Source: Janthinobacterium sp. UMAB-56
GTDB lineage: Bacteria; Pseudomonadota; Gammaproteobacteria; Burkholderiales; Burkholderiaceae_D
Direction: 5' to 3'
Length of the DNA: 64,000 nt
NCBI RefSeq assembly: GCF_900095265.1
Contig: NZ_LT607653.1
Span: forward strand, 62,001-126,000
The notes under the pieces were generated by a model, which saw nothing but the letters and a program-made list of their open reading frames with translations, made no database searches and was not told the origin of the DNA. Position numbers and translations under genes: made by a program. This document shows, one piece after another, positions 1 through 64,000 of this stretch. Positions within the stretch are counted from its first letter, which is position 1; each line of letters starts with the position of its first letter.

Positions 1-248
1 TGGCCTTCCGCATGCCGTTCGCGCCATACGGTTCCTGGATTTCGCTGGCTTTCCTGGCGCTGGTGATCGGCCTGATGGCGTACTTCCCCGATACGCGCAT
101 CGCCCTGATGGTGGGACCAGCCTGGCTGATCCTGCTGACGGTGCTGTACTACGCGCTGGGCCTGGCGCCGAAAGAGCGGCGCGACGACGTGCCGCAAGGC
201 TACGAGGCAGGCTGGCCGCCGGCCGATGCGCCAAAGGTCAAGAAGTAA
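1..248 (+). CDS. Amino-acid permease (APC family), C-terminal fragment
   Basis: This is the last roughly 80 residues of a gene that starts before the window; the reading frame is open to base 3. The visible part holds two hydrophobic segments, including the stretch PDTRIALMVGPAWLILLTV, and a short charged tail ending in KVKK. This pattern matches the C-terminus of the CycA/AnsP/ProY group of amino acid:proton symporters of the inner membrane. Which amino acid it carries cannot be told from the tail. The frame stops at 246-248 and is followed by a good hairpin terminator, so it ends its own transcript. Confidence 0.75.
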   Translation, partial: AFRMPFAPYGSWISLAFLALVIGLMAYFPDTRIALMVGPAWLILLTVLYYALGLAPKERRDDVPQGYEAGWPPADAPKVKK

Positions 249-273
249 GCCAGCGTAGTTGAGCTGAGCCTGA

Positions 274-309
274 AGCGCGCCACTGCCCCTGTGCAGCGGC
301 GCGCTTTTT
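274..309 (+). terminator. Intrinsic terminator of the upstream permease
   Basis: A perfect 8-bp inverted repeat, AGCGCGCC at 274-281 and GGCGCGCT at 298-305, is followed by a run of T. It lies 26 bases after the permease stop. Confidence 0.85.
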
Positions 310-549
310 ATTTCATAAAAACAATTTATTCTTCGCCAGCAGGCTGGCGGGTTTGCCGGCGCAGGCCTGGCGTTGTTTCCTTGCATCAAAGTTCTGTTTA
401 GCTGAGCCGATGAAAGCCCTATAATCGCTTAGTTTTGAAAATGGACGCGATATTTCCGGTTTTTTCCCAGGTAGGGCCGGAGCGCCGTTTTCTCTTGTTT
501 TTACCCGTCATGTATACAAAACAAAAGCATGCCTCATAAAGGAAGTCTA
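310..549 (+). promoter_or_regulatory. Intergenic region with a candidate promoter for the second permease
   Basis: No gene is visible here. A TATAAT hexamer at 420-425 could be a sigma70 -10 box, but the -35 position is weak. That would give a leader of about 120 bases before the GTG start at 550. No operator or riboswitch fold was recognised. Confidence 0.35.
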
Positions 550-2022
550 GTGAGCCAAACCCTGGTCCAGAAACTTTGCCGCACCAAGCCGATCGATACC
601 ACGGTCGAATATGGTGAAGGCCTCAGCAGCAGCGGCTTGAGCCGGTCCATCGGCCTGTTTTCCCTCACCATGATCGGCGTCGGCGCCACCATCGGCACGG
701 GCATTTTCTTTACCATGGTCGAAGCCGTGCCCAAGGCGGGGCCATCGGTCGTCCTGTCTTTCCTGATCGCCGCCATCACGGCCGGCTTGACGGCCTTGTG
801 CTATGCGGAATTGTCGTTCCGCATACCCGCTTCCGGCTCCTCGTATTCATTTGCCTATGCCACCGTGGGCGAGTTTCTTGCCTTCATCATGGCCGCCTGT
901 CTGCTGCTCGAATACGGCTTGGCGGGCAGTGCCGTAGCCATCGGCTGGTCGTCCTACCTGAATAACTTCCTGGAAAATGCCTTCGGCTGGCACATTCCCG
1001 AGATGCTGCGCACGCCGATGATCGTTTCCGGCCCACATGGCATGGAGTTTCATGCCGGCCATATCAACCTGCCGCCGATCTTCCTGATCTGCATGTGCGG
1101 CTTCTTGCTGCTGCGTGGCGCCAAGGAATCGGCCCTGATGAACGCCATCATGGTCATCATCAAGCTGGCGATCCTGGTGTTTTTCATCATCATCGCGTTT
1201 TCTGGTTTTAACGCCGACAATTTCTTCCCCTTCTTCAATAGCGACAATAGCAAGGGCTTTGCCGGCATGACGGGCGTCACAGCCGCTGCCGGCACCGTCT
1301 TCTTCTCCTTCATCGGCTTGGATACGGTGGCGACGGCGGGCGACGAAGTGAAAAATCCCACGCGCAATGTGCCGCGCGGCATCCTTGGCGCCTTGCTCAT
1401 CGTCACCGTGTTTTACCTGCTGGTGGCCGTGGCCGCCCTGGGCGCGCAACAAGCCAAGCTGTTCGAAGGCCAGGAAGCGGGCCTGGCGGTGATCCTGCAA
1501 AACGTCACTGGCAAGACCTGGCCCGCGCTGGTGCTGTCGGCCGGCGCCGTCATTTCCGTCTTCAGCGTGACCCTGGTAACGATCTATGGCCAGACGCGCA
1601 TCCTGTTTGCCGTCAGCCGCGATGGCCTGATCCCGAAATCGTTCCAGAAAATCCACCCGCGTACCCTGGTGCCGGTCAGCAATACCATCATCGTCTGCCT
1701 GGTGGTGGCCGTCGTGGCCGGCTCCGTCGATGCCACTTATTTGTGGGACATGGTCAGCATCGGTACCCTGACGGCCTTCATGGTGGTGTCGATCGCCGTG
1801 CCCGTGCTGCGCCACAAGCAGGGCGCCAACCGCATCGAAGGCTTCAGCGTACCGTTCGGGCCGTATGTGATTCCTGGTCTGAGCATATTGGCTTGCCTGT
1901 ACATCATGCGCGATTTGCCGCATACGACGTTTGTCGTGTTCAGCGTGTGGATGGCGGTAACGGTGGCCATTTACTTCCTGTACAGCATGCGCCATTCGCA
2001 CCTGGGCAAGAAGGCCCGCTAA
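550..2022 (+). CDS. Cationic-type amino-acid permease (APC superfamily)
   Basis: A polytopic inner-membrane transporter of about 490 residues, the usual size for the YfnA/CAT branch of the APC superfamily. About 12 hydrophobic segments can be read. The first carries the signature GVGATIGTGIFF, the glycine-rich unwound helix that binds substrate in this fold. The open frame begins at an ATG at 529, but a GTG at 550 has AAAGGAAG five bases upstream while the ATG has nothing comparable, so I use 550. It is monocistronic: its own promoter region lies before it and a strong terminator follows. The transported amino acid is not known. It sits directly after another APC permease but the two differ clearly in sequence, so this is not a recent duplication. 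Confidence 0.88.
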   Translation: MSQTLVQKLCRTKPIDTTVEYGEGLSSSGLSRSIGLFSLTMIGVGATIGTGIFFTMVEAVPKAGPSVVLSFLIAAITAGLTALCYAELSFRIPASGSSYSFAYATVGEFLAFIMAACLLLEYGLAGSAVAIGWSSYLNNFLENAFGWHIPEMLRTPMIVSGPHGMEFHAGHINLPPIFLICMCGFLLLRGAKESALMNAIMVIIKLAILVFFIIIAFSGFNADNFFPFFNSDNSKGFAGMTGVTAAAGTVFFSFIGLDTVATAGDEVKNPTRNVPRGILGALLIVTVFYLLVAVAALGAQQAKLFEGQEAGLAVILQNVTGKTWPALVLSAGAVISVFSVTLVTIYGQTRILFAVSRDGLIPKSFQKIHPRTLVPVSNTIIVCLVVAVVAGSVDATYLWDMVSIGTLTAFMVVSIAVPVLRHKQGANRIEGFSVPFGPYVIPGLSILACLYIMRDLPHTTFVVFSVWMAVTVAIYFLYSMRHSHLGKKAR

Positions 2023-2040
2023 TGCAGTCTGTTCCATCTA

Positions 2041-2070
2041 AAACCGCCGCGCTTGCCGGCGGTTTTTTTT
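2041..2070 (+). terminator. Intrinsic terminator after the permease
   Basis: A GC-rich hairpin (CCGCCG pairing with CGGCGG around a short loop) is followed by eight T residues. It separates the permease from the S9 peptidase gene. Confidence 0.9.
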
Positions 2071-2089
2071 ATTCTTAACTGGAATTTAC

Positions 2090-4039
2090 ATGATGAAAAT
2101 AACTGATCTGGCCGCCTGCGGCTTGCTGGCAAGCAGCCTGCTTGGCACCACGGTGCAGGCCGCCCCTGCAAGCGAGCCGGCATTGCGCGATTACCGCGCC
2201 GTGGCCCTGTCTGCCAATGGCCAGCGCATCGCCGCCATCGAATCGAGCAAGGTGGGCGAGCAGCCGCAGCGCCCGCATGCTGCCATCATCGTGCGCGACG
2301 CCGCCAACGGCGCCATCGTGCAGCAATTCGACCCCTGTGCCGTGTGTTCCTACGACAAGCCCAGCTGGTCGCCGGACGGCAGGCAGCTGGCCTTTGTTGG
2401 CTACGACGCCAAGGCGGGCACGGCGCAGCTGTACCTGGCCACCCTGTCGCAGGCGCAGGCACGCGTGTTGACCAGTATCAAGGGTGTGGCAAGTACGGCG
2501 CGCTGGTCGCCGGACGGCAAGCAGCTGGCCTTGCTGGCGACGGTAGGCGCGCGCAAGCTGGCCGGCGCCGTGGAGGCGGGCGCGCGCCAGGTGGGCGAAG
2601 TGGGCAGCGCAGACGATGCCCAGCGCATCGCCATCGTGCCGGCCAGCGGCGGTGAGCCGCGTCTGCTGTCACCAAGCGACACCTATGTGTATGAATACAG
2701 CTGGACGCCCGATGGCCGCGGCTTCGTGGCCACCAGCGCGCAGGGCAATGGCGACAGCAACTGGTGGGTCGCCAAGCTCAGCCATATCGATGCGGCCACG
2801 GGCGCCTTGCGCGTGATCGCGTCACCGGCCATGCAGCTGAACCTGCCGTCGGTTTCGCCGGATGGCAAGACGGTGGTGTTCATCGGCGGCCTGATGAGCG
2901 ATTTCGGCTCCATCGGCGGCGATATTTATAGCGTGCCGCTGGCCGGCGGCACGCCGCGCAATCTCACGCAAGACTATCGCGGCACCTTCAATGGCGTCGT
3001 CTGGCGCGGCGCCGGCTTGCTGGCAACGGCCCTGATCGATTCGCAGCTGGCGCTGGTGCCTGTCGATGCGCAAAGCGGTCCGGCCCAGCCGGTGATGCTT
3101 GGCGAGATCAGCAGCAGCGGCAGCGATGGCCGTCTGTCGTTCAGCGCCGATGGCCAGCAAGCGGCGGCCGCGCAGGAAGACTTTACGCATGCCAGCTATC
3201 TGGTGGCGGGACCGGTGGGCCAGCTGAAAAAGATTACGCGCGACAATGACGGCTTTGCGCCGCAAGTGTCGGTGCAAAACGTGGGCTGGAACAACGAGCA
3301 ATACAAGGTGCAAGGCTGGCTGCTGGGACCGTTGAAGGTGGAGGCCGGCAAGCGCTACCCGATGGTCGTCAACGTGCATGGCGGCCCCGGCGCGGCTGCC
3401 TCGCCCCGTTATGTGGCGGCGAGCACCCTGATCCATGAATTGACGCAAAAAGGCTATTTCGTCTTCCTGCCCAATCCACGCGGCAGCTTTGGTCAGGGCC
3501 AGGCGTTTACGCGCGCCAACATGGCCGACTTTGGCGGCGGCGACTGGCGCGACATCCTGGCCGGCATCGACGCCGTGCAAAAAGTAGCACCCGTCGATGG
3601 CCAGCGCCTGGGCCTGATCGGCCATTCGTATGGCGGCTTCATGACCATGTGGGGCGTCACGCACAGCAACCGTTTCAAGGCGGCCGTGGCGGGTGCGGGC
3701 GTGTCGAACTGGATCAGTTATTACGGCCAGAACGGCATCAACCAATGGATGATCCCCTTCTTTGGCGCCTCCGCGTATGACAATCCAGAGGTCTACCGCC
3801 GTGCCTCGCCGATCGAATCGATCAAGGCCGCCAAGACGCCGACCCTGATCTACGTGGGCGAGCGCGACGTGGAAACGCCGGCCGCCCAGTCGCTGGAATT
3901 CTGGCATGGCTTGCGCGCCATGGGCGTGCCGTCCAGCCTGTTCATCTATGATGGCGAAGGCCATTCCTTCCGCAAGCCTGAACACCAGCGCGACTTGCAG
4001 AAGCGCACTATCGGCTGGTTCGAGCAGTATCTGAAGTAA
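2090..4039 (+). CDS. Secreted S9 family prolyl-oligopeptidase-type peptidase
   Basis: A 649-residue serine peptidase with a signal peptide (about residues 1-24, ending VQA-A), so probably periplasmic. The N-terminal half is a beta-propeller with repeated PD40 motifs (SPDGRQLAF, SPDGKQLAL, SPDGKTVVF). The C-terminal 260 residues are an alpha/beta hydrolase. The catalytic triad can be read as Ser513 in GHSYGGF, Asp593 in GERDVETP and His625 in GEGHSF. This matches S9C-like acylaminoacyl/dipeptidyl peptidases. Two ATGs stand in tandem at 2090 and 2093 and either may be used. It converges on the yccS-like gene with only 8 bases between them and no clear terminator. Confidence 0.9.
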   Translation: MMKITDLAACGLLASSLLGTTVQAAPASEPALRDYRAVALSANGQRIAAIESSKVGEQPQRPHAAIIVRDAANGAIVQQFDPCAVCSYDKPSWSPDGRQLAFVGYDAKAGTAQLYLATLSQAQARVLTSIKGVASTARWSPDGKQLALLATVGARKLAGAVEAGARQVGEVGSADDAQRIAIVPASGGEPRLLSPSDTYVYEYSWTPDGRGFVATSAQGNGDSNWWVAKLSHIDAATGALRVIASPAMQLNLPSVSPDGKTVVFIGGLMSDFGSIGGDIYSVPLAGGTPRNLTQDYRGTFNGVVWRGAGLLATALIDSQLALVPVDAQSGPAQPVMLGEISSSGSDGRLSFSADGQQAAAAQEDFTHASYLVAGPVGQLKKITRDNDGFAPQVSVQNVGWNNEQYKVQGWLLGPLKVEAGKRYPMVVNVHGGPGAAASPRYVAASTLIHELTQKGYFVFLPNPRGSFGQGQAFTRANMADFGGGDWRDILAGIDAVQKVAPVDGQRLGLIGHSYGGFMTMWGVTHSNRFKAAVAGAGVSNWISYYGQNGINQWMIPFFGASAYDNPEVYRRASPIESIKAAKTPTLIYVGERDVETPAAQSLEFWHGLRAMGVPSSLFIYDGEGHSFRKPEHQRDLQKRTIGWFEQYLK

Positions 4040-4047
4040 ATGGCAGC

Positions 4048-6198
4048 TTAGCGCGGTGAAACAATATGCACGATCGCCGCGCTATGTATCACGATCTTGT
4101 CGGCGTCTGCCTGTAACAATCGGATGCGCCGCTGCACCAGTGGCCAGCCCGACCAGGCTACGTCGCTGACGGGCGGCGCGGCCGGGGTAGCCAGCGGGGC
4201 GCTGATGGCGGCCTTGTTGTCGAGCTGCTCCAGCGCGCGCGACAGGGTCTGGCACACTTGCGTATGGCTGTGGCCGAGCAAGGCATTGACGGGCGCGACG
4301 GGCAGCTGGTTGGCATGGCGCCCCAGAATCGAGCGCAGCGCCGCCACGTGGGCCACCAGCAGGTAATTTTGCACGATGAACAGGTTGATGTCTTCCACGG
4401 CCCGCTGCTTGCTGGCCGGTTCATCGAGCATACGTACGAGTGCCGAGCTGAGCGCGGCCAGGCTGTCCATCAATCGCTTGCGCTCGATGCGGTAGGCAAA
4501 ATCATCGAAGCATTTCCCCTGCAGCAGCGCGAAGCTGACCTGCATATAGCTCAGGTTCACATTCAGTACCTGGCGCACCAGCCGGGGCAGGCTCTGGTAT
4601 TCCCAATTGGCCAGCACGAAGCTGAACACGGTTGCTACCGCCGCGCCGATCAGGGTATCGATCAGGCGTTCGCTGACGAGGTTGGGGTTGCTGGGCGCTA
4701 CCAGGTGCATTTGCAGCAAGATCATCAGGCTCACGGCGATGGCCGTGTAGCGGTAACGCAAATAGATGAAGGTGGGCGTGGCCACGATGGACAGGAACAG
4801 GATGGCCATCAGCACGATATTGCTGTGCACGTAGCGGATCACGATGGCCGTGACCACGCAGCCGATGATGGTGCCGATGATGCGGTCGGCGCGGCGCTGG
4901 CGCGTCATGCTGAAGGTGGGACGCAGGATAATGACGATGGTCAGCACGATCCAGTAGCTGTGCGCCGCATACGGCAGCCAGTGGCCTACAGCCAAGCCGA
5001 CCGAAATGGCCATCGACACGCGCAGGGCGAAGCGGAACACGGGCGAATCCAGGCGCAAGTTAGCCAGCAGGGTCTTCAGCTCGTACTTCTGCTGCGACAA
5101 GAAAGGCGCCATGTCGGCGCCGCTCCAGAACGGCACGTTGTCATACACTTTCTGGCTGGCCAGGTGCAATTCTGCGATCATTTTTAAAATGGCGCGGATC
5201 TTGTTGCGCTGCGCGCGCAGGGTAGCCAGTGCCTCTTGCGCACTGTCACCTTTCGCGTGCAGACGGGCGATCTCTGTTTCGATGTCGGCCCATTCCTTGT
5301 CATAGCTGATCTGCGCATACGAAGCGCGCTTGCGCGTGACGGCGTAAGCCACGGCTTCGATGTCGCGCGCCGCCTTGTAAGCGAGGTCGTGCAAGGATTT
5401 CAGTACCTCGGAGTCGGCCAGGTGCTGGCGCAGCAGCGCGTAATCGGTGTGCGTGGAAAGGATCAGCTCATATAGATCCAGCATGCACACATGCACTTGC
5501 ACGACGATGGCGTCCTTGCTGTTCTTGTGGCTGCGCAAAATCAGGTCGCGCGACGCCTGTTGGCGGTCGGCCAGGATGCTTTGATGGCGCACCAGCTTGT
5601 TGAACTGTTCCGTCAGATTGAAACGCGTGTCGTAGAAATCGGCCTTGATATCGATGTAGGCGGCCAGTTCGAACAGGGCTTCGGCCAGCACTTGCTGTTT
5701 GATGCGGTGGCGCAAGACCCAGGCGATGGCCATGGCGTAGGCGAGATAAATCAAGCCGCCCAGCATGAACAAGCCTGCGTGGTGGAACGATTGCTGCCAC
5801 GTCATCTGATGCTCCATCGACATGGTCATGATGAAGAGGGCGGCCAGTTGCAAGGGCATGGATTTCTTGCCGTATACGACCATCATGCTGGCGAGAAAAC
5901 TCACCAGCACGAGTACCGTCATCAAGAGCCACTGCACGGGCCCGCACAGGCTGATGAGTAAAGTGACGGCGCTGCACAGCAGCACGGAAGCGAGCATTTC
6001 GTTGAACTTGTGGCGCAGCGGGCTGGGCATGTCCATCAGGGTCGTGCACAGTGCGCCTATGCACACCGTCATGGCGGTGGCGCTGTCGCTGATTTCCTGG
6101 GTCAGCAAGGCCAGGCCGACCAAGCCGATGGCCACGCGCAAGCCCAGGTAAAAATAATGGCTGTAAATAAAGGTGCGCAGGTTCAGTGCGTAGTGCAT
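4048..6198 (-). CDS. yccS: YccS/YhfK-type FUSC family inner-membrane protein
   Basis: A membrane protein of 716 residues, close to the length of E. coli YccS. It has two sets of hydrophobic helices (about residues 20-160 and 395-530) separated by a long soluble helical region, the duplicated FUSC layout seen in YccS and the aromatic-acid exporter subunit AaeB. Its role in this group is not established; efflux is an inference. A GTG at 6222 would add eight residues, but the ATG at 6198 has AAGGT at a normal distance and gives the family length, so I use it. The gene is transcribed alone, downstream of the M14 gene and separated from it by a hairpin. Confidence 0.82.
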   Translation of the reverse strand: MHYALNLRTFIYSHYFYLGLRVAIGLVGLALLTQEISDSATAMTVCIGALCTTLMDMPSPLRHKFNEMLASVLLCSAVTLLISLCGPVQWLLMTVLVLVSFLASMMVVYGKKSMPLQLAALFIMTMSMEHQMTWQQSFHHAGLFMLGGLIYLAYAMAIAWVLRHRIKQQVLAEALFELAAYIDIKADFYDTRFNLTEQFNKLVRHQSILADRQQASRDLILRSHKNSKDAIVVQVHVCMLDLYELILSTHTDYALLRQHLADSEVLKSLHDLAYKAARDIEAVAYAVTRKRASYAQISYDKEWADIETEIARLHAKGDSAQEALATLRAQRNKIRAILKMIAELHLASQKVYDNVPFWSGADMAPFLSQQKYELKTLLANLRLDSPVFRFALRVSMAISVGLAVGHWLPYAAHSYWIVLTIVIILRPTFSMTRQRRADRIIGTIIGCVVTAIVIRYVHSNIVLMAILFLSIVATPTFIYLRYRYTAIAVSLMILLQMHLVAPSNPNLVSERLIDTLIGAAVATVFSFVLANWEYQSLPRLVRQVLNVNLSYMQVSFALLQGKCFDDFAYRIERKRLMDSLAALSSALVRMLDEPASKQRAVEDINLFIVQNYLLVAHVAALRSILGRHANQLPVAPVNALLGHSHTQVCQTLSRALEQLDNKAAISAPLATPAAPPVSDVAWSGWPLVQRRIRLLQADADKIVIHSAAIVHIVSPR

Positions 6199-6222
6199 GG
6201 GATTACCTTGTGGGTAGGGCAC

Positions 6223-6260
6223 AGAAAGAGGCGCCGCACCGGGGTCTCCGATGCGGCGCC
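6223..6260 (-). terminator. Hairpin terminator of the M14 peptidase gene
   Basis: A perfect 9-bp inverted repeat, GGCGCCGCA at 6230-6238 with TGCGGCGCC at 6252-6260, is followed on the minus strand by TCTTTCT. The T run is imperfect. Confidence 0.6.
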
Positions 6261-6288
6261 AGGATGTTGCAGTTGCTACCGCCCCGAG

Positions 6289-7977
6289 TTACATGAGGGC
6301 AATGACGGGATAGCGTCGCCATTCCGGCTCGGCGAAGCGCTGGCAGTGTTCAAAAATGAAATCGAGCACGGCTTCCTGATTACTCAGCAAGGCCGGGTTG
6401 GCTGCTTTCCAGTCGGCAAACTTGGCCGCCAGGGCCGGCTCATCGCGCAACAATTCGGACGCCATGTCTTCGAACACGTAGTCGGAAAACGCTTCCTTCT
6501 TTTCCAGCACGCTGTTGAAGAAGCCCCAGCGGAAGAAGCTGTCGTGCGCCTGCGGCTCCAGCGTTTCCACGGCGTAGCGCGCATTGTCCTGCTCCAGGCT
6601 GATCACATAGTCACCCGCCTGCACGGTGAATTGTCCCGTGCGCGCTTCCACTTCCACCGTCTCGTGGAACATATGGCCTTCGTAGGCCGTGGCGCGCGTG
6701 CCGATGTTGCTGAGGTGGTAGTAGCGTGCCGTTAGGGTCTGTTCTGCGGTGATGCGGCTCATTTCCACGCCGTTCCAGCGCAGGCGCTCGATCACTTCAC
6801 GCCAGGCTTGCGGCACGACATAGGCTTTCGGCGCGGCCACGGTGACATCTGCATCGAAGCGGTTGTAATACTTGATATCGCGTTCCCACGGCTGCGAGCG
6901 GTCATACGACAGGCGCTGGTAGTCGCCCAGCACGCTCGGCGTGTATTGCGCCACATAGCCCTTGAAGGGGAAGGTCGACGGCTGCTCTTCATTCATGGCC
7001 CAGTGGATCGGCCACTCGGCCTGGGTGCGGCCCGCCGCCTTGGCCTGCGCCCGCAATTGCTTGATCTGTTCGCCATGTTCGATGGTAAACGCCATCGTGA
7101 TGTCGAGCAGGGCGCGCATGGAAGCGTAGCGGTCGGCAAAGGGCTTGAGCATATGCGTTTCCGGCATGAAACCGATGACGTGATGCAAGGCCGCAAAACC
7201 GGTCGAAAAACGCGGTACTTCGAGGAATTCGGCGATGCCGTGATCGGGGCTATCCTTGACGGGGTTCACGTAGGGGCAGGTGGGCCAGCCGGCGCTTTCC
7301 ATGGCCGCAAAGATGTGCGGCAGCATGGTGTCTTGCAGGAAGGGGCCCAGGCCATTGCCCAGCTTATCCGTCTGCGTGTGGATCAGGGTCATCGTGTACG
7401 GGTAGTCGGCGCCGTTGGACGTGTGCGTGTCGACCATCACGTCCGGGTCCCAGCTGGCCAGCAAGCGGTTGAACACTTGCGCGTTCAGGCTGTCGCACTT
7501 GATGAAATCGCGGTTCAGGTCCAGGTGGCGGCTGTTTCCACGGAAGCCAAATTGCTCCGGGCCATCCTGATTCACGCGCGAGGTGTTGGCGCGGTTCAGG
7601 CTGCCATCGACGTTGTAGATCGGAATGAACAGCAGCACGGTGCTGCCCAGTGCCGCCAGGCGCTCGGGCTGCGTGCAAAGGTCGCGCACGATGGCCATGC
7701 AGGCGTCGATGCCTTCCGGTTCGCCCGGATGGATGCCGTTGTTGTTGAAGAACACGGTGCGGCCTGCGCGCTTGATCTGCTCGCGCTCAAACACCCCATC
7801 GGCGCTGACGACGCCAGCGTGGATGGGTACGCCCGCATCGGATAGACCGATCTGTTCGAAATGCAGCACCTGCGGGTAGCGTGCGGCGAGATCCTTGTAG
7901 AAAGTGATGCATTCCAGCCAGGTCGTGGTCTGGTTGTGGTTACCGAGTTCGTAGGTCGTGCGCAAGTCTGGTGGCAT
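6289..7977 (-). CDS. M14 family zinc carboxypeptidase
   Basis: A 562-residue metallopeptidase. The zinc-binding HxxE of the M14 fold is visible as His83 and Glu86 in GIHPGEPEG, and the third ligand is probably His185 in VDTHTSNG. A Glu in PETHMLKPF is the likely catalytic base. No signal peptide is seen, so the protein is probably cytoplasmic. It is longer than classical carboxypeptidases (about 300 residues) and carries a C-terminal extension of about 230 residues of unclear function. The family removes C-terminal residues or acts on peptidoglycan or other small peptides; the real substrate is unknown. The ATG at 7977 has no good ribosome-binding site, so the start is not certain. Confidence 0.85.
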   Translation of the reverse strand: MPPDLRTTYELGNHNQTTTWLECITFYKDLAARYPQVLHFEQIGLSDAGVPIHAGVVSADGVFEREQIKRAGRTVFFNNNGIHPGEPEGIDACMAIVRDLCTQPERLAALGSTVLLFIPIYNVDGSLNRANTSRVNQDGPEQFGFRGNSRHLDLNRDFIKCDSLNAQVFNRLLASWDPDVMVDTHTSNGADYPYTMTLIHTQTDKLGNGLGPFLQDTMLPHIFAAMESAGWPTCPYVNPVKDSPDHGIAEFLEVPRFSTGFAALHHVIGFMPETHMLKPFADRYASMRALLDITMAFTIEHGEQIKQLRAQAKAAGRTQAEWPIHWAMNEEQPSTFPFKGYVAQYTPSVLGDYQRLSYDRSQPWERDIKYYNRFDADVTVAAPKAYVVPQAWREVIERLRWNGVEMSRITAEQTLTARYYHLSNIGTRATAYEGHMFHETVEVEARTGQFTVQAGDYVISLEQDNARYAVETLEPQAHDSFFRWGFFNSVLEKKEAFSDYVFEDMASELLRDEPALAAKFADWKAANPALLSNQEAVLDFIFEHCQRFAEPEWRRYPVIALM

Positions 7978-8127
7978 AGCGGTCTGAGTCTGGGAGGGGG
8001 AAGGCGCGCTGGGTAAGTACGCCCGCTAGGGGCCAATTGTAGCACCGGCGCTCCTGTCTTGATGCGCCGCAGGGGCTGGCTGCAGCACTTGTGTTATGAA
8101 TACGTTTCACGTGCAAGGGGAGGCAGC

Positions 8128-8700
8128 ATGGGCAAGACAGCGATGGCGGTGCTGGTGTGGTGGGTGTGCCTGGCGGCACAGGCGGCGCCATTGCGCTTGC
8201 CGGCAGGCAAGGGGCCGGTGGCGCACGGCGGAACCGTCACGGCTGTCGCGCAGGGTGCGCTGATACGCTACCGGGGCTGGTTGCTGGCCGTCGATGGCGC
8301 AATGTCGGAAGAACGGCCGGACCTCTTGCTGACGTCGGCGGATGCGCGCCACGCGCCGCAGTTGCAGCTCGGTTCCACGCAGCGCCCCTTGCCCCTGTGG
8401 TCAGCCTTCGAGCTCATCAAGGGAAGCGTGTTCCTGCGCATTACGGCGCTGCCGGGACCGGATGACACTCCCGCGCTGCTGCTCGATTTTGGCGATGCCG
8501 ATTACCGCATCGTGATTCCTGCCGCCCGCATCGCCCGGCCGGCGTATCGGCTGCTGGCGCAGCGTTTTCCCGGTGCCGACCTGGCCTTGCTGCGCCAGGA
8601 TGGCCGGCGGGTCATGTTGCCGCTGGGAAGTGGCAGGGCGCAAGTGTTTGGCGAAGAGCAAGCCGTGCCTTACCGCTTTGCCAAAGTAAAAAAACGTTAG
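8128..8700 (+). CDS. Small secreted protein of unknown function
   Basis: A 190-residue protein that I do not recognise. Residues 1-19 form a signal peptide (ending AQAAP), so export to the periplasm is likely. The mature part is beta-rich with no Cys, ending in a basic KVKKR. The open frame begins at 8059, but the ATG at 8128 follows AAGGGGAGG at the right distance and directly starts the signal peptide, so that start is chosen. It is divergent from the M14 gene and convergent with the S46 peptidase gene. No metal-binding or catalytic motif can be seen. Confidence 0.65.
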   Translation: MGKTAMAVLVWWVCLAAQAAPLRLPAGKGPVAHGGTVTAVAQGALIRYRGWLLAVDGAMSEERPDLLLTSADARHAPQLQLGSTQRPLPLWSAFELIKGSVFLRITALPGPDDTPALLLDFGDADYRIVIPAARIARPAYRLLAQRFPGADLALLRQDGRRVMLPLGSGRAQVFGEEQAVPYRFAKVKKR

Positions 8701-8703
8701 GCG

Positions 8704-8730
8704 AAAAAAAGCCACTCCCGCAGGAGTGGC
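8704..8730 (-). terminator. Intrinsic terminator of the S46 peptidase gene
   Basis: The stem GCCACTCC (8711-8718) with GGAGTGGC (8723-8730) is followed on the minus strand by seven T residues. On the plus strand the hairpin lacks a T run, so it mainly serves the minus-strand gene ending at 8769. Confidence 0.85.
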
Positions 8731-8768
8731 TCAGGCTAAAGCGCCCGTTGCCGGGTTATGGCTTCTTG

Positions 8769-10922
8769 TTATTCAGCGCCCATTTCTTTCAGCAGGTTGT
8801 CTGCGTGGTCGATGTGTTTCATGTTCCACAGCATGTAGCGCAGGTCGACCTGGATCGAACGGGTGTTGGCCTTGTTGTAGTCCCAATCGGAGATGATCGA
8901 GTCCAGGGTGCCATCGAAGGCGAGGCCGATGAATTCGCCTTTGGAATTGAGGGCAGCCGAACCGGAGTTGCCGCCGGTGATGTCCAAGGTCGCCAGGTAG
9001 TCGACCGGCACGGTTTTCAGCTTGGGATCGACAAATTTACCGAAGTCCTTGGCCTTGATCGCGGCCAGTTGTTTCGCTGGTGCATTGAACTCACCCTCGC
9101 CCGTGGCTTTGGCAACGACGCCATTGACGGTGGTGAAAGCGGTCCAGGTAGTGCCATCGGCGCCGTGGTCACGGCCGGCAACACGGCCGAACGTCACGCG
9201 CAGGGTGCTGTTGGCGTCAGGATAGACGGCTAATCCCTTGCTCTTCATGAAGGCAATTTTTGCTTTCATGTAGTTGGCGTAGGCTTGCTGGATCTTGCCG
9301 GCCAGTTCTTCGTCTTCCGCTTCGTTTTTCAGCGAATCGGGATACATGGCGACGGCTGCCTGGATGAAGGTGTCCTTGCTGGCCTGGAATTCGGCTGGCG
9401 TGCGTTTCAGCCATGCTGCGCGTTCTTCCTTGTCGCCCAGCTTGCTGCCCGCATACAGTTTGTCCAGGGCGGCGGACAGCTCGGCTGGCGACATGCCGTC
9501 CTTGATGCCGATGGCGGCGTCAAAGCTGGCGCGGCGTTGTGCTGCCGGTTGCGCGGCGTACTTGCTCAGGCTGTTGAGTACCAGCGCCTTGTCGACTTTT
9601 TCATCGTAGGTGCGCTCGACCGACGTGATGCCCGAGGTCAGGCGTGGCAAATCGCGCGTCTGGTAGCCGGACTTGCGTTCCGCATCGGCCTTGGTGCTTT
9701 CGTTGGACAGGCGGTACAGGCTGCGTGCCGTGTTCAGCAGGCGTGGCTGTGCGTAGCCCAGGAAGAAGTCGCGCTTGGTGTCGGCATCGCGTTCGGCGAT
9801 CAGCTTTTCCACTTGCTCGATGTCGCCGGCAAATTCCGCCTTGCGGGCAGGATTGGCGTTGACCCAGGTTTTCAGGGCCTCGTGTTCTGCCGTCTTGCGC
9901 GCCAGGAAGTCGCTGCCGGCGTATGAGTCCAGCATGCCTTGACGGTTCTTGTAGTAATTGTTCACGCCAGCGACCTGACCCGCGTATTTCAGGGCCACAT
10001 CCTTGTTGTCTTTGGTTTCGCGCGCGATGATGGCCAGGGTTTCGCCCGACGCTTTCACGAAGGCAGGGTAGTTCCAGTCAAACGTGAACGCCACTTCCGA
10101 TGGCAGGCGGTGACGGTTGGTGCGGCCAGGGTAGCCCAGCGCCATGACGAAATCGCCTTCTTTCAAGCCATCCTTGGCCAGTTTCAGCACGTGTTTTGGC
10201 TGGTATGGCACGTTGTCCTTGCTGAAGTCGGCAGCCTTGCCATCGCGGCTGACGTAGGCGCGGTAGAAACCGTAGTCGCCCGTGTGGCGTGGCCACATCC
10301 AGTTGTCGGTGTCGCCGCCGAACTTGCCCACGCCCGCTGGAGGCGCGTGCACCAGGCGTACGTCGCGAATTTCCAGTTGCTTGATCAGGTAGAACTCCAG
10401 GCCGCCGTAGTAGCTCGACACGGTGCAGCGGAAGCCGGCTTCTTTTTCGCATTCGGCGACCAGTTTCTTCTGGTTTTTCTCGATCGCATCGATGCGTGCC
10501 TTGCCTTGCAGCTTGGCCACGTCGGCGGTGATGATCTTGTCGCTGACATTGGTCACGGCCGAGGTGACGAAGATGCGGCTGCCTGGAGCTGCCGGCAATT
10601 CTTCAGCGAAAGTCTTGGCCAGGAAACCGTTGGCCAGCAAATCGCGCTCCTTGGTCGAGTTGACCGCCACGCTGTTGTAGACGCAATGGTGGTTGGTGGC
10701 AACCAGGCCTTGCGGCGAGACGAACGAGGCCGAGCAACCGCCCAGGCTGACGATGGCACCCATCGGGAACTCGGTCAGTTTGGTCAGGGTGGTCGGATCG
10801 AGTTTCAGTCCGGCCGCTTTCAGTTCTTTAGCTACTTGTGGCAGCTGTTGGGGCATCCACATGCCTTCGTCGGCGTGTGCGAAGTTGCTCAGGATGGCGA
10901 GCGCGATTAAAGATTTTTTCAT
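8769..10922 (-). CDS. Periplasmic S46 dipeptidyl-peptidase (DPP7/DPP11 family)
   Basis: A 717-residue serine exopeptidase with a signal peptide (residues 1-17), so periplasmic. It shows the chymotrypsin-like S46 motifs: the catalytic His in TNHHCVY (residues 76-82), the conserved TDNWMWPRHTGDYGFYR block containing the catalytic Asp, and Ser653 in GGNSGSA. Length matches the family (about 700-720). The sequence after the active Ser reads FDGT; DPP7-type enzymes, which prefer hydrophobic P1 residues, have Gly near this place while the acidic-specific DPP11 has Arg, so a DPP7-like preference is a tentative inference. These enzymes clip dipeptides from peptide N-termini. Transcribed alone, with its own terminator. 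Confidence 0.92.
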   Translation of the reverse strand: MKKSLIALAILSNFAHADEGMWMPQQLPQVAKELKAAGLKLDPTTLTKLTEFPMGAIVSLGGCSASFVSPQGLVATNHHCVYNSVAVNSTKERDLLANGFLAKTFAEELPAAPGSRIFVTSAVTNVSDKIITADVAKLQGKARIDAIEKNQKKLVAECEKEAGFRCTVSSYYGGLEFYLIKQLEIRDVRLVHAPPAGVGKFGGDTDNWMWPRHTGDYGFYRAYVSRDGKAADFSKDNVPYQPKHVLKLAKDGLKEGDFVMALGYPGRTNRHRLPSEVAFTFDWNYPAFVKASGETLAIIARETKDNKDVALKYAGQVAGVNNYYKNRQGMLDSYAGSDFLARKTAEHEALKTWVNANPARKAEFAGDIEQVEKLIAERDADTKRDFFLGYAQPRLLNTARSLYRLSNESTKADAERKSGYQTRDLPRLTSGITSVERTYDEKVDKALVLNSLSKYAAQPAAQRRASFDAAIGIKDGMSPAELSAALDKLYAGSKLGDKEERAAWLKRTPAEFQASKDTFIQAAVAMYPDSLKNEAEDEELAGKIQQAYANYMKAKIAFMKSKGLAVYPDANSTLRVTFGRVAGRDHGADGTTWTAFTTVNGVVAKATGEGEFNAPAKQLAAIKAKDFGKFVDPKLKTVPVDYLATLDITGGNSGSAALNSKGEFIGLAFDGTLDSIISDWDYNKANTRSIQVDLRYMLWNMKHIDHADNLLKEMGAE

Positions 10923-11230
10923 TCGATTTCTTGTCTTTTTACATGGTGGGAAGTCGGAATCAGCGTGCGTACCCAGTGGTTTTCTCAGCGGGCGACCTAG
11001 AGTATCCGTTTCGAAGTGTGACTAGTCAATGACATTTTCCTCAGCGTATGGTGTGGATTGATGCTTTAAAAGAAATATTTCTTGTTCAGACATGGGGAAA
11101 GCAGGGCATCCGCCAGCATTTTCCCGTACCGGTGTCTGTGGTATTGTCCAGACAATTATCCAGTCGGCAATAAAAATGGCCAGGCGCTTGCGCGGCCCGG
11201 CCATCGTTTTCTGCACGATGTGGTACTGGT
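10923..11230 (-). other. Intergenic region between the S46 gene and the YeaQ-like gene
   Basis: About 308 bases without a credible gene. It should contain the promoter of the S46 gene and holds the terminator of the YeaQ-like gene (separate entry). A short frame at 11022-11216 (minus) has no family resemblance and runs through that terminator. Confidence 0.6.
11170..11204 (-). terminator. Intrinsic terminator of the YeaQ-like gene
   Basis: On the minus strand a 10-bp stem (ATGGCCGGGC with GCCTGGCCAT, one G-T pair) is followed by TTTTATT. It lies 27 bases after the stop at 11231. Confidence 0.85.
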
Positions 11231-11500
11231 CTAACGTATTTTGCCGCGGCGCAAAAGATTCACGATGCCCAGCAGGATGACGGCGCCCAGGAACGAGACC
11301 AGCAGCGAAGACAGGCTGAAGTTGTCGCTATTGATGGTGCCTGTGCCGAACAGGGGCGCCAGCAGCCAGCCGCCCAGGAAGGCGCCCACGATGCCGACGA
11401 CGATATTGAGGAAGATGCCCTGTTGCGCATTCGTTCTCATGACCATGCTGGCCAGCCAGCCGATGACGCCGCCAATAACGATCCAGATAATGAAATTCAT
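11231..11500 (-). CDS. GlsB/YeaQ/YmgE family small membrane protein
   Basis: An 89-residue, very hydrophobic protein with three predicted membrane helices and glycine-rich faces (GGVIGWLAS, VGIVGAFLGGWLL), ending in basic RRGKIR. This is the transglycosylase-associated / YeaQ-YmgE fold common in proteobacteria and often induced by stress; its biochemical role is not known. A strong GGAGG lies just before the ATG. It has its own terminator and stands alone between the S46 gene and the yceI cluster. Confidence 0.88.
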   Translation of the reverse strand: MNFIIWIVIGGVIGWLASMVMRTNAQQGIFLNIVVGIVGAFLGGWLLAPLFGTGTINSDNFSLSSLLVSFLGAVILLGIVNLLRRGKIR

Positions 11501-11606
11501 GTAGTCCTCCGCGTGTTGGGTGAGTGGGTGTCATGTTGGAAAAACATCATGCCAGCCGATACTGATGCCGCGCGCTAAAAAAGTCCAGAGGATTTGCATG
11601 GCGCAT

Positions 11607-11644
11607 GCAAAAGCCCGCCTGGCGGTGGGCAGCGAAGCGGGCTT
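11607..11644 (-). terminator. Intrinsic terminator of the yceI-cytochrome b561 cluster
   Basis: AAGCCCGC (11611-11618) pairs with GCGGGCTT (11637-11644), and on the minus strand the stem runs into TTTT. It sits 20 bases after the stop of the last yceI gene. Confidence 0.7.
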
Positions 11645-11664
11645 GTCATGCGGCAAGGTCGTGT

Positions 11665-12240
11665 TTAATCGGCCTTGATGGCTTCCACCTGGATGGCCAG
11701 CTTGACTTCAGGCGAGAACGCCGGCATGCCGTAGTTCAGGCCAAAGTCGCTGCGTTTGAATTCCGCCGTGGCATCGGCACCGCACACTTCGCGCTTGTAG
11801 CGCGGGTGCATGATGCACTTGAACTTGCTCACGTTCAATTTGACAGGTTTGGTCACGCCCAGCAGGGTCAGTTCGCCATCGACTTCCACCAGTTGCTCGC
11901 CGTTGAACTTGAGCGATGTGCTCTTGTAGGTGATCTGCGGGAATTTCTCGACGTTGAACATGTCCGCTTTTTTCGCGTGCGTATTCATGGCGTCGAGGCC
12001 GAAATCGATGGAATCGGCATCGATGACCAGGTCCAGGCTGCCCGTCTTGGCAGCGCGGTCCAGGGTGACCGTACCCTTGGTTTTGTTGAACTTGCCACGC
12101 CACACGGACATGCCCATGTGATCGGCTTCAAAGCTGGGGAAGGTGTGCGTCGGGTCGAGGTTGTAGGTATCGGTGGCGGCCATGGCCGAACCCGCGCCGG
12201 CGGCTGCCAGCACGGCGATCATCAAGTGCTTCAATTTCAT
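11665..12240 (-). CDS. YceI family periplasmic protein (copy 2)
   Basis: A 191-residue YceI-domain protein, a lipocalin-like beta-barrel that binds polyisoprenoid lipids. It has a signal peptide (MKLKHLMIAVL... ending AMA). The motif YNLDPTHTFPSFEADHMG is the conserved start of the YceI barrel. The frame could begin eight residues earlier at 12264, but AGGA lies at a normal distance from the ATG at 12240, which opens directly into the signal peptide. It has two Cys in the barrel (IMHPRYKREVCG). It is the last gene of a cluster with a second yceI and a cytochrome b561; a foldable repeat separates it from the other yceI. Confidence 0.9.
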   Translation of the reverse strand: MKLKHLMIAVLAAAGAGSAMAATDTYNLDPTHTFPSFEADHMGMSVWRGKFNKTKGTVTLDRAAKTGSLDLVIDADSIDFGLDAMNTHAKKADMFNVEKFPQITYKSTSLKFNGEQLVEVDGELTLLGVTKPVKLNVSKFKCIMHPRYKREVCGADATAEFKRSDFGLNYGMPAFSPEVKLAIQVEAIKAD

Positions 12241-12291
12241 TGAATTCCTAATTAAGTTAAACAACAGATTTTCGGACGTTGATCTGATATG

Positions 12292-12393
12292 TAACGCCTG
12301 AAAAACGTTCAGGGCAAGGCGCCTTGCCGAAGGCAGTACGAATAGTACGACGAGGCAAGAGCAACGCAGCCATGGGCGTTTTCTTAGGTGTTA
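12292..12393. repeat. 102-bp foldable element with inverted-repeat ends
   Basis: The ends read TAACGCCTGAAAAACG and, on the other strand, TAACACCTAAGAAAACG, an imperfect inverted repeat. Inside lie a perfect 16-bp palindrome GGCAAGGCGCCTTGCC (12313-12328), a CTTGCC/GGCAAG pair and a GTAC-GAATA-GTAC core. One end overlaps the stop codon of the upstream yceI gene. It looks like a dispersed intergenic palindromic (REP/MITE-like) sequence, and it may also serve as an mRNA-stabilising or terminating structure between the two yceI genes. Confidence 0.6.
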
Positions 12394-12945
12394 CTGAGCA
12401 GCGACGTGGAATTTAATGGTGACTTCATCCGCGACCATGCTCGTGTCTTTCCACTCGCCTTCGCCGATGTTGTAGGTCAGGCGCTTGATCGGCAGGGCGC
12501 CGTCAAACGCATATTTGCCGCCGTCGGCTTTCACCGTCAGGGGGAAGCTCACGTCGCTGGTCTTACCTTTGATGCTCAGCTTGCCTGTGACCGTCAGCTT
12601 GCCCGCGCCGGCGGCTTTGATGCTGCTCGAGACAAAGGTGGCTTTCGGGAACTGGGCCGAGTTGAACCATTCTTTCTTGGCCACTTCCTTGTTGTACTCC
12701 GGGTCGCCGATATCGATGCTGGCCGTGTCGATTTCCACCGACGCTTTCGAGGCGTCCGGCGTAGCCGGGTTGTAATCGATGGCGATATTGAATTTCTTGA
12801 ACTTCGCTTCCACGGGCACGTTCATTTGCTTGAAGACGGCCGACACGCTGGTCTTGGCGGAATCGACTTTCAGCAGGGTGGCGGCGGTGGCGGCCACGGA
12901 CAGGCCCAGCAGGGAAGCGAGGACGATGCGTTGGGTAGTTTTCAT
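12391..12945 (-). CDS. YceI family periplasmic protein (copy 1)
   Basis: A 184-residue YceI-domain protein with a clear signal peptide (residues 1-22, ending ATA-A). The mature part shows the alternating beta pattern of the barrel and the conserved start VDSAKTSVSAVFKQMNVPV. It differs strongly from the neighbouring copy, so the two are old paralogues. AGGAAAAATAAG precedes the ATG. It follows the cytochrome b561 gene with 42 bases between. In E. coli yceI also sits beside a b561 gene (yceJ), which supports a shared role, perhaps in quinone or isoprenoid handling at the membrane; that role is inferred. Confidence 0.9.
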   Translation of the reverse strand: MKTTQRIVLASLLGLSVAATAATLLKVDSAKTSVSAVFKQMNVPVEAKFKKFNIAIDYNPATPDASKASVEIDTASIDIGDPEYNKEVAKKEWFNSAQFPKATFVSSSIKAAGAGKLTVTGKLSIKGKTSDVSFPLTVKADGGKYAFDGALPIKRLTYNIGEGEWKDTSMVADEVTIKFHVAAQ

Positions 12946-12987
12946 CTTATTTTTCCTGGAGTTTCAGTGAGCAAGGGGAAGTCGGTG

Positions 12988-13512
12988 CTACGGCAGCATG
13001 CGTTTAAGCACGCCATCGCGGTCGATGAACTGATGCTTCAGCGCCGCCAGCACATGGGCAGCCACGGCGGCAGCCATTGTCATGTTGAGAACATAATGAA
13101 TCTCTTTTAAAAGTGGCTTAAGTTCCGGGTTCGGCGCCATGATGACCGGCAGTTGGAACAGGCCCAGGTAGACTACCGGCACGCCGGCGGCCAGCGTGTA
13201 CAAGTAGCCGGAGATGGGCACGGCGAAGATCAGGAGGTACAGCAGCACGTGCATGGCGTCGGCAGCCTTCTTTTGCCAGGCAACCATGCTGGCCGGGTGC
13301 GGCGGCGGCACATTCGCCTTGCGCCACAGCAAGCGGATGGCGGCGATGGCCAGCACGGTCACGCCCAGCCATTTGTGCCAGGAGAAATATTTGAGCTTGG
13401 TGGGCGTCAGGCCGGGAATGTCCGTCATGACCAGGCCCATGACGAAGGCGCAGATGATCAGCAGGGCGGTCAGCCAGTGCAGGATGATGGCGGTGGTGGT
13501 GTAGCGTTGCAT
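12988..13512 (-). CDS. Cytochrome b561
   Basis: A 174-residue inner-membrane di-heme cytochrome b with four hydrophobic helices. Candidate heme-ligand His residues are His12, His46, His88 and one near residue 152 (VAAHVLAALKH), matching the CybB/YceJ family. Such proteins move electrons between quinol and periplasmic acceptors. It is the first gene of the cluster with two yceI genes. A short dyad lies just upstream of the start. Confidence 0.9.
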   Translation of the reverse strand: MQRYTTTAIILHWLTALLIICAFVMGLVMTDIPGLTPTKLKYFSWHKWLGVTVLAIAAIRLLWRKANVPPPHPASMVAWQKKAADAMHVLLYLLIFAVPISGYLYTLAAGVPVVYLGLFQLPVIMAPNPELKPLLKEIHYVLNMTMAAAVAAHVLAALKHQFIDRDGVLKRMLP

Positions 13513-13537
13513 CGGCGGCTTTCTTGAATGTAGTACG

Positions 13538-13561
13538 TATTAGGACTATTTCGGCCTAATA
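13538..13561. promoter_or_regulatory. Inverted repeat upstream of cytochrome b561
   Basis: TATTAGG at 13538-13544 and CCTAATA at 13555-13561 form a perfect 7-bp dyad with a 10-base spacer, 26 bases before the b561 start. Its size and place suit an operator. The regulator is unknown; none is encoded next to it. Confidence 0.35.
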
Positions 13562-13625
13562 TACCAAAGAAAAGCAAATTGCGCTGCGTGCTGGAGATTC
13601 TACAAGAAAGATTGCCGGAGAAACT

Positions 13626-13661
13626 GCGGGGCGGGCAGCATTTGTATGCTGGCCGCCCCGC
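13626..13661 (-). terminator. Hairpin terminator of purB
   Basis: A long GC-rich stem (GCGGGGCGG... pairing with ...CCGCCCCGC around the loop at 13640-13646) lies 37 bases after the purB stop. The following T run is poor. Confidence 0.55.
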
Positions 13662-13697
13662 AGGAGTGGGATCGGATGATCCCCATGTGGAAACTGC

Positions 13698-15092
<1,395 letters not shown>

Positions 15093-15319
15093 TTAAAGAA
15101 ACGGTTGGCGTGTGGCGCGCGGGGAGGGCAGGATCATTGCAATACAGCAACACTGACGGCGCCACAGTAAAGGGGGATTTTACCACCGCTGGCTGCTGGC
15201 CAGCCGTCCGCTGGCCGCCGGCGCACCGCAATTCGGCCAAATCCGGCCCCGATGCGGCGTGCCTGCCACACACCGGGGGGCGCCGGGCGTGCGCTGCCAA
15301 ACGCGGTTGCCGCCGATGC

Positions 15320-15325
15320 TATACT
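15320..15325 (+). promoter_or_regulatory. Candidate -10 box for the first GST gene
   Basis: TATACT is preceded by TG with one base between (extended -10) and lies 30 bases before the ATG at 15355. A clear -35 is not seen. Confidence 0.4.
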
Positions 15326-15354
15326 GCTTGCTGCTCCTTTACCTTAAAGTACCT

Positions 15355-15969
15355 ATGAAACTGATCGGCTCCCTCGCCAGCCCGTATGTCCGCAAAGCCC
15401 GTATCGTGCTGGCGGAAAAAAAGCTCGACTATGTCTTCGAGCTGGAAAACGTGTGGGTGCCGGAAACCCGCATCGCCCAGGCCAATCCCCTGGGCAAGGT
15501 GCCCTGCCTGGTGATGGAAGATGGCAGCACGCTGATCGATTCGAAAGTCATCGTCGAATACCTCGACACGCTCACGCCCGTGTGCAAGTTGCTGCCGGCC
15601 GGCGGCAATGGCCGCGAGCGGGCCGATATCAAGAACTGGGAAGCGCTGGCTGACGGCATCCTCGACGCTGGCGTGCTGGTGCGCCTTGAGCGCACGCAGC
15701 GCCCGCCCGAGCAGCAAAGCGCGGCCTGGATCGCGCGCCAGCTGGAAAAAATCACCCTGGGCCTGGCGGCGCTGGAAACGCGCCTGGGCGAGAGCGCGTA
15801 TTGCGCCGGCAAGAACTACACCTTGGCCGACGTGGCCGTGGGCTGCGCCCTGGGCTGGCTCAGCTTCCGCTTCCCGGAAATCGACTGGCGCGCGGACCAT
15901 CCGGCGCTGGCGCGGCTGTTTGACAAACTGTCAGAACGGCCATCGTTCAAGGACACCGCGCCGCAGTGA
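15355..15969 (+). CDS. Glutathione S-transferase family protein
   Basis: A 204-residue cytosolic GST. The N-terminal thioredoxin-like domain (1-80) begins KLIGSLASPYVRKARIVLAE with Ser9 at the usual glutathione-activating place, has the cis-Pro in GKVPCL and the ESKVI-like DSKVIVEYLD motif. The C-terminal helical domain holds NYTLADVAVG, the N-capping box. The open frame extends 32 residues upstream, but the fold starts at the Met at 15355. The physiological substrate is unknown. The LacI gene follows after 7 bases but is probably functionally separate. Confidence 0.9.
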   Translation: MKLIGSLASPYVRKARIVLAEKKLDYVFELENVWVPETRIAQANPLGKVPCLVMEDGSTLIDSKVIVEYLDTLTPVCKLLPAGGNGRERADIKNWEALADGILDAGVLVRLERTQRPPEQQSAAWIARQLEKITLGLAALETRLGESAYCAGKNYTLADVAVGCALGWLSFRFPEIDWRADHPALARLFDKLSERPSFKDTAPQ

Positions 15970-15976
15970 GCGTACG

Positions 15977-17005
15977 ATGACCGGCAAGGATTCGAAGGCG
16001 CAGCAACGCTTGCAGATGGCCGATATCGCGCGTCTGGCCGGCGTGTCCACGTCCACCGTGTCGCGCGCGCTGAGCGGCAGTTCGCTGGTCAATGAAGAGA
16101 CGCGCGCGCGCGTCATCGCGCTGGCCCGCTCGCTCAAGTATTCCATCAATATCGGCGCGCAAAACCTGCGCCTGAAACAGAACCGCACGGTGGGCGTCGT
16201 GGTGCCGTATGACGCGGCCACGCGCCAGCACCTGTCCGATCCTTTCTTTCTGAGCATGCTGGGCAGCCTGGCCGATGCGCTGACGGAGCAGGGCTTCGAC
16301 ATGCTCATTTCGCGCGTGGATGCCGAAACGCTCGATGCGGCCGCCCAGTCTTTCGATAGCGGGCGCGTGATCGGCATCATCCTGATCGGCCAGTGGCGCC
16401 ACCATGAACAATTGAACCAGCTTGCCGCGCGCCAGGTGCCCATCGTCGTCTGGGGCGCGCAATTGCCGCAGCAGCTGTATTGCACCATCGGCGGCGATAA
16501 CGTCGCCGGCGGCAGGCTGGCCACGGAACACTTGCTGGCGGCGGGACGCCGGCGCATCGCTTTCTTTGGCGACGCCAAGCTGCCCGAAGTGGCGCAGCGC
16601 CAGCAGGGCTACGCGCAGGCGCTGGCCGCGCAGGGACTGGCGCCCGACCCGCAACTGTACGTGGCCGGCTCCTTCCTGCCGCAGGGCGGCGCGACGGACG
16701 TGCAGGAACTGCTGGACCGTCACCTGCCGTTCGACGCCATCTTTGCCTGCAGCGACTTGCTGGCCATGAGCGCCATCAGCGCCCTGCGCGCGCGCGGCGT
16801 GGCCGTGCCGGAACAGGTGGCCGTGGTCGGCTACGACGATATCGAACTGGCCGCGTATTTCCATCCGCCCCTGACCACCGTGCGCCAGCCGATTCGCGCC
16901 GCCGGGCGCGCGCTGGTGGCCTCGCTGCTGGCGCTGGTCGACGGCGCGCCTGCGCCATCGCAGCAATTACCAACCGAACTGATCGTACGCGCTTCCGGCT
17001 GTTGA
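15977..17005 (+). CDS. LacI family repressor of the sucrose locus (SuxR-like)
   Basis: A 342-residue regulator. Residues about 14-60 form the LacI helix-turn-helix and hinge (MADIARLAGVSTSTVSRALS); the rest is a periplasmic-binding-protein-like sugar sensor, ending with the typical PLTTVRQPIRAAGRALV. The frame is open far upstream inside the GST gene, but the ATG at 15977 opens the family-length protein. It is followed by two near-perfect LacI-type operators and then by the receptor, amylosucrase and transporter genes. By analogy with SuxR of the Xanthomonas sux locus it probably represses them until sucrose or a derivative binds. Confidence 0.9.
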   Translation: MTGKDSKAQQRLQMADIARLAGVSTSTVSRALSGSSLVNEETRARVIALARSLKYSINIGAQNLRLKQNRTVGVVVPYDAATRQHLSDPFFLSMLGSLADALTEQGFDMLISRVDAETLDAAAQSFDSGRVIGIILIGQWRHHEQLNQLAARQVPIVVWGAQLPQQLYCTIGGDNVAGGRLATEHLLAAGRRRIAFFGDAKLPEVAQRQQGYAQALAAQGLAPDPQLYVAGSFLPQGGATDVQELLDRHLPFDAIFACSDLLAMSAISALRARGVAVPEQVAVVGYDDIELAAYFHPPLTTVRQPIRAAGRALVASLLALVDGAPAPSQQLPTELIVRASGC

Positions 17006-17021
17006 GGCGTGCCTTTCAGGG

Positions 17022-17039
17022 ATTGCAACCGATTGCAAT
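17022..17039. promoter_or_regulatory. LacI-type operator O1
   Basis: ATTGCAACCGATTGCAAT is an 18-bp palindrome with one mismatch around a central CG, the typical LacI/GalR form. It lies 17 bases after the stop of the LacI gene and shares 17 of 18 bases with O2. Confidence 0.8.
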
Positions 17040-17178
17040 AATCTTCATTTAACTCGTCATTTTTCATGCTGCACAGCAGCATGAAAATCCGGCTCATCGC
17101 GTCAAGCATCGTATTTTTCCTCTGTCTTCCCCGTGAAATTCCCATAAAAACAACACAATTCGCATGTTGCAGCGCTCG

Positions 17179-17196
17179 ATTGCAATCGATTGCAAT
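17179..17196. promoter_or_regulatory. LacI-type operator O2
   Basis: ATTGCAATCGATTGCAAT is a perfect 18-bp palindrome with a central CG. It lies 118 bases before the receptor start and 157 bases centre-to-centre from O1 (about 15 helical turns), which would permit repressor looping. Confidence 0.85.
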
Positions 17197-17314
17197 AAAT
17201 TCTTATTCGTTGAATAATGACGTACCGGCTCAGCCAGCGCGCCACGGCATGCAGCGGCCAGGACTCATAACAAGCGGATACCTCGATGTATCGGCATACA
17301 ACACTGGAGACAAG

Positions 17315-19609
17315 ATGAAGACACGTACTGCTCAACGCGGCTGCATGGCCGCAGCCGTCGCCCTGGCCATGCTGCAATTGGGCGCCGCCCAGGCGCAATC
17401 TGCCAAGGACACCGCCAGCGCCGCCCCCGCCGATGGCCTGAACCTGGAACGCATCGTGGTCACGGGCACCACCGGCGGCACGTCCAAAATGAAATCGAGC
17501 AATTCCGTCAGCAGCATGGAACTCGACACCATCGTGCGCAACGCCCCCACCAGCGCCGCCGAAGTCCTGCGCTCGGTGCCCGGCTTGCGGGCAGAATCGT
17601 CGGGAGGCGAAGGCAATGCCAACATCACCGTGCGCGGCCTGCCCATTTCCGCCGGCGGCGCGCGCTATGTGCAGATCCAGGAAGACGGCTTGCCGGTGCT
17701 GCAGTTTGGCGATTTCAACTTCACCACGCCCGACAGCTTCGTCAAGATCGACTCCACGCTGGACCACCTGGAAGTGGTGCGCGGTGGTTCCGCCTCCACC
17801 CTGGCCACCAATTCGCCGGGCGGCATCATCAATTTCATCAGCAAGAATGGCCAGGAGCAGGGCGGCAGCGTGGCCCTCAGCCGTGGCCTCGGATACGACC
17901 AGACGCGGGTCGACTTCGACTACGGCGCGCCGCTCTCGGAGCGCACGCGCTTCTTCATCGGCGGCTCCTGGCGCACGGGCGAAGGCATCCGCCACACTGG
18001 CGTCACCAGCGAAAAGGGCGGCCAGATCCGCGGCAATGTCACACATGAATTCGACAGCGGCTTCGTGCGCCTGTCCTTCAAGCACCTCGACGACCAGTCG
18101 CCCACGGCCCTGCCGGTACCGGTCAGCGTGCGCAATGGCACTATCACGGAAATCGCCGGCATCGACCCGCGCAAGGCCAGTTTCTATTCGCCGTACTGGG
18201 TGCCGGACATGGTGCTGAACAAGGACAATCAGCGCGTGGCCACCCGCGTCAACGACGGCTTGCACGTGAAGAGTGATAGCGTAGGACTGGCAGCGTCGTT
18301 CAAGCTGGGGCAGGGCTGGAGCGTGAGCGAAAATTTCCGCTACGCCGACAATTCGGGCCGCTTCACGGGCGTGTTCCCGTCGAATAATGGCAGCGAAGGC
18401 AGCTATGTGTTTGCCAGTGGCACGAACCAGGGCAAGCCCTACACCGGTCGCGCGTTTTCCGCCGTGGTGTTCAACACGTCCATCGACGACGCCAGCAATA
18501 CCTTGAGCGACACCAAGCTGGCCAAGACTTTTGTTCTCGACAGCGGCAAGCTGACCACCACGGCCGGCCTGTACCTGTCGCAGCAAAAGCTGGGCCTGAC
18601 CTGGAACTTCAATGAATACCTGATGCAGGCCACGGGCGACCAGCCGGCGTTGCTGCAGACGGCCAGCGGTACGCCAGGCTACATCGGCCCGGCCTTCGGC
18701 GCCTGCTGCTCGCGCGCCGTCGACATGGAGTACCGCACGACGTCACCGTACCTGAACCTGGCCTGGGAAAGCGGCGCGCTGAATCTCGACGGCGGCCTGC
18801 GGCGCGACCGCCAGCATGCCAGCGGCACGGCCAATCAGGCCACCGGCGCGCAAGCCTATCTGCCGTCGACGGTGCAGCAGGTCGACTACACCCTGGGCCA
18901 CACCTCGTACTCGCTGGGCGCGAACTACAAGCTGCAAGCCAACCTGGCCGTGTTTGCTCGCGTCAGCGAAGGCGTGGCCTTCAATGCCGACCGCATCCTG
19001 TTCGGCACGCCCTTGGATGGCAGCGTGCCGGTGGCCATCAATACCGTGCGCCAGCTTGAAGGGGGCGTGAAATGGCGGCGAGGTCCCCTGAGCACCTTCG
19101 TCACCGTATTCCAGGCCAAGACCAAGGAAAGCAATTACGAAGCGACCACCCAGCTGCGCACGGCCAACAGCTATGAAGCGAAGGGCGTGGAACTGGAAGC
19201 GGCCTACAGCGCCGGCGACTTTCGCATCAATGGCGGCCTGACGTTCACGGATGCCGAGATCACGGGCACGGCGGCGGCCGACGTGGCGTTGATCGGCAAT
19301 ACGCCGCGGCGCCAGGCGCGTGTCGTGTACCAGCTCGCGCCCACCTATGAATGGGGACCGGCCACTCTGGGCGTCAGCCTGGTTGGCACGGGCAAGTCCT
19401 GGGGCGACGATGCGCACACGATCACCTTGCCCGCCTACCAGGTGCTCAATGCCTTCGTCAATTACCAGCTCACGCCGCAGATGCAGTTGGCGCTGACGGC
19501 GAACAATTTGCTCGACAAGATCGGCTATACGGAAGTCGAGGGCGATGGCCATGCGGCCCGCTCGATCACGGGGCGCGCCGTGAAGATCAGTCTGAAATAC
19601 GCATTTTAA
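17315..19609 (+). CDS. TonB-dependent outer-membrane receptor (SuxA-like)
   Basis: A 764-residue outer-membrane transporter. It has a signal peptide (ending AQA), a TonB-box-like segment (ERIVVTG near residue 50), a plug domain (LRSVPGLRAESSGGEGN, then HLEVVRGGSASTLA), and a C-terminal beta-barrel ending with aromatic Phe (SLKYAF). GGAG lies five bases before the chosen ATG; the upstream extension of the frame covers the operators and is not coding. The neighbours (LacI regulator, amylosucrase, MFS carrier) suggest that it imports sucrose, like SuxA of Xanthomonas. Energy would come from TonB; one tonB gene lies 5 kb away but appears iron-regulated. Confidence 0.9.
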   Translation: MKTRTAQRGCMAAAVALAMLQLGAAQAQSAKDTASAAPADGLNLERIVVTGTTGGTSKMKSSNSVSSMELDTIVRNAPTSAAEVLRSVPGLRAESSGGEGNANITVRGLPISAGGARYVQIQEDGLPVLQFGDFNFTTPDSFVKIDSTLDHLEVVRGGSASTLATNSPGGIINFISKNGQEQGGSVALSRGLGYDQTRVDFDYGAPLSERTRFFIGGSWRTGEGIRHTGVTSEKGGQIRGNVTHEFDSGFVRLSFKHLDDQSPTALPVPVSVRNGTITEIAGIDPRKASFYSPYWVPDMVLNKDNQRVATRVNDGLHVKSDSVGLAASFKLGQGWSVSENFRYADNSGRFTGVFPSNNGSEGSYVFASGTNQGKPYTGRAFSAVVFNTSIDDASNTLSDTKLAKTFVLDSGKLTTTAGLYLSQQKLGLTWNFNEYLMQATGDQPALLQTASGTPGYIGPAFGACCSRAVDMEYRTTSPYLNLAWESGALNLDGGLRRDRQHASGTANQATGAQAYLPSTVQQVDYTLGHTSYSLGANYKLQANLAVFARVSEGVAFNADRILFGTPLDGSVPVAINTVRQLEGGVKWRRGPLSTFVTVFQAKTKESNYEATTQLRTANSYEAKGVELEAAYSAGDFRINGGLTFTDAEITGTAAADVALIGNTPRRQARVVYQLAPTYEWGPATLGVSLVGTGKSWGDDAHTITLPAYQVLNAFVNYQLTPQMQLALTANNLLDKIGYTEVEGDGHAARSITGRAVKISLKYAF

Positions 19610-19624
19610 GCAAGGATAGGATTC

Positions 19625-21487
19625 ATGATGTCGATACGCAGCCCCCTGGCGCGCCTGCTGGCGCCGCTCCCCACGCACTTGCGCGACGATGCGGCGCGCC
19701 GCTACGCGCGCCAGGAGGCGATCTTGCTCGACCGCCTGGGCAGCCTGTATGGTCAGCGGCCTGACTTTCTGCCCTGGCTGGGCGAGCTGATGGAAAGCGT
19801 GGGGCGGCTGTACGCGGCGCGCGCGCCGGCGCTGCTGCAGCAGGACGCGCAGCGCGAAGCGCAGCCGGACTGGTTTGCCAGCCAGTCAATGCTGGGCTAC
19901 AGCGCGTACGTGCAGCGCTTTGGCGGCAGCCTGCAGGGCGTGGCCGCGCGCATTGCCCACCTGCGCGAACTGGGCGTGACGTATCTGCATTTGCTGCCGT
20001 TTTTACGTGCGCGCGCTGGCGAAAGCGATGGCGGCTTTGCCGTCGCCAGCTTCGACGAAGTCGACCCTGCGTTGGGCAGCAATGCCGACTTGCTGGCGTT
20101 GACGGCGCAGCTGCGCGCGGCCGGCATCAGCCTGTGCTCGGACCTGATCCTTAATCACGTGGCCGACGACCATGCGTGGGCGCTGGGGGCCAAGGCGGGT
20201 GACCCGCTGCTGCGCGATTTTTTCCATACCTATGCCGACCGCGCGCAGCCGGACCGCTACGAGCGTACCGTGGGCCAGGTCTTCCCGCAGGCGGCACCGG
20301 GAAATTTTACCTTCGTGCCAGAGCTCCAGCGCTGGGTCTGGACCACGTTTTATCCCTACCAGTGGGATTTGAATTACGCCAATCCGGCTGTCTTCGCAGC
20401 CATGGCGGGCGCCATGCTGGGCCTGGCCAACAAGGGTATCGAGGTGTTCCGTCTCGATTCGACGGCCTTCCTGTGGAAGCGCGAAGGCACGGACTGCATG
20501 AACCAGCCTGAAGCCCACAGCCTGCTGCAAGCCCTGCGCGCCATCGCCGCCATCGTCGCGCCCGGCGTGCTGCTCAAGGCCGAAGCCATCGTGCCCACGC
20601 CCAAGTTGCCCGCCTACTTTGGCAGCGATGCCGCGCCCGAATGCCATATTGCCTATCACAGCAGCCTGATGGCCGCCGGCTGGGGCGCGCTGGCGGAGGA
20701 AAACACGGACTTGCTGCAGCAGGTGATCGCCGCCACGCCGCCGCTGCCGCCGGCGGCAAGCTGGCTCAGTTATGTGCGCTGCCACGACGACATCGGCTGG
20801 AACGTGCTGCTTGATGAAGCGGGCGCGGACGGTCCGGCGCGCCTGGCGCGCATCGCGCGCTTCTTTGCCGGTGCTCCCGGCAGCTATGCGCGTGGTGCCG
20901 CCTTCCAGAGCAGCAGCGCCGACAAGGCGCATGGCAGCAACGGCATGGCCGCCTCGCTGGCCGGACTGGAAAGCGCCGCCACAGTGCAGGAGCAGGAATA
21001 CGCCTTGCGGCGCCTGTTGCTGCTGCATGGCCTGGCTTTGAGCTTTGGCGCCTTGCCGGTGCTGTATATGGGCGATGAACTGGGCCTGACCAACGATCAC
21101 AGTTACACGCAGCGCGCCGACCGGGCGATGGACAGCCGCTGGCTGCAGCGCCCCGCGTTTGACGACAGCTTGCTGGCATGGCGCCACGATGGCGTGAGCG
21201 CCAGCGGCCGCTTGTACCTGGCGCTGCGCCAGCTGATCGATGTGCGCGGGCGCTTGCCGGCCCTGGCTGCTGGTGCGCCGCGCAGCGTGCTGCCCGCCGA
21301 CTCGCCGGGCGTGCTGGCGCTGTTGCGTGGCGACGCGTTTCTCAACCTGAGCAATTTCAGCGGCGCCAGCCAGCGCTATGCCCTGCCCGCAGGCGAATGG
21401 CGCAACAGCCTCGATGGCAGCGTGCTGGCCGGCACGGTGGGCCTGCAGCCATGGCATATGCTGTGGCTGGAAAGGGAGCCGGCATGA
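19625..21487 (+). CDS. Amylosucrase (GH13 subfamily 4), SuxB-like
   Basis: A 620-residue glycoside hydrolase family 13 enzyme, close to the 636 residues of Neisseria amylosucrase. Catalytic residues align: Asp278 nucleophile in FRLDSTAFLWK, Glu320 acid/base in LKAEAIV, and the His387-Asp388 pair in YVRCHDDIGW; DLILNHVADDH gives the first conserved His. The long alpha-helical N-terminus before the barrel is typical of amylosucrases. The enzyme turns sucrose into fructose plus alpha-1,4-glucan, or hydrolyses it. No signal peptide is seen, so it is cytoplasmic. It starts 15 bases after the receptor gene with AGGATAGG upstream, and its stop overlaps the start of the transporter. Confidence 0.9.
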   Translation: MMSIRSPLARLLAPLPTHLRDDAARRYARQEAILLDRLGSLYGQRPDFLPWLGELMESVGRLYAARAPALLQQDAQREAQPDWFASQSMLGYSAYVQRFGGSLQGVAARIAHLRELGVTYLHLLPFLRARAGESDGGFAVASFDEVDPALGSNADLLALTAQLRAAGISLCSDLILNHVADDHAWALGAKAGDPLLRDFFHTYADRAQPDRYERTVGQVFPQAAPGNFTFVPELQRWVWTTFYPYQWDLNYANPAVFAAMAGAMLGLANKGIEVFRLDSTAFLWKREGTDCMNQPEAHSLLQALRAIAAIVAPGVLLKAEAIVPTPKLPAYFGSDAAPECHIAYHSSLMAAGWGALAEENTDLLQQVIAATPPLPPAASWLSYVRCHDDIGWNVLLDEAGADGPARLARIARFFAGAPGSYARGAAFQSSSADKAHGSNGMAASLAGLESAATVQEQEYALRRLLLLHGLALSFGALPVLYMGDELGLTNDHSYTQRADRAMDSRWLQRPAFDDSLLAWRHDGVSASGRLYLALRQLIDVRGRLPALAAGAPRSVLPADSPGVLALLRGDAFLNLSNFSGASQRYALPAGEWRNSLDGSVLAGTVGLQPWHMLWLEREPA

Positions 21488-22812
21488 GCGACGCCACCGC
21501 GCACCGTCCGCAGCTGTCGTTCTGGCAGATCGTCAACATGAATGTCGGTTTTTTCGGCATCCAGTTCAGCTTCGGGCTGCAGCAAAGCAGTATGAGCCCC
21601 ATCTACAAATACCTGGGCGCCGATGAAGCGAGCCTGCCGTACCTGTGGCTGGCCGGTCCCATGACAGGCCTGCTCGTGCAGCCGCTGATCGGTGCCATGA
21701 GCGACCGCACGGTGACGCGCTGGGGGCGCCGCACGCCGTACTTCCTGATCGGCGCCATCCTGTGCAGTCTGGGCCTGCTGGCCATGCCATTCAGTCCCAC
21801 TTTGTGGATGGCCGCCAGCCTGCTGTGGATACTCGACGCGGCCAACAACGTGACGATGGAGCCGTACCGCGCCTTCGTCAGCGATAAGCTCGACAAGAAG
21901 CAGCACTCGCTGGGCTTCCTGACGCAGAGCGCCTTTACGGGGCTGGGGCAAACGCTGGCCTATCTGACGCCATCGCTGCTGGTCATGCTGGGCATGAACA
22001 AGGATGCCGTCAATGGCAGCCATATTCCGCACATCGTCATCGCCGCCTTCCTGATCGGCGCCGTGTTTTCCCTCGCCTCGGTGCTGTGGACCCTGAAGAC
22101 GACGCCGGAAAATCCGCTCACGCCGGACGAACTGGCGGCCATCCGCAGCCGCCCGCCGGGCTGGCGCCACACGCTGGCCGATATCGGCGCGGCCCTGCGC
22201 GACATGCCGCCGACGATGAAGCAGCTGGCCATCGTCAACCTGTTCCAGTGGTACGCCATGTTTTGCTATTGGCAGTACATCGCGCTGTCGCTGGCGGCGA
22301 CCCTGTTTCACACGACCGACCCGGCTTCGCAAGGTTTTCGCGACGCGGGCTTGCTGAACGGGCAGGTGGGCGCCTTCTATAATTTCGTCGCCTTTGTCGC
22401 CGCCTTTGCGCTGGTGCCGTTCACGCGCCGTTTCGGCCCTAAGCGCATGCACAGCCTGTGCCTGTGCGCAGCCGGCGTGGGCATGCTGAGCATCCCCCTG
22501 ATCCACAGCCCGGCGCTGCTGTTGCTGCCCATGCTCGGTGTGGGCCTGGCCTGGGCCAGCATCATGGGCAACCCCTACATCATGCTGGCCGGCTGCATTC
22601 CGCCCGAGCGCACGGGGGTGTACATGGGCATCTTCAACATGTTCATCGTCATCCCGATGATCATCCAGATCTTCACCCTGCCGCTGTATTACCGCAGCTT
22701 GCTGGGCGGCCATCCGGAGAACGTCATCCGGCTGGCCGGCGCCCTGTTGCTGTGCGCGGCGGTGGCGGTGCTGTTCGTCAAGCTGCGCCCGCCGCAGGCC
22801 GCAAAGACTTGA
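21484..22812 (+). CDS. MFS sugar transporter, probably sucrose (SuxC-like)
   Basis: A 442-residue inner-membrane carrier with about 12 hydrophobic segments. The loop motif SDRTVTRWGRRTPYFLIGA places it with the glycoside-pentoside-hexuronide / plant-type sucrose carriers. The ATG overlaps the amylosucrase stop as ATGA, so the two are translationally coupled. It completes the path: receptor across the outer membrane, carrier across the inner membrane, cleavage by amylosucrase. The open frame runs 300 bases further upstream inside the amylosucrase gene and is not used. A bidirectional terminator follows. Confidence 0.88.
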   Translation: MSDATAHRPQLSFWQIVNMNVGFFGIQFSFGLQQSSMSPIYKYLGADEASLPYLWLAGPMTGLLVQPLIGAMSDRTVTRWGRRTPYFLIGAILCSLGLLAMPFSPTLWMAASLLWILDAANNVTMEPYRAFVSDKLDKKQHSLGFLTQSAFTGLGQTLAYLTPSLLVMLGMNKDAVNGSHIPHIVIAAFLIGAVFSLASVLWTLKTTPENPLTPDELAAIRSRPPGWRHTLADIGAALRDMPPTMKQLAIVNLFQWYAMFCYWQYIALSLAATLFHTTDPASQGFRDAGLLNGQVGAFYNFVAFVAAFALVPFTRRFGPKRMHSLCLCAAGVGMLSIPLIHSPALLLLPMLGVGLAWASIMGNPYIMLAGCIPPERTGVYMGIFNMFIVIPMIIQIFTLPLYYRSLLGGHPENVIRLAGALLLCAAVAVLFVKLRPPQAAKT

Positions 22813-22822
22813 GGACGGACGT

Positions 22823-22850
22823 AAAAAAACCGGCTCTGCCGGTTTTTTTA
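22823..22850. terminator. Bidirectional intrinsic terminator
   Basis: ACCGGC-TCT-GCCGGT flanked by A and T runs works on both strands, ending the sux-like operon and the bacterioferritin gene. Confidence 0.9.
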
Positions 22851-22867
22851 TCTGCCTCGAAGAGCAA

Positions 22868-23344
22868 TTACTCGTCAATCGCCATCTGGCTTTGCAGGTA
22901 GTTCTGGATGCCGACTTTGGCGATCAGGTCGATCTGCGTTTCGAGCCAGTCGATATGCTCTTCCGTGTCTTCCAGGATCATCAGGAACAGGTCGCGCGAG
23001 ACGTAGTCGCCGACTTTTTCGCTGATGGCGATGCCTTCCTTGACGGTGGCGTGCGCGGCGCGTTCCAGCTTCAAGTCGCATTCCAGCATTTCCGGCGTGT
23101 TCTCGCCGATCAGCAGCTTGTGCAGCGCTTGCAGGTTAGGCAGGCCGTCGAGCATCAGGATGCGGTCGATCAGTTTGTCGGCGTGTTTCATTTCGCCGAT
23201 CGATTCTTCGTATTCCTTCTTGCCCAGCTTTTCCAGGCCCCAGTGCTTGTACATGCGCGCATGCAGGAAGTACTGGTTGATGGCCGACAGTTCGTTGGTG
23301 AGCTGTGCGTTGAGCATGCGGATGACTTCTTTATCGCCCTTCAT
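22868..23344 (-). CDS. bfr: Bacterioferritin
   Basis: A 158-residue four-helix ferritin subunit that oxidises and stores iron in a 24-subunit shell. Ferroxidase ligands Glu18, Glu51 and His54 and the heme-binding Met52 stand at the canonical positions; the second pair occurs in [10 protein letters not shown]. The frame extends 43 residues upstream, but AAAGGAAA precedes the ATG at 23344 and this start gives the exact family length. The bfd gene for its reducing partner lies 2 kb away on the same strand. Confidence 0.97.
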
Positions 23345-23766
23345 GGGATTTCCTTTGTTCTGTGTCGCGTTCGATGATGAAACCGGAGGCTGCTGGCGTT
23401 CACTGCCGGGTGGCACAGGGCTGCCTGGTGGCGCACAGCTTGCCGGTTTCGCTATGCCCGCATGATAGCGCAAAATGTTGGCGATTTCCGGTGCTAAACG
23501 GCATTTTTCCGTCTTTTTAACGTAAATATCGTGCGAATAAAACCCATTCTCAAGTGGATTTCCCCATAGCGCCGTTTTTTATTTGTTAAGGAAAATGAAG
23601 GCCATTCTCATTCGCGTTCCTGGCGCTATTTTGCTGCCGCTGGCGCGCCTGCATGGTCGCGCTGAAAAGAAGGGAAATGTTTGGCTGTTCTTGCTTTTGT
23701 TTCTTTTGGGCCGCTGCCGGCAATGCGATAATCAGGCAGCGAGTTTTACTGAAAAAGGATAGCAAG
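23345..23766. promoter_or_regulatory. Divergent intergenic region with a weak Fur-like site
   Basis: 422 bases between bfr and the hydroxylase gene, holding the promoters of both. Around 23592-23614 the minus strand reads GAATGAGAATGGCCTTCATT, whose first half (AATGAGAAT) equals the half-site of the strong Fur box upstream of bfd; the second half is poor. Frames over 60 codons here show no family resemblance. Confidence 0.3.
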
Positions 23767-24447
23767 ATGATGTTGCATATACCCGGCGTGCTGACGCCGG
23801 AACAGGTCACGCAGTTTCGCCAGCGCCTGGCGCAGACGGACTGGGTCGACGGGCGCGCCAGCGTCGGCGCGCAAGGGGCGCAGGTCAAGCGCAACCGTCA
23901 GTTGCCCGAAGGTTCGCCGCTGGCGCTGGAGCTGGGCGAGATCGTCAGCCGCGCGCTGATGGCCCATCCGCTGTTCTTTGCCGCCGTGCTGCCGCTGCGC
24001 ATCCTGCCGCCGTTCTTCAACAGCTATGCGGGCGGTGAGCACTATGGCCTGCATATCGATGGCGCCATCCGCACGCCGAAAAACGGCACGCAGTCGATGC
24101 GCGCCGACGTTTCTTCTACCGTGTTCCTGAGCGAGCCGGACGAGTACGAAGGCGGCGAACTGGTGGTGGTCGATGCGTATGGCACGCATGAAGTAAAACT
24201 GCCGGCCGGCGACGTGATCGTGTATCCATCGAGCAGCGTGCATCAGGTGCTGCCCGTTACCAGCGGCGAGCGCATCTGCTCCTTCCTGTGGACGCAAAGT
24301 ATGGTGCGTGAAGACTGGAAGCGCAGCATGCTGTTCGAGCTCGATCAGAACATCCAGAGCGTGCGGGGAGAGCATGGCGACTCGCCGGCGACGGTGGGCT
24401 TGACGGGGCATTATCACAACCTGCTGCGGATGTGGGCGGAGATGTAA
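23767..24447 (+). CDS. PKHD-type Fe(II)/2-oxoglutarate hydroxylase (YbiX/PiuC family)
   Basis: A 226-residue oxygenase, matching the family length (E. coli YbiX, 225). The metal-binding HxD...H facial triad is visible: HIDG in [11 protein letters not shown], then His in [10 protein letters not shown], followed by Arg in GERICSFLW for 2-oxoglutarate. AAAAAGGAT stands before the tandem ATGs at 23767 and 23770. The family is usually next to siderophore receptors and is iron-regulated; its substrate is unknown. Here it sits between bfr and tonB-bfd, which fits an iron-related role. Confidence 0.92.
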
Positions 24448-24450
24448 AAA

Positions 24451-24514
24451 GGGTCAGTCGCTGCGCGAGCGGAATGGGCCCCATTGGGGCCCATTCCCCC
24501 CTCGGCTCTGACCC
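24451..24514. repeat. Nested hairpin element (GGGTCAG...CTGACCC)
   Basis: GGGTCAG (24451-24457) and CTGACCC (24508-24514) form outer arms. Between them GAATGGGCCCCA and TGGGGCCCATTC make a perfect 12-bp stem with a one-base centre (24472-24496). A and T runs flank both ends. It lies between the convergent hydroxylase and tonB genes and could end transcription from either side. The GGGTCAG/CTGACCC arms resemble short intergenic repeats linked with RAYT (Y1) transposases; that link is an inference from memory. Confidence 0.6.
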
Positions 24515-24664
24515 CAAAAAAAAGTCTGCCTGGCCCGGGGATGGTGGCTGGCAGACTGAAACAAGCAGTTGCTTGACTGGTACAGGAAACAGGGCGCACA
24601 AAAGCAAGCAGGGCGCAGGGTGCGGTGCTTGCGGGCTGGCTGCGGCGCCAGGGCCGCTGGAAGG

Positions 24665-25375
24665 CTAGCTCAGTTGGAAGGTCAGGGGGACTAAAACATA
24701 CACAGGTACGGGCTTGCCGTTTTCGATCATCGGCTTGAACAGCGCGCGCTGCGCGGCCTGGCGGCCCGCTTCATCGAGGTTGCCGTAGCCGGTCGATTTA
24801 TGGATCAGGATTTGCTCAGGCAAGCCTTTTTCATTGATCAGGATGTGCAACACCACGGTGCCGCTTTCGCCCAGGCGGCGCGACAGATTCGGATAGATCA
24901 GTTGCGGTGCCTTGATGTATTCGACGCTGCTGACGGTGCGCGGCGCCGACGGTGCCGGTGGCGCCGGCGCCGGTGTCGATGGCGCTGCCGGCGCGGCGGT
25001 GGCAACGGGCGCCGTTTCGGCGCGCGTCGGCTGCGGCGGCGTGATCGTCGGTTCGCTAGGCGCTACGGCGATCAGCGGCAGCGGCGGGATCACGGCGCGC
25101 GGCACGGGCGCGCTCAGTTCCACGGTTTTCGGTACGGATGGTGCCGGCGGCTTGGGTGGCGCCGGCGGGGCGATGATGCTGATGGTGGTGATGGTCGGCA
25201 TGGCCGCCGTGACGACGCGGCTCAGCAAGCCGCTCTGGATGGCGTAAAAGCCGGCGATATGCAGGACGACGATGGCCATCAGCGGCGCGAATTTGTTGCG
25301 CTTCTTGTCGAAGTCGGCAAATTGCTGCACGGCCTGCACCGTTACGGGCGGGGGCATCATCGTCATGGCGTTCAT
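24665..25375 (-). CDS. tonB: TonB energy-transducing protein
   Basis: A 236-residue protein that links the inner-membrane proton gradient to outer-membrane receptors. A short cytoplasmic N-terminus (about 30 residues) is followed by one membrane helix (LMAIVVLHIAGFYAIQSG), a Pro/Ala-rich periplasmic spacer (about 70-150) and the C-terminal TonB domain with IKAPQLIYPNLSRRLGE and LFKPMIENGKPV. The frame extends upstream over bfd, but the ATG at 25375 lies 8 bases after the bfd stop, so bfd and tonB form one transcript. No exbB or exbD is in the window. The Fur box before bfd would control both genes. Confidence 0.93.
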   Translation of the reverse strand: MNAMTMMPPPVTVQAVQQFADFDKKRNKFAPLMAIVVLHIAGFYAIQSGLLSRVVTAAMPTITTISIIAPPAPPKPPAPSVPKTVELSAPVPRAVIPPLPLIAVAPSEPTITPPQPTRAETAPVATAAPAAPSTPAPAPPAPSAPRTVSSVEYIKAPQLIYPNLSRRLGESGTVVLHILINEKGLPEQILIHKSTGYGNLDEAGRQAAQRALFKPMIENGKPVPVYVLVPLTFQLS

Positions 25376-25383
25376 CGCTTTCT

Positions 25384-25599
25384 TTAGTTTGTCAGTACAG
25401 CTCGCATCAATACGGTTTCTTGCAGCACCACCGTGGCGTTCAGGTGATCGTTCAGCACTTCGCGCGCGCAGGTATGACATTTGCCGCAGCAAGTGGCCAC
25501 GCCCAGGTCGCGGCGCAGTTCGGCCATGCTGGACAGGCCAAGATCGACGGCTTGACGGATTTCACGATCAGATATGTTGTTGCAGACACATACAATCAT
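25384..25599 (-). CDS. bfd: Bacterioferritin-associated [2Fe-2S] ferredoxin
   Basis: A 71-residue protein with the Bfd cysteine pattern Cys4-x-Cys6 and Cys38-x-x-Cys41, which binds a [2Fe-2S] cluster. Bfd donates electrons to bacterioferritin so that stored Fe(III) is released as Fe(II). It is the first gene of a bfd-tonB unit, preceded by a strong Fur box, so it should be induced when iron is short. The bfr gene is 2 kb downstream on the same strand. Confidence 0.95.
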   Translation of the reverse strand: MIVCVCNNISDREIRQAVDLGLSSMAELRRDLGVATCCGKCHTCAREVLNDHLNATVVLQETVLMRAVLTN

Positions 25600-25634
25600 T
25601 GCGACACCTTCTGGCTGGAGGATGAACAGACACT

Positions 25635-25650
25635 AATGCTTGGAAGCATT
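25635..25650. promoter_or_regulatory. Dyad in the bfd leader
   Basis: AATGCTT-GG-AAGCATT forms a 7-bp stem, enclosed in a wider ACACTA...TAGTGT pair (25630-25661), between the Fur box and the bfd start. It may be an mRNA hairpin or a second operator; the role is unknown. Confidence 0.35.
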
Positions 25651-25661
25651 GTTGCTAGTGT

Positions 25662-25680
25662 TTTAATGAGAATCATTATC
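25662..25680 (-). promoter_or_regulatory. Fur box of bfd-tonB
   Basis: TTTAATGAGAATCATTATC matches 16 of 19 bases of the Fur consensus palindrome. It lies 63 bases before the bfd start, in the promoter region. Iron-loaded Fur should repress bfd-tonB; an effect on the divergent feo genes, more than 300 bases away, is less likely. Confidence 0.85.
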
Positions 25681-26004
25681 ATTACGTTTCATTGTCGCGC
25701 AAAGCGAGGGACAATGCAAGCGATTTTGATCAAGTGTGCGGCGCTTGGCGGCCTGGCATTGCGGCTTGATATGCCCCTCGCGCCCATGGCGTAGCCCTTG
25801 AAGCTGGCCACTCTCCGGGCTAAATAAAAACAATTCGCATTCATGTTTATAATACTGGTATTGTCTCGGACGGTCGCCGTCCGGACAGTTTGAAAGGCCG
25901 CTTGTCGGTAATGCGCAACAGTTGCGTTTTACCTCACAACACCAGGGCATGCGCCACGCGCAGCAGTCTGTCCCCGGTGTTCTTAATTTGAACGGAATTT
26001 GCTC
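25681..26004 (+). promoter_or_regulatory. Leader region of the feo operon
   Basis: About 320 bases without a credible gene between the Fur box and feoA. TATAAT at 25848-25853 is a candidate -10 box without an obvious -35, and would give a leader of about 145 bases. No second Fur box was found near it. Confidence 0.35.
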
Positions 26005-26289
26005 ATGACTCTAGTTCCACCCCTGATGACGCTCGACGCGCTGGCAGTCGGCCAGAGCGGCACGGTGTTGCATATCACGCCCCACGCGGCAGGACAGACG
26101 GAAGACGGCGTCGACCTCGTGCGCCGCTTGATGGAGCTGGGATTCGTTCCCGGTGAACGAATCCGCATGCTCAAGCGCGGTATTCCAGGCGGTGATCCGC
26201 TGGCCATCAAGGTTGGCAATGCCACGTTCGCACTGCGCCGCTTCGAAGCGGCGCTGATCACGATTCAACCGCTGCTTCAACCGGAATGA
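26005..26289 (+). CDS. feoA: Ferrous iron transport protein A
   Basis: A 94-residue cytoplasmic SH3-like protein. The FeoA core is visible as LRRLMELGFVPGERIRMLKR-like residues (here VRRLMELGFVPGE) followed by GDPLAIKVGNATFALRRFEA. FeoA assists the FeoB iron channel. A TTG two codons earlier is possible, but the ATG at 26005 has GGAA at a normal distance. The stop overlaps the start of feoB (ATGA), so the two are coupled. Confidence 0.95.
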   Translation: MTLVPPLMTLDALAVGQSGTVLHITPHAAGQTEDGVDLVRRLMELGFVPGERIRMLKRGIPGGDPLAIKVGNATFALRRFEAALITIQPLLQPE

Positions 26290-28193
26290 CCATGGGTGCT
26301 GTCGAAACTATCGTCGATGCGGGCGTGCACAGGCCGGCGCATCAGCCACAAATTGCCTTGCTGGGCAATCCGAACTGCGGCAAGACCGCGCTGTTCAACC
26401 GTTTGACGGGCGCGCGCCAGAAAGTGGCGAACTACGCCGGCGTGACCATCGAGCGCAAGGAAGGCCATTTCACCTCACCAAACGGCAAGCCCGTGCGCCT
26501 GCTCGATTTGCCGGGCGCCTATAGCCTGTCGGCCACCACGCCCGATGAAGCCATCACGCGCGACGTGGTGGGCGGCTTGCGCAAGGGCGACCCGCGTCCG
26601 GACGCCATCATCTGCGTGGTCGATGCCACCAATTTGCGCCTGAATTTGCGTCTGGTACTGGAAGTCAAGCGCCTGGGCCTGCCCATGCTGCTGGCGCTGA
26701 ACATGACGGACGTGGCGCGCAAGCGCGGCATGTTGATCGACACGGCCAGGCTGTCGGCGGAACTGGGCATGCCCGTGGTCGAGACGGTCGCGGTGCAGCA
26801 CGATGGCGAAAGAGCTTTGTTGGACGCCATCGACGCCATGCTGCCCCTGCCGGCCGTGGACGCCAAACCGCTGGCGGCCATCGATGCCGTCAGCGTCGAA
26901 GAAACCCAGCGCGAAGTACGGCGCATCCTGGCCGCCGTCAGCAATGACACCAGTGACACGGGCAACCTGACGGAAAAGATCGATGACGTGGTGCTGCACC
27001 CCGTGTTCGGCCCCCTCATCCTGGCCGTGCTGATGTTCCTGATTTTCCAGGCCGTGTTTGCCTGGGCGGCCACGCCGATGGAAATGATCACCGACGGCGT
27101 GGGCCACCTGGGCGCCGTGCTGACGGCAAACATGCCGGACGGTCACCTGAAAAGCTTGCTGGTGGAAGGCATCATCGGCGGCGTCGGCAGCGTGCTGGTA
27201 TTCCTGCCGCAGATCCTGATTCTGTTCTTCTTTATCCTGAGCCTGGAAGACTGCGGCTATCTGCCGCGCGCGGCCTTCCTGCTGGACCGCCTGATGGGTG
27301 GCGTGGGCCTGTCCGGCCGTGCCTTCATCCCCCTGCTGTCGAGCTTTGCCTGCGCCATTCCCGGCGTGATGGCGGCGCGCACCATCCAGAACCCGCGCGA
27401 CCGCCTGGTCACCATCATGATCGCGCCACTGATGACGTGTTCGGCGCGCCTGCCCGTGTATGCGCTGATCATCGCCGCCTTCATCCCGCAGCGCCAGGTA
27501 TGGGGCTACCTGAGCCTGCAAGGCCTGGTGCTGTTTGTCCTGTACTTCGCCGGCATCATTTCGGCCATGGCCGTGGCCTGGGTCATGAAGCGTGGCATGG
27601 GCGTGCGCGGCAACCAGCCGCTGATGCTGGAACTGCCGGCCTATCATTGGCCGCATCTGCGCAACCTGGCCGTCAGCCTGTGGGAGCGCGCGAAGATATT
27701 CCTCACGCGCGTCGGTACCATCATCCTGAGCCTGATGATCATCCTGTGGTTCCTCAGCAGCTTCCCCGGCGCGCCGGACAACGCGATCCATCCGCCGATC
27801 TATTACAGCCTGGCCGGCATCCTGGGCCGCGGCCTGGAAGTGATCTTCGCGCCCATCGGTTTCAACTGGCAGATCTGCATCGCGCTGGTGCCGGGCATGG
27901 CGGCGCGCGAAGTGGCCGTCGGCGCGCTCGGCACCGTGTACGCGCTGTCGCAAACGGGCGATGCGCTGGCCTCCACCCTGGAGCCGCTGATCGCCCATTC
28001 GTGGTCGATGGCCACCGCGCTCTCCTTGCTTGCCTGGTATGTGTTTGCGCCGCAGTGCCTGTCGACCCTCTCCGTGGTGAAACGCGAGACGGGCGGCTGG
28101 CGCTATCCGCTGCTGATGGCCGGCTATATGTTCGCCCTCGCCTACGCCGCTTCGTTCATCACGTACCGCCTTGCCCTGTTGCTGGGCGCTTAG
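26286..28193 (+). CDS. feoB: Ferrous iron transporter B
   Basis: A 635-residue inner-membrane Fe(II) transporter, the shorter form of FeoB. The N-terminal GTPase domain has G1 GNPNCGKT (residues 27-34), G3 DLPG and G4 NMTD, and is followed by about 8-10 membrane helices with the Gate motifs (for example LSSFACAIPGVMAAR). Start overlaps the feoA stop. The gene after it encodes a Cys-rich membrane protein instead of a FeoC. Confidence 0.96.
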   Translation: MTMGAVETIVDAGVHRPAHQPQIALLGNPNCGKTALFNRLTGARQKVANYAGVTIERKEGHFTSPNGKPVRLLDLPGAYSLSATTPDEAITRDVVGGLRKGDPRPDAIICVVDATNLRLNLRLVLEVKRLGLPMLLALNMTDVARKRGMLIDTARLSAELGMPVVETVAVQHDGERALLDAIDAMLPLPAVDAKPLAAIDAVSVEETQREVRRILAAVSNDTSDTGNLTEKIDDVVLHPVFGPLILAVLMFLIFQAVFAWAATPMEMITDGVGHLGAVLTANMPDGHLKSLLVEGIIGGVGSVLVFLPQILILFFFILSLEDCGYLPRAAFLLDRLMGGVGLSGRAFIPLLSSFACAIPGVMAARTIQNPRDRLVTIMIAPLMTCSARLPVYALIIAAFIPQRQVWGYLSLQGLVLFVLYFAGIISAMAVAWVMKRGMGVRGNQPLMLELPAYHWPHLRNLAVSLWERAKIFLTRVGTIILSLMIILWFLSSFPGAPDNAIHPPIYYSLAGILGRGLEVIFAPIGFNWQICIALVPGMAAREVAVGALGTVYALSQTGDALASTLEPLIAHSWSMATALSLLAWYVFAPQCLSTLSVVKRETGGWRYPLLMAGYMFALAYAASFITYRLALLLGA

Positions 28194-28202
28194 GAGAAAA
28201 GC

Positions 28203-28478
28203 ATGTGGCAAACCCTCATCGTCGCCCTGATCGTCGCAGCCGCGCTGCTGCATTTTTCGACCAAGTACCTGCCGGCGGGCGTGCGCCGCGCCATCGTGCG
28301 TGGCCTGGTGCGCTGCGGCCTCGATGAGGCGAAGACGTCGACTTTCTTCAAGGTGGCGCCGGGTTGCGGCAGCGGCTGCGGTTCCTGCGGCTCCTGCGAC
28401 AGCCCGCCGCCGCCGTCCGCCACGCCGCCGGCCGACGGCGCCAGCAAGCGGGTGATCCTGATGCAGGTGCAGCGCTAG
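28203..28478 (+). CDS. FeoB-associated Cys-rich small membrane protein
   Basis: A 91-residue protein with one N-terminal membrane helix (residues 4-18) and a cluster of four Cys in GCGSGCGSCGSC (about 55-66), then a Pro-rich tail. It starts 9 bases after feoB. Small Cys-rich membrane proteins often take the place of FeoC next to FeoB in proteobacteria (DUF6587-like). The cluster could sense or hold iron, but this is inferred from position and composition only. Confidence 0.8.
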   Translation: MWQTLIVALIVAAALLHFSTKYLPAGVRRAIVRGLVRCGLDEAKTSTFFKVAPGCGSGCGSCGSCDSPPPPSATPPADGASKRVILMQVQR

Positions 28479-28570
28479 GGCTGCACCAAGGCTGCACCAA
28501 GGCTGATATACGTCTAGCCACGGGTGCATCGGTGGGCTACACTGGACTTCCCGCACGGCAAGGAGTGGCA

Positions 28571-28732
28571 ATGGCGATACTGTTGATCTTCATGTTTTTG
28601 TTTGCGATCGCCTCCTGGCTGCTGGCCAGCCGGCGCGGCCGCCACGGGGGACTCTGGTTCGGTATCGGCTTGTTCCTTGGTCCCTTTGCCTTGCTGGCGG
28701 TGGCGGCCCTGCCGCCCGTCACGCGGGCCTGA
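28571..28732 (+). CDS. Small membrane protein, 53 residues, unknown function
   Basis: Two hydrophobic segments (residues 2-17 and 28-46) surround a basic turn SRRGRHGG, and the second begins WFGIGLFLGPFALL. Such two-helix proteins are common but uncharacterised. AAGGAG stands right before the ATG, much better than any upstream start in the frame. It lies 92 bases after the Cys-rich gene, so it may be read with feo or on its own. A bidirectional terminator follows. Confidence 0.65.
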   Translation: MAILLIFMFLFAIASWLLASRRGRHGGLWFGIGLFLGPFALLAVAALPPVTRA

Positions 28733-28736
28733 ACGT

Positions 28737-28763
28737 AAAAAACCCGCTGCTGCGGGTTTTTTT
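28737..28763. terminator. Bidirectional terminator, overlapping the AraC stop codon
   Basis: AAAAAACCCGC-TGCT-GCGGGTTTTTTT has A and T runs on both sides. Its T run touches the stop codon of the converging AraC gene at 28762. Confidence 0.88.
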
Positions 28764-29682
28764 ACGCCTGCGCGCCCGCGTGGCGCAGCCGGTATTGGCG
28801 CGGCGAGCACGCCATGATGCGCTTGAAGGCATGGCTGAAAGCGCTATCGGAATCGTAGCCCAGCGCCTGCGCTATCGAGGCGATGGGCGCGCCGCTGTCC
28901 TTCAGGCGCCGTGTGGCCAGGCGCATGCGCCAACGTAGCAGGTAGTCGAGCGGTGCCATGCCCACCCTGGTCCTGAAATGCAGGGCAAAGGCGGAACGCG
29001 ACTGCCCCGCGATGGCGGCCAGTTGCAGCAAGGTCCAGCGGTGGGCCGGCTGCGCATGCATCGCTTCGATGGCCGCGCGCAGGCGGGGATCGGCCAGCGC
29101 AAACAGCCAGCCTGCCGGGTGCGAGTCCTGCTCTGCCAGATACTGGCGCAGCACTTGCAGCAGCATCATGTGGCCCAGGTGGCGCGTCATCAGCGCTGCG
29201 CCGGGCGCCGTCGCCTGCAGTTCGTGCGCCAGGCGCTGCAAGGCCCAGTGCAGCACGCTGGCCTGGTCCGTATCGCCACGCACGTGCAGCAACGGCGGCA
29301 GGCAATCGAGCAGGATGGCCGCCTCGTCGCCAAAGCTGAAGCGCCCGCCGATGAGAAAAAAATCGTGTTGTGGCGTGCCGTGGCGTGCCACGCCGTGCCG
29401 CGTGTGCCGATACACTTCCAGCGCCGGCGAGGCTGGCAAGCCTTGTGTGCTGGCCAGCGTAAACGCGCGTCCTGGTGCCAGCAGGAAACAGTCGCCAGTA
29501 TGCAGCTGCACGGGAGCGTCGATGCCTGCGACTGTCAGCCAGCAGCCGCCCTCGAGCACGGCGTTGAACTTGATGCCGTCCGGCGGCGGAAAGTCGATGG
29601 CCCAGTCGCCGCCCGCCTTCAGGCCGGCAAAATGGGAGCTGCGCGTGTCGAGCAGCGACAGTACATCGGAGAGCAAATCCAT
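28762..29682 (-). CDS. AraC family regulator with cupin-type sensor domain
   Basis: A 306-residue regulator. The N-terminal half resembles the AraC-binding cupin (FNAVLEGGCWLTVAG, LHTGDCFLL), and the C-terminal 100 residues are the paired helix-turn-helix (IASIAQALGYDSDSAFSHAFKR, then SPRQYR). The frame runs 44 residues further upstream, but the fold starts at the Met at 29682. It is divergent from the broken SDR gene with 130 bases between; regulators of this subgroup often control such an adjacent dehydrogenase, so the SDR gene is its likely target. Confidence 0.88.
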   Translation of the reverse strand: MDLLSDVLSLLDTRSSHFAGLKAGGDWAIDFPPPDGIKFNAVLEGGCWLTVAGIDAPVQLHTGDCFLLAPGRAFTLASTQGLPASPALEVYRHTRHGVARHGTPQHDFFLIGGRFSFGDEAAILLDCLPPLLHVRGDTDQASVLHWALQRLAHELQATAPGAALMTRHLGHMMLLQVLRQYLAEQDSHPAGWLFALADPRLRAAIEAMHAQPAHRWTLLQLAAIAGQSRSAFALHFRTRVGMAPLDYLLRWRMRLATRRLKDSGAPIASIAQALGYDSDSAFSHAFKRIMACSPRQYRLRHAGAQA

Positions 29683-29812
29683 GGTGTGGTTCCAGTTTTG
29701 GACGATTGCGACAGTATTAGAGATTTTACGCCATTCACAGTCCAGGAAAGCCCACGCAAAATAGCCATGTCGCCAGCCACCCCGCGCTGGCCCCCCACAT
29801 GCAGAGGCAGAC

Positions 29813-30802
29813 ATGGCATACAGCGATCACAGGCAAATACCCCTTCACTCCGGCTTTGGCGCGGCGACCACCGCCACCGAAGCGCTGGCCGGGCGCGACT
29901 TGTCCGGCGTGCAGGCCATCGTCACGGGCGGCTATTCGGGCCTGGGCCTGGAAACGGTACGTGTGCTGGCCGGCGCCGGCGCCATGGTGCTGGTTCCCGC
30001 GCGCGATGTGGCAAGGGCGTAAACGGCCTTGCGTGATCTGCCCATGGTAGAAATTGCCGCGCTCGACCTGCTCGAGCCACAGGCCATCGACGCCTTTGCC
30101 GCCGCCTTCCTTGCCACCGGCCGCGCCCTGCACGTGCTGGTCAACGGCGCCGGCATCATGGCCACGCCCCTGCTGCGCGATGCGCGCGGCTACGAGGCGC
30201 AGTTCGCGACAAATCACCTGGGACATTTTCAGCTGACGGCGCGCCTGTGGCCTGCCTTGCGGCGGGCGCATGGCGCGCGCGTGGTGTGCGTGTCGTCGCT
30301 GGGACACAGGCAGGCCGGCGTCGACCAGGACGATCCGCATTTCCTGCGCCAGCCGTACGACAAATGGCGCGCATATGCGCAGTCGAAAAGCGCCAATGCG
30401 CTGTTTGCCGTGGAGCTGGACCGGCGCGGCGCGGCGCATGGTGTGCGCGCTTTCTCGCTGCATCCGGGCGCTATCCTGACGCCGCTGGTGCGCCACCTGG
30501 ACCTCGATGACTTGCGCCGCGTGGGCGCGCTGGACGATGACGGCCAGGTAAATCCAGCGCCGCAATCGGGCTTCAAGAATGTGGCGCAAGGTGCCGCCAC
30601 GGCCGTCTGGTGCGCCACCAGCGCGCAGCTTGCGGGGATTGGCGGGGTGTATTGCGAGGATTGCGACATCGCCGCCCTGGTGCCTGACGACAGCACGAGG
30701 CCGGGCGTGCGGCGCTGGGCCGTCGATCCCGCGCAGGCACGCCAGCTATGGGCGCTCAGCGAGCAGATGACTGGCGTGCGCTTCGATTGCGACGCTGAAT
30801 AG
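29813..30802 (+). pseudogene. Short-chain dehydrogenase/reductase broken by one in-frame stop
   Basis: The same frame encodes an SDR over its whole length, interrupted by one TAA at 30020-30022. Before it lies the cofactor-binding half of the Rossmann fold (TGGYSGLG, then VLVPARDVARA); directly after it the protein resumes with TALRDLPMVEIAALDLLEPQ, NGAGIM and the catalytic YAQSK. A single C-to-T change of CAA (Gln) would create it. Total length would be 329 residues, normal for this group. Unless the stop is read through or a sequencing error, no full enzyme is made; the part after the stop could start at TTG 30029 but would lack the nucleotide-binding motif. Confidence 0.85.
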
Positions 30803-30826
30803 AAAATGCCGGGCAATGCCCGGCAT
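30801..30826 (-). terminator. Intrinsic terminator of the NagZ-like gene
   Basis: A perfect 9-bp stem ATGCCGGGC-AAT-GCCCGGCAT lies 21 bases beyond the stop at 30848 and runs into TTTT on the minus strand. It touches the stop codon of the SDR pseudogene. Confidence 0.8.
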
Positions 30827-30847
30827 GTGCAGGAGGGCGGCGTGGAT

Positions 30848-32389
30848 TTACGCCTTGCCCGCCAGCTTGTCGACGACTGGCACCAGCGCGGCAGGGCGGC
30901 AGCCGAAGGCGGCCAGGCGGCCTTGCGCGTGCGGCGCCAGGTCAAGGTCGTAGGGCAAACGGCCCGCCACCAGCCACAGTTTATCTTGCGGCAGGGCCTC
31001 GATCAGGCGGCGCTGGCCGTCGACGAACATGGCGTTATACGTTTGCAGCACGATCTGCTGCGCGCCTTGCGCAAAGGCGATGGCGGCAGCCACTTCCTCG
31101 TCCAGCGCTTCGGCCGACAAGGCGTATTCGCGCACGTCCAGGCCCGCTTCAAGCAGCGCCGGCAGCATGGAGCTGCGCGCTTCCTTGTTGCGGCCCAGCG
31201 CCACTTCGTCGATTTCGCTGCGCGAGCGCACTTCTACCGTCAGCAGGGTCACGGGCAGGCTGGCGTCGAGCGGGCGGTACGCGCCTTGCACGCGCAGGGC
31301 GGCCTTTTGCAGCAGTTGCGACAGGGCCATGGCGGCCGGCTGCATCAGTGCCGGTGGCGTGACCGGGCGGGTGCGCCAGTCGCGCACGGCGCGGTTGCGC
31401 TTGAGTTCAGCCACGCGCGCGCAAGCCGCGTCGATGCGGGCCATGGCAATGTCGCCGCGTTCCACGGCGTCGATGACGGCGTCGATGGCCGCCGTCTGCT
31501 GCGCTTCGCGGTGCGAAATGAGGACGATGTCGGCGCCCGCCTGCAAGGTGGCGATGGCGCCCTGGGCGATGCCGATGCCATCGGCGATGGCCGCCATTTC
31601 CAGGCAGTCGGTGATGACGACGCCCTTGTATTGCAACTCGCCGCGCAGCAGGTCGGTCAGCACGCCTTTCGACAGGGTGGCTGGCACGCTGGTGTCGGCC
31701 TCGAAGGCGGGGAAAACCACATGCGCCGTCATGATGGCATCGACGCCGCCGGCAATGGCTGCGCGGAAGGGCGCCAGTTCCACGGCGTGCAGGCGTTCCC
31801 TGTCGTGCGGCACCAGGGCCATGGCGTAATGCGTGTCGATGGCCGTATCGCCGTGGCCGGGGAAGTGCTTGGCGGTGACAGCTACGCCGCTGGCGCGCTG
31901 GCCGCGCATGGCGGCCATGCCGTAGTCGATGACGGTGGCGGCATCCTCGCCATATGCGCGCACGCCGATGACGGGGTTGTTGCGGTTGTTGTTCACGTCC
32001 AGTACGGGGGCGAGCAGCATATTGATGCCCACCTGGCGCATTTCATCGCCGCTGATCTGGTTCATGCGTTCGCAATCCTCGATGGAGCCGGTGGCCTGGA
32101 AAGCCATCGCCGCAGGAATGGGCGTGACGCCCTGCTCGATGCGCATCACCATGCCGCCTTCCTGGTCGATGGAGATCAGCAGCGGCGTGTCGGACACTTC
32201 CGCGTTGATTTCCTGCAGTTCGCGGCACAGGGCTGACACTTGCGCGGGCGTGTGCACATTGCGGCGGAACAGGATCACACCGCCCACCTTCTTTTGGCGT
32301 ATCAAGGTCTTGATATGCTCGTCCGCCTGCAGGGCGTCGAAGCCCACCATGAACAACTGTCCTACTTTCTCGCGCAAACCCTGCTCCAT
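30848..32389 (-). CDS. Family 3 glycoside hydrolase, NagZ-like beta-N-acetylhexosaminidase
   Basis: A 513-residue enzyme. The N-terminal 340 residues are a GH3 barrel with the NagZ-type motif KHFPGHGDT, whose His-Asp dyad serves as acid/base, and the nucleophile Asp in VITDCLEMAAI. A C-terminal domain of about 170 residues makes it longer than single-domain NagZ of E. coli (341). NagZ enzymes remove GlcNAc from muropeptides during peptidoglycan recycling. No signal peptide is seen. GGAGGAG precedes the ATG; the 17-residue upstream extension is not used. The recycling kinases amgK and murU lie 15 kb away. Confidence 0.85.
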   Translation of the reverse strand: MEQGLREKVGQLFMVGFDALQADEHIKTLIRQKKVGGVILFRRNVHTPAQVSALCRELQEINAEVSDTPLLISIDQEGGMVMRIEQGVTPIPAAMAFQATGSIEDCERMNQISGDEMRQVGINMLLAPVLDVNNNRNNPVIGVRAYGEDAATVIDYGMAAMRGQRASGVAVTAKHFPGHGDTAIDTHYAMALVPHDRERLHAVELAPFRAAIAGGVDAIMTAHVVFPAFEADTSVPATLSKGVLTDLLRGELQYKGVVITDCLEMAAIADGIGIAQGAIATLQAGADIVLISHREAQQTAAIDAVIDAVERGDIAMARIDAACARVAELKRNRAVRDWRTRPVTPPALMQPAAMALSQLLQKAALRVQGAYRPLDASLPVTLLTVEVRSRSEIDEVALGRNKEARSSMLPALLEAGLDVREYALSAEALDEEVAAAIAFAQGAQQIVLQTYNAMFVDGQRRLIEALPQDKLWLVAGRLPYDLDLAPHAQGRLAAFGCRPAALVPVVDKLAGKA

Positions 32390-32570
32390 GCTGCAACTCC
32401 TCCGGTCTTCATGTTGATGATGGCATACGTATTGTGGCACCGTGATGATGCACCTTGGTGATCAGCGGAAAAGCTGCCTGCGTTTTGTATTTATTTTGGT
32501 ATTGTATTGGATTTGGGTTTTTGCGCAAGTGGTTATTAAGTGGTATTGAATCACTTGGGCAACGGCGGCA

Positions 32571-34181
32571 TCAATCGAGGCGCTGGAACGATGCCGATTG
32601 CGCCTTGGGCCAGTACAGGCCGAACACGGGCGGCAGCTGCGGCAGCTGGCTCGGGTCAAGTAGCTGGCCCGCTTCCAGGAAGGGCAGCAGGGCCGACGCC
32701 AGTTTCACCTGGTTCGGTGAAATGCGCCGCACCAGGTGATGCGGACGCAGTTCCTGCGGGTGCGCCAGACCGGCGGCGGCGATCAATTCGGCCAGCGCCT
32801 TCATGGTGTTCTGGTGGAAGTGCGCCACGCGGGCGATCTTGTCGGATACCACCAGCGCGCGCTGGCGCTGCGGGTCTTGCGTGGCCACGCCCGTCGGGCA
32901 GCGGTCCGTGTGGCAGCTTTGCGACTGGATGCAGCCCAGTGCGAACATGAAGCCGCGCGCCGAATTGCACCAGTCGGCACCCAGCGCCAGCAAGCGGGCG
33001 ATGTCGAAGGCCGTGATGATCTTGCCCGAGCAGCCGATCTTGATCTTCGCGCGCAGGTTGGCGCCCACCAGGGTGTTATGCACGAGCACCAGCGCTTCCT
33101 GCAGCGGCGTGCCGACATGGTCGGTGAATTCCAGGGGTGCCGCTCCCGTACCCCCTTCGCTGCCGTCGACGACGATGAAGTCGGGCGTGATGCCCGTTTC
33201 CAGCATGGCTTTGACGATGGCGAAAAACTCCCACGGATGGCCGATGGCCAGCTTGAAGCCCGTCGGCTTGCCACCGGAAAGATGGCGCAGGCGGTCGATG
33301 AAATGCAGCATTTCCAGTGGCGTGGAAAAGGCGCTGTGCGCGGCCGGCGAAACGCAATCCTCGCCCACCATCACGCCGCGCGTGGTGGCGATCTCGATCG
33401 TCACTTTCGGGCCGGGCAGCATGCCACCGTGGCCCGGCTTGGCGCCCTGCGACATTTTCAGCTCGATCATTTTGACCTGCTCCGAGCTGGCGTTGGCGAT
33501 GAAGCGTTCTTCCGAAAACGTGCCGTCCTGGTTGCGGCAGCCGAAGTAGCCGGAACCGATTTCCCACACCAGGTCGCCGCCGTTTTCGCGGTGATAAGGA
33601 CTAATGCTGCCTTCGCCCGTGTCGTGCATGAAGCCGCCGCTGCGCGCGCCGCCGTTCAGGGCCAGGATGGCGTTCGCCGACAGCGCGCCAAAGCTCATCG
33701 CCGAGATATTGAAGACGCTGGCCGAATACGGTTTTGCGCGCGGGCAGTCCGGATGGTTGCCGATCTCGATGCGGAAATCGTGGCCCGTGACCTTGGCGGG
33801 GGCGATGGAGTGGTTGATCCATTCATAGCCCGCTGCATACACGTCGAGCTGGGTGCCGAACGGGCGCTTGTCCGTCTGCTCCTTGGCGCGCTGGTAGACG
33901 ATGCTGCGCTGGTTGCGCGAGAATGGCGTCGCCTCGCTGTCGCTTTCCAGGAAATACTGGCGGATTTCGGGGCGGATGCTCTCAAAAAAGAAGCGGAAGT
34001 GCGCGAGAATGGGGTAGTTGCGGCGCAGGGCGCGCTTGGTTTGCAGCAGGTCGCTGATGCCGACCAGGGTCAGCGCACCGGCCAGCAGGGGCAGCCAGTA
34101 ATGGTCATAGTAAAACAGGGACAGGACAAAGATGGCGGCCGTCGCAATGAAGGTCAGGTAGCGAAATGGTACTAGGTGCAT
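32571..34181 (-). CDS. FMN-binding glutamate-synthase-like protein
   Basis: A 536-residue protein with two N-terminal membrane helices (about residues 8-45) followed by the FMN-binding barrel of the GltB large subunit. The Fe-S Cys pattern CIQSQSCHTDRCPTGVATQ is present, as are GAKPGHGGMLPG and GSEGGTGAAPLEF. It lacks the glutaminase domain, so it is not a complete glutamate synthase. The family is widespread and its real reaction is not known. The frame runs 93 residues upstream; the Met at 34181 has CCGGAG before it and starts the membrane helix. Confidence 0.88.
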   Translation of the reverse strand: MHLVPFRYLTFIATAAIFVLSLFYYDHYWLPLLAGALTLVGISDLLQTKRALRRNYPILAHFRFFFESIRPEIRQYFLESDSEATPFSRNQRSIVYQRAKEQTDKRPFGTQLDVYAAGYEWINHSIAPAKVTGHDFRIEIGNHPDCPRAKPYSASVFNISAMSFGALSANAILALNGGARSGGFMHDTGEGSISPYHRENGGDLVWEIGSGYFGCRNQDGTFSEERFIANASSEQVKMIELKMSQGAKPGHGGMLPGPKVTIEIATTRGVMVGEDCVSPAAHSAFSTPLEMLHFIDRLRHLSGGKPTGFKLAIGHPWEFFAIVKAMLETGITPDFIVVDGSEGGTGAAPLEFTDHVGTPLQEALVLVHNTLVGANLRAKIKIGCSGKIITAFDIARLLALGADWCNSARGFMFALGCIQSQSCHTDRCPTGVATQDPQRQRALVVSDKIARVAHFHQNTMKALAELIAAAGLAHPQELRPHHLVRRISPNQVKLASALLPFLEAGQLLDPSQLPQLPPVFGLYWPKAQSASFQRLD

Positions 34182-34281
34182 GGGCACTCCGGTGAAGTCA
34201 GACTGATAAAGCGAGTCTACCTTCGATTCGCGCAACGTGCTGGCGGGAAAGAGCGCGGCGCCCATTGGACGCCGCGCATGA

Positions 34282-35295
34282 TTACCGTTGTGCGGCGCGG
34301 ATGCGCTCGACCCGTTCGGCGCTGGCCGGATGGCTCGACAGGTACGGCGTGCCCTGGTCCAGCTTGCCCAGGGCGACAAACACTTGCGCCAGGTGTTCCA
34401 GGGGAATGCCGTTCTGGCGCAGCATGGCGATCGCGTAGTCGTCCGCGTCGCGTTCGACATCGCGCGAATACTTCAAGTCCAGCAGCAGCGGCGGCAAGGT
34501 CGCCACCACGGTCGACACGTCGCCGAACAGCAGCGCCGCGCCGGCGCCCACGGCCGAAGTCTGGATGATGCGCCGCGTCAGGTGGCGCTGCTGCAAATGC
34601 CCGAGTTCATGCGCCAGTACGCCCATGATGGCGGCGTCGTCCGGCAGCAGTTCGATCATTTCATCGGTCAGCACGATGTCGCCGGACGGCAGGGCAAACG
34701 CGTTCGGACCGATCTTGCTCTTGCGGAAAACGATGCGGTGCACGGGCGTGCTGTCGCCGGGCGTGGCCAGGCGCGCGAACTGGCTGCGCAAGGCTTGCTG
34801 ACGCGCGCCATCGAGCTGGCTAGGCGCGAAGACATGGCGGTCCAGCATATCGAGCACGCCCTGGCCCAGCTGCCGTTCGACCGACTGCGGCAAGGCATAC
34901 GCGATGCCCTTGGCTGCCAGCGGCAGCAGGTATTGATAACTGAGCCACAGGGCCAGCATGGTGGCGACGGTGGCCAGCAGGGCGCCGCGCCAGCTTTGCT
35001 GCAGCCGCACCACCCAGCCGTCGCGGTGTCCCGTATCGTGCAGCAAGGCGTTGAAGGCTGCCTGGTCGGCGATCTCCAGGTAGGCGCCATCGGGAAAACT
35101 GACCTTGCGCACGGCATGGCTGCTGCGTTCTGACACATGCAGCTCGCCGAGCGGGCTACTGCGCTCGATGTCGCCGGCCAGCACGGCCTGGCCATCGCGT
35201 ACGCTGAGCGTCACGTGGTACAGGCGCGAGCTCCGGCCGTCGAAATAGCGCGCGGGCACGGGCGCCGCGTCCGGCGCGTGGTGATCGGGCGTCAT
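34282..35295 (-). CDS. M48 family metallopeptidase, membrane-bound
   Basis: A 337-residue zinc peptidase. One membrane helix (about residues 103-125) is followed by a catalytic domain with the zinc motif HELGH in GVLAHELGHLQQRH and a downstream Glu ligand in SRDVERDADDYAI. The start codon comes one base after the stop of the DUF898 gene, so the two are one unit. This pair recurs in proteobacteria; a role in membrane-protein quality control is possible but unproven. Confidence 0.9.
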   Translation of the reverse strand: MTPDHHAPDAAPVPARYFDGRSSRLYHVTLSVRDGQAVLAGDIERSSPLGELHVSERSSHAVRKVSFPDGAYLEIADQAAFNALLHDTGHRDGWVVRLQQSWRGALLATVATMLALWLSYQYLLPLAAKGIAYALPQSVERQLGQGVLDMLDRHVFAPSQLDGARQQALRSQFARLATPGDSTPVHRIVFRKSKIGPNAFALPSGDIVLTDEMIELLPDDAAIMGVLAHELGHLQQRHLTRRIIQTSAVGAGAALLFGDVSTVVATLPPLLLDLKYSRDVERDADDYAIAMLRQNGIPLEHLAQVFVALGKLDQGTPYLSSHPASAERVERIRAAQR

Positions 35296-35296
35296 G

Positions 35297-36349
35297 TTAC
35301 AGCGACAGGTCGAAGTCCAGCAGGTCGACCATGCCTTCGCCCGTGGCCGACACTTGCTGCCCCGTGGCGGCGACAAACTCGTCCAGGCTGCCATGCACCA
35401 GCATGGAGGTCGCTTCCAGTCGGTACTTCAGCCAGCGCACATGGGCGAATGGCGTAAACAGGCCCAGCGTGACGACGATGCCCAGCAGGTTGCTCAGCAT
35501 GATGAAGGTGGTGCGGCCCCACGTCAGCTGCGACTGGAACTGGTGCTGCTGCAAGCGCGTATGGTTCCAGATCAGGTTCTGGATCATGGTCAGGAACAAC
35601 GGCAGCACGGTGAACGCCCACAGGTACAGCGCGCCGATGGCCAGCAGCAGGCTGCCGACTTTGGTGCTGTCATTCGCATTCGCCGCAAACGAGGCGAACA
35701 CGCCGCCGAAGACGACGAAAATCAGGACCAGCAGGCCGCCCAGCAGCAGCGCGAAGAACAGCAGATAGGTTTTGTAGAAGCTGCCGACCGTGGCGTCGAA
35801 ACTGAAATGGGTGGCGCCGAAACGGCTTTGCGTGTGCTGGAAGCGCTTCAGGCGCTGGTGCAGGAATGGCGTCATCAGGCCGCCCGTGAAGGTATTCAGG
35901 ATGGGCAGCCACAGGAAGTATTTGTAGGCTTCCTTGGCGCTGCCGCCGAAGCCGAAGCGGATGCCGCGGTAGCTGGTGTTGTACAGCTTGAATTGCAGGC
36001 TTTTCCAGACCAGCCAGGGCATGACGGCCATCATCAGTACGAGCATGACCAGGCCGACGACGGGCGAGACCTGGAAGGCGATGTTGTAGCCGCCGATCAG
36101 CACCAGGGCGGCGATGCGGCCCTTCAGGATGGCTACCGCATTGCCATGGTATTCGAAGCTGCTGCCAGCCAGGTGGGTGCTGGAATAGAAATAGCGGTTG
36201 CGGCGCACCTTGGCCCAGGCGGAGTAAATGCCCAGGGTGACAATGCTCAGCAGCAGGTTGACGATCCAGATGCGGAAGTATTCACTGCCGGTGGCGCTGA
36301 AGGTGATGGCTTCTTGCTTGGGAGTAGTGTTGTTTGCGTCGAAATCCAC
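35297..36349 (-). CDS. DUF898 (YjgN) family inner-membrane protein
   Basis: A 350-residue polytopic membrane protein with about eight to nine hydrophobic segments and the family's typical start FSATGSEYFRIWIVNLLLS and WAKVRRNRYFYSST. The function is unknown. It is the first gene of the unit with the M48 peptidase directly behind it. Confidence 0.9.
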   Translation of the reverse strand: MDFDANNTTPKQEAITFSATGSEYFRIWIVNLLLSIVTLGIYSAWAKVRRNRYFYSSTHLAGSSFEYHGNAVAILKGRIAALVLIGGYNIAFQVSPVVGLVMLVLMMAVMPWLVWKSLQFKLYNTSYRGIRFGFGGSAKEAYKYFLWLPILNTFTGGLMTPFLHQRLKRFQHTQSRFGATHFSFDATVGSFYKTYLLFFALLLGGLLVLIFVVFGGVFASFAANANDSTKVGSLLLAIGALYLWAFTVLPLFLTMIQNLIWNHTRLQQHQFQSQLTWGRTTFIMLSNLLGIVVTLGLFTPFAHVRWLKYRLEATSMLVHGSLDEFVAATGQQVSATGEGMVDLLDFDLSL

Positions 36350-36478
36350 AGGGGGTTTCCTTACTTATTGGAAACAAAACAAGATAAGGGAATATTGAAA
36401 AGTTATCAATTGAAAATACTGTTTATCGCAATTTTTTTTGCCTGGCCGCTTGTGCTGACCCGATCCGGCCGTCCCGGC

Positions 36479-36484
36479 TATACT
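36479..36484 (+). promoter_or_regulatory. Candidate -10 box for the second GST gene
   Basis: TATACT lies 30 bases before the ATG at 36515, with CTGACC about 18 bases upstream as a weak -35. The spacing to the start equals that of the first GST gene. Confidence 0.4.
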
Positions 36485-36514
36485 GGAACTCAACCATCGC
36501 CTAACGGGAAAACC

Positions 36515-37186
36515 ATGATCGTCGTCCACCATCTGAACAATTCGCGCTCGCAGCGCGTGCTCTGGCTGCTTGAGGAACTGGGCCTCGACTACGAGGTCAA
36601 ACGCTACCAGCGCGACCCGAAAACCATGCTGGCGCCCGCCTCGCTGAAGGCCGTGCATCCGCTGGGCAAGTCGCCCGTGATTACGGATGGCGCCCATACC
36701 ATCGCCGAATCGGGCGCCATCATCGAGTACCTGGTCGAGCGCTACGGCAATGGCCGCTTGATACCGGCGGCCGGCACGCCGGAGAAGCTGCGCTGGACTT
36801 ACTGGCTGCATTTCGCGGAAGGCTCGGCCATGCCGCCGCTGCTGATGAAGCTGGTGTTCGACAAGGTCGAAGCGTCGCCGATGCCTTTTTTCGTCAAACC
36901 GATCGCGCGCGGCATTGCCAGCAAGGTCAAGAGCAGCTTCATCCTGCCCAATATCAACAGTCAGCTGGCCTATATGGAAGCGGAGCTGGAGAAAACCAAA
37001 TGGTTTGCCGGCAATGAATTCACGGCGGCCGATATCCAGATGAGCTTTCCGCTGGAAGCGGCAGCCATGCGTGGCGGGCTCGACGAGCGTTTGCCGAAGC
37101 TGACGGCGTTCCTGCAGCGCATCCATGCGCGGCCGGCCTACCAGCGTGCCCTGGAAAAAGGCGGGCCCTACGATTTCGCCAAATAA
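36515..37186 (+). CDS. Glutathione S-transferase
   Basis: A 223-residue GST. The N-terminal domain has NNSRSQRVLWLLEELGLDYEV with an active-site Ser, cis-Pro in GKSPVI, and ESGAIIEYL for glutathione binding; the C-terminal domain has NEFTAADIQMSFPLEA. It belongs to a different subgroup from the GST at 15.4 kb. The frame is open for another 400 codons upstream through the DUF898 gene in antisense, which is not coding. The substrate is unknown. Confidence 0.9.
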   Translation: MIVVHHLNNSRSQRVLWLLEELGLDYEVKRYQRDPKTMLAPASLKAVHPLGKSPVITDGAHTIAESGAIIEYLVERYGNGRLIPAAGTPEKLRWTYWLHFAEGSAMPPLLMKLVFDKVEASPMPFFVKPIARGIASKVKSSFILPNINSQLAYMEAELEKTKWFAGNEFTAADIQMSFPLEAAAMRGGLDERLPKLTAFLQRIHARPAYQRALEKGGPYDFAK

Positions 37187-37257
37187 GCGGCATTGAAGGG
37201 CTTCGTGCGGGGAACCATACGGTAAAATGCCCGATTCAACCAGTATCGACTAACCGC

Positions 37258-38031
37258 ATGGCCAGACTCCTCGCTATCGACGGCTTGAATATCGTACGCC
37301 GCGTCTACGAAGCCAGTCCTGAACCCGATTCCGACCTGAAGGCGGAGATTGCGCTGCGCCATGCGCTGTCGTCGTTCCGCACGCTCATCAACGACCACGA
37401 GCCGACGCATATCCTGCCGGCCTTCGACTTCGGCGGCCCCACCTGGCGCCACGCGCTGTACGCCGGTTATCGCGAAGGGCGCCAGCCCATGCCGCAGGTG
37501 CTGCGCGACGCCTTGCCCGGCTTCTATGCCACCCTGGCCAGCTTCGGCATGCACGTGGTCAGCATTCCCGAGGTCGAGGCCGACGACGTGATCGGCACGG
37601 CCGTCATGCGCTGGCTGCACGAGGGGCGCGGCGCGGCCGTCATCGCCACCACCGACAAGGATTTGCATGGACTGATCGCCCATGGCGCGCTGGTGTGGGA
37701 CCATTTCAAGGGTGTCTGGCACGATCACGCCTGGGTCGAGAAAAAGTTCGGCGTGCCGCCGGAACTGCTGCCCGATCTGCTGGCGCTGATGGGCGACGTC
37801 ACCGACAGCATCCCCGGCGTGTCGAAGATCGGCCTGAAGACGGGCGCGAAACTGTTGCGCGCCTACGGCAATATCGACGCCGTGATGGCCGGCGCGGGCA
37901 TTTTACCGGGTGCGCTGGGCGAAAGCCTGCGAAGAGAGCGGGAAATACTGTATCTTTCAAGAAAGTTAGTGGAACTCAAGACGGACGTGACTTTAGGCGT
38001 GACCTGGAACAAGCTCGTATGGGAAAAGTAA
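37258..38031 (+). CDS. 5'-3' exonuclease / Xni-like flap endonuclease
   Basis: A 257-residue nuclease of the family that forms the N-terminal domain of DNA polymerase I. Metal-binding acidic residues can be read in LAIDGLN, in IPEVEADDVIGT and TTDKDLHG, and in LMGDVTDSIPGV, followed by the helix-hairpin-helix that binds DNA (KIGLKTGAKLL). It cleaves flaps or 5' ends in replication and repair. As in E. coli Xni it is a free-standing protein. Its end is 42 bases before a receiver-domain gene on the same strand. Confidence 0.88.
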   Translation: MARLLAIDGLNIVRRVYEASPEPDSDLKAEIALRHALSSFRTLINDHEPTHILPAFDFGGPTWRHALYAGYREGRQPMPQVLRDALPGFYATLASFGMHVVSIPEVEADDVIGTAVMRWLHEGRGAAVIATTDKDLHGLIAHGALVWDHFKGVWHDHAWVEKKFGVPPELLPDLLALMGDVTDSIPGVSKIGLKTGAKLLRAYGNIDAVMAGAGILPGALGESLRREREILYLSRKLVELKTDVTLGVTWNKLVWEK

Positions 38032-38073
38032 GGCGCAACGCAAGACAAGAACAATCAAGCAAGGGAAGTAATC

Positions 38074-38481
38074 ATGATGTTAAAGACAGTCCTGATCGAT
38101 AGCAGCGCCGTGGCGCGCGGCCTGCTGAACACGGTCCTGACCGATGGCGGCTACGATGTCTGCGGGCAGACGCATACCAGCACGCTGGGGCTGGCGCTGC
38201 TGGTCAAGCACCACCCGCATTTCGTGTGCATCGCGCGCGAACAGGTGGAAGACGGGACCAATGTGGTGCAAACCATCCGCGCCCAGTATCCGAAGACGCT
38301 CATCTTCATGGTCTCTGGCGGCATCGACGCCGCCTCGCTGCAGGCGGCCCACGCGATGGGCGTGTCGGGCTTCATCGTGAAACCCTTCATGGCCGACACG
38401 GTGCTGAAAACCGTGCGCAATACGGTCATTGCCATGGTGCGCAAGCAGCAGGCACTCGCCGCCGCGCAGGGCAAGACTTAG
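38074..38481 (+). CDS. Single-domain receiver protein lacking the phospho-acceptor Asp
   Basis: A 135-residue CheY-like fold without an output domain. The conserved Lys103 (FIVKPF) and Ser81 (MVSGG) are present, but the strand that should carry the phospho-accepting Asp reads HFVCIAREQ with Ala54 at that place, and the acidic pair near the N-terminus is reduced to Asp9. It can therefore not be phosphorylated in the normal way. It may act by constitutive binding, like other pseudo-receivers. AAGGGAAG precedes the tandem ATGs. Its stop overlaps the stop of mnmA on the other strand. Confidence 0.82.
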
Positions 38482-39599
38482 GCGCCGGCCAGGCCCGTCG
38501 CGCTGGCGATAATCCCGCCACCCAGACACACATCGCCGTCATACAGCACGGCCGACTGGCCGGGCGTGACGGCCCATTGCGCCTGGTCAAACGCCAGGCA
38601 GAAGTGTGCATCGCCATCGGGCAGCAGCTGGCAAGCCACGTCGGCCTGGCGGTAGCGCGTCTTGGCGGACAGGGCGCCCGCTTGCGGCGCAGTACCGGCG
38701 ACCCAGCTGGCCTGGTCGGCCGTCAAGGCGGGCGAGAGCAGCCACGGGTGGTCATGGCCCTGCACCACCCACAGGGTATTGTTGGCGATATCCTTGCGCG
38801 CCACATACCAGGCGTCGCTGCTGCCGTCGGCGTTCTGGTAGGACTTCACGCCGCCGATGCCGATGCCCTTGCGCTGGCCCAGGGTGTAAAAACTCAGTCC
38901 CACGTGTTCGCCTACCGTCTTGCCATCGGCCGTTTTCATGGGCCCCGGCTTGTAGGACAGGTAGCGGTTCAAAAATTCGCGGAACGGGCGTTCGCCAATG
39001 AAGCAGATGCCCGTCGAGTCTTTCTTTTGCGCGTTTGGCAGGGCCAGCTGCTCGGCGATCTTGCGCACTTGCGTCTTCGGGATTTCGCCGAGCGGAAACA
39101 GGGTTTTCGACAATTGCGCCTGATTTAAACGGTGCAGGAAGTAGCTTTGGTCCTTGCTGGCATCGACGGCTTTGAGCAATTCATAACGACCCGCATCGGT
39201 GGGTGCCTGGCGCACGCGCGCGTAATGGCCGGTGGCGATCAGGTCGGCGCCCAGGGTCATGGCGTGGTCAAGAAATGCCTTGAACTTGATTTCGGCGTTG
39301 CACAGCACGTCCGGGTTCGGCGTGCGGCCGGCCTGGTATTCGCGCAAAAAATCGGCGAACACGCGGTCCTTGTATTCGGAGGCGAAATTGACGGCTTCGA
39401 TATCAACGCCGATAACGTCGGCCACGCTGGCCGCGTCGATCCAGTCCTGGCGCGTGGAGCAGTATTCCGAATCGTCGTCATCTTCCCAGTTTTTCATGAA
39501 CAGGCCGATGACTTCATAGCCTTGTTCCTTCAGCATCCATGCCGCGACCGAGGAATCGACCCCGCCCGACATGCCGATAACGACTTTCTTCTTGCTCAT
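38478..39599 (-). CDS. mnmA: tRNA-specific 2-thiouridylase
   Basis: A 373-residue enzyme that puts sulfur on U34 of tRNA Lys, Glu and Gln. The ATP-binding PP-loop [12 protein letters not shown] is at residues 9-20. The catalytic pair is Cys100 in [12 protein letters not shown] and Cys199 in DSTGICFIG, close to the E. coli positions 102 and 199. It ends in a 4-base overlap with the receiver gene. A Nudix gene lies directly upstream, as in E. coli. Confidence 0.97.
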
Positions 39600-39630
39600 C
39601 TTGCTTTCCAGTGTACTTTAGATAATATTG

Positions 39631-40110
39631 CTATGCGCTATTAAAAACCGACGCATGCGTGTGCAGCAGGGCCAGCGGCGCGCGCCGGCCAGCCAGGTAT
39701 TCGTCCACGCATTGCAGCACCAGCGGACTGCGGTGGCGCTCCTGGCATGCCGCCAGCTCGTCGCGCGTCATCCACAGGGTGCGGATGATGCCTTCGTCCA
39801 GCGGGCGGTCATGCTCGGCGCCGGCCGTGCCGCAAAAGGTGAAGCGCAAATAGGTCACGTCCTCGCCCGTGCGCAATGACTGATAGCGCGACATATACAT
39901 GCCGACCAATGCCGTGGGGATGAAATCGTAGGCCGCTTCTTCCAGCGTTTCGCGGATCACCGCCTGCTCCAGCGACTCGAACGGGTCGAGATGACCGGCG
40001 GGTTGGTTGAGCTTGATGCCTTCGCTGGTCTCTTCTTCAATCAGTAAAAACAGGCCGTCGCGCTCGACGATGGCAGCAACGGTGACAGAGGGTTTCCAGA
40101 TTCTCGGCAT
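39631..40110 (-). CDS. Nudix hydrolase, NudJ-like
   Basis: A 159-residue phosphohydrolase. The Nudix box is complete: GHLDPFESLEQAVIRETLEEA (the stretch with REtlEE). The start KPSVTVAAIVERDGLFLLIEE and the position right before mnmA match NudJ (YmfB) of E. coli, which hydrolyses thiamine pyrimidine diphosphates and nucleoside di- and triphosphates. It is separated from mnmA by 31 bases, probably in one operon. Confidence 0.9.
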   Translation of the reverse strand: MPRIWKPSVTVAAIVERDGLFLLIEEETSEGIKLNQPAGHLDPFESLEQAVIRETLEEAAYDFIPTALVGMYMSRYQSLRTGEDVTYLRFTFCGTAGAEHDRPLDEGIIRTLWMTRDELAACQERHRSPLVLQCVDEYLAGRRAPLALLHTHASVFNSA

Positions 40111-40521
40111 GATTCCATCCTTGAAAGAGCCGACATTTTATCTTGTTCTGCGCGCGCGGTTTGAACCCGGCCTTCTGTTGCGCGGAGATATTGATAAATG
40201 ACAACGTTTTAGCAAATAGCGGTGGGGATACTTACGTCTTTCCCGGGGAGCGCACTAGCATGGGGGCTGAGGCGGCAAGATGGCAGGAAGCGCCCGCTAA
40301 TATAGGCTTTCCCTGTGGTCAAAACAAGCGCGCAGTTTTGCCAGACTGTGGTGAAATTGACACACCTTTCCCACAATATGGGCGCCGCGCCGCATCGTGA
40401 AACGAATCGTGGGATGCTGAGGCAATTAGTGTCGTACGACTAAAAGTTGCTGGATCACAAACGTTTAACGCGCTGCTTTCCGTGTTAGATTCTAGTCAGT
40501 TTATCAATTAGCGGAGGCATC
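40111..40521 (+). promoter_or_regulatory. Intergenic region upstream of pntAA
   Basis: 411 bases between the divergent Nudix and pntAA genes, containing both promoters. A TTTAAC...TAGATT pair about 30-55 bases before pntAA could be its -35/-10, but it is weak. AGCGGAGG just before the ATG is the ribosome-binding site of pntAA. Short frames here have no resemblance to known proteins. Confidence 0.4.
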
Positions 40522-41634
40522 ATGAGGATAGGCATACCGGCCGAAACACGGCCTGGTGAAACGCGGGTGGCAGCGACGCCCGAGACAGTCAAGAAGCTGG
40601 CAGCCAAGCATCAGATCGTCGTGCAGTCGGGCGCGGGCTTGCAAGCCTCGATTCCCGACGACGCGTATGCGGCCGCCGGTGCACAGATCGGTACCGCCCA
40701 GGAAGCCTATGGCTGCGCCATCGTGCTCAAGGTGCGCGCGCCCGATGCCGGGGAACGGGCCCTGATGGCCGACGGCACGGTGCTGATCGGCATGTTGAAT
40801 CCGTTTGACGCGGATAATATCGCCGCCATGGCCTCGGCCGGCCTGTCCGCCTTCGCGCTGGAAGCCGTGCCGCGCATCACGCGCGCACAGTCGATGGACG
40901 TGCTGTCGTCGCAAGCGAACATCGCCGGTTACAAGGCCGTGCTGGTGGCGGCCAATACCTACCAGCGTTTCATGCCCATGCTGATGACGGCGGCCGGCAC
41001 CGTCAAGGCGGCCCGCGTGCTGATCATGGGTGTGGGCGTGGCAGGTTTGCAGGCGATCGCCACGGCCAAGCGCCTGGGCGCCGTCATCGAGGCGTCCGAC
41101 GTGCGCCCGCCCGTCAAGGAACAAGTGGAGTCCTTGGGCGCCAAATTCCTCGATGTGCCATTTCTCACCGAGGAAGAAAAGGAAATCGCCAAGGGCGCGG
41201 GCGGCTATGCGCGCGCCATGCCGGCCGACTGGATGCGCCGCCAGGCCGAACTGGTGCATGAACGGGCAAAACTGGCCGACATCATCATCACCACGGCACT
41301 GATTCCCGGCCGCGCCGCGCCCGTGCTGATCTCCGAAGAGACGGTGAAAGCCATGAAGCCGGGCTCCGTCATCGTCGACCTGGCCGTGGAGCAGGGCGGC
41401 AACTGCCCGCTCTCGGAACTGGGCAAGACAGTGCTCAAGCACGGCGTCTATATCGTGGGCGAGCCGAACCTGGCGACCCTGGTGGCGGCCGATGCCTCGG
41501 CCCTGTATGCGCGCAACGTGCTGGACTTTTTAAAGCTCATCATCGACAAGGACGATCAATTGCTGATCGACCGCGAGGATGAAATCATCAAGGCCAGCCT
41601 GGTGTGTGCAGGCAGTGAAATCTTACGTAAATAA
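40522..41634 (+). CDS. pntAA: NAD(P) transhydrogenase subunit alpha, part 1
   Basis: A 370-residue soluble NAD(H)-binding subunit (dI) of the proton-pumping transhydrogenase. It begins MRIGIPAETRPGETRVAATP, typical of the alanine dehydrogenase/PntAA fold, and has the Rossmann motif GVGVAGLQAIATAKRLGA and the mobile-loop region. The alpha chain is split: this subunit lacks the membrane part, which is encoded by the next gene, as in Rhodospirillum. The complex uses the proton gradient to make NADPH from NADH. Confidence 0.96.
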   Translation: MRIGIPAETRPGETRVAATPETVKKLAAKHQIVVQSGAGLQASIPDDAYAAAGAQIGTAQEAYGCAIVLKVRAPDAGERALMADGTVLIGMLNPFDADNIAAMASAGLSAFALEAVPRITRAQSMDVLSSQANIAGYKAVLVAANTYQRFMPMLMTAAGTVKAARVLIMGVGVAGLQAIATAKRLGAVIEASDVRPPVKEQVESLGAKFLDVPFLTEEEKEIAKGAGGYARAMPADWMRRQAELVHERAKLADIIITTALIPGRAAPVLISEETVKAMKPGSVIVDLAVEQGGNCPLSELGKTVLKHGVYIVGEPNLATLVAADASALYARNVLDFLKLIIDKDDQLLIDREDEIIKASLVCAGSEILRK

Positions 41635-41658
41635 TGCGGTGCCGGAGAGAACAACATC

Positions 41659-41973
41659 ATGGAAATCAGTCACACCATCATTAACCTGATCATCTTCGTG
41701 CTGGCCATTTATGTCGGCTACCACGTCGTCTGGACCGTCACGCCGGCGCTGCATACGCCGCTGATGGCCGTCACCAATGCCATTTCCGCCATCATCATCG
41801 TCGGCGCCATGCTGGCTGCCGGCCTGACGCAAGGCCCGCTGGCGCAGGCGGCCGGCACCCTGGCCGTGGCCCTGGCCGCCGTCAACGTATTCGGCGGCTT
41901 CCTTGTCACGCAGCGCATGCTCGAGATGTTCCGCAAAAAAGAACCGAAAGCCAAGCAAGGAGCAAAAGAATGA
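41659..41973 (+). CDS. pntAB: NAD(P) transhydrogenase subunit alpha, part 2
   Basis: A 104-residue membrane subunit with three hydrophobic helices, including [20 protein letters not shown], the conserved segment of the dII alpha part that forms the proton channel together with PntB. It starts 24 bases after pntAA and its stop overlaps the pntB start. Confidence 0.95.
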
Positions 41974-43436
41974 GTCACGCCATGAGCTTCGTCACCATGA
42001 ATCTGGTGACGATGATGTACCTGATTGCCTCGGTGTGCTTCATCCAGGCCTTGAAAGGGCTGTCGTCGCCCTCGACGGCACGCCGCGGCAATGCCTTTGG
42101 CATGAGCGGCATGGCCATTGCCGCCGTGACCACCGTGGCGCTGATCCTGAAACTGAAGGAGCAGCAAACGGGCGGCATGGGCCTGACCCTCGTCATCATC
42201 GGCATCGTCACGGGCGGCGCCATCGGCGCCTACCTGGCAAAAACCGTGGAAATGACGAAGATGCCGGAACTGGTGGCGGCCATGCACTCGCTGATCGGCC
42301 TGGCGGCCGTGTGCATCGCCGTGGCGGCCGTATCCGAGCCATGGGCCTTCAATATCGCCCAGCAAGGCCAGGCGCTGCCCATCGGTAACCGCTTCGAGCT
42401 GTTCATCGGCACCTTTGTCGGCGCCATCACGTTCTCCGGTTCGGTGATCGCCTTCGGCAAGCTGTCGGGCAAATACAAGTTCCGCCTGTTCCAGGGCGCG
42501 CCCGTCAGCTTCAAGGGCCAGCACATGCTCAACCTGGTGCTGGCGCTGGTGATGATCGCGCTGGGCCTGGTGTTCTGCTTCGCCGACGGCGTGGAGCCTG
42601 CCTGGACGCCGTTCATCGTCATGACCGTCATCGCCTTTGCGCTGGGCGTGCTGATCATCATTCCCATCGGCGGCGCCGACATGCCGGTGGTGGTGTCCAT
42701 GCTCAACAGTTACTCTGGCTGGGCAGCGGCAGGTATCGGTTTTTCGCTGAATAACTCGATGCTGATCATCGCCGGCTCGCTCGTGGGGTCCTCGGGCGCG
42801 ATCCTCTCGTACATCATGTGCAAGGCCATGAACCGTTCGTTCTTCAACGTCATCCTCGGCGGCTTCGGCGGCGATGCACCGGCCGCCGGCGTGGCGGGCG
42901 CGCAGGAACAGCGTCCCGTAAAATCGGGTTCTGCCGACGACGCCGCCTTCATCATGGGCAATGCGGAAACCGTCATCATCGTGCCCGGCTACGGCCTGGC
43001 CGTGGCGCGTGCACAGCACTCGCTCAAGGAACTGGTGGAAAAGCTCACGCACAAGGGCATTACCGTCAAGTATGCAATCCACCCGGTGGCGGGGCGCATG
43101 CCGGGCCACATGAACGTGCTGCTGGCCGAGGCGGAAGTGCCCTATGACCAGGTCTTCGAGATGGAAGACATCAACGGCGAATTCGGCCAGACGGACGTCG
43201 TGCTGGTGCTGGGCGCGAACGACGTGGTCAATCCGGCGGCGAAAGACCCGAAATCGCCGATCGCCGGCATGCCGATCCTGGAAGCCTATAAAGCCAAGAG
43301 CATCATCGTCAACAAGCGCTCGATGGCCTCCGGCTATGCTGGCCTCGACAACGATCTGTTCTACCAGCCAAATACGATGATGGTGTTTGGTGACGCCAAG
43401 AAGGTGATCGAGGATATGTTGAAAGCCATCGAATAA
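41970..43436 (+). CDS. pntB: NAD(P) transhydrogenase subunit beta
   Basis: A 488-residue subunit. The N-terminal half has about eight to nine membrane helices; the C-terminal 190 residues form the NADP(H)-binding dIII domain with [33 protein letters not shown] and [14 protein letters not shown] overlap with pntAB indicates coupled translation. A terminator follows immediately. Confidence 0.96.
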
Positions 43437-43456
43437 ACGCTGCTTGCTCCTGCCGG

Positions 43457-43484
43457 ACGGCCCGCCTTGCGCGGGCCGTTTTTA
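43457..43484 (+). terminator. Intrinsic terminator of the pnt operon
   Basis: A 9-bp stem ACGGCCCGC with GCGGGCCGT runs into TTTTT. The T run overlaps the stop codon of the converging GGDEF gene (43482). Confidence 0.88.
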
Positions 43485-44426
43485 TTCTGCCGCCACCACC
43501 TGGTTGCGCCCCTGGTGCTTGGCGACATACAGGGCCTTGTCGGCATCCGACATGGCCGCGTCCAGGCTGGCGCCGGCGATCAACGGGGCCACGCCGATGC
43601 TGATGGTGACGTGCAGCGGGCTGCCATCGGGCAAGGGGGTGATGGCGGCGGCCACCGCTGCGCGGATGCGCTCGGCCACCTGGTGTGCCTGCTGCAAGGT
43701 CGCGTCCGGGAAGAGCAGGCCGAATTCCTCGCCACCGAGGCGCGCCGCCACGTCGGTGATGCGTCCCGTGTCGCGCAGCGCCTGCGCCACCGTGCGCAGC
43801 ACGGCGTCGCCCACGGCATGGCCATAGCGGTCGTTGATCTTTTTAAAGTGGTCGAGGTCGGCCACGCCCACGCTCAGGGCGGCGCCGCTGCGCGCCGCGC
43901 GTGCCATCGCCTGCGCGGCCTGCGCCTCATAGGCGCGCCGGTTGGGCAGCGACGTCAGCGCATCGTGCAGCGCCTGCTGTTCCAGCTGCGCCAGCAGGCT
44001 GGCGTTTTTTGCCGCTAGTTCGCGCCGTTCGCGCACGTCGAGCAAAAAGGCGCCGAAATAACGCATGCCGTCGACCACGCCCAGGTCCAGCGCCTTCATT
44101 TCGATGGGGATCATTTGCGTGTCGCGGTGGCGGATGGCGAATTCGCGTATCTTGCCCAGCACGCTGGAGGTGCGCGAGCTGCGGATGTAATCGATCACGT
44201 GCTTGTCATGCTGCGCGCCGACGGCGTCGGGCAGCAGGCCGTTCAGTGTCTGGCCCAGCAATTCTCCGCTGGCATAGCCCGACAGCGCCTGCATGGCGCC
44301 ATTGATATAGCGGATGCGGCACTGCTCGTCGATGATGATGATGGCGTCGAGGGCGTCTTCCAGCAGGCGGGAAAAGAGTACTTCGGGTAGGGCGGCAGGC
44401 GGTGCTGCGTGCAATGCATCTGTCAT
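43482..44426 (-). CDS. PAS-GGDEF diguanylate cyclase
   Basis: A 314-residue soluble signalling enzyme. A PAS sensor domain (about residues 20-135, IIIIDEQCRIRYINGAM) is joined by a short coil to a GGDEF domain (150-310). The active motif is GGEEF, and RITD lies exactly five residues before it, the inhibitory I-site for c-di-GMP. It should make c-di-GMP and be product-inhibited. No membrane segment is seen. The PAS ligand is unknown. Confidence 0.93.
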   Translation of the reverse strand: MTDALHAAPPAALPEVLFSRLLEDALDAIIIIDEQCRIRYINGAMQALSGYASGELLGQTLNGLLPDAVGAQHDKHVIDYIRSSRTSSVLGKIREFAIRHRDTQMIPIEMKALDLGVVDGMRYFGAFLLDVRERRELAAKNASLLAQLEQQALHDALTSLPNRRAYEAQAAQAMARAARSGAALSVGVADLDHFKKINDRYGHAVGDAVLRTVAQALRDTGRITDVAARLGGEEFGLLFPDATLQQAHQVAERIRAAVAAAITPLPDGSPLHVTISIGVAPLIAGASLDAAMSDADKALYVAKHQGRNQVVAAE

Positions 44427-44536
44427 GGAACGGTCGCCAAAAACCAGGTGACAGCCATTGTCGCATCCGCGGGCCGTTTACTCCATGCCGGATCGGTTCG
44501 CTGTTTCTTTTTCGCTCGTTCCTTGATGACTGAGGC

Positions 44537-45679
44537 TCAGCGGCGGCCGTACATCATCAGGGTGGCCAGGCTTTTGCGTGCCGGGCTGAAGGCGTCCAGC
44601 AGGCCCAGCGACACGCCCAGCAAGCCTTGCGTGGGCGCGCTGCCCGTGAAGATGCGCGCCATGGTGTCGGTGACGCGCACGGTCAGAGCCCGGTCGGCCT
44701 GGCGCAGGCTGGCATAGCGTTCCAGCGCTGCGGGGCTGCTGTCCTGCGCCAGCACGCGGGCCAGCACGGCGGCGTCGCGCAAGCCCAGGTTCAGCCCCTG
44801 TCCCGCCACCGGGTGCAGGGTTTGCGCCGCATTGCCGATGGCGACCGTGCGTGCCGTGCCGCCCGCCTGCGCGTTCAGGCCCAGCGGATAGGCCAGGCGC
44901 GTCGTCGTGTGGCTAAAGCGTCCCAGGCGGCTGCCGAAGGCGGCGCCCAGGCGCGCCAGGAAGGCAGCGTCGTCCAGCGCCAGCAATTGTTCGGCCCGCG
45001 TGGGGGGCACGCACCACACCAGCGCGTAGCCGTCGTCCTGCGGCAGCAGGGCCAGCGGGCCTTCGTCGGTGAAGCGCTCGTAGGCGCGATGGGCGATGGG
45101 ACTGCTTGCGCGCACATGGGCGATGATGGCGCTTTGGCCATAATCGCGGCTGACGGCGCGCTCCTGCTGTTGGCCGAACAGGCCGCCCTCGGCTTGCACC
45201 AGCAGGCTGGCGCGCAAGCTCGACGCGGCACCGGCCTGTTCGAGCTGCACGTTGACGCCATCGGCATCCTCCGCACTGCCAGTGACCAGGGCCGGGCGCA
45301 GGCTGGCCACGCCCAGGCGCTCGCACACGTCGGCCAGCGCGCTGACGACGGCGCCGTAGCGCGCCACATAACCGAGCGCCTCGACGCCATGCTCGCTGCG
45401 GTCCATCAGGCTGCGTCCGAACCGGCCGCGGCGCGAGACGTGAATCTGGTGAATTGGGGTCGCTGCCACGGGCCAGGCGCCCGCCTCTTCGAGAATCTGG
45501 CGGCTGCCGTGCGACAGGGCGATGGTGCGCGGGTCGCGCCGGGCATGCTCGATGGATTTGGCATCGAGCAAGGCGATGCCGGCGGCGCGTGCGCCCCGCT
45601 GCACCAGCAGGGCGGCCAGCGCCATGCCGACGGGGCCGGCGCCGCAGATGGCGAGATCGAAAGTGGACGGTGTATGCAT
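44537..45679 (-). CDS. UbiH/UbiF-family FAD-dependent hydroxylase
   Basis: A 380-residue flavoprotein monooxygenase. The FAD-binding GAGPVGMALAALL is at the N-terminus and the second FAD motif reads GNAAQTLHPVAGQGLNLGLRD, the UbiH-family signature. These enzymes hydroxylate the ubiquinone ring. It follows pepP with 9 bases between, the same order as pepP-ubiH in E. coli, which favours UbiH; the exact ring position cannot be told from sequence. Confidence 0.88.
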   Translation of the reverse strand: MHTPSTFDLAICGAGPVGMALAALLVQRGARAAGIALLDAKSIEHARRDPRTIALSHGSRQILEEAGAWPVAATPIHQIHVSRRGRFGRSLMDRSEHGVEALGYVARYGAVVSALADVCERLGVASLRPALVTGSAEDADGVNVQLEQAGAASSLRASLLVQAEGGLFGQQQERAVSRDYGQSAIIAHVRASSPIAHRAYERFTDEGPLALLPQDDGYALVWCVPPTRAEQLLALDDAAFLARLGAAFGSRLGRFSHTTTRLAYPLGLNAQAGGTARTVAIGNAAQTLHPVAGQGLNLGLRDAAVLARVLAQDSSPAALERYASLRQADRALTVRVTDTMARIFTGSAPTQGLLGVSLGLLDAFSPARKSLATLMMYGRR

Positions 45680-45688
45680 GCGGCGGCG

Positions 45689-47014
45689 TTAATCCTGTGA
45701 CATCAGTTGTTCGATTTCAGCGACGCTTTTGGGCGCCGTGCTGAAGACTTCATGGCCTTGCGGCGTGACCAGCACATCGTCTTCGATGCGGATGCCGGTA
45801 TGCCAGAACTGCTCCGGCACGCCCGCGCCCGGGCGCACATAGATGCCCGGTTCCACCGTCAGCACCATGCCCGCTTCGAGCGCGCGCCACGGCTTGCCGG
45901 GCGCGCCCGTGTCGCGGTAGGCGCCCACGTCGTGCACGTCCATGCCCAGCCAGTGGCTGGTGCCGTGCATGTAGAAGGGCATATACGCCTTGTCGGCGAT
46001 GACGTCCTGCACGCTGCCGTTTTTTTGCCGCTCCAGCAGTTTCAAATCCAGCATGCCCTGCGCCAGTACCTGCACGGCCGCCTCGTGGATGGCACTGTGC
46101 GGCAAGCCGGGGCGCACCATGTCCAGCGCCGCCTGTTGCGCCGCCAGCACCAGTTCATACAGCGCCCGCTGCGGGCCGCTGAAACGCCCGTTGACGGGCC
46201 AGGTGCGCGTGATGTCGGAGGCGTAGCCATCGAGTTCGCAGCCGGCGTCGATCAGCACCAGTTGGCCGTCTTGCAGGACGGCGTTGTTGGCGCTGTAATG
46301 CAGGATGCAGGCCTTGTCGCCGCCGGCCACGATGGAGGAGTACGCGGGAAACTGCGCGCCGCTGCGCCGGAATTCGTACAGCAGTTCCGCTTCCAGCGCG
46401 TATTCGTGCATGCCGGGCTGCGTGGCGCGCATGGCGCGCACGTGGGCGGCGCTGGAAATGGCGGCCGCGCGGCGCATCAGGCCTTGTTCCTGCGGGTCTT
46501 TCAGCAGGCGCATGGTGTCGAGCATGCCGGCTATGTCATGCGCGATGGCGGGGGCCGTGACGCCGCTGCGGGCCTTTTGCCGCACGTTGTGCCGCCAGAC
46601 CTTGACCTGCGCATCGAGGCTGCCGCCCAGTGCATAGTAAATGGCGGGGGCATCGGCCAGCAGGCGCGTCATTTCCACGTCAAGTTCTTCAATGGGGAAG
46701 GCGCTGTCAAAGCCGAAGCTGGCGCGCGCCGCCTCGGGGCCGTGGCGGAAACCGTCCCAGATTTCGCGCTCCGTGTTCTTGGCGCGGCAAAACAGGATGG
46801 CGCGCGCGGGCGCCGTGGCACTGGCGGCCACGAGGGCCACGGCGCTGTCGGGTTCCGTGAAACCGCTGAGGTAGTAAAAATAGCTGTCGTGGCGATACGG
46901 ATAATCGCAATCGCTGTTGCGTGGCACTTCGGGCGCCGTGGCGAGGATGGCCACGCTGCCCGGCAGCATCTGCGCCAGCAGCGCCGCACGCCGTGCCGCG
47001 TAATTGGCCATCAT
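45689..47014 (-). CDS. pepP: Xaa-Pro aminopeptidase
   Basis: A 441-residue M24B metallopeptidase that removes an N-terminal residue before proline. The metal ligands of the pita-bread fold are visible: Asp in LIDAGCELDGYASDITRT, His in HGTSHWLGMDVHDVG, and Glu in TVEPGIYV and GIRIEDDVLV. The ATG at 47014 overlaps the murU stop (ATGA), which decides the start over the 23-residue upstream extension. It belongs to an amgK-murU-pepP-ubiH unit. Confidence 0.94.
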   Translation of the reverse strand: MMANYAARRAALLAQMLPGSVAILATAPEVPRNSDCDYPYRHDSYFYYLSGFTEPDSAVALVAASATAPARAILFCRAKNTEREIWDGFRHGPEAARASFGFDSAFPIEELDVEMTRLLADAPAIYYALGGSLDAQVKVWRHNVRQKARSGVTAPAIAHDIAGMLDTMRLLKDPQEQGLMRRAAAISSAAHVRAMRATQPGMHEYALEAELLYEFRRSGAQFPAYSSIVAGGDKACILHYSANNAVLQDGQLVLIDAGCELDGYASDITRTWPVNGRFSGPQRALYELVLAAQQAALDMVRPGLPHSAIHEAAVQVLAQGMLDLKLLERQKNGSVQDVIADKAYMPFYMHGTSHWLGMDVHDVGAYRDTGAPGKPWRALEAGMVLTVEPGIYVRPGAGVPEQFWHTGIRIEDDVLVTPQGHEVFSTAPKSVAEIEQLMSQD

Positions 47015-47730
47015 GTTGCGCTGGCCTTGGCCGCTACGCCATTGAGCGCGTCGAGCTGCATGGGTGTGCCCACATTCGTCCATTCGCCCGGATAGATTTC
47101 GCCACCGACGCGGCCCTGGTCCGCATACTGGCGCAGCAAATCGCCCAGTTTGGCGTGGCTGCCGGGCGCGATGCCGTCGAACATTTCAGGGCGGTACACG
47201 CCGATATTGGCGAAGGTCCATTTGGTTTCGTCGGTATTGTTGATGGCGAACAAGGTCAGGCCGAAGTCGCCCTTGGGGTGGAAGTCGGGATTGGGCACCA
47301 GATAAGTCCAGGCGATGTCGCGCTGGTCGGCCGGATACGGCGTGCCCAGCACATCCTTGTCGGCCAGTACGTCGAGCACCTGCTTGAAATCAAAGTAGGG
47401 GCAATAGATGTCGCCGGAAATGGCCAGGAACGGTTCCTCGCCCAGCAAGTGGCGCGCCTGGGCGATGCCGCCCGCCGTTTCCAGCGGCGTGCTTTCTGGC
47501 GAGTACGCGATGCGCGCGCCATACGCGCTGCCATCGCCCAGGGTTTCCTCGATCAGATGGCCCAGGTGGGAATGGTTGATGACGATGTCCGTGATGCCGG
47601 CGCGCACCAGATTCAGCACATGCCAGACGATCAGCGGACGGCCGCGCACTTTCAGCAGCGGTTTGGGACAGGTATCGGTAAGCGGACGCATCCGTTCACC
47701 ACGGCCTGCGGCAAAGATCATGGCTTTCAT
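47011..47730 (-). CDS. murU: N-acetylmuramate alpha-1-phosphate uridylyltransferase
   Basis: A 239-residue nucleotidyltransferase. It begins MKAMIFAAGRGERMRPLTD with the NTP-binding G-x-G-x-R motif, then PKPLL, and the metal Asp in ISGDIY. With the kinase encoded just upstream it converts MurNAc-1-phosphate to UDP-MurNAc, the recycling route that bypasses MurA. The Met at 47730 opens the fold; the 17-residue extension is not used. Confidence 0.92.
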   Translation of the reverse strand: MKAMIFAAGRGERMRPLTDTCPKPLLKVRGRPLIVWHVLNLVRAGITDIVINHSHLGHLIEETLGDGSAYGARIAYSPESTPLETAGGIAQARHLLGEEPFLAISGDIYCPYFDFKQVLDVLADKDVLGTPYPADQRDIAWTYLVPNPDFHPKGDFGLTLFAINNTDETKWTFANIGVYRPEMFDGIAPGSHAKLGDLLRQYADQGRVGGEIYPGEWTNVGTPMQLDALNGVAAKASAT

Positions 47731-47804
47731 GGTGGAACTCGTTTTCTGTGCAATAAGTGAAAGGTGGGGCCGGGGCCCCACAGCGGACGGATCAGGTGCG
47801 CTGA

Positions 47805-48872
47805 TTAAAAAGTGTAGCCGACTTGCGGCGTTTTATTTTCCAGCGCATCGAGCAGACGCACCAGCGGCTTGAGTTCCGTATAGCGGTTGGCTGTCTTGCG
47901 CACATAGTCGAGCACGGTTGGCAGGTCGCCCATGTACAGATCTTTGCCGTCGCGGTAATTCAGGCGCGCGAACAGGCCGAGAATTTTCAGGTGGCGCTGC
48001 AGGGCCGTGAATTCGAAGTCGCGGTAGAAGGCGTCGATGTCGGGATTGACTGGCAAGCCCAGCTGCTTGGCGCGCTGCCAGTAGCGGATCACCCAGTCGA
48101 GCACCAGTTCTTCATCCCATTGTATATACGCGTCGCGCAGCAGCGAGGCGATGTCGTAGGTGACGGGACCGAAGACGGCGTCCTGGAAGTCGAGGATGCC
48201 GGGATTGGGGATGGAACCATCGTTGATGTGCATCAAATTGCGCGAATGATAATCGCGGTGCATGAATACTTGTTGCTGCGACAAGATGTTCGCCGTGATG
48301 GCTTCGAAGACCTTGTCCAGCTGGGTTTGTTGCACATCCGTCAAGCTGGCGCCCAGGTGCTTGCCAATAAACCATTCCGGGAACAGATTCATTTCGCGCA
48401 GGATGAAGGCGCGGTCGAATTCGGGCAAGACGTCGGGTTGGCTGGCCAGCTGGATTTTCATCAGCGACTCGAGCGCTTCGGCGTACAGCACGCTGGCATT
48501 GTCGTGATTCAGGGCATCGAGGTAGGTGGTCGTGCCCAGGTCGGAGAGTAGCAGGAAGCCGTTGTCCAGGTCTTGCGCGATGATCTCGGGCACGGACACG
48601 CCGGCGCCTTTCAGCAAGCCTGCCACCTTGACAAAGGCGGGCACGTTTTCGCGCTCGGGCGGCGCATCCATGGCGATCAGTGTCTTTCCTGGCAAGGTTG
48701 TATTGCCAGGCAGCACATCGAGACGGTAGTAGCGGCGAAAGCTCGCATCGCTCGAAGCGCGGCGGGCGGAATCGGGCGCAACGAGGTTCAGCGGGGCCAA
48801 CCAGGCTTTCAACAGGGTCAGGCGAGCGTCGGCGGAGGCCGGCGCGGCAGGGGAATTGGGGGAGAATGACAT
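47805..48872 (-). CDS. amgK: N-acetylmuramate/N-acetylglucosamine kinase
   Basis: A 355-residue kinase of the aminoglycoside-phosphotransferase fold. The catalytic Brenner motif HRDYHSRNLM and the metal Asp in GILDFQDAVFGPVTYD are clear. It phosphorylates MurNAc and GlcNAc at the anomeric position for MurU. The open frame extends about 600 codons upstream through lptD in antisense, which is an artefact; the ATG at 48872 starts the protein. It is divergent from lptD, as in Pseudomonas. Confidence 0.92.
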   Translation of the reverse strand: MSFSPNSPAAPASADARLTLLKAWLAPLNLVAPDSARRASSDASFRRYYRLDVLPGNTTLPGKTLIAMDAPPERENVPAFVKVAGLLKGAGVSVPEIIAQDLDNGFLLLSDLGTTTYLDALNHDNASVLYAEALESLMKIQLASQPDVLPEFDRAFILREMNLFPEWFIGKHLGASLTDVQQTQLDKVFEAITANILSQQQVFMHRDYHSRNLMHINDGSIPNPGILDFQDAVFGPVTYDIASLLRDAYIQWDEELVLDWVIRYWQRAKQLGLPVNPDIDAFYRDFEFTALQRHLKILGLFARLNYRDGKDLYMGDLPTVLDYVRKTANRYTELKPLVRLLDALENKTPQVGYTF

Positions 48873-48912
48873 TAAGCGGCCTGTGGAATCGGGTTGATGG
48901 TGCAGATTCCCA

Positions 48913-48918
48913 TATAAT
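48913..48918 (+). promoter_or_regulatory. Candidate -10 box of the lptD operon
   Basis: A perfect TATAAT 54 bases before the lptD start. The -35 region (TTGATG at 48894-48899) is closer than usual, so the assignment is uncertain. Confidence 0.4.
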
Positions 48919-48971
48919 AAGGGATTCAAATCAAAAAATCGCCTGTCAATGGTGCTTGCCCCTTCCAATTC

Positions 48972-51218
48972 ATGAGCTGGTTTTCGGCCTCCCCCCCTTC
49001 GCAGCGCTGGGCTTTCGCCATCAGCGCGCTCGTTGCCGCCACGGCGGTGCCTGTCCACGCCCAGAAAGCACCGCGTCCGGTTCATGTGGAAGATCCCGAC
49101 GCGCCCACCGTCATGACGGCGAACAGCATGAACGGACGCCCGGAAAGGGAGATCAATCTCGAGCAAAATGTCGTGATTGAGCGGGGAAAAACCACAAAAA
49201 TGACCGCTGATACAGCTTGTTACAAACAAGTTGAAGATGAGTTCGATGCCGAGGGCCATATCAAGATGTGGCGTTTCGGCGATTACTACACGGGTGACGT
49301 CTTGAAGCTGAACATGGAGACCGGCAAGGGTTTCCTGCTCAACCCGACGTACCGCTTCGAAGTGGGTGGCGGCCAGGGCAAGGCCGAGCGCGTCGACTTC
49401 ATCAACCCCGACGAAGCCAATGTCATCGAAGGTACTTACAGTACCTGCGAAGGGCCGAATCCGGACTGGTACCTGAAATCGAGCACATTGAACCTCGATA
49501 CGGGCCGCGACGTGGGCACCGGCAGCAAGACCATCATCTATTTCAAGGACGTGCCTATCCTGGGTACGCCAGGCATCTCGTTTTCGCTGTCGGGTGCGCG
49601 CCGCTCGGGCTGGCTGGCGCCCACGCCGGGCTTTGCCTCGAAGAACGGTTTCGAGCTGCTGATGCCGTATTACCTGAACATCGCGCCGAACCGCGACCTG
49701 ACCCTGTTCCCGCGCTACATACAGCGGCGCGGCATCCAGCTCGGTGCGACGGGCCGCTACATGGGCGAGACGGATGCCGGCCTGTACCAGGGCGAAACGT
49801 CGTTTGAGTTCTTGCCTAACGACAAGCAGACCAAGACCAACCGCTACATGATCAAGTCCAAGCATGAGCAGGCGCTGGCCAAGGGCTGGAGTTACAGCTG
49901 GGACTTGCGCGACGCATCGGACAATAATTACCCGAACGATTTTTCGAAAACCGTCGCCACCGCCACCGAACGCCAGTTGCTGCGCGAATTGCGCACCGAT
50001 TACCGCACCGAGGACTGGAGCCTGACGGCGCGCGTGCAGAATTACCAGGTACTGCAGGATCCCGATCCTTCGGTGACCGTGCCGCGCCCGTATGACCGCT
50101 TGCCGGCGGTGAACTTCCACGCTGGCAAATACGACGTATGGGGCGGCTTCGACTGGACCTTCGACGCGGAAGCGACGCGCTTCGCGCATCCGACCGAGGT
50201 ACAAGGGTCGCGCCTGGTGGTCGTGCCGCAGGTGAGTTTCCCCATCGTGCGTCCTGGTTATTTCATCACGCCCAAGCTGATGCTCAATGCCAGCGCGTAT
50301 CAACTGGATAATGACGCCAGGACCAAGGCGCTGCTGTTCAAGACGACCTCGTTTACGCGCGCCGTGCCTACCTTCTCGCTCGACAGCGGCCTGGTGTTTG
50401 AACGCGACACGAATCTGTTTGGCGCCAAGGGCGGCACGCAAACCCTGGAGCCGCGCCTGTTCTATGTCTACACGCCGTACCGCGACCAGTCGCAGTTTCC
50501 GAAATTCGATACGGCCGACGGCACCTTCAACCTGACGCAGATCTTCACGGAAAACCGTTTTGTCGGCAGCGACCGCATCGGCGATGCCAACCAGGTCACG
50601 GCCGCCGTCGTCTCGCGCTTTCTGCAGGCGGACGGCACGGAGCGTATGCGCCTGACCTTCGGCCAGCGTTTCTATTTTGCCGACCAGCGCGTGCAACTCA
50701 ATTCAACCACGCCCGTCAACCAGTCGCGTTCGGATATCCTGCTGGCGGCAACGGGCCGCGTGTCCGAGACTTGGACCGCCGACAGCCTGGTGCAGTACAA
50801 TCCCAGCGATCGCCAGTTGATAAACTACAACTACACCCTGCAATATCAGCCAGGTGCCAAGAAAGTATTGAATTTCAGCAATCGTTTCCAACGTGGGGAT
50901 AATGGTTGGCGCAATGCTGAAGTGTCGACGCAATGGCCGCTGACGGACCGTTTGTATGGCGTGGGCCGTATCAGTTACTCCCTGAAGAATCGCAGCATGC
51001 TGGAAAGCCTGGTCGGCCTGGAATACAAGGGCGATTGCTGGGTGTTCCGCATGGGAGCGCAGCGTTTCGTGACGACGGCCAAGACAGTTTCGACGCCGAT
51101 CTTCTTCCAGCTGGAATTGACGGGCTTGTCGAACGGCCTGGGGCTGGGCGCGAATGGCCTGGAAACTTTTACAAAAACCATCCCTGGTTACCAGACAGTG
51201 AGCCAGCCACTCCGTTAA
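48972..51218 (+). CDS. lptD: LPS-assembly outer-membrane protein LptD
   Basis: A 748-residue outer-membrane barrel that puts lipopolysaccharide into the outer leaflet together with LptE. A signal peptide (about 1-30, ending VHA) is followed by the LptA-like jellyroll domain (about 45-200) and the large C-terminal barrel. Only three Cys remain: one in DTACYKQ, one in YSTCEG and one in KGDCWVF; the last two correspond to the E. coli pair 173-725 that must be joined for function. First gene of lptD-surA-pdxA-rsmA. Confidence 0.95.
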   Translation: MSWFSASPPSQRWAFAISALVAATAVPVHAQKAPRPVHVEDPDAPTVMTANSMNGRPEREINLEQNVVIERGKTTKMTADTACYKQVEDEFDAEGHIKMWRFGDYYTGDVLKLNMETGKGFLLNPTYRFEVGGGQGKAERVDFINPDEANVIEGTYSTCEGPNPDWYLKSSTLNLDTGRDVGTGSKTIIYFKDVPILGTPGISFSLSGARRSGWLAPTPGFASKNGFELLMPYYLNIAPNRDLTLFPRYIQRRGIQLGATGRYMGETDAGLYQGETSFEFLPNDKQTKTNRYMIKSKHEQALAKGWSYSWDLRDASDNNYPNDFSKTVATATERQLLRELRTDYRTEDWSLTARVQNYQVLQDPDPSVTVPRPYDRLPAVNFHAGKYDVWGGFDWTFDAEATRFAHPTEVQGSRLVVVPQVSFPIVRPGYFITPKLMLNASAYQLDNDARTKALLFKTTSFTRAVPTFSLDSGLVFERDTNLFGAKGGTQTLEPRLFYVYTPYRDQSQFPKFDTADGTFNLTQIFTENRFVGSDRIGDANQVTAAVVSRFLQADGTERMRLTFGQRFYFADQRVQLNSTTPVNQSRSDILLAATGRVSETWTADSLVQYNPSDRQLINYNYTLQYQPGAKKVLNFSNRFQRGDNGWRNAEVSTQWPLTDRLYGVGRISYSLKNRSMLESLVGLEYKGDCWVFRMGAQRFVTTAKTVSTPIFFQLELTGLSNGLGLGANGLETFTKTIPGYQTVSQPLR

Positions 51219-51288
51219 GATAGGCACCGTTGCCGCCGCCGGTGTTTCCGGCGCTGGCACAAACCGGTTTTTTTATTCACCTGAACTC

Positions 51289-52716
51289 ATGAGCGCTCTA
51301 CACATTATGCGTAATGCCAGTATGCACCAACTCAAAATTGCAACGGTTTTGTTGTGCGCCATTTCCGGCGCCACGACCAGTAGTGTCTGGGCGCAACAGG
51401 CTGCGCCAGCTCCTGCGGCCAAGCCCGCTGCTACTGCGCCAGCACCGGTCAAGGGCTTCACGCCACCGGCTTCGAGCAGTGGCCAGACCATCGACTCCAT
51501 CGCCGTCGTCGTCAATGACGAGGTGATTACGCGTAATGAAGTTGCGGCCCGCATCAAGAGCGTGGAGCAGCGCATGAAGGCGCAGAACGTGCCCTTGCCC
51601 GATCCTGCCGACCTGCGTCGTCAGTTGCTGGAGCGCATGATTGTGGAGCGCGCACAAATGCAGCTGGCCAAGGAAATGGGCGTGCGCGTGGATGACCTGA
51701 CGCTGGACCGCGCGATTGGCCGTATCGCTGAACAGCAAAAAATGACGGTGCAAGAACTGCGTAACCAGATGGAAAAAGAAGGCACGCCGTTTGCGACCTT
51801 CCGCGAAGAAATCCGCGATGAAATCATCATGCAGCGCCTGCGCGAGCATGAGGTCGACGCCAAGATCCAGATTTCCGATTCCGAAGTGGATAACTTCCTG
51901 GAAGCGGAAAAAGCGGCTGCCAGCGAACAGGTGGAGCTGAACCTGGCGCAAATTCTCGTGCGTATTCCGGAAAATTCCAGTCCCGAACAGATCGCCGCGC
52001 GCCGCGCACGCGCCGAAGAAGTCAGCCGCCAGCTGCGCACGGGCGCCGATTTCGCCAAGATGGCCGCCACCTATTCCGACGCCAGCGATGCGCTGAGCGG
52101 CGGCGATATCGGCTGGCGCAATAGCGACCGCGTGCCGCCCCTGTTCACGGAACAGTTGCTGAAACTGAAACCGGGCCAGATCACCCCTATCATCAAGAGC
52201 AACACCGGTTTCCACATCCTCAAACTGGTGGACCGCCGCAGCGCGGCTGAGGCGCAAGCCGTCGCTGCCGTGCAGCAGACGCATGCCCGCCATATCTTGC
52301 TGAAAATAACGCCGACCCTGTCGGCTGCCGAAGCCAAGCGCAAATTGCTGGAATTGAAAGAGCGTCTCGATAACAAGGCCGCCAAGTTCGAAGACCTGGC
52401 CCGCTTGTTCTCGAACGACGGTTCGGCGGCCAAGGGCGGCGACCTGGGCTGGCTGTATCCAGGCGACACCGTGCCGGAATTCGAAACGGCGATGAATGCG
52501 CTGAAACCGGGCGAAGTGAGCCAGCCGATCGAATCGAGCTTTGGCTTTCACCTGATCGAAGTGCTGGAGCGCAAGAGCGACGACGTCTCGAAAGAGAAAA
52601 AGCGCGCCGCCGCACGCAACGCCTTGCGCGAACGCAAGCTGGAAGAAGCGACTGAAAACTGGGCGCGCGAAGTACGCGACCGTGCTTACGTCGAATTCCG
52701 CGCGGACGACCAGTAA
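51289..52716 (+). CDS. surA: Periplasmic chaperone / peptidyl-prolyl isomerase SurA
   Basis: A 475-residue periplasmic protein that escorts outer-membrane proteins to the BAM complex. After a signal peptide and an Ala/Pro-rich linker (to about residue 65) comes the SurA N-terminal domain ([15 protein letters not shown]), then two parvulin domains (about 215-325 with [16 protein letters not shown], and about 335-440 with [16 protein letters not shown]). Three in-frame ATGs (51289, 51307, 51322) are possible starts; the signal peptide fits the later ones as well. Confidence 0.94.
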
Positions 52717-52735
52717 TGCTGCTGATTCATTGCGC

Positions 52736-53785
52736 ATGAGTAACTTGCCCCTTGCAGGCCGCCCGGCCATCGCCATCACTTGTGGCGAACCGGCCGGTGT
52801 CGGCCCGGAAATTTCGATCCGCGCCGCCTGGGCCATGCGGCATGAGGTCACAGTCATCCTGCTGGGTGACGCCGCCTTCCTGGCACTGACGGCCAGCCTG
52901 ATCGATCCGGACATCCGCCTGGCGGCGCTGTCGCTGCAAGCCGTGCGCAACAGCGGCCTGCCCCAGTTCGGACCCGGTCGCCTGGCCGTGATCGACATTC
53001 CGACCGTGAACAATGTCATCCCTGGCGTGCTGGACAAGGAAAATGCCCGTTCCGTGCTGGCGACCCTGGACGCGGCCGTGGAAGGCATCGAAGCCGGCTG
53101 GTTTGGCGCCATGGTCACGGCACCCTTGCAAAAGAGCACGATCAACGACGCAGGCGTGGCTTTTTCCGGGCATACGGAATACCTGGCAGAAAAAACCGGC
53201 ACGCCGCAGGTGGTGATGATGCTGGCCGGCGAACCGGGACATGGCGAACCGACCCTGCGCGTGGCACTGGCCACCACGCATCTGCCATTGAAGGACGTGT
53301 CCGCTGCCATCACCATGGACAGCCTGGCCGTCACCCTGGATATTCTCCAGCGAGATTTGCAACAGAAATTCGGCATCGCCGCGCCGCGCATCCTCGTGAC
53401 TGGCCTGAACCCGCACGCGGGCGAGGGCGGCTACCTGGGACGCGAGGAAATCGATGTCATCGCCCCGGCGATTGCGGCGGCGCAAGCGCGCGGCATCGAT
53501 GCGCGCGGCCCGTACCCAGCCGACACCTTGTTCCAGCACAAGTATCTGGCCGATGCCGACTGCGTGCTGGCGATGTACCACGACCAGGGCTTGCCCGTGC
53601 TGAAATACGCGACCTTCGGGCGCGGCATCAATATCACCCTGGGCTTGCCGCTGATCCGCACCTCGGTCGACCACGGCACGGCGCTGGACCTGGCCGCGCA
53701 AGGGCTGGGCCTGGCCGATTGCCACAGCATGGAGCAGGCGCTGCAAACGGCGCTCGGCATGCTGCGCGCCAGCACGCGCGCCTGA
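52736..53785 (+). CDS. pdxA: 4-hydroxythreonine-4-phosphate dehydrogenase
   Basis: A 349-residue enzyme of pyridoxal-phosphate synthesis. It starts [17 protein letters not shown] and has the metal-binding His residues in [10 protein letters not shown] and [12 protein letters not shown]. It begins 19 bases after surA; an upstream extension of 18 residues inside surA is possible but lacks support. The neighbours surA and rsmA are the same as in E. coli. Confidence 0.96.
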
Positions 53786-53836
53786 TACCCACCGGTTTTA
53801 CCCCGCTACACCGCCCCTAGAATAGAAAAACAGAAT

Positions 53837-54616
53837 ATGAAACACGTTGCCCGCAAACGCTTTGGCCAGAACTTCCTGCATGACCGCTTCGTCCTGGACG
53901 ACATCACGGCCGCCATCGCGCCGCAGGCGGACGATGCCATGGTCGAGATCGGCCCCGGCCTGGGCGCCATGACGGAGCAGTTGCTGCGCCACCTGAAGCA
54001 GATGCATGTGGTTGAACTGGATCGCGACCTGATCGTGCGCCTGGAAAAGACCTTCAACCCTGCCAAGCTGACGATACACTCGGGCGACGCGCTGAAATTC
54101 GATTTTGCGCAAATTCCCGTGCCGGCCGGCCAGAAGCTGCGCATCGTGGGCAACTTGCCGTACAACATTTCCAGCCCGCTGCTGTTCCACCTGGCAGACT
54201 TCGCGCCGTTGGTGAAAGACCAGCATTTCATGCTGCAAAAGGAAGTCGTCGAGCGCATGGTGGCCGAACCGGGCAGCAAGGCGTATGGCCGCCTGTCCGT
54301 GATGCTGCAATGGCGCTATACCATGTCGCTGCTGTTCATCGTGCCGCCGACGGCCTTCGATCCGCCGCCGAAAGTGGAATCGGCCATCGTGCGCATGATC
54401 CCCGTGGCCGAGCGCCTGGCGTGCGACCAGGCGACCCTGGAAGCGGTGGTCATGAAAGCCTTCTCGCAGCGCCGCAAGGTGATCCGCAACTGCCTGGCAG
54501 GGATGTTTACGGAAGAGCAGATCAAGGCGGCCGGCATCGACCCGACCAAGCGGCCGGAAACCGTGGGGCTGGAGCAATACGTGGCGCTGGCGAATCTGCT
54601 CAAAGCACCGCAGTAA
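53837..54616 (+). CDS. rsmA: 16S rRNA dimethyladenosine transferase
   Basis: A 259-residue SAM-dependent enzyme that dimethylates A1518 and A1519 of 16S rRNA. The start [10 protein letters not shown], the SAM motif [14 protein letters not shown] and the catalytic NLPYNIS are all present. Last gene of the lptD-surA-pdxA-rsmA series, 51 bases after pdxA. Confidence 0.97.
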
Positions 54617-54626
54617 TCGCAAGGGC

Positions 54627-54690
54627 TGGGGGCAGACCCTCTCCACCAGCAGCGTCTGAGCAGGCGTCGACGCGAACGGGGGGCTGACCC
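54627..54690. repeat. GGGGCAGACC / GGGGCTGACCCC motif pair
   Basis: Behind rsmA the DNA reads GGGGGCAGACCCT and, about 40 bases on, GGGGGGCTGACCCCC. Both resemble the GGGTCAG/CTGACCC arms of the element at 24.45 kb. It lies between convergent genes and may be a decayed copy of the same kind of repeat or a terminator structure. Confidence 0.3.
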
Positions 54691-54708
54691 CCGCATTGCT
54701 GGTTTGAC

Positions 54709-55626
54709 TTAAAACCACTGGTCGACCTGCTGCAGATCCTGCCTCAGGGCGGAAAAGCAGTCGTCCACATGGTGGTTGCGGCTGATTTCATTGCGCCGCA
54801 TCAGGGCGATCTTGCGCTTGCAGGTGGGCTGGCGCAGGGGCGCCACGTGCAGGTCTTCGTCGTTGAGGAAAGTCGTGTACAGGCTGGGCATGATGCCCAC
54901 GGCGATGCCGGCGCGCACCACGCCATACAGCGACTCGCTGTGTATCATCTGGTACAGGCTCGACGGGCTCAAGCCATGCTGGCGCAGTGCGCTGGAAGCA
55001 AATTCCCAGATGCTGCCCTTGGTAAACACGACGATTTCCTGCCCCGCCAGCTGCTCCCAGCGCACTTCCTTGAGCGGCGCCAGCGCATGGCGTCCCGCCG
55101 TCACCAGCACCAACTCGTCCTCGAACAGTCCCACGCTTTCCAGCGACACGGAACCGGGCACCTCGATACCCACGCAAAAGTCCAGCTGGCCCGAATGCAG
55201 GGCGTGCAGCAAGCCATCGTTGGGCATGTCCGACAGGACGATTTCCACTTCATCGCCATGCTGCTCGCAGTAGCGCGCCACCACCACGGCCGTCATCGCC
55301 ATGGCCGAGGGGATGGCGCCGATGCGGATGCGGTGCCTGCCGCTGCCGATGGCGCGCTGGATATCGGCAAAGGTATTGCTCGCCGTATTCAATAAATGCG
55401 TGGCGTAATCGAGCGCCAGCTTGCCTTCGCGTGTCAGTTCTAGCTGGTGGGTTGTGCGGTTAAACAACTTTTTTCCCAGCTGATTTTCCAGCAGCTTGAT
55501 CGATGCGCTGAGGGCCGGCTGAGTCACGCACAATTCCTGTGCAGCCTTGCTGAAGCTGTTTACCCGGGCCAGGGTGGCAAACGCTTGTAAATGTCGTAAG
55601 GAAATCTTCTTGCTGAGTTCATGCAT
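54709..55626 (-). CDS. LysR family regulator, divergent from the porin-ABC-nucleoside operon
   Basis: A 305-residue regulator. Residues about 9-68 hold the winged helix-turn-helix (FATLARVNSFSKAAQELCVTQPALSASIKLLE); the rest is the co-inducer domain (FCVGIEVPG, LVLVTAGRHAL, GIAVGIMPSL). It is encoded back to back with the operon at 55.85-62.8 kb, the usual arrangement for a LysR activator and its target. The co-inducer is unknown and may be the transported compound. Confidence 0.92.
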   Translation of the reverse strand: MHELSKKISLRHLQAFATLARVNSFSKAAQELCVTQPALSASIKLLENQLGKKLFNRTTHQLELTREGKLALDYATHLLNTASNTFADIQRAIGSGRHRIRIGAIPSAMAMTAVVVARYCEQHGDEVEIVLSDMPNDGLLHALHSGQLDFCVGIEVPGSVSLESVGLFEDELVLVTAGRHALAPLKEVRWEQLAGQEIVVFTKGSIWEFASSALRQHGLSPSSLYQMIHSESLYGVVRAGIAVGIMPSLYTTFLNDEDLHVAPLRQPTCKRKIALMRRNEISRNHHVDDCFSALRQDLQQVDQWF

Positions 55627-55637
55627 GGGCTTTGCTT

Positions 55638-55652
55638 ATTAGAAAAAGTAAT
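55638..55652. promoter_or_regulatory. Candidate LysR binding dyad
   Basis: ATTA-N7-TAAT is a small inverted repeat of the T-N11-A type, 12 bases before the LysR start and 200 bases before the porin. It could be an autoregulatory site. Confidence 0.3.
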
Positions 55653-55852
55653 GGATTTATAAAAATAAACAAATTTTCTTATCCCGCAATTTACCATATT
55701 CTGGACTGGTCTTTACTTGCATTGAAGGCAACAATCTTCAAGAGAAGAGCCTGGAATGCGGTGCTGCTACTCGCGGCGGCGCGCCAGGCAAGGGACACAT
55801 CAATAAAATAATTCCAAAAAAACTCAGGGTTTACTCTTTTAGGGCGGCGGCG
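55653..55852 (+). promoter_or_regulatory. Divergent promoter region, LysR / porin
   Basis: About 200 bases, AT-rich near the LysR gene, with no credible gene. It should carry the promoters of both directions. The short frame 55691-56128 (minus) runs antisense into the porin gene and is rejected. Confidence 0.5.
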
Positions 55853-56968
55853 ATGAATAAATGGATGACTGGAACGATGATGGTGGGTGGCTTGCTGGCG
55901 GCGCAGGGCGCGGCGCAGGCGCAAAGCAGCGTGCAAGTGTATGGCTTGCTGTCGGCCGGTTTCGGCTATGTGTCGGATGAGGGTAACGGCAGCCGCACGC
56001 ATGCGTTGAGCGGCACGAACCAGAATCCGCGCATCGGTTTTCGCGGCCAGGAAGACCTGGGCAACGGCACCAAGGCGATCTTCGTGCTGGAAAACGGTTT
56101 TAACGTGATGACGGGCACGGCCTCGCAAAGCGGCCGTCTGTTCGGCCGCCAGTCGTATGTGGGTTTATCCAGCAACGACAAGGGCACCCTGACCCTGGGG
56201 CGCCAGTATGAAGCCGTCAAGGACCTGCTGGGCCCGGTGGTCATCGCCAGTAACGGCGTGCACATCGGCGACAACGACAATGGCTATAACAACTTGCGCG
56301 TGCAAAACGCCGTCAAGTATGTCAGCCCGAGCATCAGCAATCTGTCGTTCACGGGCTTGTATGGCTTCAGCGAAAATCCGCAAGACGCCAACCGCAACCG
56401 CGTCTACAGCATGGGTGCAGGCTATAAAGTCGATGCCTTCAGCTGGGCCGTCGCCTATACCAAGATGGACCACCCGAATAGCCCCGATGCGCCGAATGGC
56501 GCCATCGGCAACGACTATGGCAGCTCCCTGTTGCTCTTCAACAAGAGCGCCGTCAGCGGCGCCGGCGTGAACAGCCAGGCCATCGCCGGCACGGGAGGCT
56601 TTTATAATGTGGGCAAGACCAAGTTTGGCGCGCTGTACACCAACGTGCGCTACCACTACTTGGATCAAAGCAGTCTGACCTTGCAAAACGTGGATCTGAA
56701 CGTGAACCACAAGCTGACGGAAGCGTTGAACCTGGGCGCCTCGTATTTCTTTACCACCGGCAAATATGACGTGATCAACAAGACGCCGAAATGGCATCAG
56801 GTCAACTTCCAGGCCGATTACTTCCTGTCCAAGCGCACCGACGTCGCCATCACCTGGAGCTACCAGAAAGCGGCCGGTGATGCGACGTTCGCCCGCGTGT
56901 TCGGTTTTGGTGCCTCGGGCGGCAAGACGCAAAGCGTCCTGATCGTCGGCATGCGACATTATTTCTGA
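55853..56968 (+). CDS. Gram-negative general porin (Burkholderiales type)
   Basis: A 371-residue outer-membrane beta-barrel. Signal peptide about residues 1-23 (ending AQA), then SSVQVYGLLSAGFGYVSDE, the typical first strand, PRIGFRGQEDLGNG, the conserved LFGRQSYVGLSSNDKGTLTLGRQ, and a C-terminal Phe in GMRHYF. Such trimeric porins let small hydrophilic solutes through. It is the first gene on the operon side, about 60 bases before the binding-protein gene, and may serve as outer-membrane entry for the same solute. Confidence 0.93.
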   Translation: MNKWMTGTMMVGGLLAAQGAAQAQSSVQVYGLLSAGFGYVSDEGNGSRTHALSGTNQNPRIGFRGQEDLGNGTKAIFVLENGFNVMTGTASQSGRLFGRQSYVGLSSNDKGTLTLGRQYEAVKDLLGPVVIASNGVHIGDNDNGYNNLRVQNAVKYVSPSISNLSFTGLYGFSENPQDANRNRVYSMGAGYKVDAFSWAVAYTKMDHPNSPDAPNGAIGNDYGSSLLLFNKSAVSGAGVNSQAIAGTGGFYNVGKTKFGALYTNVRYHYLDQSSLTLQNVDLNVNHKLTEALNLGASYFFTTGKYDVINKTPKWHQVNFQADYFLSKRTDVAITWSYQKAAGDATFARVFGFGASGGKTQSVLIVGMRHYF

Positions 56969-57025
56969 GTCTGATTCATCTTTACAGGCGCTGTTTTGCA
57001 GCGCCGTTCCCTGAAAGGAAGCATC

Positions 57026-58048
57026 TTGAAAAAGCACCTCATGTTGGCGTTGAGCCTAGGCTTGCTGGCTAACGCCGCCCACGCGGAAAAACGCGAGCTG
57101 GTCATTTCGGCCTATCCGATTGCCCAGCCCTTGTTCATGAAGTATGTGTATGAGCCGTTCAAGGCCAAATGCGGATGCGATATCAAGGTGGAAACGGGGA
57201 ATAACGCGGACCGCATCGCCAAGCTGGTGGTGCACAGCAAGAACCCGGTGATCGACCTGGTGCTGCTGTCCGATTCCGGCATGCTGGAAGCGGCGCAAAA
57301 GGGCGTCATCCAGCCCATGGATTACTCCAAGCTGAGCAATTACAAAGCCCTGTATGACGTGGCGAAAAACCCCATCGGCGGCAACTACGCCGTCGGCTAC
57401 ACCCTGTACTCGGTGGGCCTGGTATACCGCAGCGACAAGATCGCCCCGCTGACGTCGTGGAAAGACCTGTGGCGCCCTGAACTGAAGGGCCGCGTCGCCT
57501 TCCCCGACGTGAGCACCACGCAGGGCCCCTTGATGCTGCGCATGGCCGATGCGGCCTGGGGCGGCAAGACGGATGACTACGCCGCCGGCTTTGCCAAGAT
57601 CGTCGGCATGAAGGGCAACGTCGTCACGTTCTCGAAGAACAGCGCGCAGCTGGCAGCCCTGTTCGCGCAAGATGAAATCTGGGCCGCGCCCGTGGCGCGT
57701 TTCACCTGGTCGCAAATGCTCAAGACGGGTCTGCCCCTGAAATGGAGCATCCCGGCCGAAGGCCAGGCGGCCGGCATGAACGTGATGGGCATCGTTGCAG
57801 GTTCGAAGAATGCTGACCTGGCGTATCAGTTGATGGATTTCTGGCTGTCCAAGGAAGTGCAGACGCAGCTGGCGACCAATCTGGTCGACTCGCCCGTCAA
57901 CAAGGACGTGCGCCTGTCGGTCGCCGCCGCGCAATTCAATACCTATGGTGCCGACCAGATCAGCTCGCTGAAATTCGTCAAGCCGGAAACCATCATCAAG
58001 CAGCGCAGCAACTGGATGACGCAGTGGAACAAGGCCATGAGCAAATAG
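57026..58048 (+). CDS. ABC transporter substrate-binding protein (PotD/AfuA-like)
   Basis: A 340-residue periplasmic solute-binding protein with a signal peptide (1-20, ending AHA). The fold is that of the PotD/Fe3+/thiamine group (cluster D). AAAGGAA precedes a TTG at 57026; starting there gives MKKHLMLALSLGLL, a normal signal peptide, whereas the ATG at 57041 would shorten it. The motif SWKDLWRPELKGRVAFPDV is typical. Two Cys (KCGCD) occur near residue 50. The ligand is unknown; the enzymes downstream suggest a nucleoside-like compound. Confidence 0.9.
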   Translation: MKKHLMLALSLGLLANAAHAEKRELVISAYPIAQPLFMKYVYEPFKAKCGCDIKVETGNNADRIAKLVVHSKNPVIDLVLLSDSGMLEAAQKGVIQPMDYSKLSNYKALYDVAKNPIGGNYAVGYTLYSVGLVYRSDKIAPLTSWKDLWRPELKGRVAFPDVSTTQGPLMLRMADAAWGGKTDDYAAGFAKIVGMKGNVVTFSKNSAQLAALFAQDEIWAAPVARFTWSQMLKTGLPLKWSIPAEGQAAGMNVMGIVAGSKNADLAYQLMDFWLSKEVQTQLATNLVDSPVNKDVRLSVAAAQFNTYGADQISSLKFVKPETIIKQRSNWMTQWNKAMSK

Positions 58049-58069
58049 CGGTGACGAGGAGAGAACACC

Positions 58070-58909
58070 ATGTTTGCTGATCCAAAAAAGCGCCTGGGAC
58101 TGCTGCTGGTCCTGCCGGCGCTGATCTTTATCGTCGTCTGCTTCCTGCTGCCCGTGCTGGCCTTGCTGGTCGACGCCTTCCGCGTCGGCGACGGCATGCA
58201 GTGGGGCTTTGACCGCTTCATTGAATTCTTCTCGCAGGAATTCAACCGCACCATCTTCTGGCGCACCCTGCGTATCGCCGCGCTGGTGACGCTGGCGTCG
58301 ATCATCCTCGGCTACCCGGCCGCGCAAGCCGTGGCGCGCGTGTCGCCGAAGTGGCGCGGCCTGGTGGTGGGCATGATGATCTTGCCGCTGATGGTCTCGC
58401 CGATTGCGCGCACCTATGCCTGGATCGTGCTGCTGGGTCGCAATGGCGCCGTCAACGCGGCGCTGGTCAACATGGGCTTGACGGAAGAGCCGCTGCGTTT
58501 GCTGTTCAGCGAGTTCGCCGTGTTTGTGGGCCTGCTGCAATTGCTGCTGCCGCTGATGCTGATGTCGCTGGCGGGGGCGCTGGAAAACCTGCCGCGCGAC
58601 GTGGAACCGGCTGCCGCCACCCTGGGCGCCAACCCCTGGCAAGTGTTTTGCAAGGTCACCCTGCCGCTGACGCAGGAAGGCCTGGTGGTCGGCGGCACGC
58701 TCGTATTTACGGGCTGCGTGACGGCCTATGTCACGCCGGCCCTGTTGGGCGGCACCAAGGTGCTGATGCTGGAAACCCTGCTGTACCAGAAGGTCAGCGT
58801 GGAGAGCGATTTCGGCGCAGCGAATGTGATCGCCGTCATCCTCGTCTGCATGACTCTGCTGGTCAATGCCGGCCTTAAACGTATTTCCTCGAGCCGGAGT
58901 TCCGTATGA
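58070..58909 (+). CDS. ABC transporter permease (PotB-like)
   Basis: A 279-residue inner-membrane permease with six hydrophobic segments. The EAA loop reads EPAAATLGANPWQVFCKVTLPL, which docks the ATPase. It starts 21 bases after the binding-protein gene and ends in an ATGA overlap with the second permease. Confidence 0.93.
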   Translation: MFADPKKRLGLLLVLPALIFIVVCFLLPVLALLVDAFRVGDGMQWGFDRFIEFFSQEFNRTIFWRTLRIAALVTLASIILGYPAAQAVARVSPKWRGLVVGMMILPLMVSPIARTYAWIVLLGRNGAVNAALVNMGLTEEPLRLLFSEFAVFVGLLQLLLPLMLMSLAGALENLPRDVEPAAATLGANPWQVFCKVTLPLTQEGLVVGGTLVFTGCVTAYVTPALLGGTKVLMLETLLYQKVSVESDFGAANVIAVILVCMTLLVNAGLKRISSSRSSV

Positions 58910-59685
58910 AAGAAAGCTTGTTCTCGCGCGCCGTCCTGTGGCTGGTGTTTTTGTTCCTGCTTGGGCCTTTTGCCATCGTCGTGCTGGCCGGCTTTAGCGG
59001 CGGTGAAACGCTGGCCTTCCCGCCCGAATCGTACTCGCTGCGCTGGATACTCGAAGTGTGGTCTGCGCCCGAGTTCCGCCGCGCCTTCCAGACCAGCCTG
59101 GAGATCGGCCTGATCGCCACCGTCATCGCGCTGTTGCTGGGCATTCCCGTCGCCTATGCATTTTCGCGCATGCCGCCGCCTGGCATCGGCGCCATCCGCC
59201 AGATCCTGACGTCGCCGCTGATCATCCCCGCCATCCTGGTGGGTTTGGGCTTGCTGCATCACCTGGTCCTGACCATCAACGCGCCCGTCTACGTGGGCCT
59301 GTTGATCGGCCATATCGCGCTCTTGATCCCGTATTCGGTGCGCGTGGTGTACGCCAGCCTGGTGAACCTGCGCGTGGATATCGAGGATGCCGCCATCACC
59401 CTGGGCGCGTCGCGCCTGCGCGCGTTCTTCATGATCGTGCTGCCGAATATCCGCAACGCCGTGATCGCCGCTTTCTTCCTGGCCTTCGTCACCTCGTTCA
59501 ACCAGGTGCCCGTCTCGCTGTTCCTGACGGGCCCTGGCATCAGCACCTTGCCGATCGAGATGCTGGGACATATGGAAAACAGTTTCGATCCATCGATCGC
59601 TGCCCTGTCGACCTTGCTGGTCTTGTTCACCATGGCCTTCGTGATGGTGACCGAGAAGGTGCTGGGCATTTCTAAATACATGTAA
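58906..59685 (+). CDS. ABC transporter permease (PotC-like)
   Basis: A 259-residue permease with six hydrophobic segments and the EAA loop EDAAITLGASRLRAFFMIVLP. It forms the heterodimeric channel with the preceding permease. Start overlaps the previous stop by four bases. Confidence 0.93.
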   Translation: MKESLFSRAVLWLVFLFLLGPFAIVVLAGFSGGETLAFPPESYSLRWILEVWSAPEFRRAFQTSLEIGLIATVIALLLGIPVAYAFSRMPPPGIGAIRQILTSPLIIPAILVGLGLLHHLVLTINAPVYVGLLIGHIALLIPYSVRVVYASLVNLRVDIEDAAITLGASRLRAFFMIVLPNIRNAVIAAFFLAFVTSFNQVPVSLFLTGPGISTLPIEMLGHMENSFDPSIAALSTLLVLFTMAFVMVTEKVLGISKYM

Positions 59686-59698
59686 GAGGCAACACACC

Positions 59699-60730
59699 AT
59701 GAGTTATCTGGAACTGCACAAGCTGAATCTCGGCTACGCCAAGAATACGACGTCCGTGAAAGACCTGGACTTGCACGTCGAGCAGGGTGAACTGATTTCC
59801 CTGCTTGGCCCCAGCGGCTGCGGCAAGACCACCACCATGCGCGCCATCGCCGGCCTGATGCCGCTGCAGTCGGGCCGCATCGTTTTGGATGGCCGCGAAA
59901 TCGGCAAGCTGGCGCCGAACAAGCGCAATATCGGCATGGTGTTCCAGTCGTACGCGCTGTTCCCGCACTTGAATGTGTACGACAACATCGCCTTCGGCCT
60001 GCGCCTGCGCAAGGTCGCGCCGGCCCTGCTGAAAACGAAGGTGGAAGCCGTGATCGCCGCCGTCGGGCTGACGGGTTTCGAGACGCGTTTGCCGGCACAG
60101 ATGTCGGGTGGCCAGCAACAGCGCGTGGCGCTGGCGCGCGCCATCGTCGTCGAGCCGGCCCTGCTGCTGCTCGATGAACCGCTGTCGAACCTGGACGCCA
60201 AGCTGCGCGTGCAGATGCGCGCCGAGCTGCGCCGCATCCAGCGCGAACTGGGCATCACCATGCTGTACGTGACGCATGACCAGGAGGAGGCGCTGGCTTT
60301 GTCCGACCGCATCGTCGTCATGAACAGCGGCCGCATCGAGCAACTGGCCGCGCCGGAAGCCGTCTTCAATACGCCGTCAACGCGTTTTGTGGCCAACTTC
60401 ATGGGCTTTGAAAATCTGTTCGACTACCGCGACGGCGCCTTGCACCACGCGGGCGCCAGCTTGCCGTACACGGCGCCGGTGGCTTCCGGCACGACGGTGC
60501 TGGGCTGGCGTCCGGACAAGGTGCGTGTCTGCGCGCAGGATGACGCAGCAGGCCAATACCCGGGCAGCGTGCTGGCACGGGGCTTCCTGGGTGACACCGT
60601 CGAGTACCTGCTGCAAACGCCGCTGGGCCAGGTCAAGGGCATCTGCGCGGCCGGTGGCGCCGCCTGGCGCGAAGGCACGGCCGTGTCCTTCGTGCTGCCA
60701 TCCGACAGCGCCCTGTGTTTGGCTGCTTAG
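59699..60730 (+). CDS. ABC transporter ATPase (PotA-like)
   Basis: A 343-residue ATPase: Walker A GPSGCGKTTT, Q-loop VFQSYALFPH, signature MSGGQQQRVALARA, Walker B LLLLDEPLSNLD and switch His in YVTHDQEEA. After residue 235 a TOBE-type regulatory domain follows, as in PotA and other MOI-type importers. The last codons and stop lie in an 11-bp tandem repeat. Confidence 0.95.
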   Translation: MSYLELHKLNLGYAKNTTSVKDLDLHVEQGELISLLGPSGCGKTTTMRAIAGLMPLQSGRIVLDGREIGKLAPNKRNIGMVFQSYALFPHLNVYDNIAFGLRLRKVAPALLKTKVEAVIAAVGLTGFETRLPAQMSGGQQQRVALARAIVVEPALLLLDEPLSNLDAKLRVQMRAELRRIQRELGITMLYVTHDQEEALALSDRIVVMNSGRIEQLAAPEAVFNTPSTRFVANFMGFENLFDYRDGALHHAGASLPYTAPVASGTTVLGWRPDKVRVCAQDDAAGQYPGSVLARGFLGDTVEYLLQTPLGQVKGICAAGGAAWREGTAVSFVLPSDSALCLAA

Positions 60731-60760
60731 TGGCTGCTTAATGGCTGCTTAGTGGCTGCC
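60720..60760. repeat. 11-bp tandem repeat across the ABC ATPase stop codon
   Basis: TGGCTGCTTAG/A occurs three times in a row (60720, 60731, 60742) and once partly (60753-60760). The first copy contains the end of the ATPase gene with its TAG stop. It looks like replication slippage. Confidence 0.85.
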
Positions 60761-60782
60761 TGACTTTCTATTGGAGAGCATC

Positions 60783-61727
60783 ATGACCCTGGCCTTGAAA
60801 AAAATCTGGCTCGATACCGATCCCGGCTTCGACGACTGGCTGACGATGCTGCTCTTGGGCAGCAATCCCGATATCGAGTGGCTGGGCGTGAGCGTGGTGG
60901 CGGGCAACGCGCCCGTCGATATCACCTACGACAATGCCTTGCGCATCAAGGCGCATGATGGCTTGAAGGTGCCGATCTACCGCGGCTGCGACGCGCCGCT
61001 GGCGGGCGTCATCGAGACGGCGCAGCGCATCCTCGGCGACAGTGGCATGCCGACCACGGGCGAGGTACTGCCGCCAGGCGCCGCCGTTGACGCGGCCGGC
61101 CACGCCGTCGATGCACTGATCGCCGCCGTGCGCGCCCATCCCGGCCAGATCACCATCATGGCGATTGCGCCGATGACGAATCTGGCCACGGCCTTGGCTC
61201 GTGCGCCCGATATCGCCGAAAAAATCGTCGAGATCATCCTGATGGGCGGCTCGACCGACCAGGGCAACCACACGGCGGCGGCCGAATTCAATATCTACGC
61301 CGACCCGGAAGCGGCCGCCCAGGTCTTCAAGTCCGGCATCCCGCTGCGCATGTTCGGCTTGAACCTGTGCCGCCAGCTGCTTGTGACGAACGTCGAAGTG
61401 CAGCAGTTGCGCGCCATCGGCACGCCGCGCGCGCAGCGGCTGGCCGGCTACCTGGAAGCGTACGTGCGCATCCGCAGTGCCGACGGTTCCGTGCCCATGC
61501 CCATGTATGACCCGGTGGTGGCGCTGTACCTGGAAGCGCCGCAGCTGTTCCAGTTTCAGCCGGCCCACGTGGCCATCGAATTGACGGGCGAACTGACGCG
61601 CGGCATGACGGTGTGCGAGTTCCGCGTGCCGCGTCGCGCGCCGATCAACACTCAGGTGGCGATGCTGGCCGATGGCCCGGCCGCCATCGAGCGCCTGATG
61701 CGCCGCCTGGCCGGCATTCTCGTCTGA
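60783..61727 (+). CDS. Nucleoside hydrolase (IUNH family), atypical active site
   Basis: A 314-residue N-glycosidase that would split a nucleoside into base and sugar. The calcium-binding DTDPGFDDW motif is at residues 11-19, and AEFNIYADPEAA holds the substrate-binding Glu168/Asn170. The C-terminal motif, HDP in the Crithidia enzyme, reads MYDPV: Tyr242 stands where the active-site His is expected, with the calcium Asp243 kept. GGAGAG precedes the ATG. The position directly after the ABC transporter genes suggests it acts on the imported compound. The altered His suggests specificity other than that of common inosine-uridine hydrolases. Confidence 0.9.
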   Translation: MTLALKKIWLDTDPGFDDWLTMLLLGSNPDIEWLGVSVVAGNAPVDITYDNALRIKAHDGLKVPIYRGCDAPLAGVIETAQRILGDSGMPTTGEVLPPGAAVDAAGHAVDALIAAVRAHPGQITIMAIAPMTNLATALARAPDIAEKIVEIILMGGSTDQGNHTAAAEFNIYADPEAAAQVFKSGIPLRMFGLNLCRQLLVTNVEVQQLRAIGTPRAQRLAGYLEAYVRIRSADGSVPMPMYDPVVALYLEAPQLFQFQPAHVAIELTGELTRGMTVCEFRVPRRAPINTQVAMLADGPAAIERLMRRLAGILV

Positions 61728-61752
61728 CCCACTACACTACGAAACGAGTTTC

Positions 61753-62808
61753 ATGTCAAATTCACCGCTGAGCATCGAACAGTTTTTACGCGCCATGCCG
61801 AAAGTGGAGCTGCATTGCCACTTGTTTGGCACGGTGCGCCAGGCTACTTTCCGGGCGCTGGCCGCCAAGACGGGCAATGTCGTCACTGCCGAAGAAATCG
61901 ACGCGTTCTATACGCGCGGCGACAAGCCTGTCGGCGTGCTGCGCGTGCTGCGCGCGCTCGACGCGCACCTGATCGTCACGCCCACGGACCTGTATTGCCT
62001 GACGTATGAATACCTGGAAGACGTGCATGGCCATGGCGTGCGCTATGCGGAGTTCTTCTGGAACCCGACTGGCACGGTGCGCGTGTCTGGCATCCGCTAT
62101 GACTCCGCGCAGGACGCCATCGTGGCCGCCATCCGCGACGCGCAGCGCGATTTCGGCGTGATCGGCCGCTTGATCCCCAGCATCGACCGCGAAGCGAGTC
62201 CCGCCGAAGCCGTGCAGATGGTGGAATGGATGAAGGCCTACCGCGCGCCGGAAGTCATCGGCATCGGCATCGACTACCGCGAAAACGACCGTCCGCCGGA
62301 ACTGTTCATCGAAGCCTACCGCGCCGCGCGCGAGGCAGGCTTCAAATGCACGGCGCATGCGGGAGAATTCGGCATGCCGTGGATGAATGTGGCGACGGCG
62401 ATAGACGTCTTGCAGGTCGACCGCGTCGATCATGGCTACACCATCGTCGACAATCCGGAACTGGCGCAGCGCTGCGTGGAGCGGGGCCTGGTGTTTACCG
62501 TGGTGCCGACCAATTCCTACTATCTGCGCACCCTGGCGCCCGAACGCTGGGCGCTCGACCACCCGATCCGCGCCATGGCCAAGCTGGGATTGAAACTGCA
62601 TCCGAACACGGACGACCCGACCCTGCACCACGTGACGCCGACGGGCGCCTGGATGATGATGCGCGAATTCGGTTTCGGCTTCGATGACATGCGCGGCTTC
62701 ATGTTGAATGGTCTCGATGCGGCCTGGATAGCCGAGTCCACGCGGCGCGACTGGCGCGCGCAATTTACGCGCACATTCGACGCGCTGCGCGCAAGAGTCG
62801 TCGAGTAA
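61753..62808 (+). CDS. Adenosine-deaminase-like amidohydrolase, atypical substrate site
   Basis: A 351-residue TIM-barrel hydrolase of the ADA family. Metal and catalytic residues are complete: His21 and His23, His202 and Glu205 in HAGE, His227 in DHGY, and Asp287-Asp288 in NTDDP. But the motif HxHLDG of adenosine deaminases, whose Asp contacts the ribose, reads HCHLFG with Phe25, and the DLAGDE loop is replaced by IDYRENDRPP. It should still deaminate something, though probably not adenosine itself. It is the last gene of the operon, 25 bases after the nucleoside hydrolase. Confidence 0.88.
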   Translation: MSNSPLSIEQFLRAMPKVELHCHLFGTVRQATFRALAAKTGNVVTAEEIDAFYTRGDKPVGVLRVLRALDAHLIVTPTDLYCLTYEYLEDVHGHGVRYAEFFWNPTGTVRVSGIRYDSAQDAIVAAIRDAQRDFGVIGRLIPSIDREASPAEAVQMVEWMKAYRAPEVIGIGIDYRENDRPPELFIEAYRAAREAGFKCTAHAGEFGMPWMNVATAIDVLQVDRVDHGYTIVDNPELAQRCVERGLVFTVVPTNSYYLRTLAPERWALDHPIRAMAKLGLKLHPNTDDPTLHHVTPTGAWMMMREFGFGFDDMRGFMLNGLDAAWIAESTRRDWRAQFTRTFDALRARVVE

Positions 62809-62809
62809 A

Positions 62810-64000
62810 TCAGGCGGACGCTGGTGGCGGCGCCAGCAGCGAAGGAAATGCCCGCTGCGGGCAAGCCTGGCGCTCGCACACCTTGCAGCCCGTGCCGATC
62901 GGCGTGGCGCTGGAGGGATCGTGCAAATCGAGTCCCTTCGAATAAATCAGCCGGTGCGCCTGCGAAATATCGCAGCCCAGCGCCACGGCAAAGGTCTTGC
63001 CGGGCGCCCGGAAACCCGGCGAGGCCGTGCTGACCTGGCGCGCGATCCACAGATACGTGCAGCCGTCCGGCATGCTGGCCACTTGCGTGAGCACCTGGCC
63101 CGGATGGCTGAAGGCGTCGTAGACGATCCACAGCGGACACGTGCCGCCCACCCTTGAAAAGTGAAAGTCCGTGGCCGACTGGCGCTTCGACACATTGCCG
63201 GCCCGGTCCACGCGTACAAAGAAAAACGGCAAACCCGCCGCCTCGGGGCGCTGCATGGTGCTCAGGCGGTGGCACACGGCTTCGAACCCCACGCCGAACT
63301 GGTGCGCCAGGCGTTCGATATCGTAGGCGCGCGTTTCCGCCGCCTGCAAGAAGCGCTGATACGGCATCAACAGGGCGCCGGCAAAATAATTGGAAAATGC
63401 CAGGCGCGCGCCCGTTTGCGCGGCCGCGCCGGAGAGTCCCGCCGCCAGCACCAGGGCGTCGATCAGGTCGCTGTGTTCGAGCAGGCTGATTTGCGCCGCC
63501 ATCTGGAAGGCGCGCTGGCCGCCTGTCAGGGTGTCGGGCAGCCACAGTATCTGTTGCTGGGCATCGTAGCGGTGTTTGCGCACCATGCCCGCGTCGCCAT
63601 CGGACAAGCGCACCTGGATGCCGTGGCGCTCAAGCAGGCGCCCCTGCAAGGCTTCGAGCGTGCGCAGTTGCGGGTCAAGTTCGCCCGCCACCAGCTCTGC
63701 TGCTCTATCCAGCTCATCGATGTAGTTTTGCCGCCGGTTCAGGTATTCGCGCACTTCCTCGTCCGTGGAAGGGGCCGCCGAACTGGCGCCGCGACTGCCG
63801 TCATCGAGGCGCGCGGCCAGGGTATCGGCCCGCTCAGCCATCACCCGGTAGCGCCGCTGCAGCAGCAGGATCGAGCGGGCCAGTTCCGGCATGTTTGCCA
63901 CCAGCATTTTGAGTTCGGCCATCGAGGTGGGCGGCGCGTCGGGCAATTCGCCGAACACGTCGCGCACGTCGGCTACCAGGCTGGCGCTGTCGTGTTCGGA
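62810..64000 (-). CDS. ScfR-type transcriptional regulator (C-terminal part)
   Basis: The frame continues past the window edge, so the N-terminus, where an XRE helix-turn-helix is expected, is not seen. The visible 397 residues include an ImmA/IrrE-like region (QISLLEHSDLIDALVLAAGL, then ARLAFSNYFAGALLMPY) and a DUF2083 domain ending with a Cys-rich CKVCERQACPQR. This is the layout of short-chain fatty acyl regulators (ScfR, RamB/PccR-like), which sense acyl-CoA and control acetate or propionate use. Usual HExxH is not seen. Its stop is one base from the stop of the deaminase-like gene. Confidence 0.78.
   Translation of the reverse strand, partial: SEHDSASLVADVRDVFGELPDAPPTSMAELKMLVANMPELARSILLLQRRYRVMAERADTLAARLDDGSRGASSAAPSTDEEVREYLNRRQNYIDELDRAAELVAGELDPQLRTLEALQGRLLERHGIQVRLSDGDAGMVRKHRYDAQQQILWLPDTLTGGQRAFQMAAQISLLEHSDLIDALVLAAGLSGAAAQTGARLAFSNYFAGALLMPYQRFLQAAETRAYDIERLAHQFGVGFEAVCHRLSTMQRPEAAGLPFFFVRVDRAGNVSKRQSATDFHFSRVGGTCPLWIVYDAFSHPGQVLTQVASMPDGCTYLWIARQVSTASPGFRAPGKTFAVALGCDISQAHRLIYSKGLDLHDPSSATPIGTGCKVCERQACPQRAFPSLLAPPPASA

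Follow-up and report, generated by a model that had tools for sequence, protein, structure and literature searches.

A putative operon for adenine-nucleoside uptake and breakdown, with a Pot-like ABC importer, in Janthinobacterium sp. UMAB-56

Mouse adenosine deaminase (ADA) binds ribose hydroxyls through Asp19, and its zinc and catalytic residues are His15, His17, His214, Glu217, His238, Asp295, and Asp296. PA0148-type enzymes are presumably adenine deaminases that act on plain adenine, and in PotD, the solute-binding protein (SBP) of the PotABCD polyamine importer, we take Asp168, Glu171, and Asp257 to be the residues that coordinate the polyamine ligand. Nucleoside hydrolases (NHs) are divided by residue into groups I (His), II (Trp), and III (Cys) (PMC10526354; PMC8910321). 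The COG1001 enzyme Atu4426 is reported to deaminate unmethylated adenine (PMC12133300), and the cytokinin deaminase Patl2390, in group 3 of COG1816, is reported to act on N6-methyladenine and N6,N6-dimethyladenine, not on adenine or adenosine (PMC13296781). Another COG1816 amidohydrolase, from Burkholderia ambifaria (EFI-505188; 4gxw), has a PDB title that gives no function and appears in one structural survey. A limited literature search returned no printed description of a system such as that reported here; for an operon with an NH, an adenine deaminase, and an ABC transporter, it gave a single paper, on glucose availability in Lactobacillus sakei.

The window analyzed here is a stretch of 64,000 nucleotides from Janthinobacterium sp. 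UMAB-56. An earlier note had described within it seven same-strand genes beside a divergent LysR gene, and all eight were recovered at the same positions with Pfam scores far over the cut-offs (Table 1). Spacing among the seven plus-strand genes ranged from a 4-base overlap, that of the two permease genes, up to 57 bases. A promoter scan returned no sigma-70-like sites vs 1.9 expected. Terminator-like sites numbered 15 vs 6.3 expected; they were scattered across both strands and through coding DNA, and no conclusion is drawn from them. Riboswitch control was rejected, since no Rfam match at the gathering score was detected in seven related loci or in positions 50000-64000 of the window.

A LysR homolog was located within 6.5 kb of the deaminase gene in 56 of the 65 related loci with full flanks. 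The AT-rich block between the LysR and porin genes is kept in eight aligned intergenic regions, the window's among them, and its pattern, with up to three mismatches allowed, has a sole match in the 6.1 Mb genome (reversed-pattern control, 0). Judged from sequence, the divergent LysR protein is probably the regulator of the operon, acting from this candidate site.

Table 1. Features of the window and loci that carry the COG1001 version of the cassette
Feature	Position or loci	Strand	Evidence
LysR-family regulator	54709..55626	-	PF03466 and PF00126
Candidate LysR operator, AT-rich block in LysR-porin gap	55657..55682	+	Conserved in aligned intergenic regions
Gram-negative porin, outer-membrane entry	55853..56968	+	PF13609, 155 bits
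Periplasmic SBP, TTG start	57026..58048	+	PF13416
ABC permease 1, PotB-like	58070..58909	+	PF00528; best NCBIfam PotB, 151 bits (cut-off 348)
ABC permease 2, PotC-like	58906..59685	+	PF00528; best NCBIfam PotC, 110 bits (cut-off 326)
ABC ATPase with TOBE domain	59699..60730	+	PF00005 and PF08402
NH	60783..61727	+	PF01156, 264.9 bits (cut-off 34.2)
ADA-like (COG1816) deaminase, 4gxw subfamily	61753..62808	+	PF00962, 176.1 bits (cut-off 27)
COG1001-cassette loci, NH and deaminase after ABC genes	L116, L117, L135-L140, L223-L227		

The complete set of LysR, porin, ABC, NH, and ADA-like genes was identified in 12 of the 65 full-flank relatives, affiliated with Janthinobacterium, Duganella, Herbaspirillum, and one further genome, a recurrence that argues against chance. 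These neighborhood counts extend up to 6.5 kb from the deaminase gene, use tblastn score limits of our own choosing, and include only L086 of L033 and L086, which are one locus. The earlier note had proposed a self-contained operon for uptake and breakdown, to be refuted if the enzymes were not conserved next to the transporter in other genomes; they are conserved there, and the proposal of such an operon with conserved gene partners is supported. The porin gene is also present in the 12 ABC versions and in 22 of 24 versions of the locus with an NCS2 permease. At E 1e-45, the deaminase was found in two of 369 Gammaproteobacteria genomes, the host genome and one more from the Burkholderiales, and broad occurrence in Gammaproteobacteria beyond that order was rejected.

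Outside of the Janthinobacterium-Duganella-Herbaspirillum set, we read 14 loci whose SBP shares 42% or more identity with that of the window, and all 14 encode an NH. The deaminase slot is occupied by a COG1001 adenine deaminase, a different family from the window's, in 13 of them and by the window's deaminase type in the fourteenth (L085). In the window, a single run of genes encodes the SBP, two permeases, the ATPase, the NH, and an adenine-type deaminase, and the order is alike in other bacteria except that the last slot there is taken by a deaminase of another family. The deaminase of the Sinorhizobium pSymB operon, for example, matches Atu4426 (3nqb) at 955 bits and shares with the window enzyme its slot, its transporter and NH neighbors, and the predicted conversion of adenine to hypoxanthine, whereas it belongs to COG1001 and the window enzyme is a COG1816 ADA-fold protein. 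The window's own genome had no COG1001 match at E 1e-20. An adenine deaminase and an NH also accompany an SBP of 30% identity on a Lactiplantibacillus plasmid. Among SBP relatives at 35-36% identity, L221 is without an NH and L222 is without both enzymes, and six loci with SBPs of 29-31% identity have neither enzyme. The pairing of a PotABCD-type importer with nucleoside enzymes, which the earlier note had considered unusual, thus recurs elsewhere.

The transporter is also exchanged. The window deaminase belongs to the same subfamily as 4gxw, the relatives of which in Burkholderia are accompanied by an NCS2 permease and an NH of a different lineage, not by an ABC importer; in 23 of 24 loci of this Burkholderia type, at most 202 bases separate the permease gene from the deaminase match. 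Six NCS2 proteins were tested and are nearest to E. coli AdeQ or AdeP, followed by GhxQ, with no match to XanQ, XanP, or UacT among them. Only 40 of the 65 full-flank loci, and five of 25 TctC-type ones, encode an NH within 6.5 kb, so the deaminase of many Comamonadaceae may serve an imported base.

The window deaminase matches 4gxw at 509 bits by sequence, and Foldseek comparison of its structure model (pLDDT 90.9) likewise ranked 4gxw highest (64% identity in the alignment), followed by 3rys, titled adenine deaminase, and 3ou8. An alignment of 16 sequences shows no variation at His21, His23, His202, Glu205, His227, Asp287, and Asp288, and the zinc and catalytic residues of adenosine deaminase (EC 3.5.4.4) are thereby retained. 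The ribose-binding Asp19 of the mouse enzyme (2ada) is replaced by Phe25, and the position is Leu in 45, Phe in 38, and Tyr in one of all 84 rows, one locus being counted twice (L033 and L086). The enzyme scored 207.8 bits against NCBIfam TIGR01430, under the cut-off of 216.55. It is predicted to be a base (adenine) deaminase. A PA0148-type deaminase is also encoded in the genome; this type (3ou8, identical in sequence to 3pao) has the same fold, whereas 3ou8 is 28% identical to the window enzyme and falls on a separate branch. PA0148-type rows have Glu at the Asp19 position (30 of 30) vs Phe or Leu in the window subfamily, and the window enzyme does not carry their H-x-H-[IL]-E-G motif. In a quick tree, the motif filter of which missed the deaminases of Salmonella (L118) and Photobacterium (L121), it grouped in a 23-row branch (SH-aLRT 98) apart from the 30 HIEG/HLEG rows.

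The window NH belongs to the PF01156 family and shares the Asp fingerprint (DTDPGFDD) and the AEFN motif with group I enzymes (Crithidia IU-NH, 1mas; E. coli RihA, RihB, and RihC). Unlike in those enzymes, however, the His in the beta3-alpha3 loop (Crithidia His82) is Leu84 and that before the last Ca-binding Asp (His241) is Tyr242. Because of this Tyr, the window NH lies outside groups I, II, and III. Tyr is present at this position in 56 of 59 operon NH rows (L033 and L086 again both counted), in none of 37 background rows, and in none of three E. coli rows; it is missing in the other three operon rows and in one of six rows read later. The comparison left out seven background rows that diverge very strongly (L167, L170 twice, L171, L172, and L173 twice), all with Trp or Phe and none with Tyr, together with L164_0, an operon gene that had been counted before, L049, a truncated sequence with Tyr, and L168, which yielded no hydrolase frame. 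Operon NHs with Tyr fall in two or three lineages. Monophyly of the 59 rows was not rejected in an AU test (p 0.072), so that repeated change to Tyr is favored by the tree but not proven, and an independent-pairs test, with two or three pairs only, had no power. In the plant hydrolase that Kopecna described in 2013, Tyr249 reportedly favors purine ribosides.

We consider it moderately likely that the operon uses an adenine nucleoside, most likely adenosine, by a base-first route of import, hydrolysis to adenine, and deamination to hypoxanthine. The porin would pass the nucleoside across the outer membrane, the SBP would capture it, and the ABC importer would carry it inward. The NH would then cleave it to adenine and ribose, and the ADA-like enzyme, with its zinc and catalytic residues and without the ribose-binding Asp, would convert free adenine to hypoxanthine and ammonia. 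Hypoxanthine and ribose may be taken further by xanthine dehydrogenase and ribokinase of the host, the genome of which encodes xdhB and a ribokinase (both over cut-off), and the adjacent LysR protein would govern the operon through the AT-rich site. Plain adenine, released from an adenine nucleoside, is favored because the swap with an Atu4426-type deaminase, the AdeP/AdeQ-like permease, and the replacement of the Asp that binds ribose all fit it. Because the genome encodes a PA0148-type deaminase, a second adenine deaminase appears redundant; as a counter to this objection, all six searched genomes with a COG1001 cassette also hold a second COG1001 protein. Adenine could be obtained from several nucleosides, which counts against the adenosine reading.

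That a polyamine importer stands beside two nucleoside enzymes by chance is very improbable. The window transporter resembles PotABCD in its ABC importer architecture and permease type, and the nearest NCBIfam permease models are PotB and PotC, but the scores are far under curated cut-offs (for the SBP, 60.6 vs 582 bits for PotD). PotD Asp168, Glu171, and Asp257 align to Val162, Thr165, and Asn252, such that the polyamine-binding acids are lacking, and the SBP group is tied to nucleoside enzymes, with the transporter accompanying an NH and an adenine deaminase in other bacteria. A polyamine importer was rejected on these residues, cut-offs, and gene partners. Four of 60 SBP relatives among the matches listed are labeled polyamine or spermidine/putrescine importers; the one of these that was examined, L222, lacks both enzymes. 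The closest solved sequence to the SBP is 4edp, for which no literature linking it with an ABC transporter was found, and a structure model of the SBP built on eight sequences was of poor quality, with a pLDDT of 55.5.

Among substrates, N6-modified adenosines such as N6-methyladenosine or cytokinin ribosides are an unlikely alternative, in which the NH would free an N6-substituted adenine and the ADA-like enzyme would release the amine as Patl2390 does. The PA0148-type enzyme in the genome presumably already takes plain adenine, a bulky group could be accommodated by the hydrophobic residue that replaces Asp19, and a few host names (Root411, Root318D1, ginsengisoli) hint at an origin from plants or soil. 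Patl2390 resembles the window enzyme in its COG and in removing amines from adenine-type bases, and it is reported not to use adenine (PMC13296781). However, the slot is filled elsewhere by an Atu4426-type enzyme reported to deaminate unmethylated adenine (PMC12133300), the partner permease is AdeP/AdeQ-like, and the nearest Foldseek matches after 4gxw are 3rys, an adenine deaminase by its title, and 3ou8. Less probable still is another adenine riboside (2'-deoxyadenosine, 5'-deoxyadenosine, or 5'-methylthioadenosine) or a purine analog, which would leave the logic unchanged and alter the sugar or ring. The genes present say more about the base than about the sugar, and a Pseudomonas NH is postulated to act in 5'-methylthioadenosine recycling (PMC8910321), but none of the eight annotated cassette loci has a gene annotated as a methylthioribose or deoxyribose kinase, and the genome has a ribokinase. 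The altered substrate-contacting positions noted earlier in both enzymes are real, whereas their reading as signs of a modified or unusual compound is so far unsupported, and the same deaminase swap, permease, and Asp loss fit plain adenine, the reading that we prefer.

More broadly, and only tentatively, the operon may belong to a widespread, undescribed adenine-nucleoside system of interchangeable parts (a Pot-like ABC, AdeP-like NCS2, or TctC-type SBP transporter; two unrelated deaminases; two or three NH lineages). Its NHs may have changed His241 to Tyr at each joining and so constitute a fourth, adenine-nucleoside-selective catalytic class, and the Pot-like ABC transporter may be a nucleoside importer family in Pseudomonadota, Deinococcota, and (at an SBP identity of 30%) Bacillota. 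These observations provide testable functions for the orphan structure subfamily of 4gxw, for one branch of the Pot-like ABC importers, the members of which may be misnamed in annotation, and for NHs outside the His/Trp/Cys scheme. If the NH is adenosine-selective, bacteria would have a route dedicated to adenine nucleosides in which hydrolysis precedes deamination, and a residue would be available with which to probe base selectivity.

All eight genes claimed by the earlier note, comprising a LysR gene and, divergent from it, genes for a porin, a solute-binding protein (SBP), two permeases, an ATPase, a nucleoside hydrolase (NH), and an ADA-like deaminase, were confirmed in one run where it had placed them. 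Their Pfam domains (LysR, Gram-negative porin, bacterial solute-binding protein, BPD_transp_1 twice, ABC ATPase with TOBE, IU_nuc_hydro, and A_deaminase) all scored above cut-offs. The seven plus-strand genes are spaced by -4 to 57 bases, and the SBP gene starts with TTG and the others with ATG. Deaminases of Janthinobacterium relatives are 94-97% identical to that of the window, and at seven Janthinobacterium loci (L037-L041, L043, and L065) the operon lies after a ksgA match. Among 84 loci compared, the RamB/ScfR-type gene adjoins the deaminase in Janthinobacterium alone and is therefore probably unrelated to the operon.

Coordinates of features in the window and in three homologous loci (L-numbers)
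Feature	Position	Strand	Remarks
lptD, surA, pdxA, and ksgA frames	48972-54616		Directly upstream of LysR/operon; names assigned by reading translations
LysR gene	54709-55626	-	Divergent from operon
Operon, porin to deaminase	55853-62808	+	
RamB/ScfR-type regulator	62810-63967	-	PF09856 and IrrE/M78-like domain; convergent with operon, one base past its end
L090, histidine phosphatase-family gene	8294-8980		PF00300; upstream of NH-deaminase pair
L118, ADA-like gene	7980-9098		41% identical; found on three Salmonella plasmid records
L221, Agrobacterium vitis plasmid	10720-14188		Gene annotated N-carbamoyl-D-amino-acid hydrolase in the NH place, ahead of adenine deaminase

SBP matches (E 1e-30) were identified in 12 of 398 Pseudomonadota genomes, including that of the window. 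All six examined genomes with SBPs of 43-48% identity, which belong to classes other than the window's, encode the order SBP-permease-permease-ATPase-NH-adenine deaminase, where the last gene is of the COG1001 family rather than COG1816. Neither NH nor adenine deaminase was detected (BLAST, E 1e-6) at six SBP loci of 29-31% identity, one from each of five genomes and one an additional locus in one of the six cassette genomes. In the plasmid collection, 101 records encode an SBP relative at E 1e-30, ten of which were examined. Both NH and adenine deaminase are present at all seven plasmid loci with SBPs of 42-48% identity (Sinorhizobium, Deinococcus, Thalassospira, Haematobacter, Shinella, Roseateles [record marked unverified], and Loktanella) and at a Lactiplantibacillus locus (30%); the A. 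vitis locus (35%) encodes adenine deaminase without NH, and a Neorhizobium locus (36%) encodes neither.

The COG1001 cassette was found at 13 loci with SBPs of at least 42% identity, and the remaining such locus examined outside Janthinobacterium-Duganella-Herbaspirillum (L085; 48%) encodes NH with a window-type deaminase. The Sinorhizobium adenine deaminase matches Atu4426 (3nqb) with 955 bits, and Atu4426 is described as deaminating unmethylated adenine (PMC12133300). Of all the evidence, this exchange of deaminases from two families within one gene context points most strongly to the base. A second COG1001 protein (35-38% identity) is encoded by all six cassette genomes searched; a second, dedicated deaminase is therefore usual and alone is no sign of a different substrate.

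The acidic residues with which PotD coordinates polyamines align with Val162, Thr165, and Asn252 of the window SBP. The motifs GN[NS]-x-[DE]-R, QG[PG], and DSPxN are common to 14 SBPs, namely those of ten COG1001 cassettes (of 13) and of the window, L032, L044, and L085; DSPxN and QG are missing from the outgroup SBPs (L141, L142, and L146), and in each of the distant SBPs (L220-L222) one or more of these motifs is absent. An AT-rich block in the LysR-porin gap is kept in eight loci (Janthinobacterium, Herbaspirillum, Duganella, and one further relative); with up to three mismatches allowed, the genome contains it a single time.

At least 558 candidate stretches in the species-level contig collection encode a deaminase relative, of which the best 80 were retained, and neighbor counts therefore apply to the closest relatives only. 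These and three others (a fourth was dropped as a duplicate) gave 83 distinct loci, 65 of which extended 6.5 kb or more upstream of the deaminase and 4.5 kb or more downstream. Within 6.5 kb, 61 of the 65 encode one of three transporter types and four encode none: an ABC importer with NH, LysR, and porin is present at 12, an NCS2 permease (PF00860 in representatives) at 24 (22 also with NH, LysR, and porin), and a TctC-type SBP (PF03401 in representatives) at 25 (NH in five). NH is present at 40 and a LysR homolog at 56. NCS2 lies within 202 bases of the deaminase match in 23 of 24 loci, and TctC within 180 bases in 25 of 25, with a single such match per locus. Six NCS2 proteins (four from deaminase loci and two from plasmid loci) matched E. 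coli AdeQ or AdeP best, followed by GhxQ, and did not match XanQ, XanP, or UacT at E 1e-3. In Comamonadaceae-type loci (L050, L054, L101, and others) the ADA-like gene adjoins the TctC-type gene and NH is absent within 6.5 kb in 20 of 25 full-flank loci, suggesting that the free base is imported through a tripartite tricarboxylate-type system. The histidine phosphatase-family gene in L090 and L091 perhaps allows nucleotide entry.

Deaminase matches (E 1e-10) were identified in 62 of 250 Burkholderiales genomes, five of which, including the window's, encode a deaminase of at least 61% identity (next best 24-34%); at E 1e-45, two of 369 Gammaproteobacteria genomes matched, both Burkholderiales. 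Each of the five Burkholderiales genomes also carries another COG1816 gene, whose motif is H-x-H-I-E-G, and that of the window's genome matches 3ou8 with 396 bits. A quick 54-row tree placed window-type deaminases in a 23-row branch (SH-aLRT 98) separate from 30 H-x-H-[IL]-E-G rows. The predicted model has the ADA fold (pLDDT 90.9; 16 sequences in the alignment), and Foldseek ranked 4gxw first among solved structures, followed by 3rys, whose title is adenine deaminase, and 3ou8, with adenosine deaminases after these. The metal-binding and catalytic residues do not vary across the aligned set. Asp19 of mouse ADA binds ribose, and its position is Leu, Phe, or Tyr in all 84 deaminase rows (one locus twice), which fits a base deaminase but does not discriminate between adenine and N6-substituted adenine. 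Patl2390 (COG1816) is reported to act on N6-methylated adenines and on neither adenine nor adenosine (PMC13296781). In the one Salmonella record examined (L118), genes for a DcuC-type transporter, an amidohydrolase, and an asparaginase lie next to the ADA-like gene.

NHs are grouped by a His, Trp, or Cys at the leaving-group position, and non-standard enzymes without His241 are also described (PMC10526354, PMC8910321). The window NH has Tyr242 at the His241 position and Leu84 at that of the loop His. Across 59 operon NH rows (one locus twice), the His241 position is Tyr in 56, His in two (L111 and L117), and Phe in one (L135), vs. His in 33, Ala in three, and Phe in one of 37 background rows (other Pseudomonadota NHs); it is His in E. 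coli RihA, RihB, and RihC, and Tyr in five and Phe in one of six additional operon NHs. The loop position is Leu in 29, His in 28, and Met in two operon rows, vs. His in 39 and Ala in one of the background and E. coli rows. The background NHs with Ala (L191, L194, and L196) form one clade and retain the loop His. In a careful tree of 84 thinned rows, ABC-linked NHs formed a single clade (100/100), NCS2/TctC-linked NHs formed a second (98/95) surrounded by His enzymes, of which the closest share about 50-57% identity with L110, and the NH of Lactiplantibacillus grouped with RihC on long branches. This placement suggests that the change to Tyr arose separately two or three times, too few independent events for statistics; an AU test did not reject a single clade of operon NHs (p 0.072).

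The genome encodes one NH at E 0.001, together with xanthine dehydrogenase XdhB (1282 bits; cut-off 849.5) and ribokinase (340.6 bits; cut-off 299.65), and hypoxanthine and ribose are therefore probably usable by the host. A literature search that misses most subscription papers returned no description of this system, which is weak evidence of novelty. The operon most likely serves adenine nucleosides, above all adenosine. It follows the usual logic of purine catabolism; its uncommon features are the route (hydrolysis, then base deamination), the importer type, the interchangeable parts, and the Tyr hydrolases.
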